Shown piece after piece: positions 1 to 64,000 of a stretch of 64,000 nucleotides of DNA. The notes beneath the pieces are model-generated. The model was given only the letters and a program-made list of their open reading frames with translations, was not told the DNA's origin and made no database searches. Source of the DNA: Ianthella basta (lineage: Eukaryota; Porifera; Demospongiae; Verongiida; Ianthellidae); contig OZ025874.1 in the NCBI GenBank assembly GCA_964019415.1, forward strand, positions 124,001 through 188,000, read 5' to 3'. Both the position numbers and the translations under genes were made by a program. Every line of letters begins with the position of its first letter. Position 1 is the first letter of the stretch.

Positions 1-2119
1 ATCTTGCCAAATCTAACTTTTTCATATCATTCCAAATCTTGCTTAACCTTACCTTGTCATATTTTGCCAAATCTTGCCAAATCTTACCTTGTCATATCTT
101 GCCAAATCTTGCCTAATCTTACTTTTTCAAATCTTGCCAAATCTTGCTTAATCTTACCTTGTCATATCTTGCCAAATCTTGCCAAATCTTACCCTGTCAT
201 ATCTTGCCAAATCTTGCCAAATCTTACCTTGTCATATCTTACCAAATCTAGCTTAATCTTACCTTGTCATGTCTTGCCGAATCTTGCCAAATCTTACCAT
301 GTCATATCTTGCCTAATCTTGCCTAATATTACTTTTTCATATCTGGCCAAATCTTGCTTAGTCTTACCTTGTCATATCTTGCCATATCTTGCCAAATCGT
401 ACCTTGTCGTATCTCGCCAAATCTTGCCTAATCTTGCTAAATCTTACCTTGTCATAACTTGACAAATCTTGACTAATCTTACCTTGTCATATCTTACCAA
501 ATCTTGCCAAATCTTACCTTGTCATATCTTACCAAATCTTGCTTAATCTTACCTTCTCATATCTTGCCAAATCTTGCCTAATCTTACCATGTCATATCTT
601 GCCTAATCTTGCTAAATTCTACCTTGTCATATCTTGCCAAATCATTCCGAATCTTACTTTGTCATATGTTTCCAAATCTTGCCTAATCTTGCCAAATCTT
701 ACCTTGTCATATCTTGCCAAATCTTGCCAAATCTTACCTTGTCATATCTCGCCAAATCTTGCCAAATCTTGTCAAATCTTATCTTATCATATCTCGCCAA
801 ATCTTGCCAAATCTTGCCAAATCTTACCTTGTCATATCTTGCCAAATCTTGCCAAATCTTACTCTTTCATATCTTGCCAAATCTTGCCAAATCTTACCTT
901 GTCATATCTTGCCAAATCTTACCTAATTTTACTTTTTCATATCTTGCCAAATCTTGCCAAATCTTACCTTGTCACATCTTGCCAAATCTTACCAAATCTT
1001 ACCTGGTCATATCTTGCCAAATCTAGCCTAATCTTACTTTTTCATATCTTGCAAATCTTGCCAAATCTTACCTTGTCTTATCTTGCCAAATCTTGCCAAA
1101 TCTTACCTTGCCATATCTTGCCGAATCTTGCCAAATCTTACCTTGTCATATCTTGCCAATTCTTGCCAAATCTAACTTTTTCATATCTTTCCAAATCTTG
1201 CTTAACCTTACCTTGTCATATTTTGCCAAATCTTGCCAAATCTTACCTTGTCATATCTTGCCAAATCTTGCCTAATCTTACTTTTTCAAATCTTGCCAAA
1301 TCTTGTTTAATCTTACCTTGTCATATCTTGCCGAATCTTGCCAAATCTTACCATGTCATATCTTGCCTAATCTTGCCTAATATTACTTTTTCATATCTGG
1401 CCAAATCTTGCTTAGTCTTACCTTGTCATATCTTGCCAAATCTTGCCAAATCGTACCTTGTCGTATCTCGCCAAATCTTGCCTAATCTTGCCAAATCTTA
1501 CCTTGTCATAACTTGACAAATCTTGACTAATCTTACCTTGTCATATCTTACCAAATCTTGCCAAATCTTACCTTGTCATATCTTACCAAATCTTGCTTAA
1601 TCTTACCTTCTCATATCTTGCCAAATCTTGCCTAATCTTAGCTTGTCATATCTTGCCTAATCTTGCCAAATTCTACCTTGTCATATCTTGCCAAATCTTT
1701 CCGAATCTTACTCTGTCATATGTTTCCAAATCTTGCCTAATCTTGCCAAATCTTACCTTGTCATATCTTGCCAAATCTTGCCAAATCTTACCTTGTCATA
1801 TCTCGCCAAATCTTTCCAAATCTTGTCAAATCTTATCTTGTCAAATCTCGCCAAATCTTGCCAAATCTTGCCAAATCTTACCTTGTCATATCTTGCCAAT
1901 TCTTGCCAAATCTTACTCTTTCATATCTTGCCAAATCTTGCCAAATCTTACCTTGTCATATCTTGCCAAATTTTGCCAAATCTTACCTTGTCACATCTTG
2001 CCAAATCTTACCTAATCTTACTTTTTCATATCTTGCCAAATCCTGCTTAATCTTACCTTGTCGTATCTTGCCAAATCTTGCCAAATCTTACCTTGTCAGA
2101 TCTCGCCAAATCTTGCCTA
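1..2119 (+). repeat. Tandem higher-order block, ~1.05-1.16 kb, two copies
   Basis: The rare variant string TCTAACTTTTTCATATC at 12 recurs at 1171, and the order of variant units that follows is the same. The offset is 1,159 bp at the start and 1,054 bp later, a difference of 105 bp or three units, so one copy has lost or gained exactly three units. The second copy runs to about 2100. This is an ordinary unequal-exchange duplication within the satellite. Confidence 0.75.
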
Positions 2120-4050
2120 ATCTTGCCAAATCTTACCTTGTCAGATCTTGCCAAATCTTAACTAATCTTACCTTGTCATATCTTGCCAAATCTTGCCGAA
2201 TGTTACCTTGTCGCATCTTGCAAAATCTTAACTTGTCATATATTACCAAATCTTGCTTAATCTTATCTTGTCATATCTTGCCAAATCTTATCTTGTCATA
2301 TCGTGCCAAATCTTGCCAAATATTACCTTATCATATCTTGCCAAATCTTGCCAAATCTTACCTTGTCATATCTTGCCAAATCTTGCCTAATCTTACCTTG
2401 TCATATCTTGCCTAATCTTACCAAATCTTACCTTGTCATATCTTGCCAAATCTTGCCGAATCTTACCTTGTCATATCTTGCCAAATCTTGCCAAATTTTA
2501 CCTTGTCATATCTTGCCAAATCTTGCCAAATCTTATCTTGTCATATCTTGCCAAATCTTACCTAATTTTACCTTGTCATATCATGCCAAATTTTGCCTAA
2601 TCTAACTTTTTAATATCTTTCCAAATCTTGCTTAACCTTACCTTGTCATATCATGCCAAATCTTGCCAAATCTTACCTTGTCATATCTTGCCAAATCTTG
2701 CCTAATCTTACTTTTTCAAATCTTGCCAAATCTTGCTTAATCTTACCTTGTCATATCTTGCCAAATCTTGCCAAATCTTACTTTGGCATATCTTGCCAAA
2801 TCTTACCTTTTCATATCTTACCAAATCTAGCTTAATCTTACCTTATCATATCTTGCCAAATCTTGCCAAATCTTACCATGTCATATCTTGCCTAATCTTG
2901 CCTAATATTACTTTTTCGTATCTTGCCAAATCTTGCTTAGTCCTACCTTGTCATATCCTGCCAAATCTTGCCAAATCTTACCTTGTCGTATCTCGCCAAA
3001 TCTTGCCTAATCTTGCCAAATCTTACCTTGTCGTATCTCGCCAAATCTTGCCTAATCTTGCCAAATCTTACCTTGTCATATCTTGCCAAATCTTGCCAAA
3101 TCTTACGTTGTCAGATCTCGCCAAATCTTGCCAAATCTTACCTTGTCAGATCTTGCCAAATCTTAACTAATCTTACCTTGTCATATCTTGCCAAATCTTG
3201 CCTAATGTTACCTTGTCGCATCTTGCAAAATCTTAACTTGTCATATATTACCAAATCTTGCTTAATCTTATCTTGTCATATCTTGCCAAATCTTATCTTG
3301 TCATATCGTGCCAAATCTTGCCAAATATTACCTTATCATATCTTGCCAAATCTTGCCAAATCTTACCTTGTCATATCTTGCCAAATCTTGCCTAATCTTA
3401 CCTTGTCATATCTTGCCTAATCTTACCAAATCTTACCTTGTCATATCTTGCCAAATCTTGCCGAATCTTACCTTGTCATATCTTGCCAAATCTTGCCAAA
3501 TTTTACCTTGTCATATCTTGCCAAATCTTGCCAAATCTTATCTTGTCATATCTTGCCAAATCTTACCTAATTTTACCTTGTCATATCATGCCAAATTTTG
3601 CCTAATCTAACTTTTTAATATCTTTCCAAATCTTGCTTAACCTTACCTTGTCATATCATGCCAAATCTTGCCAAATCTTACCTTGTCATATCTTGCCAAA
3701 TCTTGCCTAATCTTACTTTTTCAAATCTTGCCAAATCTTGCTTAATCTTACCTTGTCATATCTTGCCAAATCTTGCCAAATCTTACCTTGGCATATCTTG
3801 CCAAATCTTGCCAAATCTTACCTTATCATATCTTACCAAATCTAGCTTAATCTTACCTTATCATATCTTGCCAAATCTTGCCAAATCTTAAAATGTCATA
3901 TCTTGCCTAATCTTGCCTAATATTACTTTCTCATATCTTGCCAAATCTTGCTTAGTCCTACCTTGTCATATCCTGCCAAATCTTGCCAAATCTTACCTTG
4001 TCGTATCTCGCCAAATCTTGCCTAATCTTGCCAAATCTTACCTTGTCATA
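2120..4050 (+). repeat. Tandem higher-order block, ~1.0 kb, two copies
   Basis: A distinctive run of variant units (GTCAGATCTTGCC, AACTAATC, GTCGCATCTTGC, GTCATATATTACC, TATCGTGCC) at about 2135-2310 recurs at about 3140-3315 with an offset of 1,005 bp. The offset becomes 1,015 bp after a 10-bp box gain near 3800. Because 1,005 is not a multiple of 35, the exchange also shifted box number. Sequence agreement between copies is very high by eye. Confidence 0.8.
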
Positions 4051-7000
4051 TCTTGACAAATCTTGACTAATCTTACCTTGTCATATCTTGCCAAATCTTG
4101 CCAAATCTTACCTTGTCATATCTTACCAAATCTTGCTCAATCTTACCTTCTCATATCTTGCCAAATCTTGCCTAATCTTACCTTGTCATATCTTGCCTAA
4201 TCTTGCTAAATTCTACCTTGTCATATCTTGCCAAATCTTTCCGAATCTTACTTTGCCATATGTATCCAAATCTTGCCTAATCTTGCCAAATCTTACCTTG
4301 TCATATCTCGCCAAATCTTGCAAAATCTTATCTTGTCATATCTCGCCAAATCTTGCCAAATCTTGCCAAATCATACCTTGTCATATCTTGCCAAATCTTG
4401 CCAAATCTTTCTCTTTCATATCTTGCCAAATCTTGCCAAATCTTACCTTGTCATATCTTGCCAAAGCTTGCCAAATCTCACCTTGTCATATCTTGCCAAA
4501 TCTTACCTAATCTTACTTTATCATATCTTGCCAAATCCTGCTTAATCTTACCTTGTCATATCTTGCCAAATCTTGCCAAATCTTACCTTGTCAGATCTCG
4601 CGAAATCTTGCCTAATCTTTCCAAATCTTACCTTGTCATATCTTGCCAAATCTTGACTAATCTTACCTTGTCATATCTTGCCAAATCTTGCCGAATCTTT
4701 CCTTGTCACATCTTGCAAAATCTTAAAATGACATATATTACCAAATCTTGCTTAATCTTACCTTGTCATATCTTGCCAAATCTTGCCAAATCTTATCTTG
4801 TCATATCTTGCCAAATCTTGCCAAATCTTACCTTGTCATATCTTGCCAAAGTTTGCCTAATCTTACCTTTTCATATCTTGCCTAATCTTACCAAATCTTA
4901 CCTTGTCATATCTTGCCAAATCTTGCCGAATCTTACCTTGTCATATCTTCCCAAATCTTGCCAAATATTACCTTGTCATATCTTGCCAAATCTTGCCAAA
5001 TCTTATCTTGTCATATCTTGCCAAATCTTGCCTAATTTTACTTTTTCATATCTAGCCAAATCTTGCTTAATCTTACCATGTCATATCTTGCCAAAACTTG
5101 CCAAATCTTACCTAGTCATATCTTGCCGAATCTTGACTAATCTTACCTTGCCCTATCTTGCCAAATCTTGCCAAATCTTACCTAGTCATATCTTTGCAAA
5201 TCTTGCTTAAACTTAACATGTCATATCTTGCCAAATCTTACCACATCTTACCTTGTCATATCTTGCCAAATCCAACAAAGTCTTACCTTGTCATATCTCC
5301 CAAATCTTGCCTAATCTTGCCAAATCTTACCTTGTCATATCTTGACAAATCTTGACTAATCTTACTTTGTCATATCTTGCCAAATATTGCCGAATCTTAC
5401 CTTGTCATATGTTGCCAAATCTTGCCTAATCTTGCCAAATCTTACCTTGTCATATCTTGACAAATCTTGACTAATATTACCTTGTCATATCTTGCCACAT
5501 CTTTCTAAATCTTACCTTGTCATATCTTACCAAATCTTACTTAATCTTACCTTCTCATATCTTGCCAAATCTTGCCTAATCTTACCTTGTCATATCTTGC
5601 CTAATCTTGCCAAATTCTACCTTGTAATATCTATCAAAATCTTGCCGAATCTTACTTTGTCATATGTTTCCAAATCTTGCCAATTCTTGCCAAATCTTAC
5701 CTTCTCATATCTTGCCAAATTTTGCCAAATCTTACCTTGTCATATCTCGCCAAATCTTGCCAAATCTTGCCAAATCTTATCTTGTCATATCTCGCCAAAT
5801 TTTGCCAAATCTTGACTAATCTTACCTTGTCATATCTTGCCAAATCTTACTTTTTCATATCTTGCCAAATCTTGCCAAATCTTACCTCTTGCCAAATCTT
5901 GCCAAATCTTACCTTGTCATATCTTGCCAAATCTTGCCTAATCTTACTTTTTCATATCTTGCCAAATCTTGCTTAATCTTACCTTGTCATATCTTGCCAA
6001 ATCTTGCCAAATCTTACGTTGTCAGATCTTGCCAAATCTTGCCTAATCTTGCCAAATCTTACCTTGTCATATCTTGCCAAATCTGGACTAATCTTACCTT
6101 GTCATATCTTGCCAAATCTTGCCGAATCTTACCTTGTCATATCTTGCAAAATCTTGACTTGTCATATATTACCAAATCTTGCTTAATCTTACCTTGTCAT
6201 ATCTTGCCAAATCTTGCTTAAACTTAACTTGTCATATCTTGCATAATCTTGCCAAATCTTACCTTGTCATGTCTTGCCTAATCTTGCCAAATCTTACCTT
6301 GTCATATCTTGCCAAATCTTGCCAAATCTTACCTTGTCATATCTTGCCAAATCTTGCCGAATCTTACCTTGTCATTTCTTGCCAAATCTTGCCAAATTTT
6401 ATCTTGTCATATCTTGCCAAATCTTGCCTAATCTTACCTTGTCATATCTTGCTTAATCTTGCCAAATCTTAACTTGTCATATCTCGCCAAATTTTGCCAA
6501 AACTTACCTTGTCATATGCTGCAAAATCTTGCCTAATCTTGCTTTTTCATATCTAGCCAAATCTTGCTTAATCTTACCATGTCATATCTTGCCAAATCTT
6601 GCCAAATCTTACCTTCAGTTGTCATATCTTGCCAAATCATGCCTTATCTTAGTTTTCATATCTTGCCAAATCTTGCTTAATCTTACCTTGTCATATCTTG
6701 CCAAATCTTACCAAATTTAACTTGTCATATCTCGCCAAATCTTGACTAATCTTGCCAAATCTTACCTTGTCATATGTTGCCAAATCTTGACTAATCTTAC
6801 CTTGCCATATCTTGCCAAATCTTGCCAAATCTTACCTTGTCATATCTTGCCAAATCTTGCCAAATCTTACCTTGTCATATCTTACCAAATCTTGCTTAAA
6901 CTTAACTTGTCATATCTTGCCAAATCTTGCCAAATCTTACCTTGTCATATCTTGCCAAATCCAACAAAGTCTTACCTTGTCATATCTCGCCAAATCTCGC

Positions 7001-7300
7001 CTAATCTTGCCAAATCTTACCTTGTCATATCTTGACAAATCTTGACTAATCTTACCTTGTCATATCTTACCAAATAATGCCGAATCCTACCTTTTCATAT
7101 GTTGCCAAATCTTTCCAATTTTTACCTTGTCATATCTTACCAAATCTTGATTAATCTTACCTTGTCATATCTTGCCAAATCTTGCCAAATATTACCTTGT
7201 CATATCTTGCCAAATCTTGCCTAATTTTACCTTGTCAGAACTTGCCTAATCTTGCCAAAACTTACCTTGTCATATCTTGCCAAATCTTGCCGAATCTTAC

Positions 7301-7780
7301 CTTATCATATCTTGCCAAATCTTGCCAAATCTTGCCAAATCTTGCCAAATCTTACCTTGTCATATCTTACCTAATCTTGCCAAATCTTACATTGTCATAT
7401 CTTGCCAAATCTTGCCTGATCTTACCTTGTCATATCTTGCCAAATCTTGCCTGATCTTACCTTGTCATATCTTGCCAAATCTTGCCAAATCTTGCCAAAT
7501 CTTGCCAAATCTTACCTTGTCATATCTTACCTAATCTTGCCAAATCTTACATTGTCATATCTTGCCAAATCTTGCCTGATCTTACCTTGTCATATCTTGC
7601 CAAATCTTGCCAAGTCTTACCTTGTCATATCTTGCCAAATCTTGCCAAATCTTGCCAAATCTTGCCAAATCTTACCTTGTCATATCTTACCTAATCTTGC
7701 CAAATCTTACATTGTCATATCTTGCCAAATCTTGCCTGATCTTACCTTGTCATATCTTGCCAAATCTTGCCAAGTCTTAC
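7301..7780 (+). repeat. 160-bp higher-order unit, three tandem copies
   Basis: A block with four successive ATCTTGCCAA-type boxes, then ACCTTGTCATATCTTACC, then ACATTGTCAT and CCTGATC, occurs three times. Equivalent points are at 7341, 7501 and 7661, a period of exactly 160 bp. That equals four 35-bp units plus two extra 10-bp boxes. The copies differ by few bases, so the local amplification is recent. Confidence 0.85.
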
Positions 7781-9490
7781 CTTTAAGTTGTCCTATCTTG
7801 GCAAATCTTGCCTATTCTTACTTTATCATATCTTGCCGAATCTTGCTTAATCTTACCTTGTCATATCTTACCAAGTTTTGCCAAATCATACCTTGTCATA
7901 TATCGCAAAATCTTGCTAAATCTTACCTTGTCATATCTTGCCAAATCTTGCCAAATCTTACTTTTTCATATCTGGCCAAATCTTGCTTAATCTCACCTTG
8001 TCATATCTTGCCAAATCTTGCCAAACATTAACTTGTCATATCTTGCCAAATCTTGCTTAATCTTAGCTTATCATATCTTGCCAAAACTTGCCAAGCCTTA
8101 CCTTGTCATATCTTGCAAAATCTTGCCTAATCTTACTTTTTCATATCTTGCCAAATTTTGCTTAATCTTACCTTATCATATCTTGCCAAATCTTGCCAAA
8201 TCTTACGTTGTCATATCTTGCCAAATCTTACCTAATCTTACTTTTTCATATGTTGCCAAATCCTACCTTTTCATATCTAGCCAAATCTTGCCAAATCTTA
8301 CCTTGTCATATCTCGCCAAATCTTGCCTAATCTTGCCAAATCTTACCTTGTCATATCTTGCCAAATCTTACTCAATCTTACCTTGTCATATCTTGCCGAA
8401 TTTTGCCTAATCTTACCTTGTCCTATCTTGCCAAATTTTGACAGATCTACCTTGTCATATCTTACCAAATCTTGCTTATTCTTACCTTATCATATCTTGC
8501 CACATTTTGCCTAAACTTACCTTGTCATATCTTGCCTAATCTTGCCAAATCTTACCTTGTCATATCTTGCCAAATCTTGCCAAATCATACCTTGTCGTAT
8601 CTTGCCAAATCTTGCCTTATCTTACCTTGTCATATCTTGCCTAATCTTGCCAAATCTTACCTTGTCATATCTTGCCAAATCTTGCCGAATCTTACCTTAC
8701 CATATTTTTCCAAATCTTGCCAAATCTTGCCAAATCTTACCTTGTCATATCTTGCCTAATCTTGCCAAATCTTACCTTCATATCTTGCCAAGTCATGCCT
8801 GATCTTACCTTGTCATAAATTGCCAAATCTTGCCAAGTCTTACCTTTAACTTATCATATCTTGCCAAATCTTGCCTAATCTTACTTTTTCAAATCTTGCC
8901 AATTCTTGCTTAATCTTACCTTGTCATATCTTGCCAAATCTTGCCAAATCTTACTTTGTCATATCTCGGCAAATCTTGCCAAATCTTGCTTAATCTTACC
9001 TTGTCATATCTTGCCTACTCTTGCCAAATCTTACCTTCACATCTTACCAAATCTTGCCTAAACTTACCTTGTCATATCTTGCCTAATCTAGCTTAATCTT
9101 ACCTTGTCATATCTTGCCAAATCTTACCAAATATTACCTTGTCATATCTTGCCAAATCTTGCCTAATCTTACCTTGTCATATCTTGCCAAATCTTGCCTA
9201 ATCTTACCTTGTCATATCTTGCCAAATCTTGCCAAATCTTACCTTGTCATATCTTGCCAAATCTTGCCAAATCTTACCATGTAATATCTTACCAAATCTT
9301 GCCTAATCATACTTTTTCATATCTTGCCAAATCTTGCTTAATCTTACCTTGTCATATCTTGCCAAATCTTGCCAAATCTTACCATGTCATATCTTGCCAA
9401 ATCTTGCCTAATCTTACCTTGTCATATCTTACCAAATCTTGCTTAATCTTACCATGTCATATCTTGCTCAATCTTGCCAAATCTAATCTT

Positions 9491-12400
9491 GTCATATCTT
9501 GCCGAATCTTGCCAAATATTACCTTGTCATATCATGCCAAATCTTGCCAACTCTTACCTTGGCATATCTTACCAAATCTTGCCTAATCTTACCTTGTCTT
9601 ATCTTGCCTAATCTTGCCAAATCTTACTATCAATTTGTCATATCTTGCCAAATCTTGCCGAATCTTACCTTGTCATATCTTGCCAAATCTTGCCAAGCCT
9701 TACCTTTAAGTTGTCATATCTGGCCAAATCTTGCCTATTCTTACTTTTTCATATCTTGCCAAATCTTGACTAACCTTACCTTACCTTGTCATATCTTGCC
9801 AAATCTTGCCTAATCTTACCTTGTCATATTTTGCAAATCTTGCCAAATCATACCTTGTCATATCTCGCCAAATCTTGCCAAATCTTACCTTGTCTTATCT
9901 TGCCAAATCTTGCCAAATCTTACCATGTCATATTTTGCCAAATCTTGCCTAATCTTACTTTTTCATATCTTGCCAAATCTTGCTTAATCTTACCTTGTCA
10001 TATTTTGCCAAATCTTGCCAAATCTTACTTTGCCATATCTCGCCAAATCTTGCCAAATCTTGCCAAATCTTACCTTGTCATATCTTGCCTACTCTTGCCA
10101 AATCTTACCTTCATATCTTACCAAATTTTGCCTAATCTAACCTTGTCATATCTTGCCTAAACTTGCTTAATCTTACCTTGTCATATCTTGCCAAATCTTA
10201 CCAAATATTACCATGTCATATCTTGCCAAATCTTGCCTAATCTTACCTTGTCATATCTTGCCAAATCTTGCCAAATCTTACCTTGTCATATCTTGCCAAA
10301 TCTTGCCTAATCTTACTTTTTCATATCTTGCCAAATCTTGCTTAATCTTATCTTGTCATATCTTGCCAAATCTTGCCAAATCTTACTTTGTCATATCTCG
10401 CCAAATCTTGCCAAATCTTGCCAAATCTTACCTTGTCATATCTTGCCTACTCTTGCCAAAACTTACCTTCATATCTTACCAAATTTTGCCTAAACTTACC
10501 TTGTCATATCTTGCCTAAACTTACTTAATCTTACCTTGTTATATCTTGCTAAATATTACCAAATATTACCTTGTCATATCTTGCCAAATCTTGCCTAATC
10601 TTACCTTGTCATATCTTGCCAAATCTTGCCAAATCTTACCTTGTCATATCTTGCCAAATCTTGCCTAATCTTACTTTTTCATATCTTTCCAAATCTTGCT
10701 TAATCTTACTTGTCGTATCTTGCCAAATCTTACCAAATCCTACCTTGTCATATCTTGCCTAATCTTGCCAAATCTTACCTTGTCATATCTTACCAAATCT
10801 ATCCTGATCTTACCTTGTCATATCTTGCCAAATCTTGCCAAGCCTTACCTTTAAGTTGTCAAATCTGGCCAAATCTTGCCTATTCTTACTTTTTCATATC
10901 TTTCCAAATCTTGACTAATCTTACCTTGTCATATCTTGCCAAATCTTGCCTAATCTTACCTTGTCATATCTTGCCAAATCTTGCCAAATCTTACTTTGTC
11001 ATATCTCGCCAAATCTTGCCAAATCTTACATTGTCATATCTTGCCAAATCTTGCCTAATCTTACCTTGTCGTATCTTGCCAAATCTTGCCAAATCTTACC
11101 TTGTCATATCTTGCCAAATCTTGCCAAATCTTTCCATGTCATATTTTACCAAATCTTGCCTAATCTTACTTTTTCATATCTTGCCAAATCTTGCTTAATC
11201 TTACCTTGTCATATCTAGCCAAATCTTGCCAAATCTTACCTTGTCATATCTTACCAAATCTTTCCAATTCTTACCTTGTCATATCTTACCAAATCTTACT
11301 TATATTCTTACCTTCATATCTTGCCAAATCTTGCCAATTCTTATCTTGTCATATCTTGCCAAATCTTGCCTGATCTTATCTTGTCATATCTTACCTAATC
11401 TTTCCAAATCTTACCTTGTCATATCTTGCCAAATCTTGCCTGATCTTACCTTGTCATATCTTGCCAAATTTTGCCAAGTCTTACCTTTAACTTATAATAT
11501 CTTGCCAAATCTTGCCAAATCTTACTTTTCATATCTTGCCAAATCTTGCTTAATCTTACCTTATCATATCTTGCCAAATCTTGCCAAATCTTACTTTGTC
11601 ATATCTCGCCAAATCTTGCCAAATCTTTCCAATTCTTACCTTGTCATATCTTACCAAATCTTACTTATATTCTTACCTTCTCATATCTTGCCAAATCTTA
11701 CCAAATATTACCTTGTCATATCTTGCCAAATCTTGCCTAATCTTACCTTGTCATATCTTGCCAAATCTTGCCAAATCTTATCTTGTCATATCTTGCCAAA
11801 TCTTGCCAAATCGTACCATGTAATATCTTGCCAAATCTTGCCTAATCTTACTTTTTCATATCTTGCCAAATCTTGCATAATCTTACCATGTCATATCTTG
11901 CCAAATCTTGCCTAATCTTACATTGTCATATCTTACCAAATCTTGCTTAGTCTTACCTTGTCATATCTTGCCAAATCTTGACAAATCTTATCTTGTCATA
12001 TCTTGCCAAATCTTGCCAAATATTACCTTGTCATATCTTGCCAAATCTTGCCAAATCTTACCTTGGCATATCTTACCAAATCTTGCCTAATCTTACCTTG
12101 TCAAATCTTGCCAAATCTTGCTGAATCTTTCCTTGTCATATCTTGCCAAATCTTGCCAAATCTTACCTTGTCATATCTTGCCTAATCTTGTCAAATCTTA
12201 CCTTGTCATATCTTGCCAAATCTTGCCTGATCTTACCTTGTCATATCTTGCCAAATCTTGCCAAGCCTTACCTTTAAGTTGTCATATCTTGCCAAATCTT
12301 GACTAATCTTACCTTGTCATATCTTGCCAAATTTTGCCAAATCTTACCTTGTCATATCTCGCCAAATCTTGCCAAATCTTACATTGTCATATCTTGCCAA

Positions 12401-15400
12401 ATCTTGCCTAATCTTACCTTGTCATATCTTGCCAAATCTTACCAAATCTTACCTTGTCATATCTTGCCAAATCTTGCCAAATCTTACCATGTCATACTTT
12501 GCCAAATCTTGCTTAATCTTACCTTATCATATCTTGCCACATCTTGCTTAATCTTACCTTATCATATCTTGCCAAATCTTGCCAAATCTTACTTTGTCAT
12601 ATCTCGCCAAATCTTGCCAAATCTTGCCAAATCTTGCCAAATCTTACCTTGTCATATCTTCCCTACTCTTGCCAAATCTTACCTTCATATCTTACCAAGT
12701 TTTTCCTAAACTTAACTTAAGTTGTCATATCTTGCCTATACTTGCTTAATCTTACCTTGTCATATCTTGCCAAATCTTACCAAATATTACCTTGTCATAT
12801 CTTGCCAAATCTTGCCTAATCTTACCTTGTCATATCTTGCCAAATCTTGCTTAATCTTACCTTGTCATATCCTGCCAAATCTTACCATGTAATTTCTTGC
12901 CAAATCTTGCCTAATCTTACTCTTTCATATCTTGCCAAATCTTGCTTAATCTTACCTTCTCATATCAAGCCAAATCTTGCCAAATCTTACCTTGTCATAT
13001 TTGCCAAATCTTTCCAAATCTTATTTTATCATATCTTGCCGAATCTTGCCAAATATTACCTTGTCATATCATGCCAAATCTTGCCAACTCTTACCTTGGC
13101 ATATCTTACCAAATCTTGCCTAATCTTACCTTGTCTTATCTTGCCTAATCTTGCCAAATCTTACTATCAATTTGTCATATCTTGCCAAATCTTTCCGAAT
13201 CTTACCTTGTCATATCTTGCCAAATCTTGCCAAGCCTTACCTTTAAGTTGTCATATCTGGCCAAATCTTGCCTATTCTTACTTTTTTATATCTTGCCAAA
13301 TCTTGACTAACCTTACCTTACCTTGTCATATCTTGCCAAATCTTGCCTAATCTTACCTTGTCATATTTTACAAATCTTGCCAAATCATACCTTGTCATAT
13401 CTCGCCAAATCTTGCCAAATCTTACCTTGTCTTATCTTGCCAAATCTTGCCAAATCTTACCATGTCATATTTTGCCAAATCTTGCCTAATCTTACTTTTT
13501 CATATCTTGCCAAATCTTGCTTAATCTTACCTTGTCATATCTTGCCAAATCTTGCCAAATCTTACTTTGCCATATCTCGCCAAATCTTGCCAAATCTTGC
13601 CAAATCTTACCTTGTCATATCTTGCCTACTCTTGCCAAATCTTACCTTCATATCTTACCAAATATTGCCTAATCTAACCTTGTCATATCTTGCCTAAACT
13701 TGCTTAATCTTACCTTGTCATATCTTGCCAAATCTTACCAAATATTACCATGTCATATCTTGCCAAATCTTGCCTAATCTTACCTTGTCATATCTTGCCA
13801 AATCTTGCCAAATCTTACCTTGTCATATCTTGCCAAATCTTGCCTAATCTTACTTTTTCATATCTTGCCAAATCTTGCTTAATCTTATCTTGTCATATAT
13901 TGCCAAATCTTGCCAAATCTTACTTTGTCATATCTCGCCAAATCTTGCCAAATCTTGCCAAATCTTACCTTGTCATATCTTGCCTACTCTTGCCAAAACT
14001 TACCTTCATATCTTACCAAATTTTGCCTAAACTTACCTTGTCATATCTTGCCTAAACTTACTTAATCTTACCTTGTCATATCTTGCTAAATATTACCAAA
14101 TATTACCTTGTCATATCTTGCCAAATCTTGCCTAATCTTACCTTGTCATATCTTGCCAAATCTTGCCAAATCTTACCTTGTCATATCTTGCCAAATCTTG
14201 CCTAATCTTACTTTTTCATATCTTTCCAAATCTTGCTTAATCTTACTTGTCGTATCTTGCCAAATCTTACCAAATCCTACCTTGTCATATCTTGCCTAAT
14301 CTTGCCAAATCTTACCTTGTCATATCTTACCAAATCTATCCTGATCTTACCTTGTCATATCTTGCCAAATCTTGCCAAGCCTTACCTTTAAGTTGTCAAA
14401 TCTGGCCAAATCTTGCCTATTCTTACTTTTTCATATCTTTCCAAATCTTGACTAATCTTACCTTGTCATATCTTGCCAAATCTTGCCTAATCTTACCTTG
14501 TCATATCTTGCCAAATCTTGCCAAATCTTACTTTGTCATATCTCGCCAAATCTTGCCAAATCTTACATTGTCATATCTTGCCAAATCTTGCCTAATCTTA
14601 CCTTGTCGTATCTTGCCAAATCTTGCCAAATCTTACCTTGTCATATCTTGCCAAATCTTGCCAAATCTTTCCATGTCATATTTTACCAAATCTTGCCTAA
14701 TCTTACTTTTTCATATCTTGCCAAATCTTGCTTAATCTTACCTTGTCATATCTAGCCAAATCTTGCCAAATCTTACCTTGTCATATCTTACCAAATCTTT
14801 CCAATTCTTACCTTGTCATATCTTACCAAATCTTACTTATATTCTTACCTTCATATCTTGCCAAATCTTGCCAATTTTTATCTTGTCATATCTTGCCAAA
14901 TCTTGCCTGATCTTATCTTGTCATATCTTACCTAATCTTTCCAAATCTTACCTTGTCATATCTTGCCAAATCTTGCCTAATCTTACCTTGTCATATCTTG
15001 CCAAATTTTGCCAAGTCTTACCTTTAACTTATAATATCTTGCCAAATCTTGCCAAATCTTACTTTTCATATCTTGCCAAATCTTGCTTAATCTTACCTTG
15101 TCATATCTTGCCAAATCTTGCCAAATCTTACTTTGTCATATCTCGCCAAATCTTGCCAAATCTTGCCAATTCTTACCTTGTCATATCTTACCAAATCTTA
15201 CTTATATTCTTACCTTCTCATATCTTGCCAAATCTTACCAAATATTACCTTGTCATATCTTGCCAAATCTTGCCTAATCTTACCTTGTCATATCTTGCCA
15301 AATCTTGCCAAATCTTATCTTGTCATATCTTGCCAAATCTTGCCAAATCGTACCATGTAATATCTTGCCAAATCTTGCCTAATCTTACTTTTTCATATCT

Positions 15401-16570
15401 TGCCAAATCTTGCATAATCTTATATACCATGTCATATCTTGCCAAATCTTGCCTAATCTTACATTGTCATATCTTACCAAATCTTGCTTAGTCTTACCTT
15501 GTCATATCTTGCCAAATCTTGACAAATCTTATCTTGTCATATCTTGCCAAATCTTGCCAAATATTACCTTGTCATATCTTGCCAAATCTTGCCAAATCTT
15601 ACCTTGGCATATCTTACCAAATCTTGCCTAATCTTACCTTGTCAAATCTTGCCAAATCTTGCTGAATCTTTCCTTGTCATATCTTGCCAAATCTTGCCAA
15701 ATCTTACCTTGTCATATCTTGCCTAATCTTGTCAAATCTTACCTTGTCATATCTTGCCAAATCTTGCCTGATCTTACCTTGTCATATCTTGCCAAATCTT
15801 GCCAAGCCTTACCTTTAAGTTGTCATATCTTGCCAAATCTTGACTAATCTTACCTTGTCATATCTTGCCAAATTTTGCCAAATCTTACCTTGTCATATCT
15901 CGCCAAATCTTGCCAAATCTTACATTGTCATATCTTGCCAAATCTTGCCTAATCTTACCTTGTCATATCTTGCCAAATCTTACCAAATCTTACCTTGTCA
16001 TATCTTGCCAAATCTTGCCAAATCTTACCATGTCATACTTTGCCAAATCTTGCTTAATCTTACTTTTTCATATCTTGCCACATCTTGCTTAATCTTACCT
16101 TATCATATCTTGCAAAATCTTGCCAAATCTTACTTTGTCATATCTCGCCAAATCTTGCCAAATCTTGCCAAATCTTGCCAAATCTTACCTTGTCATATCT
16201 TCCCTACTCTTGCCAAATCTTACCTTCATATCTTACCAAGTTTTTCCTAAACTTAACTTAAGTTGTCATATCTTGCCTATACTTGCTTAATCTTACCTTG
16301 TCATATCTTGCCAAATCTTACAAAATATTACCTTGTCATATCTTGCCAAATCTTGCCTCATCTTACCTTGTCATATCTTGCCAAATCTTGCTTAATCTTA
16401 CCTTGTCATATCCTGCCAAATCTTACCATGTAATTTCTTGCCAAATCTTGCCTAATCTTACACTTTCATATCTTGCCAAATCTTGCTTAATCTTACCTTC
16501 TCATATCAAGCCAAATCTTGCCAAATCTTACCTTGTCATATTTGCCAAATCTTTCCAAATCTTATTTTAT
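9491..16570 (+). repeat. Tandem higher-order block, ~3.54 kb, two near-identical copies
   Basis: Copy 1 is about 9491-13030 and copy 2 about 13031-16570. Matching variant landmarks include ACTATCAATTTGTCAT at 9625 and 13162, CTTTAAGTTGTCAAATCTGG at 10850 and 14387, and the TATATTCTTACC string near 11300 and 14840. The offset is 3,537 bp. It becomes 3,541 bp after a 4-bp insertion in copy 2 near 15421 (TATATACCATG against TTACCATG). The offset is close to 101 units. Only scattered substitutions separate the copies, so this is one of the youngest large duplications in the window. Confidence 0.9.
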
Positions 16571-19500
16571 CATATCTTGCCAAATCTTGCCAAATATTAC
16601 CTTGTCATATCTTGCCAAATCTTGCCAAATCTTATCTTGGCATATCTTACCAAATCTTGCCTTATCTTACCTTGTCATATCTTGCCTAATCTTGCCAAAT
16701 CTTACCTTGTCATATCTTGTCAAATCTTGCCAAATCTTGCCAAATCTTACCTTGTCATATCTTCCCTACTCTTGCCAAATCTTACTTTCATATCTTACCA
16801 AGTTTTTCCCAAACTTACCTTAAGTTGTCATATCTTGCCTAAACTTTCTTAATCTACCTTGTCATATCTTGCCAAATCTTACCAAATATTACCTTGTCAT
16901 ATCTTGCCAAATCTTGCCTAATCTTACCTTGTCATATCTTGCCAAATCTTGCTTAATCTTACCTTGTCATATCTTGCCAAAGCTTACCATGTAATTTCTT
17001 ACCAAATCTTGCCTAATCTTACTTTTTCATATCTTGCCAAATCTTGCTTAATCTTACCTTCTCATATCAAGCCAAATCTTGCCAAATCTTACCTTGTCAT
17101 ATCTTGCCAAATCTTACCAAATCTTTCCATGTCATATTTTACCAAATCTTGCCTAATCTTACTTTTTCATATCTTGCCAAATCTTGCTTAATCTTACCTT
17201 GTCATATCTAGCCAAATCTTGCCAAATCTTACCTTGTCATATCTTGCCAAATCTTTCCTATTCTTACCTTGTCAAATCTTACCAAATCTTACTTATATTC
17301 TTACCTTCATATCTTGCCAAATCTTGCCAAATATTACCGTGTCATATCTTGCCAAATCTTGCCTAATCTTACCTTGGCATATCTTACCAAATCTTGCCTA
17401 ATCTTACCTTGTCATATCTTGCCTAATCTTGCCAAATCTTACGTTGTCATATCTTGCCAAATCTTGCCGAATGTTACCTTGTCATATCTTGCCAAATCTT
17501 CCCAAATCTTGCCTTGTCATTTCTTGCATAAACTTGCCAAATCTTACCTTGTCTTATCTTGCCAAATCCTGCCTGATCTTACCTTCTCATATCTTGCCAA
17601 ATCTTGCCAAGCCTTACCTTTAAGTTGTCATATTTTGCCAAATCTTGCCTATTCTTACTTTTTCATATCTTGCCAAATCTTGACTAATCTTACCTTGTCA
17701 TATCTCGTCAAATCTTGCCAAATCTTACATTGTCATATCTTGCCAAATCTTGCCTAATCTTACCTTGTCATATCTCGCCAAATCTTGCCAAATCTTACCT
17801 TGTCATATCTTACCAAATCTTGCCAATTCTTACCATGTCATATTTTGCCAAATCTTGCCTAATCTTACTTTTTCATATCTTGCCAAATCTTGCTTAATCT
17901 TACCTTGTCATATCTTGCCAAATCTTGCCAAATCTTACATTGTAATATCTTGCCAAATCTTTCCAATTCTTACCTTGTCATATCTTACCAAATCTTGCTT
18001 TTAATCTTTCCTTCATATCTTGCCAAATCTTGCCAAATCTTACCAAATATTACCTTCTCATATCTTGCCTAATCTTGCCAAATCTTACCTTGTCATATCT
18101 TGCCAAATCTTGCCTGATCTTAACTTGTCTTATATTGCCAAATCTTGCCAAGTCTTACCTTTAACTTATCATATCTTGCCAAATCTTGCCTAATCTTACT
18201 TTTCCATATCTTGCCAAATCTTGCTTAATCTTACCTTTGTCATATCTTGCCAAATCTTACCAAATCTTACTTTGTCATATCTCGCAAAATCTTGCAAAAT
18301 CTTGCCAAATCTTATCTTGTCATATCTTGCCTACTCTTGCCAAATCTTACCTTCATATCTTACCAAATCTTGCCTAAACCTACCTTGTCATATCTTGCCT
18401 AATCTTGCCAAATCTTACCTTGTCATATCTTGCCAAATCATTCCAATTCTTACCTTGGCATATCTTACCAAATCTTGCTTAATCTTACCTTCATAACTTG
18501 CCAAATCTTGCCAAATATTACCTTGTCATTTATTGCCAAATCTTGTCAAATCTTACCTTGTCATACCTTTCCAAATCTTACCTAATCTTACCTTATCATA
18601 TCTTGCCAAATCTTGCCAAATCTTACCTTGTCATATCTTGCCAAATCTTGCCAAATGTTGCCAAATCTTACCTTGTCATATCTTGCCTAATCTTGCCAAA
18701 TCTTACCTTGTCATATCTTGCCAAAATCTTGCCTGATCTTACCTTGTCATATCTTGCCAAATCTTGCTTAATCTTACCTTGTCATATCTTGCCAAATCTT
18801 GCCAAACATTACCTTGTCATGTCTTGCCAAATCTTGCTTAATCTTACCTTGTCATATCTTGCCAAATCTTGCCAAACTTTATCTTCTCATATCTTGCCAA
18901 ATCTTGCCTAATATTACCTTATCATATCTTGCCAAATCATGCCAAATCTTACCTTCTCATATTTTGCCAAATCTTGACTAATCTCACCTTGTCATATCTT
19001 GCCAAATCTTGCCAAATATTACCTTGTCATATCTTGCCAATTCTTGTCGAATCTTACCTTGTCATATCTTGCCAAATCTTGCCAAATATTCTCTTGTCAT
19101 ATCTTGCCAAATCTTGCCAAAACTTATCTTGTCATATCTTGCCAAATCTAGCCTAATCTTACCTTCATATCTTGCTTAATCTTGTCAAATCTTAACTTGT
19201 CATATCTTGCCAAATCTTGCCTAATCTTACTTTTTCATATCTAGCCAAATCTTGCTTAATCTTACCATGTCATATCTTGCCAAATCTTGCCAAATCTTAC
19301 CTTCAGTTGTCATATCTTGCAAAATCTTGCCTTATCTTACTTTTCATATCTTGCCAAATCTTGCTTAATCTTACCTTGTCTTATCTTGCCAAATCTTACC
19401 AAATCTTACCTTGTCATATCTCACCAAATCTTGCCTAATCTTGCCAAATCTTGACTAATCTTACCATGCCATATCTTGCCAAATCTTGCCAAATCTTACC

Positions 19501-20587
19501 TTGTCATATCTTGCCAAATCTTGCCAATTCTTACCTTGTCATATCTTACTCAATCTTGCTTAATCTTACCTTGTCATATCTTGCTAAATCTTTCCAATTC
19601 TTACCTTGTCATATCTTAAAATATCTTGCTTAATCTTATCTTCATATCTTGCCAAATCTTGCCCAATCTTATATATCTTGCCATATCTTGCCAAAGCTTG
19701 CCAAATATTACCTTGTCATATCTTGCCAAATCTTGCCCAATCTTATCTTGCCATATCTTGCCAAAGCTTGCCAAATATTACCTTGTCATATCTTGCCAAA
19801 TCCTGCCTATTCTTCCTTTTCGTATCTTGCCAAATCTTGCTTAATCATACCTTCTCATATCTTGCCAAATCTTGCCAAATCTTACCATGTCATATCTTGC
19901 CAAATCTTGCCGAATCTAACCTTGTCATATCTTACCAAATCATGCTTAATCTTACCTTGTCATATCTTGCCAAATCTTCCAAATCTTATCTTGTCATATC
20001 TTGCCAAATCTTGCTAATTATTACCTTGTCATATCTTGCCAAATCTTGCCAAATCTTACCTTGGCATATCCTACCAAATCTAGCCTAATCTTACCTTGTC
20101 ATATCTTGCCAAATCTTGCGAAATCTTACCTTGTCATATCTTTCCAAATCTTGCCGAATCTTACCATGTCATATCTTACTAAATTTTGCCAAATCTTGCC
20201 AAATCTTACCTTGTCATATCTTGCCTAATCTTGCCAAAACTTACCTTGTCATATCTTGCCAAATCTTGCCAAATTTTACCTTCTCATATCTTGCCAAATC
20301 TTGCCAATTCTTACCTTGTCATATCTTACCAAATCGTGCTTAATCTTACCTTGTCATATCTTGCTAAATCTTTCCACTTCTTACCTTGTCATATCTTAAA
20401 ATATCTTGCTTAATCTTATCTTCATATCTTGCCAAATCTTGCCCAATCTTATCTTGCCATATCTTGCCAAAGTATGCCAAATATTACCTTGTCATATCTT
20501 ACCAAATCTTGCCAAATCTTACCTTGTCATATCTTTCCAAATCTTGCCTAATCTTAATTACCTTATCATATCTTGCAAAATCTTACC

Positions 20588-21794
20588 GAATCTTACCTTG
20601 TTATATTTTACCAAATCTTGCCAAATCTTACCTTGTCATATCTTGCCTAATCTTGCCAAATTTTACCTTGTCATATCTTTCCAAATGTTGCCTGATCTTA
20701 CCTTATCATATCTTGCCAAATCTAGTCAACTCTTACCTTTAAGTTGTCATATCTTGCCAAATCTTGCCTATTCTTCCTTTTCGTATCTTGCCAAATCTTG
20801 CTTAATCATACCTTCTCATATCTTGCCAAATCTTGCCAAATCTTACCATGTCATATCTTGCCAAATCTTGCCGACTCTAACCTTGTCATATCTTACCAAA
20901 TCATGCTTAATCTTACCTTGTCATATCTTGCCAAATCTTGCCAAATCTTATCTTGTCATATCTTGCCAAATCTTGCCAAATATTACCTTGTCATATCTTG
21001 CCAAATCTTGCCAAATCTTACCTTGGCATATCCTACCAAATCTTGCCAAATCTTACCTTGTCATATCTTGCCAAATCTTGCGAAATCTTACCTTGTCATA
21101 TCTTTCCAAATTTTGCCGAATCTTACCTTGTCATATCTTACTAAATTTTGCCAAATCTTACCTTGTCATATCTTGTCTAATCTTGCCAAATCTTACCTTC
21201 TCATATCTTGCCAAATGTTGCCTGATCTTACCTTGTCATATCTTGCCAAATCTTGCTTAATCTTACTTTTTCATATCTTGCCAAATCTTGACTAATCATA
21301 CCTTGTCATATCTCGCCAAATCTTGCCAAATCATACCTTGTCATATCTTGCTAGATCTTGCCTAATCTTACCTTGTCATATCTTGCCAAATCTTGCCGAA
21401 TCTTACCTTGTCATATCTTACCAAATCTTGCCAAATCTTGCCAAATCTTACCTTGTCCTATCTTGCCAAATCTTTCCAATTCTTACCTTCTCATATCTTA
21501 CCAAATCTTGCTTAATTTTACCTTCATATCTGGCCAAATCTTCCAAATCTTATCCTGTCATATCTTGCCAAATCTTGCCAAATATTACCTTGTCATATCT
21601 TGCCAAATCTTGCCAAATCATACTTTGTCATATCTTGCTAAATCTTGCCTAATCTTACTTTGTCATATCTTGCCAAATCTTGCCGAATCTTACCTTGTCA
21701 TATCTTACCATATCTTGCCTAATCTTGCCATATCTTACCTTCTCATATCTTGCCAAATCTTGCCTGATCTTACCTTGTCATATCTTGCCAAATC
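20588..21794 (+). repeat. Copy of the block found inverted at ~32290-33872
   Basis: This stretch starts CCGAATCTTACCTTGTTATA and continues through a long specific order of variant units. Read on the minus strand, the sequence from 33872 leftward begins the same way and follows the same order to about 32290, with a few hundred extra bases inside. In original orientation the two would be head-to-tail neighbours. The match is the main clue to where the left inversion breakpoint fell. Confidence 0.8.
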
Positions 21795-21885
21795 AATCCA
21801 TCAATAGGGCTCCGGCCCCCCAGCCTCCTGAAACACTTTGGTGTAGAAGGCTGGTAGGCGTAATATCCAGTGATTAGCCTTTGTT
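21795..21885. other. 91-bp unidentified island at the left inversion breakpoint
   Basis: This is non-satellite sequence separating plus-oriented array (to 21794) from minus-oriented array (from 21886). It includes GGGCTCCGGCCCCCCAGCC and GGTGTAGAAGGCTGGTAGG. CCAGCCT and AGGCTGG can pair as an imperfect stem, with ACAC and GTGT pairing inside it. There is no terminal repeat, target duplication or poly(A), and I cannot assign it to an element, tRNA or gene. It may be filler DNA captured during break repair, or a remnant of an older insert. The right breakpoint carries nothing like it. Confidence 0.7.
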
Positions 21886-24800
21886 CAAGGTAAGATTTGG
21901 CAAGATTTGGCAAGATATGACAAGGTAGGACTAAGCAAGATTTGGCAAGATATGAAAAAGTAATATTAGGCAAGATTAGGCAAGATATGACATGGTAAGA
22001 TTTGGCAAGATTTGGCAAGATATGACAAGGTAAGATTAAGCTAGATTTGGTAAGATATGACAAGGTAAGATTTGGCAAGATTTGGCAAGATATGACAAGT
22101 TAAGATTTGGCAAGATTTGGCAAGATATGACAAGGTAAGATTAAGCAAGATTTGGCAAGATTTGAAAAAGTAAGATTAGGCAAGATTTGGCAAGATATGA
22201 CAAGGTAAGATTTAGCAAGATTTGGCATGATATGACAAGGTAAGGATAAGCAAGATTTGGAAAGATATGAAAAGTTAGATTAGGCAAAATTTGGCAAGAT
22301 ATGACAAGGTAAAATTAGGTAAGATTTGGCAAGATATGACAAGATAAGATTTGGCAAGATTTGGCAAGATATGACAAGGTAAAATTTGGCAAGATTTGGC
22401 AAGATATGACAAGGTAAGATTCGGCAAGATTTGGCAAGATATGACAAGGTAAGATTTGGTAAGATTAGGCAAGATATGACAAGGTAAGATTAGGCAAGAT
22501 TTGGTAAGATATGACAAGGTAAGATTTAGCAAGATTTGGCAAGATATGATAAGGTAATATTTGGCAAGATTTGGCAAGATCTGACAAGATAAGATTTGGC
22601 AAGATTTGGCAAGATATGACAAGGTAAGATTAAGAAAGATTTTGTAATATATGACAAGTTAAGATTTTGCAAGATGTGACAAGGTAAGATTCGGCAAGAT
22701 TTGGCAAGATATGACAAGGTAAGATTAGTTAAAATTTGGCAAGATCTGACAAGATAAGATTTGGCAAGATTAGGCAAGATTTGGTGAGATCTGACAAGGT
22801 AAGATTTGGCAAGATTTGGCAAGATTTGGCAAGATGTGACAAGGTAAGATTTGGCAAGATTTGGCAAGATATGACAAGGTAAGATTTGGCAAGATTTGGC
22901 CAGATATGAAAGAGTAAGATTTGGCAAGATTTGGTAAGATATGACAAGGTAAGATTTGGCAAGATTTGGCAAGATTTGGCGAGATATGACAAGATAAGAT
23001 TTGACAAGATTTGGCAAGATTTGGCAATATATGACAAGGTAAGATTTGGAAAGATTGGGCAAGATATGACAAGGTAAGATTTGGCAAGATTAGGCAAGAT
23101 TTGGAAACATATGACAAAGTAAGATTCGGAAAGATTTGGCAAGATATGACAAGGTAGAATTTGGCAAGATTAGGCAAGATATGACAAGGTTAGATTAGGC
23201 AAGATTTTGGCAAGATATGACAAGGTAAGATTAAGCAAGATTTGGTAAGATATGACAAGTTAAGATTTGGCAAGATTTGGTAAGATATGACAAGGTAAGA
23301 TTAGTCAAGATTTGGCAAGATTTGAAAAAGTAAGATTAGGCAAGATTTGGCAAGATATGACAAGGTAAGATTTGGCAAGATTTGGCATGATATGACAAGG
23401 TAAGGTTAAGCAAGATTTGGAAAGATATGGAAAAGTTAGATTAGGCAAAATTTGGCAAGATATGACAAGGTAAAATTAGGTAAGATTTGGCAAGATATGA
23501 CAAGATAAGATTTGGCAAGCATTGGCAAGATATGACAAGATAAAATTTGGCAAGATTTGGCAAGATATGACAAGGTAAGATTCGGCAAGATTTGGCAAGA
23601 TATGACAAGGTAAGATTTGGTAAGATTAGGCAAGATATGACAAGGTAAGATTAGGCAAGATTTGGCAAGATATGACAAGGTAAGATTTAGCAAGATTTGG
23701 CAAGATATGATAAGGTAATATTTGGCAAGATTTGGCAAGATATGACAACATTAGATTTGGCAAGATTTGGCAAGATATGACAAGGTAAGATTAAGCAAGA
23801 TTTGGTAATATATGACAAGTTAAGATTTTGCAAGATGTGACAAGGTAAGATTCGGCAAGATTTGGCAAGATATGACAAGGTAAGATTAGTTAAGATTTGG
23901 CAAGATCTGACAAGGTAAGATTTGGCAAGATTAGGCAAGATTTGGCGAGATCTGACAAGGTAAGATTTGGCAAGATTTGGCAAGATACGACAAGGTAAGA
24001 TTAAGCAGGATTTGGCAAGATATGAAAAAGTAAGATTTGGCAAGATGTGACAAGGTAAGATTTGGCAAGATTTGGCAAGATATGACAAGGTAAGATTTGG
24101 CAAGATTTGGCAAGATATGAATGAGTAAGATTTGGCAAGATTTGGCAAGATATGACAAGGTAAGATTTGGCAAGATTTGGCAAGATTTGGCGAGATATGA
24201 CAAGATAAGATTTGACAAGATTTGGCAAGATTTGGCGAGATATGACAAGGTAAGATTTAGAAAGATTTGGCAAGATATGACAAGGTAAGATTTGGCAAGA
24301 TTAGGCAAGATTTGGAAACATATGACAAAGTAAGATTCGGAAAGATTTGGAAAGATATGACAAGGTAGAATTTGGCAAGATTAGGCAAGATATGACAAGG
24401 TTAGATTAGGCAAATTTGGCAAGATATGAGAAGGTAAGATTAAGCAAGATTTTGTAAGATATGACAAGGTAAGATTTGGCAAGATTTCGTAAAATATGAC
24501 AAGGTAAGATTAGTCAAGATTTGTCAAGATATGACAAGGTAAGATTTGGCAAGATTAGGCAAGATTTGGCGAGATATGACAAGGTAAGATTTGGCAAGAT
24601 TTGGCAAGATATGACAAGGTAAGACTAAGCAAGATTGGGCAAGATATGAAAAAGTTAGATTAGGCAAGAATTGGCAAGATATGACAAGGTAAGATTTGGC
24701 AAGATTTGGCAAGATATGGCAAGGTAAGATTTGGCAAGATTTGGCAAGATATGACAAGGTAAGATTTGGCAAGATTTGGCAAGATATGAAAAAGTAAGAT

Positions 24801-27800
24801 TAGGCTAGATTTGGCAAGATAGGACAAGGTAATATTTGGCAAGATTAGGCAAGATTTAGCGAGATATGACAAGGTAAGACTTGGCAAGATTTGGCAAGAT
24901 ATGACGAGGTAAGATTAAGCAAGATTAAGCAAATTTTAGCAAGATATGACAAGGTAAGATTTGGCAAGATTTGTTAAGATATGACAAGGTATTATGTTGC
25001 AAGATTTTGCAAGATATGACGAGGTAATATTTGGCAAGATATGGCAAGATATGACAAGGTAATATTTGGCAAGATTTGGCAAGTTATGACAAGGTAAGAT
25101 TTGACAAGATTTGGAAAGATATGGCAAGGTAAGATTCGGCAAGATATGGCAAGATTAGGCAAGATATGACAAGGTAAGATTAAGCAAGATTTGGCAAGAT
25201 ATGAAAAGGTAAGATTTGGCAAGATTTGGCAAGGAATGACAAGGTAATATTTGGCAAGATTAGGCAAGATAAGAAAAAGTGAGATTAAGCAAGATTTGGC
25301 AAGATATGACAAGGTAAGATTAGTCAAGATTTGGCAAGATATGACAAGGAAAGATTAAGCAAGATTTGGTAAGAAATGACAAGTTAAGATTTGGCAAGAT
25401 TTGGCAAGATATGACAAGGTAAGATTAGGCAAGATCTGGCAAGATATGACAAGGTAAGATTTGGCAAGATTTGGCAAGATATGCAAAAAGTAAGATTTGG
25501 CAAGATTAGGCAAGATATGACAAGGTAAGATTAGTCAAGATTTGGCAAGATATGACAAGGTAAGATTTAACAAGATTAGGTAACATATGACAAGGAAAGA
25601 TTTGGCAAGATTTGGCAAGATATGACAAGGTAAGATAAAGTAAGATTTGGCAAAATATGAAAAAGTAAGATTAGGCAAGATTTGGCAAGATATGACAAGA
25701 TAAGATTTGGCAAGATTTGGCAAGATATGAAGGTAAGATTAAGAAAGATTTGGTAAGATATGACAAGGTAAGAATTGGAAAGATTTGGCAAGATATGACA
25801 AGGTAAGATTAAGCAAGATTTGATAAGATATGACAAGGTAAGATTTGGCAAGATTTGGCAAGATATGACAAGGTAAGATTTGGCAAGATTTGGCAAGATA
25901 TGGCAAGATTTGAAAAAGTGAGATTAAGCAAGATTTGGCAAGATATGACAAGGTAAGATTAGTCAAGATTTGGCAAGATATGACAAGGAAAGATTAAGCA
26001 AGATTTGGTAAGAAATGACAAGTTAAGATTTGGCAAGATTTGGCAAGATATGACAAGGTAAGATTAGGCAAGATTTGGCAAGATATGACAAGGAAAGATT
26101 AAGCAAGATTTGGTAAGAAATGACAAGTTAAGATTTGGCAAGATTTGGCAAGATATGACAAGGTAAGATTAGGCAAGATTTGGCAAGATATGACAAGGTA
26201 AGATTTGGCAAGATTTGGCAAGATATGCAAAAAGTAAGATTTGGCAAGATTAGGCAAGATATGACAAGGTAAGATTAGTCAAGATTTGGTAAGATATGAA
26301 AAAGTAACATTAGGTAAGATTTGGCAAGATATGATAAGGTAAGATTTGGCAAGACTTGGCAAGATATGACAAGGTAAGATTAAGCAAGATTTGGTAAGAT
26401 ATGACAAGGTAAGATTTGGCAAGATTTGGCAAGATATGCAAAAGTAAGATTTGGCAAGATTAGGCAAGATATGACAAGGTAAGATTAGTCAAGATATGGC
26501 AAGATATGACAAGGTAAGATTTAACAAGATTAGGCAGCATATGACAAGGTAAGATTTGGCAAGATTTGGCAAGATATGACAAGGTAAGATGAAGTAAAAT
26601 TTGGCAAAATATGAAAAAGTAAGATTAGGCAAGATTTGGCAAGATATGACAAGGTAAGATTTGGCAAGATTTGGTTAGATATGACAAGGTAAGATTAAGC
26701 AAGATTTAGCAGTATATGAAAAGTAAGATCTGGCAAGATTTGGCAAGGCATGACAAGGTAAGATTTAGCAAGATTTGGCAAGATATGACAAGGTAAGATT
26801 TGGCAAGATTAGGCAAGATATGACAACTAAAGGTAAGATTAGGCAAGATTTCGCAAGATATGACAAGATAAGATTTGGCAAGATTTGGCAAGATATGAAG
26901 GTAAGATTAAGCAAGATTTGGTAAGATATGACAAGGTAAGAATTGGAAAGATTTGGCAAGATATGACAAGGTAAGATTAAGAAAGATTTGATAAGATATG
27001 ACAAGGTAAGATTTGGCAAGATTTGGCAAGATATGACAAGGTAAGATTTGGCAAGATTAGGCAAGATATGGCAAGGTAAGATTAGTCACGATTTGTCAAG
27101 ATATGACAAGGTAAGATTTAGCAAGATTAGGCAAGATTTGGCGAGTTATGACAAGGTAAGATTTGGTAAGATTTGGCAAGATATGACAAGGTAAGATTAA
27201 GCAAGATTTGGCAAGATATGAAAAGTAAGATAAGGCAAGATTTTGCAAAATAAGACAACTGAAGGTAAGATTTGGCAAGATTTTGCAAGATATGACATGG
27301 TAAGATTAAGCAAGATTTGGCTAGATATGAAAAAGTAAGATTAGGCAAGATTTGGCAAGATATGACAAGTTAAGATTTGGCAAGATTAAGCAAGATATGA
27401 AGGTAAGATTAGGCAAGATTTGGCAAGATATAACAAGATAAGATTTGGCAAGATTTGGCAAGATATGACAAGGGAATATTTGGCAAGATTTGGTAAGATA
27501 TGACAAGGTAAGATTCGGCAAGAATTGGCAAGATATAACAAGGTAATATTTGGCAAGATTTGGCAAGATATTACAAGGTAAGATTAGTCAAGATTTGGCA
27601 AGATATGACAAGGTAAGATTTGGCAAGATTTGGCAAGATATGATAAGGTATTATTAAGCAAGATTTGACAAGATATGAGAAGATAAAATTTGGCAAGATT
27701 TGGCAAGATATGACAAGGTAAGATTGAGCAAGATTTGGCAAGATATGACAAGGTAATGTTTGGCAAGATTAGGCAAGATATGAATAAGTAAGATTAAGGA

Positions 27801-29302
27801 AGATTTCGTAAGATATGACAAGGTAAGCTTTTGGAAGATATGACATGGTAAGATTATGCAAGATTTGGCAAGATATGAAAAAGTAAGATTAGGCAAGATT
27901 TGGCAAGATATTATAAGGTAAGATTTGGCAAGATTTGGCAAGATATGACAAGGTAAGATTTGGCAAGATTTGGCAAGATATGAAAGAGTAAGATTTGGCA
28001 AGATTTGGCAAGATATGAGAAGGTAACATTAAGCCATATTTGGCTAGATATGAAAAGGAAGAATAGGCAAGATTTGGCAAGATATGACAACTTATAGGTA
28101 AGACTTGGCAAGATTTGGCAGGATATGACAAGGTAAGATCAGGCAAGATTGGACAAGATTAGGCAAGATATGACAAGGTAAGATTTGGCCAGATTTGGCA
28201 AGATTTGGTAAGATATGACAAGGTAAGATTCGGCAAGATTTGGCAAGATATGTCAAGGTAAGATTAGGCAAGATTTGGCAAGATATGACAAGGTAAGATT
28301 TGGCAAGATTTGGCAAGATATGACAAGATAAGATTTGGCAAGATTTGGCAAGATATGAAGGTAAGATTAAGCAAGATTTGGTAAGATATGACAAGGTAAG
28401 AATTGGAAAGATTTGGCAAGATATGACAAGGTAAGATTTGTCAAGATTTGGCAAGATATGAGAAGGCAAGATTAAGCAAGATTTGACAAGATATGAAAAG
28501 TAAGATTAGGCAAGATTTGGCAAGATATTACATGGTAAGTATTGGCAAGATATGACAGGGTAAGATTTGGCAAGATTTGGAAAGATATGACAAGGTAAGA
28601 TTAGGCAAGATTTGGCAAGATATGACAAGGTAAGATTTGGCAAGATTTGGTGAGATGTGATAAGGTAAGATTAGTCAAAATTTGGCAAGATATGAAAAAG
28701 TAAGAATAAGCAAGATTTGGCAAGATAAGACAACGTAAGATCAGGCAAGATTTTGCAAGTTATGACAAGGTAAGATTTGGCAAGATTAGGCAAGATATGA
28801 CACGGTAAGATTTGACAAGATTTGGCCAGATTTGGCAAGATATGACAAGGTAAGATTCGGCAAGATTAGGCAAGAAATGACAAGGTATGATTTGGCCAGA
28901 TTAGGCAAGATATGACAAGGTAAGATTAGGCAAGATTTGGTAAGATATGCCAAGGTAAGATTAGTCAAGATTAGGCAAGATATGACAAGGTAATATTTGG
29001 CAAGATTTGGCAAGATATGACAAGATAAGATGTGGCAAGATTTGGCAAGATATGATAAGGTAAGATTAAGCAAGATTTGGTAAGATATGACAAGGTAAGA
29101 TTAGGTAAGATTTCGTAAGATAAGACAAGGTAAGCTTTGGAAGATTTGACAAGGTAAGATTAGTCAAGATTTGGCAAGATATGACAAGGTAAAAGTTGGC
29201 AAGATTTGGCAAGATATGACAAGGTAATTTTTGGCAAGATTTGGCAAAATATGACAAGGTGAGATTAAGCAAGATTTGGCAAGATATGAAAAAGTAAGAT
29301 TA

Positions 29303-29345
29303 GGCGGCGGTCACACTACGGCGAAAATGACGGCGACGGTGACGG
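29303..29345 (+). repeat. Left terminal inverted repeat of Harbinger element
   Basis: Begins GGCGGCGGTCACACTACGG and continues through GCGAAAATGACGGCGACGG. It pairs with 32005-32047 with one mismatch in 43 positions (A against G in the AAAATGAC stretch). TTA lies immediately outside it. Confidence 0.95.
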
Positions 29346-29400
29346 CGGCGGTTACGGTGACGTTTCCGGAACGTGGCGGGTCGGTCACACTGCTACTATT
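29346..29400 (+). repeat. Left subterminal region: GACGGT-type motifs and a degenerate inner TIR copy
   Basis: CGGCGGTTACGGTGACG follows the terminal repeat and continues its GACGGTGACGG theme. At 29375-29396, GGCGGGTCGGTCACACTGCT is a weak second copy of the terminal GGCGGCGGTCACACTAC. Clustered short motifs just inside the ends are candidate binding sites for the element's own proteins; this role is inferred. Confidence 0.6.
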
Positions 29401-29432
29401 ACCGAAAGATTATTTGTATAGACAAAGAGAAA

Positions 29433-30758
29433 ATGGCGGACATCGTGCTCGTGTGCATTTACCTTTTTTCCTTGTTTCAGCTTGGCGGCGGCTACGCTCA
29501 TCGCAGGAATCGACTTCGCAGGACCCTATTTACTCTTCTTCGCCAGCGCTGCTTGCGGAAAAGTCGGGAATCGCTGTTACGGCTGCTTTTTGTGCCGTCA
29601 CTCTTGGCTCAGCCCGCTTTCCAGGATATCATCCGTTCTCTTCGGGCTCCACGACGATTTTGGGCAGCGCCAAGAGACCATGGTTTTTGGGAAGAAGATG
29701 TTTGCGACATGTGGCGAAGGATGGGACGAAGATATCCGGACTGGGAGGAGAGCCAATACCTACAGCATTTCCGCATGTCTAAGGATACTTTCTGGTATCT
29801 GTCCCAGACGTATGGCAAGTACTTGGAGAAGGAAACCACGCATCTAAGGCTAGCACTGCCTCATGCAAAGAGACTAGTCATTGTGTTACATTGGCTAGCT
29901 CAAGCTAGTAGTTTTGCTCAACTTGCTGCATTGTATGCGATTGGGAAGTCCACAGTTGTTGCTGTGGTACACCAGGGTGTAGATGTACTTCGTGCAAAGT
30001 TTGTACCTGAGGCCATCCGTTTTCCCACTGGATCAGAACTAGATCAAGTCATGGTAGATTTTGAGGCGCTGTGTGGTTTGCCTTGTTGTGGTGGTGCGCT
30101 GGATGGCACTTTCATGCCCATCAGGAAGCCAACAGATTATGGAGACACCTATTTTTGTTACAAACGCTTCTGCGCCATTATTGTACTAGGATGTGTTGAT
30201 GCTAGGGGTATATTCACTTATGTTAATGCGGGTCGACCTGGCTCTGTTGGAGACTCGTACACTTATCGTCACAGTACCTTATGGCAGAAGATCCGTAGCG
30301 GTGATTGGCTTGCACACTCACCAAAAACAATTGAAGGTGTGCAAGTGAGTCCGTTTCTTGTTGCTGATGCAGCATTTCCATTGTCTGCAACATGCATGAA
30401 GTGCTACGAAGCAAGTGATTTGCCCCAAAAGCACAGCTTTAACTACAGCTTGATCCGAACAAGACGCGTTGTCGAGCAAGCATTTGGTAGGCTCAAAGGA
30501 CGGTGGAAAATTATGGACGGCCAATGTAAAATCAATGACCCAGTGTTTGTGAGGCAGGTGGCGATGGTCTGCTGTGCTTTGCACAATGTATGTGAAAGGC
30601 ACCAGTGCCCATTTGAACTAGGATGGCTTCCAGATGCTAGTGCTTATGCAGACTCCATACCAGCCAATTTACAAGCACATGTGGTGATTGGATCAGCAGC
30701 AAGTGTCAGGGATGCAATTGCCAAATACATCCATCGCCACAGGCCTGCTCCACACTGA
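29433..30758 (+). CDS. Harbinger transposase (HARBI1-like DDE nuclease)
   Basis: Predicted 441-residue transposase that would cut and rejoin the element ends in the nucleus. The C-terminal half is a DDE_Tnp_4-type catalytic domain. D224 lies in GALDGTF, D274 in GRPGSVGDSYTYRHS and E348 in RRVVEQAFGRLKGRW. D312 sits in the conserved LVADAAFP motif. Residues about 75-125 (RRFWAAPRDHGFW to FRMSKDTFWYL) match the usual Harbinger N-terminal block, followed by a helix-turn-helix-like stretch at about 145-190. I chose the ATG at 29433 because AAAATGGCGG is a good initiation context. The frame stays open upstream to 29373 without an ATG. Residues 4-17 are oddly hydrophobic, and TTTTTTCCTTGTTTCAG ending at 29480 looks like a splice acceptor, so the true first exon may differ. 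No internal stop or frameshift is seen. The next gene is convergent, 186 bp away. Confidence 0.92.
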   Translation: MADIVLVCIYLFSLFQLGGGYAHRRNRLRRTLFTLLRQRCLRKSRESLLRLLFVPSLLAQPAFQDIIRSLRAPRRFWAAPRDHGFWEEDVCDMWRRMGRRYPDWEESQYLQHFRMSKDTFWYLSQTYGKYLEKETTHLRLALPHAKRLVIVLHWLAQASSFAQLAALYAIGKSTVVAVVHQGVDVLRAKFVPEAIRFPTGSELDQVMVDFEALCGLPCCGGALDGTFMPIRKPTDYGDTYFCYKRFCAIIVLGCVDARGIFTYVNAGRPGSVGDSYTYRHSTLWQKIRSGDWLAHSPKTIEGVQVSPFLVADAAFPLSATCMKCYEASDLPQKHSFNYSLIRTRRVVEQAFGRLKGRWKIMDGQCKINDPVFVRQVAMVCCALHNVCERHQCPFELGWLPDASAYADSIPANLQAHVVIGSAASVRDAIAKYIHRHRPAPH

Positions 30759-30944
30759 TTCGAACAGCTGTTTTAATTATTAGTGAACTGTAGTTGTACT
30801 TGTCACAGAATAATAATTGACAATGGTACATGTGTCTGCCAGTAATTTTGTAGATGAAATACAACATGGATGCGCTCGCTAATGATGCAATACAAGTGTG
30901 CACCAATATAGTAGGGAGTAAACAATCAAAGTATTAACTCATGC
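30759..30944. other. Spacer between convergent Harbinger genes
   Basis: A 186-bp AT-rich gap between the two stop codons must hold the 3' ends of both transcripts. On the minus strand ATTAAA (plus coordinates 30772-30777) could serve the Myb-like gene. On the plus strand only weak variants such as AATACA and AATATA are present, and no AATAAA is seen. No other gene is present. Confidence 0.6.
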
Positions 30945-31841
30945 TCACTGATTGTCCTTCTTTTCAAACAGTTTTTTCAAGAGCTCAGCTTGAAATGCTT
31001 GATTCTGCTGCATCATGTCCATTCGAAATTGTGCGTTTTGCTGCTGCAGCCTTGCTGATATGTCAGCTTCCAATTTTGCCCTGTCTGCTTCCATTTTCAG
31101 CTGGAACTTCATTGCATCCTCCTGCATTTTTGCATCATGTGCCATCTGCCTTTCCTGTGCTTTCTCCTGCATGTCTGACAATGCCAGCAAGAACTGGGTG
31201 GCTGCAGTCCCTTTCCCTTTCTTCTGTCCCACTCTGGCAACAGTGGGTGTCTCATTTCCCTTTTTCTTCTTACTAGGTGGCAGTGGAATGTCATCTTCAT
31301 CCTCTTCACTATCACTGTCTACCACACTCCTGGATGGGGGCCTTGAAACATCAGGGGTACTGGTAGCAGTGCCAGTAACTTCAGGTTCATCACCAGCTAC
31401 AGACCTTGCAATAGTACTGGGAGTGGGAGTCACGGAGTCATCGACTGCCCCAGGGCCCAAAGATGGATGGTCTTTAAAGCGCTCATGGAATGTTTTGAAG
31501 TTAGGCCAGCTACTCTCAGCTGCTTCGAGGTCTATTTCTGCATCCTCTTCAGTATACTCTTTGCCAGTTTCTCCTTTTTTCTGGTAAGTGGCATACATCT
31601 TCTTTCCGTTCTTCAGAATTGTGTCAATTTTATTGCAGATCGCCTTTTCAGTGTACACATTCGTCCTCCCCAGCTCCTCCGTCAAGTAGGCGTTCAGTCT
31701 CGTCGTTGCAATTGCTTCTTTCTTCTTCCGCGTTATCATTTTGCCACTAAACTCCTCTATGATGTCGGCCCAGATGTCGATCAGTCTTCGTTCGATGTCA
31801 GGTGTCCATTTGGCTCTCGTTTTCTTGCTTCCAGACGCCAT
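30945..31841 (-). CDS. Harbinger accessory Myb/SANT-like DNA-binding protein
   Basis: A 298-residue protein transcribed against the transposase gene. In characterised Harbinger elements the Myb-like partner binds element ends and helps bring transposase to the nucleus and DNA; the same role is inferred here. Residues about 9-120 form a Myb/SANT-like domain, beginning AKWTPDIERRLIDIWADIIE and with aromatic or Trp residues at W12, W24 and W112. A Ser/Thr/Pro-rich linker follows. Next come an acidic run (DSDSEEDEDD, about 176-184) and a basic KKKK cluster at 191-194 that may act as a nuclear signal. The C-terminal third (about 215-297) is rich in Gln, Met, Lys and Glu and looks like a long coiled coil, suited to partner binding. 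The start is ATG at 31839-31841 and the stop is TGA at 30945-30947. The frame is intact. Confidence 0.9.
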   Translation of the reverse strand: MASGSKKTRAKWTPDIERRLIDIWADIIEEFSGKMITRKKKEAIATTRLNAYLTEELGRTNVYTEKAICNKIDTILKNGKKMYATYQKKGETGKEYTEEDAEIDLEAAESSWPNFKTFHERFKDHPSLGPGAVDDSVTPTPSTIARSVAGDEPEVTGTATSTPDVSRPPSRSVVDSDSEEDEDDIPLPPSKKKKGNETPTVARVGQKKGKGTAATQFLLALSDMQEKAQERQMAHDAKMQEDAMKFQLKMEADRAKLEADISARLQQQNAQFRMDMMQQNQAFQAELLKKLFEKKDNQ

Positions 31842-32004
31842 CGTTCGCTAGATCGCTCACAGAACACGGTTCACACCTTCGCCTCTATCGTCGCCGTCAC
31901 CGTCACCGTGGCGACCGCTGTCACGGCGACGGTCACGGTACGGCAGGGTCACGGTCGCGGTCCCGGTAAGTTAGTCGTAGTGTGACTGCAAAAACGTGAC
32001 GTCA
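31842..32004 (-). repeat. Right subterminal region: CACCGT/GACGGT motifs and a degenerate inner TIR copy
   Basis: Upstream of the Myb-like start lies a GC-rich stretch with many copies of GTCACCGTCACC / CGGTCACGG-type hexamers at about 31885-31965. GTCGTAGTGTGAC at 31974-31986 echoes the terminal GCCGTAGTGTGACC. The mirror arrangement at the left end suggests functional subterminal sites. The same stretch probably includes the promoter of the Myb-like gene. Confidence 0.6.
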
Positions 32005-32047
32005 CCGTCACCGTCGCCGTCACTTTCGCCGTAGTGTGACCGCCGCC
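32005..32047 (-). repeat. Right terminal inverted repeat of Harbinger element
   Basis: Ends CGCCGTAGTGTGACCGCCGC plus a final C. Read on the minus strand it matches the left repeat at 42 of 43 positions. TAA lies immediately outside, so the outermost TTAGGCGGCGGTC / GACCGCCGCCTAA pair is itself a perfect inversion. Confidence 0.95.
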
Positions 32048-33865
32048 TAAGGCAAGATTTGGCAAGATATGACAAGGTATCATTAGGCAAGATTTGGCAA
32101 GTTATGACAAGATAAAATTTGGCAAGATTTGGCAAGATATGACAAGGTAACATTTGGCAAGATTTGGCAAGATATGAGAAAGTAGGATTAAGCAAGATTT
32201 GGCAAGATTTGAAAAGGAAGAATAGGCAAGATTTGGCAAGATATGACAACTTAAAGGTAAAACTTGGCAAGATTTGGCAAGATATGACAAGGTAAGATCA
32301 GGCAAGATTTGGCAAGATATGAGAAGGTAAGATATGGCAAGATTAGGCAAGATATGGTAAGATATGACAAGGTGAGATTCGGCAAGATTTGGCAAGATAT
32401 GACAAGGTAAGATTAGGCAAGATTTAGCAAGATATGACAAGGTATGATTTGGCAAGATTTGGCAAGATATGACAAGGTAATATTTGGCAAGATTTGGCAA
32501 GATATGACAGGATAAGATTTGGAACATTTGGCAAGATATGAAGTTAAAATTAAGCAAGATTTGGTAAGATATGAGAAGGTAAGAATTGGAAAGATTTGGC
32601 AAGATATGACAAGGTAAGATTTGGCAAGATTTGGCAAGATTTGGTAAGATATGACAAGGTAAGATTCGGCAAGATTTGGCAAGATATGACAAGGTAAGAT
32701 TAGGCAAGATTTAGCAAGATATGACAAGGTATGATTTGGCAAGATTTGGCAAGATATGACAAGGTAATATTTGGCAAGATTTGGCAAGATATGACAGGAT
32801 AAGATTTGGCAAGATTTGGCAAGATATGAAGGTAAAATTAAGCAAGATTTGGTAAGATATGAGAAGGTAAGAATTGGAAAGATTTGGCAACATATGACAA
32901 GGTAAGATTTGGCAAGATTTGGCAAGATATAACAAGGTAAGATTAAGTTAGATTTGGCAAGATATGAAAAAGTAAGATTAGGCAAGATTTGGCAAGATAT
33001 GACATGGTAAGATTTGGCAAGATTTGGCAAGATTTGACAGGGTAAGATTTGGCAAGATTTGGCAAGATATGACAAGGTAAGATTAGGCAAGATTTGGCAA
33101 GATGTGATAAGGTAAGATTTGGCAAGATTTGGCGAGATATGACAAGGTATGATTAGTCAAGATTTGGCAAGATATGAAAAAGTAAGATTAAGCAAGATTT
33201 GGCAAGATATGACAAGGTAAGATCAGGCAACATTAGGCAAGATATGAGAAGGTAAGATTTGGCAAGATTAGACAAGATATGACAAGGTAAGATTTGGCAA
33301 GATTTGGCAAAATTTAGTAAGATATGACAAGGTAAGATTCGGCAAGATTTGGAAAGATATGACAAGGTAAGATTTCGCAAGATTTGGCAAGATATGACAA
33401 AATAAGATTTGGCAAGATTTGGTAGGATATGCCAAGGTAAGATTTGGCAAGATTTGGCAAGATATGACAAGGTAATATTTGGCAAGATTTGGCAAGATAT
33501 GACAAGATAAGATTTGGCAAGATTTGGCAAGATATGACAAGGTAAGATTAAGCATGATTTGGTAAGATATGACAAGGTTAGAGTCGGCAAGATTTGGCAA
33601 GATATGACATGGTAAGATTTGGCAAGATTTGGCAAGATATGAGAAGGTATGATTAAGCAAGATTTGGCAAGATACGAAAAGGAAGAATAGGCAAGATTTG
33701 GCAAGATATGACAACTTAAAGGTAAGAGTTGACTAGATTTGGCAAGATATGATAAGGTAAGATCAGGCAACATTTGGAAAGATATGACAAGGTAAAATTT
33801 GGCAAGATTAGGCAAGATATGACAAGGTAAGATTTGGCAAGATTTGGTAACATATAACAAGGTAA

Positions 33866-33879
33866 GATTCGGTCTCGCC
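33866..33879. other. Right inversion junction
   Basis: Minus-oriented array ending GATTCGG (33872) abuts plus-oriented TCTCGCC (33873) with no filler. The nearest self-complementary segments, AAGGTAAGATT on the left and AATCTTACCTT on the right, lie about 30-40 bases apart, so the junction could fold as a hairpin. Confidence 0.9.
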
Positions 33880-34682
33880 AAAACTGGCCTAATCTTGCCA
33901 AATCTTACCTTGTCATATCTTGACAAATCTTGACTAATCTTACCTTGTCATATCTTGCCAAATCTTGCCAAATCTTACCTTGTCATAACTTACCAAATCT
34001 TGCTTAATCTTACCTTCTCATATCTTGCCAAATCTTGCCTAATCTTACCTTGTCATATCTTGCCTAATCTTGCCAAATTCTACCTTGTCATATCTTGCCA
34101 AATCTTTCCTAATCTAACTTTGCCATATGTTTCCAAATCTTGCCTAATCTTGCCAAATCTTACCTTGTCATATCTTGCCAAATCTTACCAAATCTTACCT
34201 TGTCATATCTCGCCAAAACTTGCCAAATCTTATCTTGTCATATCTCGCCAAATCTTGCCAAATCTTGCCAAATCTTACCTTATCATATCTTGCCAAATCT
34301 TGCCAAATCTTACTATTTCATATCTTGCCAAATCTTACCTTGTCATATCTTGCCAAAGCTTGCCAAATCTTACCTTGTCATATCTTGCCAAATCTTACCT
34401 AATCCTACTTTATCATATCTTGCCAAATCCTGCTTAATCTTACCTTGTCATATCTTGCCAAATCTTGCCAAATCTTACCTTGTCAGATCTCGCAAAATCT
34501 TGCTTAATCTTTCCAAATCTTACCTTGTCATATCTTGCCAAATCTTGCCAAATCTTACCTTGTCATATCTTGCCAAATCTTGCCTAATCTTACTTTTTCA
34601 AATCTTGCCAAATCTTGACTAATCTTACCTTGTCATATCTTACCAAATCTTGCCAAATCTTACCTTGTCATATCTTACAAAA

Positions 34683-37600
34683 TCTTGCTTAATCTTACCT
34701 TGTCATATCTTGCCAAATCTTGCCTAATCTAACCTTGTCATATCTTGCCTAATCTTGCCAAATTCTACCTTGTCATATCTTGCCAAATCTTTCCGAATCT
34801 TACTTTGTCATATGTTTCCAAATCTAGCTTAATCATACCTTGTCATATCTTGCCAAATCTTGCCAAATCTTACCTTGTCATATCTTGCCAAATCTTGCCT
34901 AATATTACTTTTTCATATCTTGCCCAATCTTGCTTAGTCTTACCTTGTCATATCTTGCCAAATCTTGCCAAATCGTACCTTGTCGTATCTCGCCAAATCT
35001 TGCCTAATCTTGCCAAATCTTACCTTGTCATATCTTGACAAATCTTGACTAATCTTACCTTGTCATATCTTACCAAATCTTGCCAAATCTTACCTTGTCA
35101 TATCTTACCAAATCTTGCTTAATCTTACCTTCTCATATCTTGCCAAATTTGCCTAATCTAACCTTGTCATATCTTGCCTAATCTTGCCAAATTCTACCTT
35201 GTCATATCTTTCCAAATCTTTCCGAATCTTACTTTGTCATATGTTTCCAAATCTTGCCTAATCTTGCCAAATCTTACCTTGTCATATCTTGCCAAATCTT
35301 TCTAAATCTTACCTTGTCATATCTCGCCAAATCTTGCCAAATCTTGTCTAATCTTATCTTGTCATATCTCGCCAAATCTTGCCAAATCTTGCCAAATCTT
35401 ACCTTGTCATATCTTGCCAAATCTTGCCAAATCTTACTCATTCATATCTTGCCAAATCTTGCCAAATCTTACCTTGTCATATCTTGCCAAATCTTGCCAA
35501 ATCTTACCTTGTCACAACTTGCCAAATCTTACTTTTTCATATCTTGCCAAATCCTGCTTAATCTTACCTTGTCGTATCTTGCCAAATCTTGCCAAATCTT
35601 ACCTTGTCAGATCTCGCCAAATCTTGCCTAATCTTGCCAAATCTTACCTTGTCAGATCTTGCCAAATCTTAACTAATCTTACCTTGTCATATCTTGCCAA
35701 ATCTTGCCGAATCTTACCTTGTCACATCTTGCAAAATCTTAACTTGTCATATATTACCAAATCTTGCTTAATCTTACCTTGTCATATCTTGCCAAATCTT
35801 GCCAAATCTTATCTTGTCATAACTTGCCAAATCTTGCCAAATATTACCTTATCATATCTTGCCAAATCTTGCTAAATCTTACCTTGTCATATCTTGCCAA
35901 ATCTTGCCTAATCTTACCTTGTCATATCTTCCCTAATCTTACCAAATCTTACCTTGTCATATCTTGCCAAATCTTGCCGAATCTTACCTTGTCATATCTT
36001 GCCAAATCTTGCCAAATTTTACCTTGTCATATCTTGCCAATACTTGCCAAATCTTATCTTGTCATATCTTGCCAAATCTTACCTAATTTTACCTTGTCAT
36101 ATCTTGCCAAATCTTGCCTAATCTAACTTTTTCATATCTTTCCAAATCTTGCTTAACCTTACCTTGTCATATCATGCCAAATCTTGCCAAATCTTACCTT
36201 GTCATATCTTGCCAAATCTTGCCTAATCTTACTTTTTCAAATCTTGCCAAATCTTGACTAATCTTACCTTGTCATATCTTACCAAATCTTGCCAAATCTT
36301 ACCTTGTCATATCTTACCAAATCTTGCCAAATCTTACCTTGTCATATAATACAAAATCTTTCTTAATCTTACCTTGTCATATCTTGCCAAATCTTGCCAA
36401 ATCTTATCTTGTCATATCTTGCCAATTCTTGCCAAATATTACCTTATCATATCTTGCCAAATCTTGCTAAATCTTACCTTGTCATATCTTATATACCAAA
36501 TCTTGCCTAATCTTACCTTGTCATATCTTGCCTAATCTTACCAAATCTTACCTTGTCATATCTTGCCAAATCTTGCCGAATCTTACCTTGTCATATCTTG
36601 CCAAATCTTGCCAACTTTTACCTTGTCATATCTTGCCAAATCTTGCCAAATCTTATCTTGTCATATCTTGCAAAATCTTACCTAATTTTACCTTGTCATA
36701 TCTTGCCAAATTTTGCCTAATCTAACTTTTTCATATCTTTCCAAATCTTGCTTATCCTTACCTTGTCATATCATGCCAAATCTTGCTAAATCTTACCTTG
36801 TCATATCTTGCCAAATCTTGCCTAATCTTACTTTTTCAAATCTTGCCAAATCTTGCTTAATCTTACCTTGTCATATCTTGCCAAATCTTGCCAAATCTTA
36901 ACTTGTCATATCTTGCCAAATCTTGCCAAATCTTACCTTGTCATATCTTACCAAATCTTGCCAAATCTTACCATGTCATATCTTGCCTAATCTTGCCTAA
37001 TATTACTTTTTCATATCTTCCAAATCTTGCTTAGTCCTACCTTGTCATATCTTGCCAAATCTTGCCAAATCTTACCATGTCATATCTTGCCTAATCTTGC
37101 CTAATATTACTTTTTCATATCTTGCCAAATCTTGCTTAGTCCTACCTTGTCATATCTTGCCAAATCTTGCCAAATCTTATCTTGTCGTATCTCGCCAAAT
37201 CTTGCCTAATCTTGCCATATCTTACCTTGTCATATCTTGACAAATCTTGACTAATCTTACCTTGTCATATCTTGCCAAATCTTGCCAAATTCTACCTTGT
37301 CATATCTTGCCAAATCCTTCCGAATCTTACTTTGTCATATGTTTCCAAATCTAGCTTAATCATACCTTGCTACCTTGTTATCCAAATCTTGCCTAATCTT
37401 GCCAAATCTTATCTTGTCATATCTTGCCCAATCTTTCCAAATCTTACCTTGTCATATATCGCCAAATCTTGCCAAATCTTGTCAAATCTTATCTTGTCAT
37501 ATCTCGCCAAATCTTGCCAAATCTTGCCAAATCTTATCTTGTCATATCTTACCAAATCTTGCCAAATCTTACTCTTTCATATCTTGCCAAATCTTGCCAA

Positions 37601-40600
37601 ATCTTACCTTGTCATATCTTGCCAAATCTTGCCAAATCTTACCTTGTCACATCTTGCCAAATCTTGCCAAATCTTACCTTGTCAGATCTCGCCAAATCTT
37701 GCCTAATCTTGCCAAATCTTACCTTGTCAGATCTTGCCAAATCTTAACTAATCTTACCTTGTCATATCTTGCCAAATCTTGCCGAATCTTAACCTTGTCA
37801 CATCTTGCAAAATTTTAACTTGTCATATATTACCAAATCTTGCTTAATCTTACCTTGTCATATCTTGCCAAATCTTGCCAAATCTTATCTTGTCATATCT
37901 TGCCAAATCTTGCCAAATATTACCTTATCATATCTTGCCAAATCTTGCTAAATCTTACCTTGTCATATCTTACCAGATCTTGCCTAATCTTACCTTGTCA
38001 TATCTTGCCTAATCTTACCAAATCTTACCTTGTCATATCTTGCCAAATTTTGCCGAATCTTACCTTGTCATATCTTGCCAAATCTTGCCAAATTTTACCT
38101 TGTCATATCTTGCCAAATCTTGCCAAATCTTATCTTGTCATATCTTGCCAAATCTTACCTAATTTTACCTTGTCATATCTTGCCAAATTTTGCCTAATCT
38201 AACTTTTTCATATCTTTCCAAATCTTGCTTATCCTTACCTTGTCATATCATGCCAAATCTTGCCAAATCTTACCTTGTCATATCTTGCCAAATCTTGCCT
38301 AATCTTACTTTTTCAAATCTTGCCAAATCTTGCTTAATCTTACCTTGTCATATCTTGCCAAATCTTGCCTAATCTAACCTTGTCATATCTTGCCTAATCT
38401 TGCCAAATTCTACCTTGTCATATCTTGCCAAATCTTTCCGAATCTTACTTTGTCATATGTTTCCAAATCTAGCTTAATCATACCTTGTCATATCTTGCCA
38501 AATCTTGCCAAATCTTACCTTGTCATATCTTGCCAAATCTTGCCTAATATTACTTTTTCATATCTTGCCCAATCTTGCTTAGTCTTACCTTGTCATATCT
38601 TGCCAAATCTTGCCAAATCGTACCTTGTCGTATCTCGCCAAATCTTGCCTAATCTTGCCAAATCTTACCTTGTCATATCTTGACAAATCTTGACTAATCT
38701 TACCTTGTCATATCTTACCAAATCTTGCCAAATCTTACCTTGTCATATCTTACCAAATCTTGCTTAATCTTACCTTCTCATATCTTGCCAAATTTGCCTA
38801 ATCTAACCTTGTCATAACTTGCCTAATCTTGCCAAATTCTACCTTGTCATATCTTTCCAAATCTTTCCGAATCTTACTTTGTCATATGTTTCGAAATCTT
38901 GCCTAATCTTGCCAAATCTTACCTTGTCATGTCTTGCCAAATCTTTCTAAATCTTACCTTGTCATATCTCGCCAAATCTTGCCAAATCTTGTCAAATCTT
39001 ATCTTGTCATATCTCGCCAAATCTTTCCAAATCTTGCCAAATCTTACCTTGTCATATCTTGCCAAATCTTGCCAAATCTTACTCATTCATATCTTGCCAA
39101 ATCTTGCCAAATCTTACCTTGTCATATCTTGCCAAATCTTGCCAAATCTTACCTTGTCACATCTTGCCAAATCTTACTTTTTCATATCTTGCCAAATCCT
39201 GCTTAATCTTACCTTGTCGTATCTTGCCAAATCTTGCCAAATCTTACCTTGTCAGATCTCGCCAAATCTTGCCTAATCTTGCCAAATCTTACCTTGTCAG
39301 ATCTTGCCAAATCTTAACTAATCTTACCTTGTCATATCTTGCCAAATCTTGCCGAATCTTACCTTGTCACATCTTGCAAAATCTTAACTTGTCATATATT
39401 ACCAAATCTTGCTTAATCTTACCTTGTCATATCTTGCCAAATCTTGCCAAATCTTATCTTGTCATATCTTGCCAAATCTTGCCAAATATTACCTTATCAT
39501 ATCTTGCCAAATCTTGCTAAATCTTACCTTGTCATATCTTGCCAAATCTTGCCTAATCTTACCTTGTCATATCTTCCCTAATCTTACCAAATCTTACCTT
39601 GTCATATCTTGCCAAATCTTGCCGAATCTTACCTTGTCATATCTTGCCAAATCTTGCCAAATTTTACCTTGTCATATCTTGCCAATACTTGCCAAATCTT
39701 ATCTTGTCATATCTTGCCAAATCTTACCTAATTTTACCTTGTCATATCTTGCCAAATTTTGCCTAATCTAACTTTTTCATATCTTTCCAAATCTTGCTTA
39801 ACCTTACCTTGTCATATCATGCCAAATCTTGCCAAATCTTACCTTGTCATATCTTGCCAAATCTTGCCTAATCTTACTTTTTCAAATCTTGCCAAATCTT
39901 GCTTAATCTTACCTTGTCATATCTTACCAAATCTTGCCAAATCTTACCTTGTCATATCTTACCAAATCTTGCCAAATCTTACCTTGTCATATAATACAAA
40001 ATCTTTCTTAATCTTACCTTGTCATATCTTGCCAAATCTTGCCAAATCTTATCTTGTCATATCTTGCCAAATCTTGCCAAATATTACCTTATCATATCTT
40101 GCCAAATCTTGCTAAATCTTACCTTGTCATATCTTATATACCAAATCTTGCCTAATCTTACCTTGTCATATCTTGCCTAATCTTACCAAATCTTACCTTG
40201 TCATATCTTGCCAAATTTTGCCGAATCTTACCTTGTCATATCTTGCCAAATCTTGCCAACTTTTACCTTGTCATATCTTGCCAAATCTTGCCAAATCTTA
40301 TTTTGTCATATCTTGCCAAATCTTACCTAATTTTACCTTGTCATATCTTGCCAAATTTTGCCTAATCTAACTTTTTCATATCTTTCCAAATCTTGCTTAT
40401 CCTTACCTTGTCATATCATGCCAAATCTTGCTAAATCTTACCTTGTCATATCTTGCCAAATCTTGCCTAATCTTACTTTTTCAAATCTTGCCAAATCTTG
40501 CTTAATCTTACCTTGTCATATCTTGCCAAATTTTGCCAAATCTTAACTTGTCATATCTTGCCAAATCTTGCCAAATCTTACCTTGTCATATCTTACCAAA

Positions 40601-41960
40601 TCTTGCCAAATCTTAACATGTCATATCTTGCCTAATCTTGCCTAATATTACTTTTTCATATCTTCCAAATCTTGCTTAGTCCTACCTTGTCATATCTTGC
40701 CAAATCTTGCCAAATCTTACCATGTCATATCTTGCCTAATCTTGCCTAATATTACTTTTTCATATCTTGCCAAATCTTGCTTAGTCCTACCTTGTCATAT
40801 CTTGCCAAATCTTGCCAAATCTTACCTTGTCGTATCTCGCCAAATCTTGCCTAATCTTGCCAAATCTTACCTTGTCATATCTTGACAAATCTTGACTAAT
40901 CTTACCTTGTCATATCTTGCCAAATCTTGCCAAATTCTACCTTGTCATATCTTGCCAAATCCTTTCGAATCTTACTTTGTCATATGTTTCCAAATCTAGC
41001 TTAATCATACCTTGCTTCCTTGTTATCCAAATCTTGCCTAATCTTGCCAAATCTTACCTTGTCATATCTTGCCCAATCTTTCCAAATCTTACCTTGTCAT
41101 ATATCGCCAAATCTTGCCAAATCTTGCCAAATCTTATCTTGTCATATCTTACCAAATCTTGCCAAATCTTACTCTTTCATATCTTGCCAAATCTTGCCAA
41201 ATCTTACCTTGTCATATCTTGCCAAATCTTGCCAAATCTTACCTTGTCACATCTTGCCAAATCTTGCCAAATCTTACCTTGTCAGATCTCGCCAAATCTT
41301 GCCTAATCTTGCCAAATCTTACCTTGTCAGATCTTGCCAAATCTTAACTAATCTTACCTTGTCATATCTTGCCAAATCTTGCCGAATCTTACCTTGTCAC
41401 ATCTTGCAAAATTTTAACTTGTCATATATTACCAAATCTTTCTTAATCTTACCTTGTCATATCTTGCCAAATCTTGCCAAATCTTATCTTGTCATATCTT
41501 GCCAAATCTTGCCAAATATTACCTTATCATATCTTGCCAAATCTTGCTAAATTTTACCTTGTCATATCTTACCAGATCTTGCCTAATCTTACCTTGTCAT
41601 ATCTTGCCTAATCTTACCAAATCTTACCTTGTCATATCTTGCCAAATCTTGCCGAATCTTACCTTGTCATATCTTGCCAAATCTTGCCAAATTTTACCTT
41701 GTCATATCTTGCCAAATCTTGCCAAATCCTATCTTGTCATATCTTGCCAAATCTTACCTAATTTTACCTTGTCATATCTTGCCAAATTTTGCCTAATCTA
41801 ACTTTTTCATACCTTTCCAAATCTTGCTTATCCTTACCTTGTCATATCATGCCAAATCTTGCCAAATCTTACCTTGTCATATCTTGCCAAATCTTGCCTA
41901 ATCTTACTTTTTCAAATCTTGCCAAATCTTGCTTAATCTTACCTTGTCATATCTTGCCAA
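34683..41960 (+). repeat. Tandem higher-order block, ~3.6 kb, two copies
   Basis: Copy 1 is about 34683-38327 and copy 2 about 38328-41960. Landmarks such as ATAATACAAAATCTTTC (36347 and 39991) and ACCTTGTTATCC (37373 and 41018) recur with an offset of 3,645 bp. The offset falls to 3,599 bp after copy 2 loses 45 bp near 41100 and 1 bp near 41390. Each copy contains two shorter, more diverged subcopies about 1.43-1.48 kb apart. Confidence 0.88.
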
Positions 41961-42278
41961 ATCTTGCCAAATCTTAACTTGTCATATCTTGCCAAATCTT
42001 GCCAAATCTTAACTTGTCATATCTTACCAAATCTAGCTTAATCTTACCTTGTCATATCTTGCCAAATCTTGCCAAATCTTACCATGTCATATCTTGCCTA
42101 ATCTTGCCTAATATTACTTTTTCATATCTTGCCAAATCTTGCTTAGTCCTACCTTGTCATATCTTGCCAAATCTTGCCAAATCTTACCTTGTCGTATCTC
42201 GCCAAATCTTCCCTAATCTTGCCAAATCTTACCTTGTCATATCTTGACAAATCTTGACTAATCTTACCTTGTCATATC

Positions 42279-45200
42279 TTGCCAAATCTTGCCAAATCTT
42301 ACCTTGTCATATCTTACCAAATCTTGCTTAATCTTACCTTCTCATATCTTGCCAAATCTTGCCTAATCTTACCTTGTCATATCTTGCCTAATCTTGCCAA
42401 ATTCTACCTTGTCATATCTTGCCAAATCTTTCCTAATCTAACTTTGCCATATGTTTCCAAATCTTGCCTAATCTTGACAAATCTTACCTTGTCATATCTT
42501 GCCAAATCTTACCAAATCTTACCTTGTCATATCTCGCCAAAACTTGCCAAATCTTATCTTGTCATATCTCGCCAAATCTTGCCAAATCTTGCCAAATCTT
42601 ACCTTATCATATCTTGCCAAATCTTGCCAAATCTTACTATTTCATATCTTGCCAAATCTTGCCAAATCTTACCTTGTCATATCTTGCCAAAGCTTACCAA
42701 ATCTTACCTTGTCATATCTTGCCAAATCTTACCTAATCTTACTTTATCATATCTTGCCAAATCCTGCTTAATCTTACCTTGTCATATCTTGCCAAATCTT
42801 GCCAAATCTTACCTTGTCAGATCTCGCGAAATCTTGCCTAATCTTTCCAAATCTTACCTTGTCATATCTTGCCAAATCTTGCCAAATCTTACCTTGTCAT
42901 ATCTTGCCAAATCTTGCCTATTCTTACTTTTTCAAATCTTGCCAAATCTTGACTAATCTTACCTTGTCATATCTTACCAAATCTTGCCAAATCTTACCTT
43001 GTCATATCTTACAAAATCTTGCTTAATCTTACCTTGTCATATCTTGCCAAATCTTGCCTAATCTAACCTTGTCATATCTTGCCTAATCTTGCCAAATTCT
43101 ACCTTGTCATATCTTGCCAAATCTTTCCGAATCTTACTTTGTCATATGTTTCCAAATCTTGCCTAATCTTGCCAAATCTTACCTTGTCATATCTTGCCCA
43201 ATCTTTCCAAATCTTACCTTGTCATATATCGCCAAATCTTGCCAAATCTTGTCAAATCTTATCTTGTCATATCTCGCCAAATCTTGCCAAATCTTGCCAA
43301 ATCTTATCTTGTCATATCTTACCAAATCTTGCCAAATCTTACTCTTTCATATCTTGCCAAATCTTGCCAAATCTTACCTTGTCATATCTTGCCAAATCTT
43401 GCCAAATCTTACCTTGTCACATCTTACCAAATCTTGCCAAATCTTACCATGTCATATCTTGCCTAATCTTGACTAATATTACTTTTTCATATCTTGCCAA
43501 ATCTTGCTTAGTCCTACCTTGTCATATCTTGCCAAATCTTGCCAAATCTTACCTTGTCGTATCTCGCCAAATCTTGCCTAATCTTGCCAAATCTTACCTT
43601 GTCATATCTCGCCAAAACTTGCCAAATCTTACCTTGTCATATCTTGCCTAATCTTACCAAATCTTACCTTGTCATATCTCGCCAAAACTTGCCAAATCTT
43701 ATCTTGTCATATCTCGCCAAATCTTGCCAAATCTTGCCAAATCTTACCTTATCATATCTTGCCAAATCTTGCCAAATCTTACTATTTCATATCTTGCCAA
43801 ATCTTGCCAAATCTTACCTTGTCATATCTTGCCAAAGCTTACCAAATCTTACCTTGTCATATCTTGCCAAATCTTACCTAATCTTACTTTATCATATCTT
43901 GCCAAATCCTGCTTAATCTTACCTTGTCATATCTTGCCAAATCTTGCCAAATCTTACCTTGTCAGATCTCGCGAAATCTTGCCTAATCTTTCCAAATCTT
44001 ACCTTGTCATATCTTGCCAAATCTTGCCAAATCTTACCTTGTCATATCTAGCCAAATCTTGCCTATTCTTACTTTTTCAAATCTTGCCAAATCTTGACTA
44101 ATCTTACCTTGTCATATCTTATCAAATCTTGCCAAATCTTACCTTGTCATATCTTACAAAATCTTGCTTAATCTTACCTTGTCATATCTTGCCAAATCTT
44201 GCCTAATCTAACCTTGTCATATCTTGCCTAATCTTGCCAAATTCTACCTTGTCATATCTTGCCAAATCTTTCCGAATCTTACTTTGTCATATGTTTCCAA
44301 ATCTTGCCTAATCTTGCCAAATCTTACCTTGTCATATCTTGCCCAATCTTTCCAAATCTTACCTTGTCATATATCGCCAAATCTTGCCAAATCTTGTCAA
44401 ATCTTATCTTGTCATATCTCGCCAAATCTTGCCAAATCTTGCCAAATCTTATCTTGTCATATCTTACCAAATCTTGCCAAATCTTACTCTTTCATATCTT
44501 GCCAAATCTTGCCAAATCTTACCTTGTCATATCTTGCCAAATCTTGCCAAATCTTACCTTGTCACATCTTGCCAAATCTTGCCAAATCTTACCATGTCAT
44601 ATCTTGCCTAATCTTGACTAATATTACTTTTTCATATCTTGCCAAATCTTGCTTAGTCCTACCTTGTCATATCTTGCCAAATCTTGCCAAATCTTACCTT
44701 GTCGTATCTCGCCAAATCTTGCCTAATCTTGCCAAATCTTACCTTGTCATATCTCGCCAAAACTTGCCAAATCTTATCTTGTCATATCTCGCCAAATCTT
44801 GCCAAATCTTGCCAAATCTTACCTTGTCATATCTTACCAAATCTTGCTTAATCTTACCTTCTCATATCTTGCCAAATCTTGCCTAATCTTACCTTGTCAT
44901 ATCTTGCCTAATCTTGCCAAATTCTACCTTGTCATATCTTGCCAAATCTTTCCTAATCTAACTTTGCCATATGTTTCCAAATCTTGCCTAATCTTGCCAA
45001 ATCTTACCTTGTCATATCTTGCCAAATCTTACTAAATCTTACCTTGTCATATCTCGCCAAAACTTGCCAAATCTTATCTTGTCATATCTCGCCAAATCTT
45101 GCCAAATCTTGCCAAATCTTACCTTATCATATCTTGCCAAATCTTGCCAAATCTTACTATTTCATATCTTGCCAAATCTTGCCAAATCTTACCTTGTCAT

Positions 45201-47114
45201 ATCCTGCCAAAGCTTGCCAAATCTTACCTTGTCATATCTTGCCAAATCTTACCTAATCTTACTTTATCATATCTTGCCAAATCCTGCTTAATCTTACCTT
45301 GTCATATCTTGCCAAATCTTGCCAAATCTTACCTTGTCAGATCTCGCGAAATCTTGCCTAATCTTTCCAAATCTTACCTTGTCATATCTTGCCAAATCTT
45401 GCCAAATCTTACCTTGTCATATCTTGCCAAATCTTGCCTATTCTTACTTTTTCAAATCTTGCCAAATCTTGACTAATCTTACCTTGTCATATCTTACCAA
45501 ATCTTGCCAAATCTTACCTTGTCATATCTTACAAAATCTTGCTTAATCTTACCTTGTCATATCTTGCCAAATCTTGCCTAATCTAACCTTGTCATATCTT
45601 GCCTAATCTTGCCAAATTCTACCTTGTCATATCTTGCCAAATCTTTCCGAATCTTACTTTGTCATATGTTTCCAAATCTTGCCTAATCTTGCCAAATCTT
45701 ATCTTGTCATATCTTGCCCAATCTTTCCAAATCTTACCTTATCATATATCGCCAAATCTTGCCAAATCTTGTCAAATCTTATCTTGTCATATCTCGCCAA
45801 ATCTTGCCAAATCTTGCCAAATCTTATCTTGTCATATCTTACCAAATCTTGCCAAATCTTACTCTTTCATATCTTGCCAAATCTTGCCAAATCTTACCTT
45901 GTCATATCTTGCCAAATCTTGCCAAATCTTACCTTGTCACATCTTGCCAAATCTTGCCAAATCTTACCTTGTCAGATCTCGCCAAATCTTGCCTAATCTT
46001 GCCAAATCTTACCTTGTCAGATCTTGCCAAATCTTAACTAATCTTACCTTGTCATATCTTGCCAAATCTTGCCGAATCTTACCTTGTCACATCTTGCAAA
46101 ATCTTAACTTGTCATATATTACCAAATCTTTCTTAATCTTACCTTGTCATATCTTGCCAAATCTTGCCAAATCTTATCTTGTCATATCTTGCCAAATCTT
46201 GCCAAATATTACCTTATCATATCTTGCCAAATCTTGCTAAATCTTACCTTGTCATATCTTACCAGATCTTGCCTAATCTTACCTTGTCATATCTTGCCTA
46301 ATCTTACCAAATCTTACCTTGTCATATCTTGCCAAATCTTGCCGAATCTTACCTTGTCATATCTTGCCAAATCTTGCCAAATTGTACCTTGTCATATCTT
46401 GCCAAATCTTGCCAAATCTTATCTTGTCATATCTTGCCAAATCTTACCTAATTTTACCTTGTCATATCTTGCCAAATTTTGCCTAATCTAACTTTTTCAT
46501 ATCTTTCCAAATCTTGCTTATCCTTACCTTGTCATATCATGCCAAATCTTGCCAAATCTTACCTTGTCATATCTTGCCAAATCTTGCCAAATCTTACTTT
46601 TTCAAATCTTGCCAAATCTTGCTTAATCTTACCTTGTCATATCTTGCCAAATCTTGCCAAATCTTAACTTGTCATATCTTGCCAAATCTTGCCAAATCTT
46701 ACCTTGTCATATCTTACCAAATCTAGCTTAATCTTACCTTGTCATATCTTGCCAAATCTTGCCAAATCTTACCATGTCATATCTTGCCTAATCTTGCCTA
46801 ATATTACTTTTTCATATCTTGCCAAATCTTGCTTAGTCCTACCTTGTCATATCTTGCCAAATCTTGCCAAATCTTACCTTGCCGTATCTCGCCAAATCTT
46901 GCCTAATCTTGCCAAATCTTACCTTGTCATATCTTGACAAATCTTGACTAATCTTACCTTGTCATATCTTGCCAAATCTTGCCAAATCTTACCGTGTCAT
47001 ATCTTACCAAATCTTGCTTAATCTTACCTTCTCATATCTTGCCAAATCTTGCCTAATCTTACCTTGTCATATCTTGCCTAATCTTGCCAAATTCTACCTT
47101 GTCATATCTTGCCA
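42279..47114 (+). repeat. Higher-order blocks of 2,520 and 1,145 bp
   Basis: The variant order at 42279-43080 recurs at 44799-45600, and that at 43079-43480 recurs at 45599-46000. The offset is 2,520 bp, exactly 72 units. Inside, 43079-43650 also recurs at 44224-44790, an offset of 1,145 bp. A further partial copy begins near 46969 and is cut by the MITE at 47115. Confidence 0.85.
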
Positions 47115-47128
47115 CAGGGGCGGGGGAA
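47115..47128 (+). repeat. Left inverted end of the 852-bp element
   Basis: CAGGGGCGGGGGAA, directly preceded by TGCCA (47110-47114). Confidence 0.85.
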
Positions 47129-47414
47129 GGTTGGCACATTTGCTCAGGCCATTTGGAATGCCAAGACATCATTTAAGCAATACTACGTAGCTACTCATCT
47201 TGATGGTGTAGCTACACAACAGACAGGATTATAGCAAGATAGACAAAAGGGGAGGGGGAACGGGTACATAGTTTAAGTTCGTGTCCCTAGGAAAATTTTG
47301 GGGGTTATGTCCTCCAAGATTGGTTCTGGTGTATTCTGTGCGGTCCAAAAGCACTTTTCTTTCATACATTAACTGCACATTAATGTCATATTTTTACTGC
47401 AATTTGAAAACATT

Positions 47415-47443
47415 GGGGGAAGGGGGGGGGGGGGGGTTGGGGG
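47415..47443 (+). other. G-run with G-quadruplex potential
   Basis: Three G-runs (5, 15 and 5 bases) are separated by AA and TT. The long central run can supply two or more of the four G-tracts needed for a quadruplex. It is likely to be polymorphic in length and error-prone in sequencing. Confidence 0.7.
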
Positions 47444-47952
47444 AGAGCCTGAATGTTTGCTGGGAAACTTCCCTCTCCCATCCTCATGCCCTTTAGGACT
47501 ACAAATTGTAAAGAGTGTCAGCTGAGAAAAGCCTAAGTGCTAGTTAAACATCCAAGACGTTTAAAGATTATGGATCACGACCCAGAAAGCGTCTTCCTAG
47601 GATACAGGGCACCTTCCTTTAAGTCTTTTGGAGTTATCCTTGGTTTTAAGCTTCTTCTGTCGCGGCGGCAGCCATTGTGTTCTAACACGTCATAATTCGT
47701 CATCAAAATGGTGGCGGCGACCTCGCAATATAGTTGCGCCCGCAGCTCGCTTGAATATTAGCTAATTCCCAAAGTGGTTACTCACTGCAATTGGATTAAT
47801 CCATTTGAAGGCAGTTAGAGCCTTCAATTCATGATCTCTTTGGCAACTAATAGTAGGTTCCTGACGGCTAACGTTAATTTTAGCTCTAGCTGACAATTTC
47901 CTAGCTGGCTCACAAAACTTTGGTCCGGCCATGGCCGGAGTGGCCGGAGCGG

Positions 47953-47966
47953 TTCCCCCGGCCCTG
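47953..47966 (-). repeat. Right inverted end of the 852-bp element
   Basis: TTCCCCCGGCCCTG on the plus strand, one mismatch from the inverse of the left end, followed by TGCCA (47967-47971). Confidence 0.85.
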
Positions 47967-50350
47967 TGCCAAATCTTTCCTAATCTTACTTTGCCATATG
48001 TTTCCAAATCTTGCCTAATCTTGCCAAATCTTACCTTGTCATATCTTGCCAAATCTTACCAAATCTTACCTTGTCATATCTCGCCAAAACTTGCCAAATC
48101 TTATCTTGTCATATCTCGCCAAATCTTGCCAAATCTTGCCAAATCTTACCTTATATCTTGCCAAATCTTGCCAAATCTTACTATTTCATATCTTGCCAAA
48201 TCTTGCCAAATCTTACCTTGTCATATCTTGCCAAAGCTTGCCAAATCTTACCTTGTCATATCTTGCCAAATCTTACCTAATCTTACTTTATCATATCTTG
48301 CAAATTCTGCTTAATCTTACCTTGTCATATCTTGCCAAATCTTGTCAAATCTTACCTTATCAGATCTCGCCAAATCTTGCCTAATCTTTCCAAATCTTAC
48401 CTTGTCATATTTTGCCAAATCTTGACTAATCTTACCTTGTCATATCTTGCCAAATCTTGCCGAATCTTACCTTGTCACATCTTGCAAAATCTTAACTTGT
48501 CATATATTACCAAATCTTGCTTAATCTTACCTTGTCATATCTTGCCAAATTTTGCCAAATCTTATCTTGTGATATCTTGCCAAATCTTGCCAAATATTAC
48601 CTTATCATATATTGCCAAATCTTGCCAAATCTTACCTTGTCATATCTTGCCAAATCTTGCCTAATCTTACCTTTTCATATCTTGCCTAATCTTACCAAAT
48701 CTTACCTTGTCATATCTTGCCAAATCTTGCCGAATCTTACCTTGTCATATCTTGCAAAATCTTGCCAATTATTACCTTGTCATATCTTGCCAAATCTTGC
48801 CAAATCTTATCTTGTCATATCTTGCCAAATCTTGCCTAATGTTACCTTGTCATATCTTGCTTAATCTTGCCAAATTTTAACTTGTCATATCTTGCCAAAT
48901 CTTGCCAAATCTTATCTTGTCATATCTTGCCAAATCTTGCCTAATGTTACCTTGTCATATCTTGCTTAATCTTGCCAAATTTTAACTTGTCATATCTTGC
49001 CAAATCTTGCCAAATCTTACCTTGTCATATCTTGCCAAATCTTGCCTAATCTTACTTTTTCATATCTAGCCAAATCTTGCTTAATCTTACCATGTCATAT
49101 CTTGCCAAATCTTGCCAAATCTTACCTTCAGTTGTCATATCTTGCCAAATCTTGCCTTATCTTACTTTTCATATCTTGCCAAATCTTGCTTAATCTTACC
49201 TTGTCATATCTTGCCAAATCTTACCAAATCTTAATTTGTCATATCTCGCCAAATCTTGCCTAATCATGCCAAATCTTACCTTGTCATATCTTGCCAAATC
49301 TTGACTAATCTTACCTTGCCTAATCATGCCAAATCTTACCTTGTCATATCTTGCCAAATCTTGACTAATCTTACCTTGCCATATCTTGCCAAATCTTGCC
49401 AAATCTTACCTTGTCATATCTTGCCAAATCTTGCCAAATCTTACCTTGTCATATCTTACCAAATCTTGCTTAAACTTAACTTGTCATATCTTGCCTAATC
49501 TTGCCAAATCTTACCTTGTCATATCTTGCCAAATCCAACAAATTCTTACCTTGTCATATCTCGCAAAATCTTGCCTAATCTTGCCAAATCTTACCTTGTC
49601 ATATCTTGACAAATCTTGACTAAACTTACCTTGTCATATCTTGCCAAATATTGCCGAATCTCACCTTGTCATATGTTGCCAAATCTTGCCTAATCTTGCC
49701 AAATCTTACCTTGTCATATCTTGACAAATCTTGACTAATATTACCTTGTCATATCTTGTCACATCTTGCTAAATCTTACCTTGTCATATCTTACCAAATC
49801 TTACTTAATCTAACCTTCTCATATCTTGCCAAATTTTGCCTAATCTTACCTTGCCATATCTTGCCTAATCTTGCCAAATTCTACCTTGTCATATCTTGCC
49901 AAATCTTGCCGAATCTTACTTTGTCATATGTTTCCAAATCTTGCCAAATCTTGCCAAATCTTGCCAAATCTTACCTTGTCATATCTCGCCAAATCTTGCC
50001 AAATCTTGCCAAATCTTATCTTATCCTATCTCGTCAAATCTTGCCTAATCTTACCTTGTCATATCTTGCCAAATCTTGCCAAATCTTACTTTTTCATATC
50101 TTGCCAAATCTTGCCAAATCTTACCTCTTGCCAAATCTTGCCAAATCTTACCTTGTCATATCTTGCCAAATCTTGCCTAATCTTACTTTTTCATATCTTG
50201 CCAAATCTTGCTTAATCTTACCTCGTCATATCTTGCCAAATCTTGCCAAATCTTACCTTGTTAGATCTCGCCAAATCTTGCCTAATCTTGCCAAATCTTA
50301 CCTTGTCATATCACGCCAAATCTTGCCAAATCTTGCCAAATCTTATCTTA
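47967..50350 (+). repeat. 35-bp minisatellite array, block D
   Basis: Plus-oriented array between the two MITE-like elements. It contains two very fresh local duplications: a 105-bp (three-unit) repeat with equivalent points at 48781 and 48886, and a perfect 60-bp repeat at 49261-49320 and 49321-49380. No gene is seen. Confidence 0.97.
49261..49380 (+). repeat. Perfect 60-bp tandem duplication
   Basis: The 60 bases from 49261 (TAATCATGCC...) to 49320 are repeated without a single change at 49321-49380. The length is 35 plus 25 bp, a whole unit and a two-box short unit. Confidence 0.95.
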
Positions 50351-50369
50351 CGCATGTGGGACATGTCCA
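50351..50369 (+). repeat. Left inverted end of the TA-MITE
   Basis: CGCATGTGGGACATGTCCA, identical to the inverse of 51264-51282. It contains GGACATGTCC (50359-50368), a palindrome fitting the p53-family half-site RRRCWWGYYY. Confidence 0.95.
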
Positions 50370-50659
50370 GTTAGTTTACATAACGTGTGAACCTTGAGGT
50401 ATTCACACCTTGAGGTGTGAAATTCCTGTGTTGCCATGACTACGCATTTGCTGCATGTGATGTGCGCGTGATTTGTGAGGATTGAGAGATCGAACATCAT
50501 ATCCGGCGGTGGCAAGAAACAACATTTCAGAAGACAAGAAGAAGTTTTGTTAAGAGGGAAACAGAGCTGATGTCTTCGTCGTTCTCAAACGTCGAAGGGA
50601 TCGACGTTTCAACCCTTTATACGAAGGAATCAGGCACTTCGAACTCGGAGCACGTTGAG

Positions 50660-50700
50660 TGACGTCATCTGCTTGCTTCCGTTTTGTACTCCATATATGG
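50660..50700. promoter_or_regulatory. CRE and CArG box pair inside the TA-MITE
   Basis: TGACGTCA at 50660-50667 is a perfect CREB/ATF palindrome and CCATATATGG at 50691-50700 a perfect SRF CArG box, within 41 bp. In animals these motifs often occur together at signal-responsive promoters. Here there is no adjacent gene, so any promoter activity is inferred, and both motifs are short enough to occur by chance. Confidence 0.4.
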
Positions 50701-50836
50701 TTTGTCACGAGAACGTCATGTGATGCGCTTGGTGAAGAGGCTTTACTGCCATTGCTTTCACAAACCGCCGTTACAGAAATCGCTGAGACGATGTATTGGC
50801 CGGATAAAGATTGAAATGGTTAGTCAAGCGAATTTT

Positions 50837-50985
50837 CTAACTTTTCCATGAGGGATTAAGCTTTGCACCGTTCCTATCTAGTGTTAGGCGACCCGAACTT
50901 TTTTAGATTAGCACGTAGTGGTAGTTTTCTTAGTGTAAGCTCTCAGTAGATTGGTTGATCGACTAATCCCTCATGCAAAAGTTAG
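50837..50985. repeat. Inner inverted repeat of the TA-MITE
   Basis: The 22 bases at 50837-50858 (CTAACTTTTCCATGAGGG then ATTA) are inverted at 50964-50985 with one mismatch, around a 105-bp spacer. The arms do not extend further and no flanking duplication is evident. It could be a nested tiny element or a structural part of the MITE. Confidence 0.75.
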
Positions 50986-51263
50986 ATAGTACTGTTGCGC
51001 ACCCAATGATGCCATTCTCTACCCGCTGTGCCCTTCCATCGATTTCTGTTTCACCGTTTTCTGCTTTTTCGGTGGCTTCGTAATTGTCGCTGTAACTCGA
51101 TTTAGCAAAGAACTAATAGCAACGCTTATGCACGGAGTTATAGACGGGTTTCTTGTCTTTACTTTAGTACTTGTCCCGCTCTGATCCAGCTGAGCCGGTA
51201 GAAGATATAAGCAAAAATACGAAGGTCAAAATCGGCCGCACGAATGCCACATTGTTTACATAA

Positions 51264-51282
51264 TGGACATGTCCCACATGCG
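51264..51282 (-). repeat. Right inverted end of the TA-MITE
   Basis: TGGACATGTCCCACATGCG, a perfect inverse of the left end. GTTTACATAA lies just inside both ends in the same, not inverted, orientation (near 50374 and 51254). Confidence 0.95.
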
Positions 51283-52249
51283 TATCCTATCTCGCCAAAT
51301 CTTGCCTAATCTTACCTTGTCATATCTTGCCAAATCTTGCCAAATCTTACTTTTTCATATCTTGCCAAATCTTGCCAAATCTTACCTCTTGCCAAATCTT
51401 GCCAAATCTTACCTTGTCATATCTTGCCAAATCTTGACTAATCTTACCTTCTCATATCTTGCCAAATCTTGCCGAATCTTACCTTGTCATATCTTGCAAA
51501 ATCTTAACTTGTCATATATTACCAAATCTTGCTTAATCTTACCTTGTCATATCTTGCCAAATCTTGCTTAAACTTAACTTGTCATATCTTTCTAATCTAG
51601 CCAAATCTTACCTTGTCATATCTTGCCGAATCTTGCCAAATCTTACCTTGTCATATCTTGCCAAATCTTGCCGAATCTTACCTTGTCATATCTTGCCAAA
51701 TCTTGCCGACTCTTACCTTGTCATATCTTGCCAAATCTTGCCAAATCTTATCTTGTCATATCTTGCCAAATCTTGCCTAATCTTACCTTGTCATATCTTG
51801 CTTAATATTTTTAAAATCTTAACTTGTCATATTTCGCCAAATCTTGCCAAAACTTACCTTGTCTTATGTTGCAAAATCTTGCCTAATCTTGCTTTTTCAT
51901 ATCTAGCCAAATCTTGTTTAATCTTGCCATGTCATATCTTGCCAAATCTTGCCAAATCTTACCTTCAGTTGTCATATATTGCCAAATCTTGCCTATCTTA
52001 CTTTTCATATCTTGCCAAATCTTGCTTAATCTTACCTTGTCATATCTTGCCAAATCTTACCAAATTTAACTTGTCATATCTCGCCAAATCTTGACTAATC
52101 ATGCCAAATCTTACCTTGCCATATCTTGCCAAATCTTGACTAATCTTACCTTGCCATATCTTACCAAATCTTGCCAAATCTTACCTTGTCATATCTTGCC
52201 AAATCTTGCCAAATCTTACCTTGTCATATCTTACCAAATCTTACTTAAT

Positions 52250-55200
52250 CTTAACTTGTCATATATTACCAAATCTTGCTTAATCTTACCTTGTCATATC
52301 TTGCCAAATCTTGCTTAAACTTAACTTGTCATATCTTGCCTAATCTTGCCGAATCTTACCTTGTCATATCTTGCCAAATCTTGCCGAAACTTACCTTTTC
52401 ATATCTTGCTAAATCTTGCCAAATCTTACCTTGTCATATCTTGCCAAATCTTACCTTGTCATATCTTGCCAAATCTTGCTTAATCTTACCTTGTCATATC
52501 TTGTCAAATCATGCCAAATCTTATCTTATCATATCTTGCCAAATCTTGCCTAATCTTACCTTGTCATATCTTGCTTAATCTTGCCAAATCTTAACTTGTC
52601 ATATCTTGCCAAATCTTGCCAAATCTTACCTTGTCATATCTTACCAAATCTTACTTAATCTTAACTTGTCATATATTACCAAATCTTGCTTAATCTTACC
52701 TTGTCATATCTTGCCAAATCTTGCTTAAACTTAACTTGTCATATCTTGCCTAATCTTGCCGAATCTTACCTTGTCATATCTTGCCAAATCTTGCCAAAAC
52801 TTACCTTTTCATATCTTGCTAAATCTTGCCAAATCTTACCTTGTCATATCTTGCCAAATCTTGCCAAATCTTACCTTGTCATATCTTGCCAAATCTTGCT
52901 TAATCTTACCTTGTCATATCTTGCCAAATCTTGCCAAATCTTACCTTGGCATATCTTGCCAAATCTTGCCTAATCTTACCTTGTCATATCTTGCTTAATC
53001 TTGCCAAATCTTAACTTGTCATATCTCGCCAAATATTGCCAAAACTTACCTTGTCATATGTTGCAAAATCTTGCCTAATCTTGCTTTTTCATATCTAGCC
53101 AAATCTTGCATAATCTTGCCATGTCATATCTTGCCAAATCTTGCCAAATCTTACCTTGTCATATCACGCCAAATCTTGCCAAATCTTGCCAAATCTTATC
53201 TTATCCTATCTCGTCAAATCTTGCCTAATCTTACCTTGTCATATCTTGCCAAATCTTGCCAAATCTTACTTTTTCATATCTTGCCAAATCTTGCCAAATC
53301 TTACCTCTTGCCAAATCTTGCCAAATCTTACCTTGTCATATCTTGCCAAATCTTGCCTAATCTTACTTTTTCATATCTTGCCAAATCTTGCTTAATCTTA
53401 CCTCGTCATATCTTGCCAAATCTTGCCAAATCTTACCTTGTTAGATCTCGCCAAATCTTGCCTAATCTTGCCAAATCTTACCTTGTCATATCACGCCAAA
53501 TCTTGCCAAATCTTGCCAAATCTTATCTTATCCTATCTCGCCAAATCTTGCCTAATCTTACCTTGTCATATCTTGCCAAATCTTGCCAAATCTTACTTTT
53601 TCATATCTTGCCAAATCTTGCCAAATCTTACCTCTTGCCAAATCTTGCCAAATCTTACCTTGTCATATCTTGCCAAATCTTGACTAATCTTACCTTCTCA
53701 TATCTTGCCAAATCTTGCCGAATCTTACCTTGTCATATCTTGCAAAATCTTAACTTGTCATATATTACCAAATCTTGCTTAATCTTACCTTGTCATATCT
53801 TGCCAAATCTTGCTTAAACTTAACTTGTCATATCTTCCTAATCTAGCCAAATCTTACCTTGTCATATCTTGCCTAATCTTGCCAAATCTTACCTTGTCAT
53901 ATCTTGCCAAATCTTGCCGAATCTTACCTTGTCATATCTTGCCAAATCTTGCCGACTCTTACCTTGTCATATCTTGCCAAATCTTGCCAAATCTTATCTT
54001 GTCATATCTTGCCAAATCTTGCCTAATCTTACCTTGTCATATCTTGCTTAATATTTTTAAAATCTTAACTTGTCATATTTCGCCAAATCTTGCCAAAACT
54101 TACCTTGTCATATGTTGCAAAATCTTGCCTAATCTTGCTTTTTCATATCTAGCCAAATCTTGTTTAATCTTGCCATGTCATATCTTGCCAAATCTTGCCA
54201 AATCTTACCTTCAGTTGTCATATCTTGCCAAATCTTGCCTATCTTACTTTTCATATCTTGCCAAATCTTGCTTAATCTTACCTTGTCATATCTTGCCAAA
54301 TCTTACCAAATTTAACTTGTCATATCTCGCCAAATCTTGACTAATCATGCCAAATCTTACCTTGTCATATCTTGCCAAATCTTGACTAATCTTACCTTGC
54401 CATATCTTACCTAATCTTGCCAAATCTTACCTTGTCATATCTTGCCAAATCTTGCCAAATCTTACCTTGTCATATCTTACCAAATCTTACTTAATCTTAA
54501 CTTGTCATATATTACCAAATCTTGCTTAATCTTACCTTGTCATATCTTGCCAAATCTTGCTTAAACTTAACTTGTCATATCTTGCCTAATCTTGCCGAAT
54601 CTTACCTTGTCATATCTTGCCAAATCTTGCCGAAACTTACCTTTTCATATCTTGCTAAATCTTGCCAAATCTTACCTTGTCATATCTTGCCAAATCTTGC
54701 CAAATCTTACCTTGTCATATCTTGCCAAATCTTGCTTAATCTTACCTTGTCATATCTTGTCAAATCATGCCAAATCTTATCTTATCATATCTTGCCAAAT
54801 CTTGCCTAATCTTACCTTGTCATATCTTGCTTAATCTTGCCAAATCTTAACTTGTCATATCTCGCCAAATCTTGCCAAATCTTACCTTGTCATATCTTAC
54901 CAAATCTTACTTAATCTTAACTTGTCATATATTACCAAATCTTGCTTAATCTTACCTTGTCATATCTTGCCAAATCTTGCTTAAACTTAACTTGTCATAT
55001 CTTGCCTAATCTTGCCGAATCTTACCTTGTCATATCTTGCCAAATCTTGCCGAAACTTACCTTTTCATATCTTGCTAAATCTGGCCAAATCTTACCTTGT
55101 CATATCTTGCCAAATCTTGCCAAATCTTACCTTGTCATATCTTGCCAAATCTTGCTTAATCTTACCTTGTCATATCTTGCCAAATCTTGCCAAATCTTAC

Positions 55201-55300
55201 CTTGGCATATCTTGCCAAATTTTGCCTAATCTTACCTTGTCATATCTTGCTTAATCTTGCCAAATCTTAACTTGTCATATCTCGCCAAATATTGGCAAAA
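52250..55300 (+). repeat. Nested ~410-420-bp blocks
   Basis: Blocks beginning GTCATATATTACC at about 52258, 52668, 54504 and 54924 carry the same run of variants (TTAAACTTAACTTG, CCGAATC, CTTTTCATATCTTGCTAAATC). Spacing is 410 bp in the first pair and 420 bp (12 units) in the second. Confidence 0.8.
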
Positions 55301-56539
55301 CTTACCTTGTCATATGTTGCAAAATCTTGCCTAATCTTGCTTTTTCATATCTAGCCAAATCTTGCATAATCTTGCCATGTCATATCTTGCCAAATCTTGC
55401 CAAATCTTACCTTCAGTTGTCATATCTTGCCAAATCTTGCCTTATCTTACTTTTCATATCTTGCCAAATCTTGCTTAATCTTACCTTGTCATATATTGCC
55501 AAATCTTACCAAATTTAACTTGACATATCTCGCCGAATCTTGACTAATCTTGCCAAATTTTACTTTGTCATATCTTGCCAAATCTTGACTAATCTTACCT
55601 TGCCATATCTTGCCAAATCTTGCCAAATCTTACCTTGTCATATCTTGCCAAAATCTTACCTTCTCATATCTTACCAAATCTTACTTAAACTTAACTTGTC
55701 ATATCTTGCCATATCTTGCCAAATCTTACCTAGTCATATCTTGCCAAATCCAACAAAGTCTTACCTTGTCATATCTCGCCAAATCTTGCCTAATCTTGCC
55801 AAATCTTACCTTGTCATATCTTGACAAATCTTGACTAATCTTACCTTGTCATATCTTACCAAATATTGCCGAATCCTATCCTGTCATATGTTGCCAAATC
55901 TTTCCAATTCTTACCTTGTCATATCTTACCAAATCTTGCTTAATCTTACCTTGTCATATCTTGCCAAATCTTGCCAAATCTTTTCTTGTCATATTATGCC
56001 AAATCTAGCCAAATATTACCTAATCATATCTTGCCAAATTTTGCCAACTCTTACCTTGTCATATCTTGCCAAATCTTGCCTAATTTTACCTTGTCATAAC
56101 TTGCCTAATCTTGCCAAAACTTACCTTGTCATATCTTGCCAAATCTTGCCGAATCTTACCTTGTCATATCTTGCCAAATCTTACCAAATCTTACCAAATC
56201 TTACCTTGTCATATCTTGCCTAATCTTGCCTAATCTTACTTTGTCATATCTTGCCAAATCTTGCCTGATCTTACCTTGTCATATCTTGCCAAATCTTGCC
56301 AAGTCTTACCTTTAAGTTGTCCGATCTTGGCAAATCTTGCCTATTCTTACCTTATCATATCTTGCCGAATCTTGCTTAATCTTACCTTACCATATCTTGC
56401 CAAGTCTTGCCAAATCTTACCTTGTCATATCTCGCAAAATCTTGCCAAATTTTACCTTGTCATATCTTGCCAAATCTTGCCTAATCTTACTTTTTCATAT
56501 CTTGCCAAATCTTGCTTAACCTCACCTTGTCATATCTTG

Positions 56540-59500
56540 CCAAATCTTGCCAAACATTAACTTGTCATATTTTGCCAAATCTTGCTTATTCTTACCTTGT
56601 CATATCTTGACAAATATTGCCAAGCCTTACCTTGTCATATCTTGCCAAATCTTGCCTAATCTTACTTTTTCATATCTTGCCAAATCTTGCTTAATCTTAC
56701 CTTATCATATCTTGCCAAATCTTGCAAAATCTTACCTTGTCATGTCTTGCCAAATCTTACCTAATCTTACCTTTTCATATGTTGCCAAATCCTACCTTGT
56801 CATATCTTGCCAAATCTTGCCAAATCTTACCTTGTCATATCTCGCCAAATCTTGCCTAATCTTGCCAAATCTTACCTTGTCATATCTTGCCAAATCTTGC
56901 TTAATCTTACCTTGTCATATCTTGCCAAATTTTGCCTAATCTTACCTTGTCATATCTTGCCAAATTTTGCCAAATCTTACCTTGTCATATCTTACCAAAT
57001 CTTGCTTATTCTTACCTTGTCATATCTTGCCACATCTTGCCTAAACTTACCTTGTCATAGCTTGCCTAATCTTGCCAAATCTTACCTTGTCATATCTTGC
57101 CTAATCTTGCCAAATAATACCTTGTCGTATCTTGCCAAATCTTGCCTTATCTTACCTTGTCATATCTTGCCTAATCTTGCCAAATCTTACCTTGTCATAT
57201 CTTGCCAAATCTTGCCGAATCTTACCTTACCATATCTTTCCAAATCTTGCCAAATCTTGCCAAATCTTACCTTGTCATATCTTGCCTAATCTTGCCAAAT
57301 CTTACCTTCATATCTTGCCAAGTCATGCCTGATCTTACCTTGTCATAACTTGCAAAATCTTGCCAAGTCTTACCTTTAACTTATCATATCGTGCCAAATC
57401 TTGCCTAATCTTACTTTTTCATATCTTGCCAAATCTTGCTTAATCTTACCTTGTCATATCTTGCCAAATCTTACCATGTAATATCTTGCCAAATCTTGCC
57501 TAATCTTACTTTTTCATATCTTGCCAAATCTTGCATAATCTTACCATGTCATATCTTGCCAAATCTTGCCTAATCTTACCTTGTCATATCTTACCAAATC
57601 TTGCTTAATCTTACCTTGTCATATCTTGCCAAATCTTGCCTAATCTTATCTTGTCATATCTTGCCAAATCTTGCCAAATATTACCTTGTCATATCTTGCC
57701 AAATCTTGCCAAATCTTACCTTGGCATATCTTACCAAATCTTGCCTAATCTTACCTTGTCATATCTTGCCAAATCTTGCCGAATCTTACCTTGTCATATC
57801 TAGCCAAATCTTGCCAAATCTTACCTTGTCATATCTTGCCTAATCTTGTCAAATCTTACCTTGTCATACCTTGCCAAATCTTGCCTGATCTTACCTTGTC
57901 ATATCTTGCCAAATCTTGCCGAGCCTTACCTTTAAGTTGTCATATCTTGCCAAATCTTGACTAATCTTACCTTGTCATATCTTGCCAAATTTTGCCAAAT
58001 CTTACCTTGTCATATCTCGCCAAATCTTGCCAAATCTTTCATTGTCATATCTTGCCAAATCTTGCCTAATCTTACCTTGTCATATCTTGCCTAATCTTGT
58101 CAAATCTTACCTTGTCATATCTTGCCAAATCTTGCTTAATCTTACCTTGTCATATCTTGCCAAATCTTGCCAAATCTTACTTTGTCATATCTCGCCAAAT
58201 CTTGCTTAATCTTGCAAAATCTTACCTTGTCATATCTTGCCAAATCTTGCCAAATCTTACCTTCATATCTTACCAAATTTTGCCTAAACTTACCTTGTCA
58301 TAGCTTGCCTAATCTTGCTTAATCTTACCTTGTCATATCTTGCCAAATCTTACCAAATATTACCTTGTCATATCTTGCCAAATCTTGCCAAATCTTATTT
58401 TGTCATATCTCGCAAAATCTTGCCAAATTTTACCTTGTCATATCTTGCCAAATCTTGCCTAATCTTACCTTGTCATATCTTGCCAAATCTTGCCGAGCCT
58501 TACCTTTAAGTTGTCATATCTTGCCAAATCTTGACTAATCTTACCTTGTCATATCTTGCCAAATTTTACCTTGTCATATCTAGCCAAATCTTGCCAAATC
58601 TTACCTTGTCATATCTTGCCAAATCTTGCCGAGCCTTACCTTTAAGTTGTCATATCTTGCCAAATCTTGACTAATCTTACCTTGTCATATCTTGCCAAAT
58701 TTTGCCAAATCTTACCTTGTCATATCTCGCCAAATCTTGCCAAATCTTTCATTGTCATATCTTGCCAAATCTTGCCTAATCTTACCTTGTCATATCTTGC
58801 CTAATCTTGTCAAATCTTACCTTGTCATATCTTGCCAAATCTTGCTTAATCTTACCTTGTCATATCTTGCCAAATCTTGCCAAATCTTACTTTGTCATAT
58901 CTCGCCAAATCTTGCTTAATCTTGCAAAATCTTACCTTGTCATATCTTGCCAAATCTTGCCAAATCTTACCTTCATATCTTACCAAATTTTGCCTAAACT
59001 TACCTTGTCATAGCTTGCCTAATCTTGCTTAATCTTACCTTGTCATATCTTGCCAAATCTTACCAAATATTACCTTGTCATATCTTGCCAAATCTTGCCA
59101 AATCTTATTTTGTCATATCTCGCAAAATCTTGCCAAATTTTACCTTGTCATATCTTGCCAAATCTTGCCTAATCTTACTTTTCATATCTTGCCAAATCTT
59201 GCTTAACCTCACCTTGTCATATCTTGCCAAATCTTGCCAAACATTAACTTGTCATATTTTGCCAAATCTTTCTTATTCTTACCTTGTCATATCTTGACAA
59301 ATATTGCCAAGCCTTACCTTATCATATCTTGCCAAATCTTGACTAATCTTACTTTTTCATATCTTGCCAAATCTTGCTTAATCTTACCTTATCATATCTT
59401 GCCAAATCTTGCAAAATCTTACCTTGTCATGTCTTGCCAAATCTTACCTAATCTTACCTTTTCATATGTTGCCAAATCCTACCTTGTCATATCTTGCCAA

Positions 59501-60110
59501 ATCTTGCCAAATCTTACCTTGTCATATCTCGCCAAATCTTGCCTAATCTTGCCAAATCTTACCTTGTCATATCTTGCCAAATCTTGCTTAATCTTACCTT
59601 GTCATATCTTGCCAAATTTTGCCTAATCTTACCTTGTCATATCTTGCCAAATTTTGCCAAATCTTACCTTGTCATATCTTACCAAATCTTGCTTATTCTT
59701 ACCTTGTCATATCTTGCCACATCTTGCCTAAACTTACCTTGTCATAGCTTGCCTAATCTTGCCAAATCTTACCTTGTCATATCTTGCCTAATCTTGCCAA
59801 ATAATACCTTGTCGTATCTTGCCAAATCTTGCCTTATCTTACCTTGTCATATCTTGCTTAATCTTGCCAAATCTTACCTTGTCATATCTTGCCAAATCTT
59901 GCCGAATCTTACCTTACCATATCTTTCCAAATCTTGCCAAATCTTGCCAAATCTTACCTTGTCATATCTTGCCTAATCTTGCCAAATCTTACCTTCATAT
60001 CTTGCCAAGTCATGCCTGATCTTACCTTGTCATAACTTGCCAAATCTTGCCAAGTCTTACCTTTAACTTATCATATCGTGCCAAATCTTGCCTAATCTTA
60101 CTTTTTCATA
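56540..60110 (+). repeat. Higher-order duplication, 2,687-bp offset
   Basis: The stretch at about 56540-57420 recurs at about 59227-60107, with landmarks AACATTAACTTGTCAT, GTCATAGCTTGCC, AATAATACCTTGTCG and AAGTCATGCCTGATC in the same order. A related, more diverged copy lies at about 8010-8870 in block A. Confidence 0.87.
57917..59210 (+). repeat. Tandem block, 710-bp offset
   Basis: GCCGAGCCTTACCTTTAAG and the variant order after it, at about 57919, recur at about 58629 with near identity. The second copy extends to about 59180. A third GCCGAGCC junction at 58490 shows an extra partial copy of about 130 bp between them. Confidence 0.82.
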
Positions 60111-63100
60111 TCTTGCCAAATCTTGCTTAATCTTACCTTGTCATATCTTGCCAAATCTTGCCAAATCTAACTTTGTCATATCTTGGCAAATCTTGCCAAA
60201 TCTTGCTTAATCTTACCTTGTCATATCTTGCCTACTCTTGCCAAATCTTACCTTCACATCTTACCAAATCTTGCCTAAACTTACCTTGTCATATCTTGCC
60301 TAATCTTACCAAATATTACCTTGTCATATCTTGCCAAATCTTGCCTAATCTTACCTTGTCATATCTTGCCAAATCTTGCCTAATCTTAACTTGTCATATC
60401 TTGCCAAATCTTGCCAAATCTTACCTTGTCATATCTTGCCAAATCTTGCCAAATCTTACCATGTAATATCTTACGAAATCTTGCCTAATCATACTTTTTC
60501 ATATCTTGCCAAATCTTGCTTAATCTTACCTTGTCATATCTTGCCAAATCTTGCTAAATCTTACCATGTCATATCTTGCCAAATCTTGCCTAATCTTACC
60601 TTGTCATATCTTACCAATTCTTGCTTAATCTTACCTTGTCATATCTTGCTCAATCTTGCCATATCTAATCTTGTCATATCTTGCCGAATCTTGCCACATA
60701 TTACCTTGTCATATCATGCCAAATCTTGCCAACTCTTACCTTGGCATATCTTACCAAATCTTGCCTAATCTTACCTTGTCATATCTTGCCTAATCTTGCC
60801 AAATCTTACTATCAATTTGTCATATCTTGCCAAATCTTGCCGAATCTTACCGTGTCATATCTTGCCAAATCTTGCCAAATCTTACCTTGTCATGTCTTGC
60901 AAATTCTTGCCAAATCTTACCTTGTCATATCTTGCCAAATCTTGCCTGATGTTACCTTGTCATATCTTACCAAATCTTGCCAAGCCTTACCTTAAAGTTG
61001 TCATTTCTGGCCAAATCTTGCCTATTCTTACTTTTTCATATCTTGCCCAATCTTGACTAATCTTACCTTGTCATATCTTGCCAAATCTTGCCTAATCTTA
61101 CCTTGTCATATCTTGCCAAATCTTGACTAATCTTACCTTGTCATATCTTGCCAAATCTTGCCTAATCTTACCTTGTCATATCTTGCCAAATCTTGCCAAA
61201 TCTTACCTTGTCATATCTCGCCAAATCTTGCCAAATCTTACATTGTCAAATCTTGCCAAATCTTGCCTAATCTTACCTTGTCGTATCTTGCCAAATCTTG
61301 CCAAATCTTACCATGTCATACTTTGCCAAATCTTGCCTAATCTTACTTTTTCATATCTTACCAAATTTTGCGTAACCTTACCTTGTCATAGCTTGCCTAA
61401 TCTTGCTTAATCTTACCTTGTCATATCTTGCCAAATCTTACCTTTAACTTATCATATCTTGCCAAATCTTGCCAAATCTTACCTTGTCATATCTTGCCTA
61501 CTCTTGCCAAATCTTACCTTCATATCTTATCAAATTTTGCCTAAACTTACCTTGTCATAGCTTGCCTAATCTTGCTTAATCTTACATTGTCATATCTTGC
61601 CAAATCTTACCAAATATTACCTTGTCATATCTTGCCAAATCTTGCCTAATCTTACCTTGTCATATCTTGGCAAATCTTGTCTGATCTTATCTTGTCATAT
61701 CTTGCCAAATCTTGCCAAATCTTACCATGTAATATCTTGCCAAATCTTGCCTAATCTTACTTTTTCATATCTTGCCAAATCTTGCATAATCTTACCATGT
61801 CATATCTTGCCAAATCTTGCCTAATCTTACCTTGTCATATCTTACCAAATCTTGCTTAATCTTACCTTGTCATATCTTGCCAAATCTTGCCTAATCTTAT
61901 CTTGTCATATCTTGCCAAATCTTGCCAAATATTACCTTGCCATATCTTGCCAAATCTTGCCAAATCTTACCTTGGCATATCTTACCAAATCTTGCCTAAT
62001 CTTACCTTGTCATATCTTGCCAAATCTTGCCGAATCTTACCTTGTCATATCTTGCAAATCTTGCCAAATCTTACCTTGTCATATCTTGCCTAATCTTGTC
62101 AAATCTTACCTTGTCATACCTTGCCAAATCTTGCCTGATCTTACCTTGTCATATCTTGCCAAATCTTGCCAAGCCTTACCTTTAAGTTGTCATATCTTGC
62201 CAAATCTTGACTAATCTTACCTTGTCATATCTTGCCAAATTTTGCCAAATCTTATCTTGTCATATCTCGCCAAATCTTGCCAAATCTTTCATTGTCATAT
62301 CTTGCCAAATCTTGCCTAATCTTACCTTGTCATATCTTGCCAAATCTTGCCAAATCTTACCTTGTCATATCTTGCCAAATCTTGCCAAATCTTACCATGT
62401 CATACTTTGCCAAATCTTGCCTAATCTTACATTTTCATATCTTGCCAAATCTTGCTTAATCTTACCTTATCATATCTTGCCAAATCTTGCCAAATCTTAC
62501 TTTGTCATATCTCGCCAAATCTTGCCAAATCTTGCCAAATCTTACCTTGTCATATCTTCCCTACTATTGCCAAATCTTACCTTCATATCTTACCAAGTTT
62601 TTCCTAAACTTACCTTGTCATATCTTGCCTAAACTTGCTTAATCTTACCTTGTCATATCTTGCCAAAACTTACCAAATATTACCTTGTCATATCTTGCCA
62701 AATCTTGCCTAATCTTACCTTGTCATATCTTGCCAAATCTTGCCTAATCTCACCTTGTCATATCTTGCCAAATCTTACCATGTAATTTCTTGGTAAATCT
62801 TGCCTAATCTTACTTTTTCATATCTTGCCAAATCTTGCTTAATTTTACCTTCTCATATCAAGCCAAATTTTGCCAAATCTTACCTTAGCTTATCTTGCCA
62901 AATCTTGCCAAATCTTACCTTGTCATATCTTACCAAATCTTACTTAATCTTACCTTGTCATATTAGCCAAATCTTTCCCAATCTTATTTTGTCATATCTT
63001 GCCAAATCTTGCCAAATATTACCTTGTCATATCTTGCCAAATCTTACCAAATCTTACCTTTGCATATCTTACCAAATCTTGCCTAATCTTACCTTGTCAT

Positions 63101-64000
63101 ATCTTGCCTAATCTTGTCAAATCTTACCTTGTCATATCTTGCTAAATCTTGCTTAATCTTACCTTGTCATATCTTGCCAAATCTTGCCAAATCTTACTTT
63201 GTCATATCTCGCCAAATCTTGCCAAATCTTGCCAAATCTTACCTTGTCATATCTTGCCAAATCTTGCCAAATCTTACCTTCATATCTTACCAAGTTTTGC
63301 CTAAACTTACCTTGTCATAGCTTGCCTAATCTTGCTTAATCTTACCTTGTCATATCTTGACAAATCTTACCAAATATTACCTTGTCATATCTTGCCAAAT
63401 CTTGCCTAATCTTACCTTGTCATATCTCGCCAAATCTTGCCAAATCTTATCTTGTCATATCTTGCCAAATCTTGCCAAATCTTACCTTATAATATCTTGC
63501 CAATTCTTGCCTAATCTTACTTTTTCATATCTTGCCAAATCTTGCATAATCTTACCATGTCATATCTTGCCAAATCTTGCCTAATCTTACCTTGTCATAT
63601 CTTACCAAATCTTGCTTAATCTTACCTTGTCATATCTTGTCAAATCTTGCCAAATCTTATCTTGTCATATCTTGCCAAGATCTTGCCAAATATTACCTTG
63701 TCATATCTTGCCAAATCTTGCCAAATCTTACCTTGGCATATCTTACCAAATCTTGCCTAATCTTACCTTGTCATATCTTGCCAAATCTTGCCGAATCTTA
63801 CCTTGTCATATCTTGCCAAATCTTCCCAAATCTTACCTTGTCATATCTTGCCTAATCTTGTCAAATCTTACCTTGTCATATCTTGCCAAATCTTGCCTGA
63901 TCTTACCTTGTCATATCTTGCCAAATCTTGCCAAGCCTTACCTTTAAGTTGTCATATTTTGCCAAATCTTGCCTATTCTTACTTTTTCATATCTTGCCAA

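What the first reader, a model, noticed from the sequence alone, without database searches (positions are those of the whole stretch)
21886..33872. A clean 12-kb inversion inside the array; turning it back restores register
Joined in original orientation, the right boundary reads CCAAATCTTACCTTG + TCTCGCCAAAA. This matches the local order at 42180-42260 and 46870-46960 with only 5 bp (TCGTA) missing. The left boundary reads GCCAAATC + CCGAATCTTACC, missing only TTG. Such agreement at both ends is hard to get by chance and supports one two-break inversion with end joining.
Basis: seen in the sequence. Interest (0 to 1): 0.7.

Follow-up and report, generated by a model that had tools for sequence, protein, structure and literature searches.

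The report
Satellite inversion with retroelement at junction
A 12-kb piece of a repeat array really has been flipped, but 1.2 kb is also present as a reversed second copy at its ends and the tail of a small ribozyme-carrying jumping element sits in one junction, which may record how the flip happened.

Summary
The window lies in a ~100-kb satellite array of an unnamed 209-Mb eukaryotic genome. Bases 21886-33872 run opposite to both flanks. At the right breakpoint, turning the block back joins two pieces that are adjacent elsewhere: 14 of 46 listed copies of the block's left end have a listed right-flank partner, all 14 exactly 5 bases away. The restored 400-bp join matches a paralogue at 97.8%; the best of 100 random joins reached 95.0%. 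The left breakpoint does not simply turn back. The left flank's last 1209 bases (20586-21794) are an inverted copy (1196 of 1209 identical, plus 10- and 383-bp indels) of the block's right end (33872 to 32271). The "missing TTG" therefore measures a join that probably never existed (88.6%, below the random median). Between left flank and block lie 3 filler bases and the last 88 bases of a dispersed element whose fuller copies carry a type I hammerhead ribozyme. Best reading: one inversion with a staggered (or two-chromatid/replicative) left break; retroelement insertion at the right break possibly started it. No reads were available.

The parts
1..64000 (+). ~35-bp satellite array, C-rich strand on +; on this contig the dense array runs about C7:95-194 kb, with TE islands
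   Evidence: Tandem Repeats Finder row 1-64000, 1810 copies of 35 bp; strand map of C7:1-258000
20586..21794 (+). U: last 1209 bp of the left flank; inverted duplicate of the block's right end
   Evidence: 1196 identities, 13 mismatches, indels of 10 and 383 bp against rc(32271-33872)
21795..21797 (+). 3-nt filler AAT at the left junction; with its surroundings it makes ATCAAT..ATCAAT, possibly templated from the adjoining element
   Evidence: sequence; templating is inference
21798..21885 (+). 88-bp 3' end (5'-truncated) of a dispersed hammerhead-ribozyme retroelement; its 3' terminus TTTGTT abuts the inverted block
   Evidence: 44 matches genome-wide, self included; 40 others near full length at 98-100%, 3 partial; boundary and TSDs in other copies; Rfam Hammerhead_1 in fuller copies; no TSD found here
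21886..33872 (-). inverted satellite block, 11,987 bp
   Evidence: strand word counts; right-junction paralogues
32271..33872 (-). U': the copy of U inside the block, starting at the right breakpoint
   Evidence: U-to-Y continuity at 32271 has 97%/96% relatives on C19/C20
33873..34072 (+). right flank that restored contiguity places next to rc(21886-22085), with 5 bp lost
   Evidence: 14 of 46 listed copies paired, all at spacing 5; three spacers read, more; 97.8% vs max 95.0% of 100 random joins
29303..32047 (.). PIF/Harbinger-like DNA transposon inside the block (DDE_Tnp_4 ORF 29373-30758 +, second ORF 30945-31841 - without a Pfam match); a passenger
   Evidence: Pfam PF13359 E=8.8e-29; 7 other full-length 99-100% matches to its first 800 bp; ends bear the same GGCGGCGGTCACAC inverted repeat; the name Harbinger is from recall

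Best explanation
Bases 21886-33872 are a true in-place inversion in a one-orientation satellite array. The ancestral order was X-U-Y...Z-(5 bp)-B. One break lay at Z|TCGTA|B and lost 5 bp. The other, at the U segment, left U on both sides, either by 1.2-kb staggered nicks with fill-in, by breaks at the two ends of U on two chromatids, or by template switching. Joining X-U to Z and U'-Y to B inverted the block and left U as an inverted duplication at its ends. The 3' end of a hammerhead-ribozyme retroelement sits on the Z end, so a likely order is: element cDNA was primed at Z by target-primed reverse transcription, was 5'-truncated after 88 nt, and its free end was joined to the X-U end with 3 filler bases. 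Shown: strand switch, right-side contiguity, inverted duplication, element fragment, no TSD, 5-bp loss. Inferred: a single event, and the element as initiator rather than as an earlier insertion or filler. The confidence given is for the inversion with duplication in one event; the element as initiator is rated separately under the novel case.
For: Right junction: restored join 97.8% in the C7 array, 100 random joins median 91.7% and maximum 95.0%; 14 of 46 listed copies paired, all at exactly 5 bp. Left junction: U and U' align end to end, 1196/1209. That such an alignment stops at the junctions is partly forced by the strand flip; the informative part is that X does not match U's end nor Y U's start at this level (about 92%), so the breakpoint is a sharp duplication boundary. 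Only 1.1% (2-bp tolerance) or 2.1% (5 bp) of array positions are such boundaries. Element: all 17 rows (15 distinct copies, window included; 3 short rows had been dropped) have CA after TTTGTT; satellite background for CA is 7.1%. Five of 8 dispersed 3' ends show 12-15-bp TSDs that contain that CA; the window copy has none.
Against: U and U' are not identical: 13 mismatches and a 383-bp indel, so either the event is not recent or U was already duplicated. U-to-Y scores only 92.0% inside the C7 array, no better than random joins; its support comes from C19 and C20, and no genome-wide random-join null was run. In 8 of the 17 rows (7 distinct copies) the unit is internal and runs on as CAACCTAGCC or nearly so, so the fragment could be an internal piece that happens to share CAA with the satellite. 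Eight other -to-+ switches have no element at the junction, and the one other +to- junction read (L064) has none, so no association is shown. The C7-right block has the same U/U' geometry only at background level (90.7% over 525 bp). No reads or second haplotype were seen.
Confidence: 0.68

Rival explanations
1. Tandem duplication first: U had been tandemly duplicated, and a later simple two-break inversion happened to break exactly between the copies. The first reader's turn-back is then literally right.
For: Recent local duplications are common in this array (232 sharp start positions in 98.9 kb, this junction's own included); U and U' differ by 1.1% plus indels.
Against: Needs the break to hit the duplication boundary (1.1% of positions within 2 bp). 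The U|U' join is 3 bp out of register, unlike a homologous unequal exchange.
Confidence: 0.17
2. The element was an earlier ordinary insertion at Z, and an unrelated inversion later broke inside it, losing its 5' part, its second TSD copy and the TCGTA. (Compatible with the inverted duplication; a rival only to the element as initiator.)
For: An ordinary target context (CA) at its 3' end; a dispersed family with 40 other near-full-length matches at 98-100%.
Against: Requires loss of about 17 or more bases (second TSD copy plus TCGTA) and of the element's remainder; no remnant is visible at the right junction.
Confidence: 0.3
3. Assembly artefact: a false flip of a repeat contig.
For: A long tandem array is a hard place to assemble; reads were not available.
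Against: A false flip would not be expected to put an 88-bp element end at the junction, nor an inverted duplication with 13 mismatches and indels.
Confidence: 0.07
4. Inverted insertion: a block from elsewhere was inserted between A and B rather than inverted in place.
For: Satellite blocks seem to move between contig ends: one strand-switch junction is shared by C7 right and C22 left.
Against: Both block ends match the opposite flanks, as an inversion demands; the direct A-to-B join scores 88.8%, below the random median.
Confidence: 0.04

Closest known systems
Staggered-break inversions with inverted duplications (Drosophila subobscura O4, O8; PMC5080602, passages read)
   Same: Inversion with inverted copies, at its ends, of a sequence from one ancestral breakpoint; duplication from only one of the two breakpoints, as reported for O8.
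   Different: Here inside a satellite array, only 12 kb long, with a retroelement end in the junction; no uninverted chromosome was seen.
L1-mediated rearrangements in cancer genomes (PMC7058536, passages read)
   Same: A very short 5'-truncated element end bridging a rearrangement (a 34-bp L1 in one deletion); model of cDNA joining a second, distant break; short insertions at the 5' junction of L1-mediated deletions.
   Different: The passages read describe deletions, duplications, translocations and fold-back inversions from L1 in tumours; here a balanced inversion in an assembled genome with a hammerhead element.
Metazoan non-LTR retrozymes with type I hammerheads (PMC7229834, passages read)
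   Same: Type I hammerhead at Rfam gathering score, a few hundred bp, dispersed, TSDs longer than 4 bp.
   Different: Those are described as tandem repeats of low GC; tandem arrangement and circular RNA were not tested here, and several copies here carry inverted copies of a ~90-bp end unit.

Membership tests
Staggered-break inversion | Inverted duplication at the breakpoints | tested here: met
   U/U', 1196 of 1209, reaching both breakpoints
Staggered-break inversion | Duplicated segment is single-copy in the uninverted arrangement | tested here: inconclusive
   No uninverted chromosome available; only paralogues support X-U and U-Y
Retroelement-mediated (TPRT-type) rearrangement | Intact 3' end joined to one break, 5'-truncated end joined to the other | tested here: met
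   3' terminus at 21885; cut at 21798, where 15 of the 16 other rows continue inward with CACTGGTTG or CACTGGTCG and the sixteenth differs
Retroelement-mediated (TPRT-type) rearrangement | No TSD around the fragment although the family makes TSDs | tested here: met
   5 of 8 dispersed 3' ends have 12-15-bp TSDs, window copy none
Retroelement-mediated (TPRT-type) rearrangement | Element arrived in the same event | not testable with these tools
   Needs an uninverted haplotype
Metazoan type I hammerhead retrozyme | Type I hammerhead motif in fuller copies | tested here: met
   RF00163 at 38.7 bits (gathering 34) in L031, L035, L038; 29.6 bits in L040; none listed for L032 or L033 (six element loci searched, plus L001)
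Metazoan type I hammerhead retrozyme | Tandem copies and circular RNA | not tested
   No RNA data; tandem arrangement not surveyed
Inversion by ectopic recombination between inverted repeats | Inverted homologous repeats at both sites before the event | tested here: not met
   With the block turned back all counted satellite words in the window lie on one strand; the element was found at one junction only

The most novel reading that the evidence does not exclude
A hammerhead-ribozyme retroelement started the inversion: its reverse transcription at one nick in the array produced a cDNA end that was joined to a second, staggered break 12 kb away. That would be a natural, sequence-resolved case of a tiny non-autonomous retroelement reshaping strand orientation in satellite DNA near a chromosome end.
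Probability: 0.42. Interest if true: 0.6.

Novelty: new variant of a known kind. Interest (0 to 1): 0.45.

Why it matters
Breakpoints inside satellite arrays are hard to resolve because the units look alike. Here paralogous blocks and a foreign 88-bp tag fix both breakpoints and reveal an inverted duplication, so the way strand switches arise in satellite arrays becomes testable. If the element started the event, small ribozyme-bearing retroelements would join L1 as agents of rearrangement, outside tumours.

Tried and rejected

The element as a terminal-inverted-repeat DNA transposon: first thought because copies occur in inverted pairs; given up when 12-15-bp TSDs, a fixed 3' end and a hammerhead were found. 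The pattern itself required CA after GTT, so that call is no independent test of the CA context; (BLAST ends) are.

The block's Harbinger-like element as cause: rejected; it lies inside the block, 1.8 kb from the nearest breakpoint, and has near-identical copies elsewhere.

Same structure at the C7-right inverted block (about 9,470,636-9,481,010): comparing L063 with L064 (the two 4.7-kb junction stretches, not the whole block), no inverted match of 97% or more appeared among rows of 90% or more. The best, 90.7% over 525 bp, ends at the -to-+ junction and 35 bp short of the other and has the geometry of U/U', but its identity is no higher than random joins reach. So the duplication is not shown to be general. 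Eight other -to-+ junctions were read (L063, L065-L071, six of them as 301-bp stretches only); at all eight the printed junction is satellite to satellite. The +to- type, where the element sits here, was read at one other place only (L064).

Papers: searches. One search found 59 papers with two of its terms and listed 10; those 10 had no occurrence of 'inversion breakpoint'; the other 49 were not seen. This is no proof of absence. Passages were seen in PMC7229834, PMC5080602, PMC7058536, PMC2603318 and PMC12368964 (the last also as outline and abstract); the passages of PMC2603318 gave no insertion-coupled inversion, but its whole text was not read. Ranz et al. 2007 is known to me by recall and by citation in PMC12368964.

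Full report
Setting. The window is C7:124001-188000 of an unnamed 209-Mb genome in 96 contigs. Apart from a few inserted elements it is one satellite with a basic period of about 35 bp. On this contig the dense array runs from about 95 to 194 kb from the contig start. The same satellite lies near the ends of several other contigs, and hits also occur inside C3. The species was not identified.

Observation. Of six satellite words per strand, 21886-33872 holds none of the C-strand set and 1201 of the G-strand set; the rest of the window holds 6568 and none. Within this block a Harbinger-like DNA transposon (DDE_Tnp_4, E=8.8e-29) occupies 29303-32047.

Right breakpoint. Turned back, the block's left end lies against 33873. 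This pair is contiguous elsewhere: C7:164700-167665 matches the restored 3-kb join at 93.1% and C7:169392-171114 at 97.8% over 1.73 kb, while the other listed spanning matches lie at 85-88% (best 25 of 1449 shown). I set the 46 listed copies of the block's left end with identity of 97% or more against 34 of the listed right-flank rows. Fourteen copies, on seven contigs, have a partner within 60 bp, and in all fourteen the two halves are separated by exactly five bases; 32 copies have no partner among those rows. Both lists are cut off. Three of the 32 (C23, L006-L008) were read and continue in the same way with TCGTA. In one search three spacers were read: TCGTA twice, CCGTA once. With 100 random joins of array pieces, the best spanning paralogue had a median of 91.7% and a maximum of 95.0%; 50 real contiguous points had a median of 97.0%; the restored right join had 97.8%. 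The right half of the claim is therefore well beyond chance, with a loss of five bases.

Left breakpoint. Direct alignment shows why. The left flank 20586-21794 (U) and the reverse complement of 32271-33872 (U') are copies of each other: 1196 identities, 13 mismatches and two indels of 10 and 383 bp. U ends at the left breakpoint and U' begins at the right breakpoint. An alignment of inverted copies must stop where the strand flips, so that alone proves little. What counts is that the high identity does not run on in the turned-back array: tiles just beyond U and U' find only about 92%, so the breakpoint is a sharp boundary of a single local duplication. Such boundaries cover 1.1% of array positions at 2-bp tolerance and 2.1% at 5 bp. 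What followed U before the event can be read inside the block: GCCAAATC-TTGCCAAG, a continuity with relatives at 97% on C19 and 96% on C20, though only 92.0% within the C7 array. What preceded U (X) is contiguous with U in relatives at 96% on C4, C19 and C15.

The element. Between U and the block lie AAT and 88 bases (21798-21885) that are not satellite. They give 44 matches in the genome, the window included: 40 others near full length at 98-100% and 3 partial. In fuller copies they form the 3' end of an element of a few hundred bases that carries a type I hammerhead ribozyme (RF00163, 38.7 bits against a gathering score of 34, in three of the six element loci searched; below gathering in a fourth; none listed in two). 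All 17 rows examined (15 distinct copies, the window's included) carry CA after the terminal TTTGTT or TTCGTT; in 8 rows (7 copies) the unit is internal and continues CAACCTAGCC or nearly so. Five of eight dispersed 3' ends have target-site duplications of 12-15 bp that contain this CA, so CA belongs to the target. In the window the element also ends at TTTGTT followed by CA, but no duplication was found, and its 5' side is cut where most other copies continue.

Mechanism. A satellite of uniform direction offers no inverted repeats for homologous inversion. Inverted duplication at the breakpoints is the mark of staggered breaks reported for Drosophila inversions (PMC5080602, passages). Breaks on two chromatids or template switching would give the same product, and I cannot tell these apart. 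The element's 3' end lies on the Z end, where target-primed reverse transcription would have begun, and its truncated end is joined with three filler bases to the far break. [quoted passage not shown] This step is inference. An earlier insertion cut by a later inversion would need more losses but is not excluded.

Generality. The -to-+ type of switch was read at eight other places (seven pointed out, one found by probing); none has an element at the printed junction. The junction on the right end of C7 (L063) and that on C22 (L066) read the same in the stretch printed around the switch, and two on C3 (L069, L070) share most of theirs, so some switches appear to have been copied between or within chromosomes. 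The two junction stretches of the C7-right block show a match of the U/U' geometry only at background identity (90.7% over 525 bp). Among the junctions read, the window's is the only one with an element end.

Limits. No reads, no second haplotype and no species name were available.

Noticed in passing
L063 (C7:9,470,631/636) and L066 (C22:~123,660): Two contig ends share the same -to-+ strand-switch junction letter for letter in the stretch printed, so an inversion junction seems to have travelled between chromosome ends.
   Followed up: partly
L069 (C3:~12,759,440) and L070 (C3:~12,821,680): Two strand switches 62 kb apart carry the same junction core (AAGATTTGCCCAATCTTAC), suggesting duplication of an inverted segment.
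   Followed up: no
L064, C7:9,481,010-9,481,019: A +to- switch centred on a near-perfect short palindrome (CTTACCTTGT/GACAAGGTAAG), with an inverted match of 94% over 962 bp nearby: a fold-back-like junction.
   Followed up: partly
window 47114-47967: An ~850-bp dispersed element (ends CAGGGGC...GCCCTG) inserted in the array; 43 other matches at 78-99%, some of them pieces of one copy.
   Followed up: partly
window ~50350-51287: Element with inverted ends ACGCATGTGGGACATGTCC inserted in the array.
   Followed up: no
C7:194-228 kb (L022-L026): Beyond the dense array the satellite words continue at lower density, first on + and then, from about 208 kb, on the opposite strand: perhaps an older, decayed inversion.
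   Followed up: no
contig ends: In many listed hits the C-rich strand is on + near contig starts and on - near contig ends, so the G-rich strand often points to the chromosome end; C22 and parts of C15 and C7 right depart from this. Not counted systematically.
   Followed up: partly
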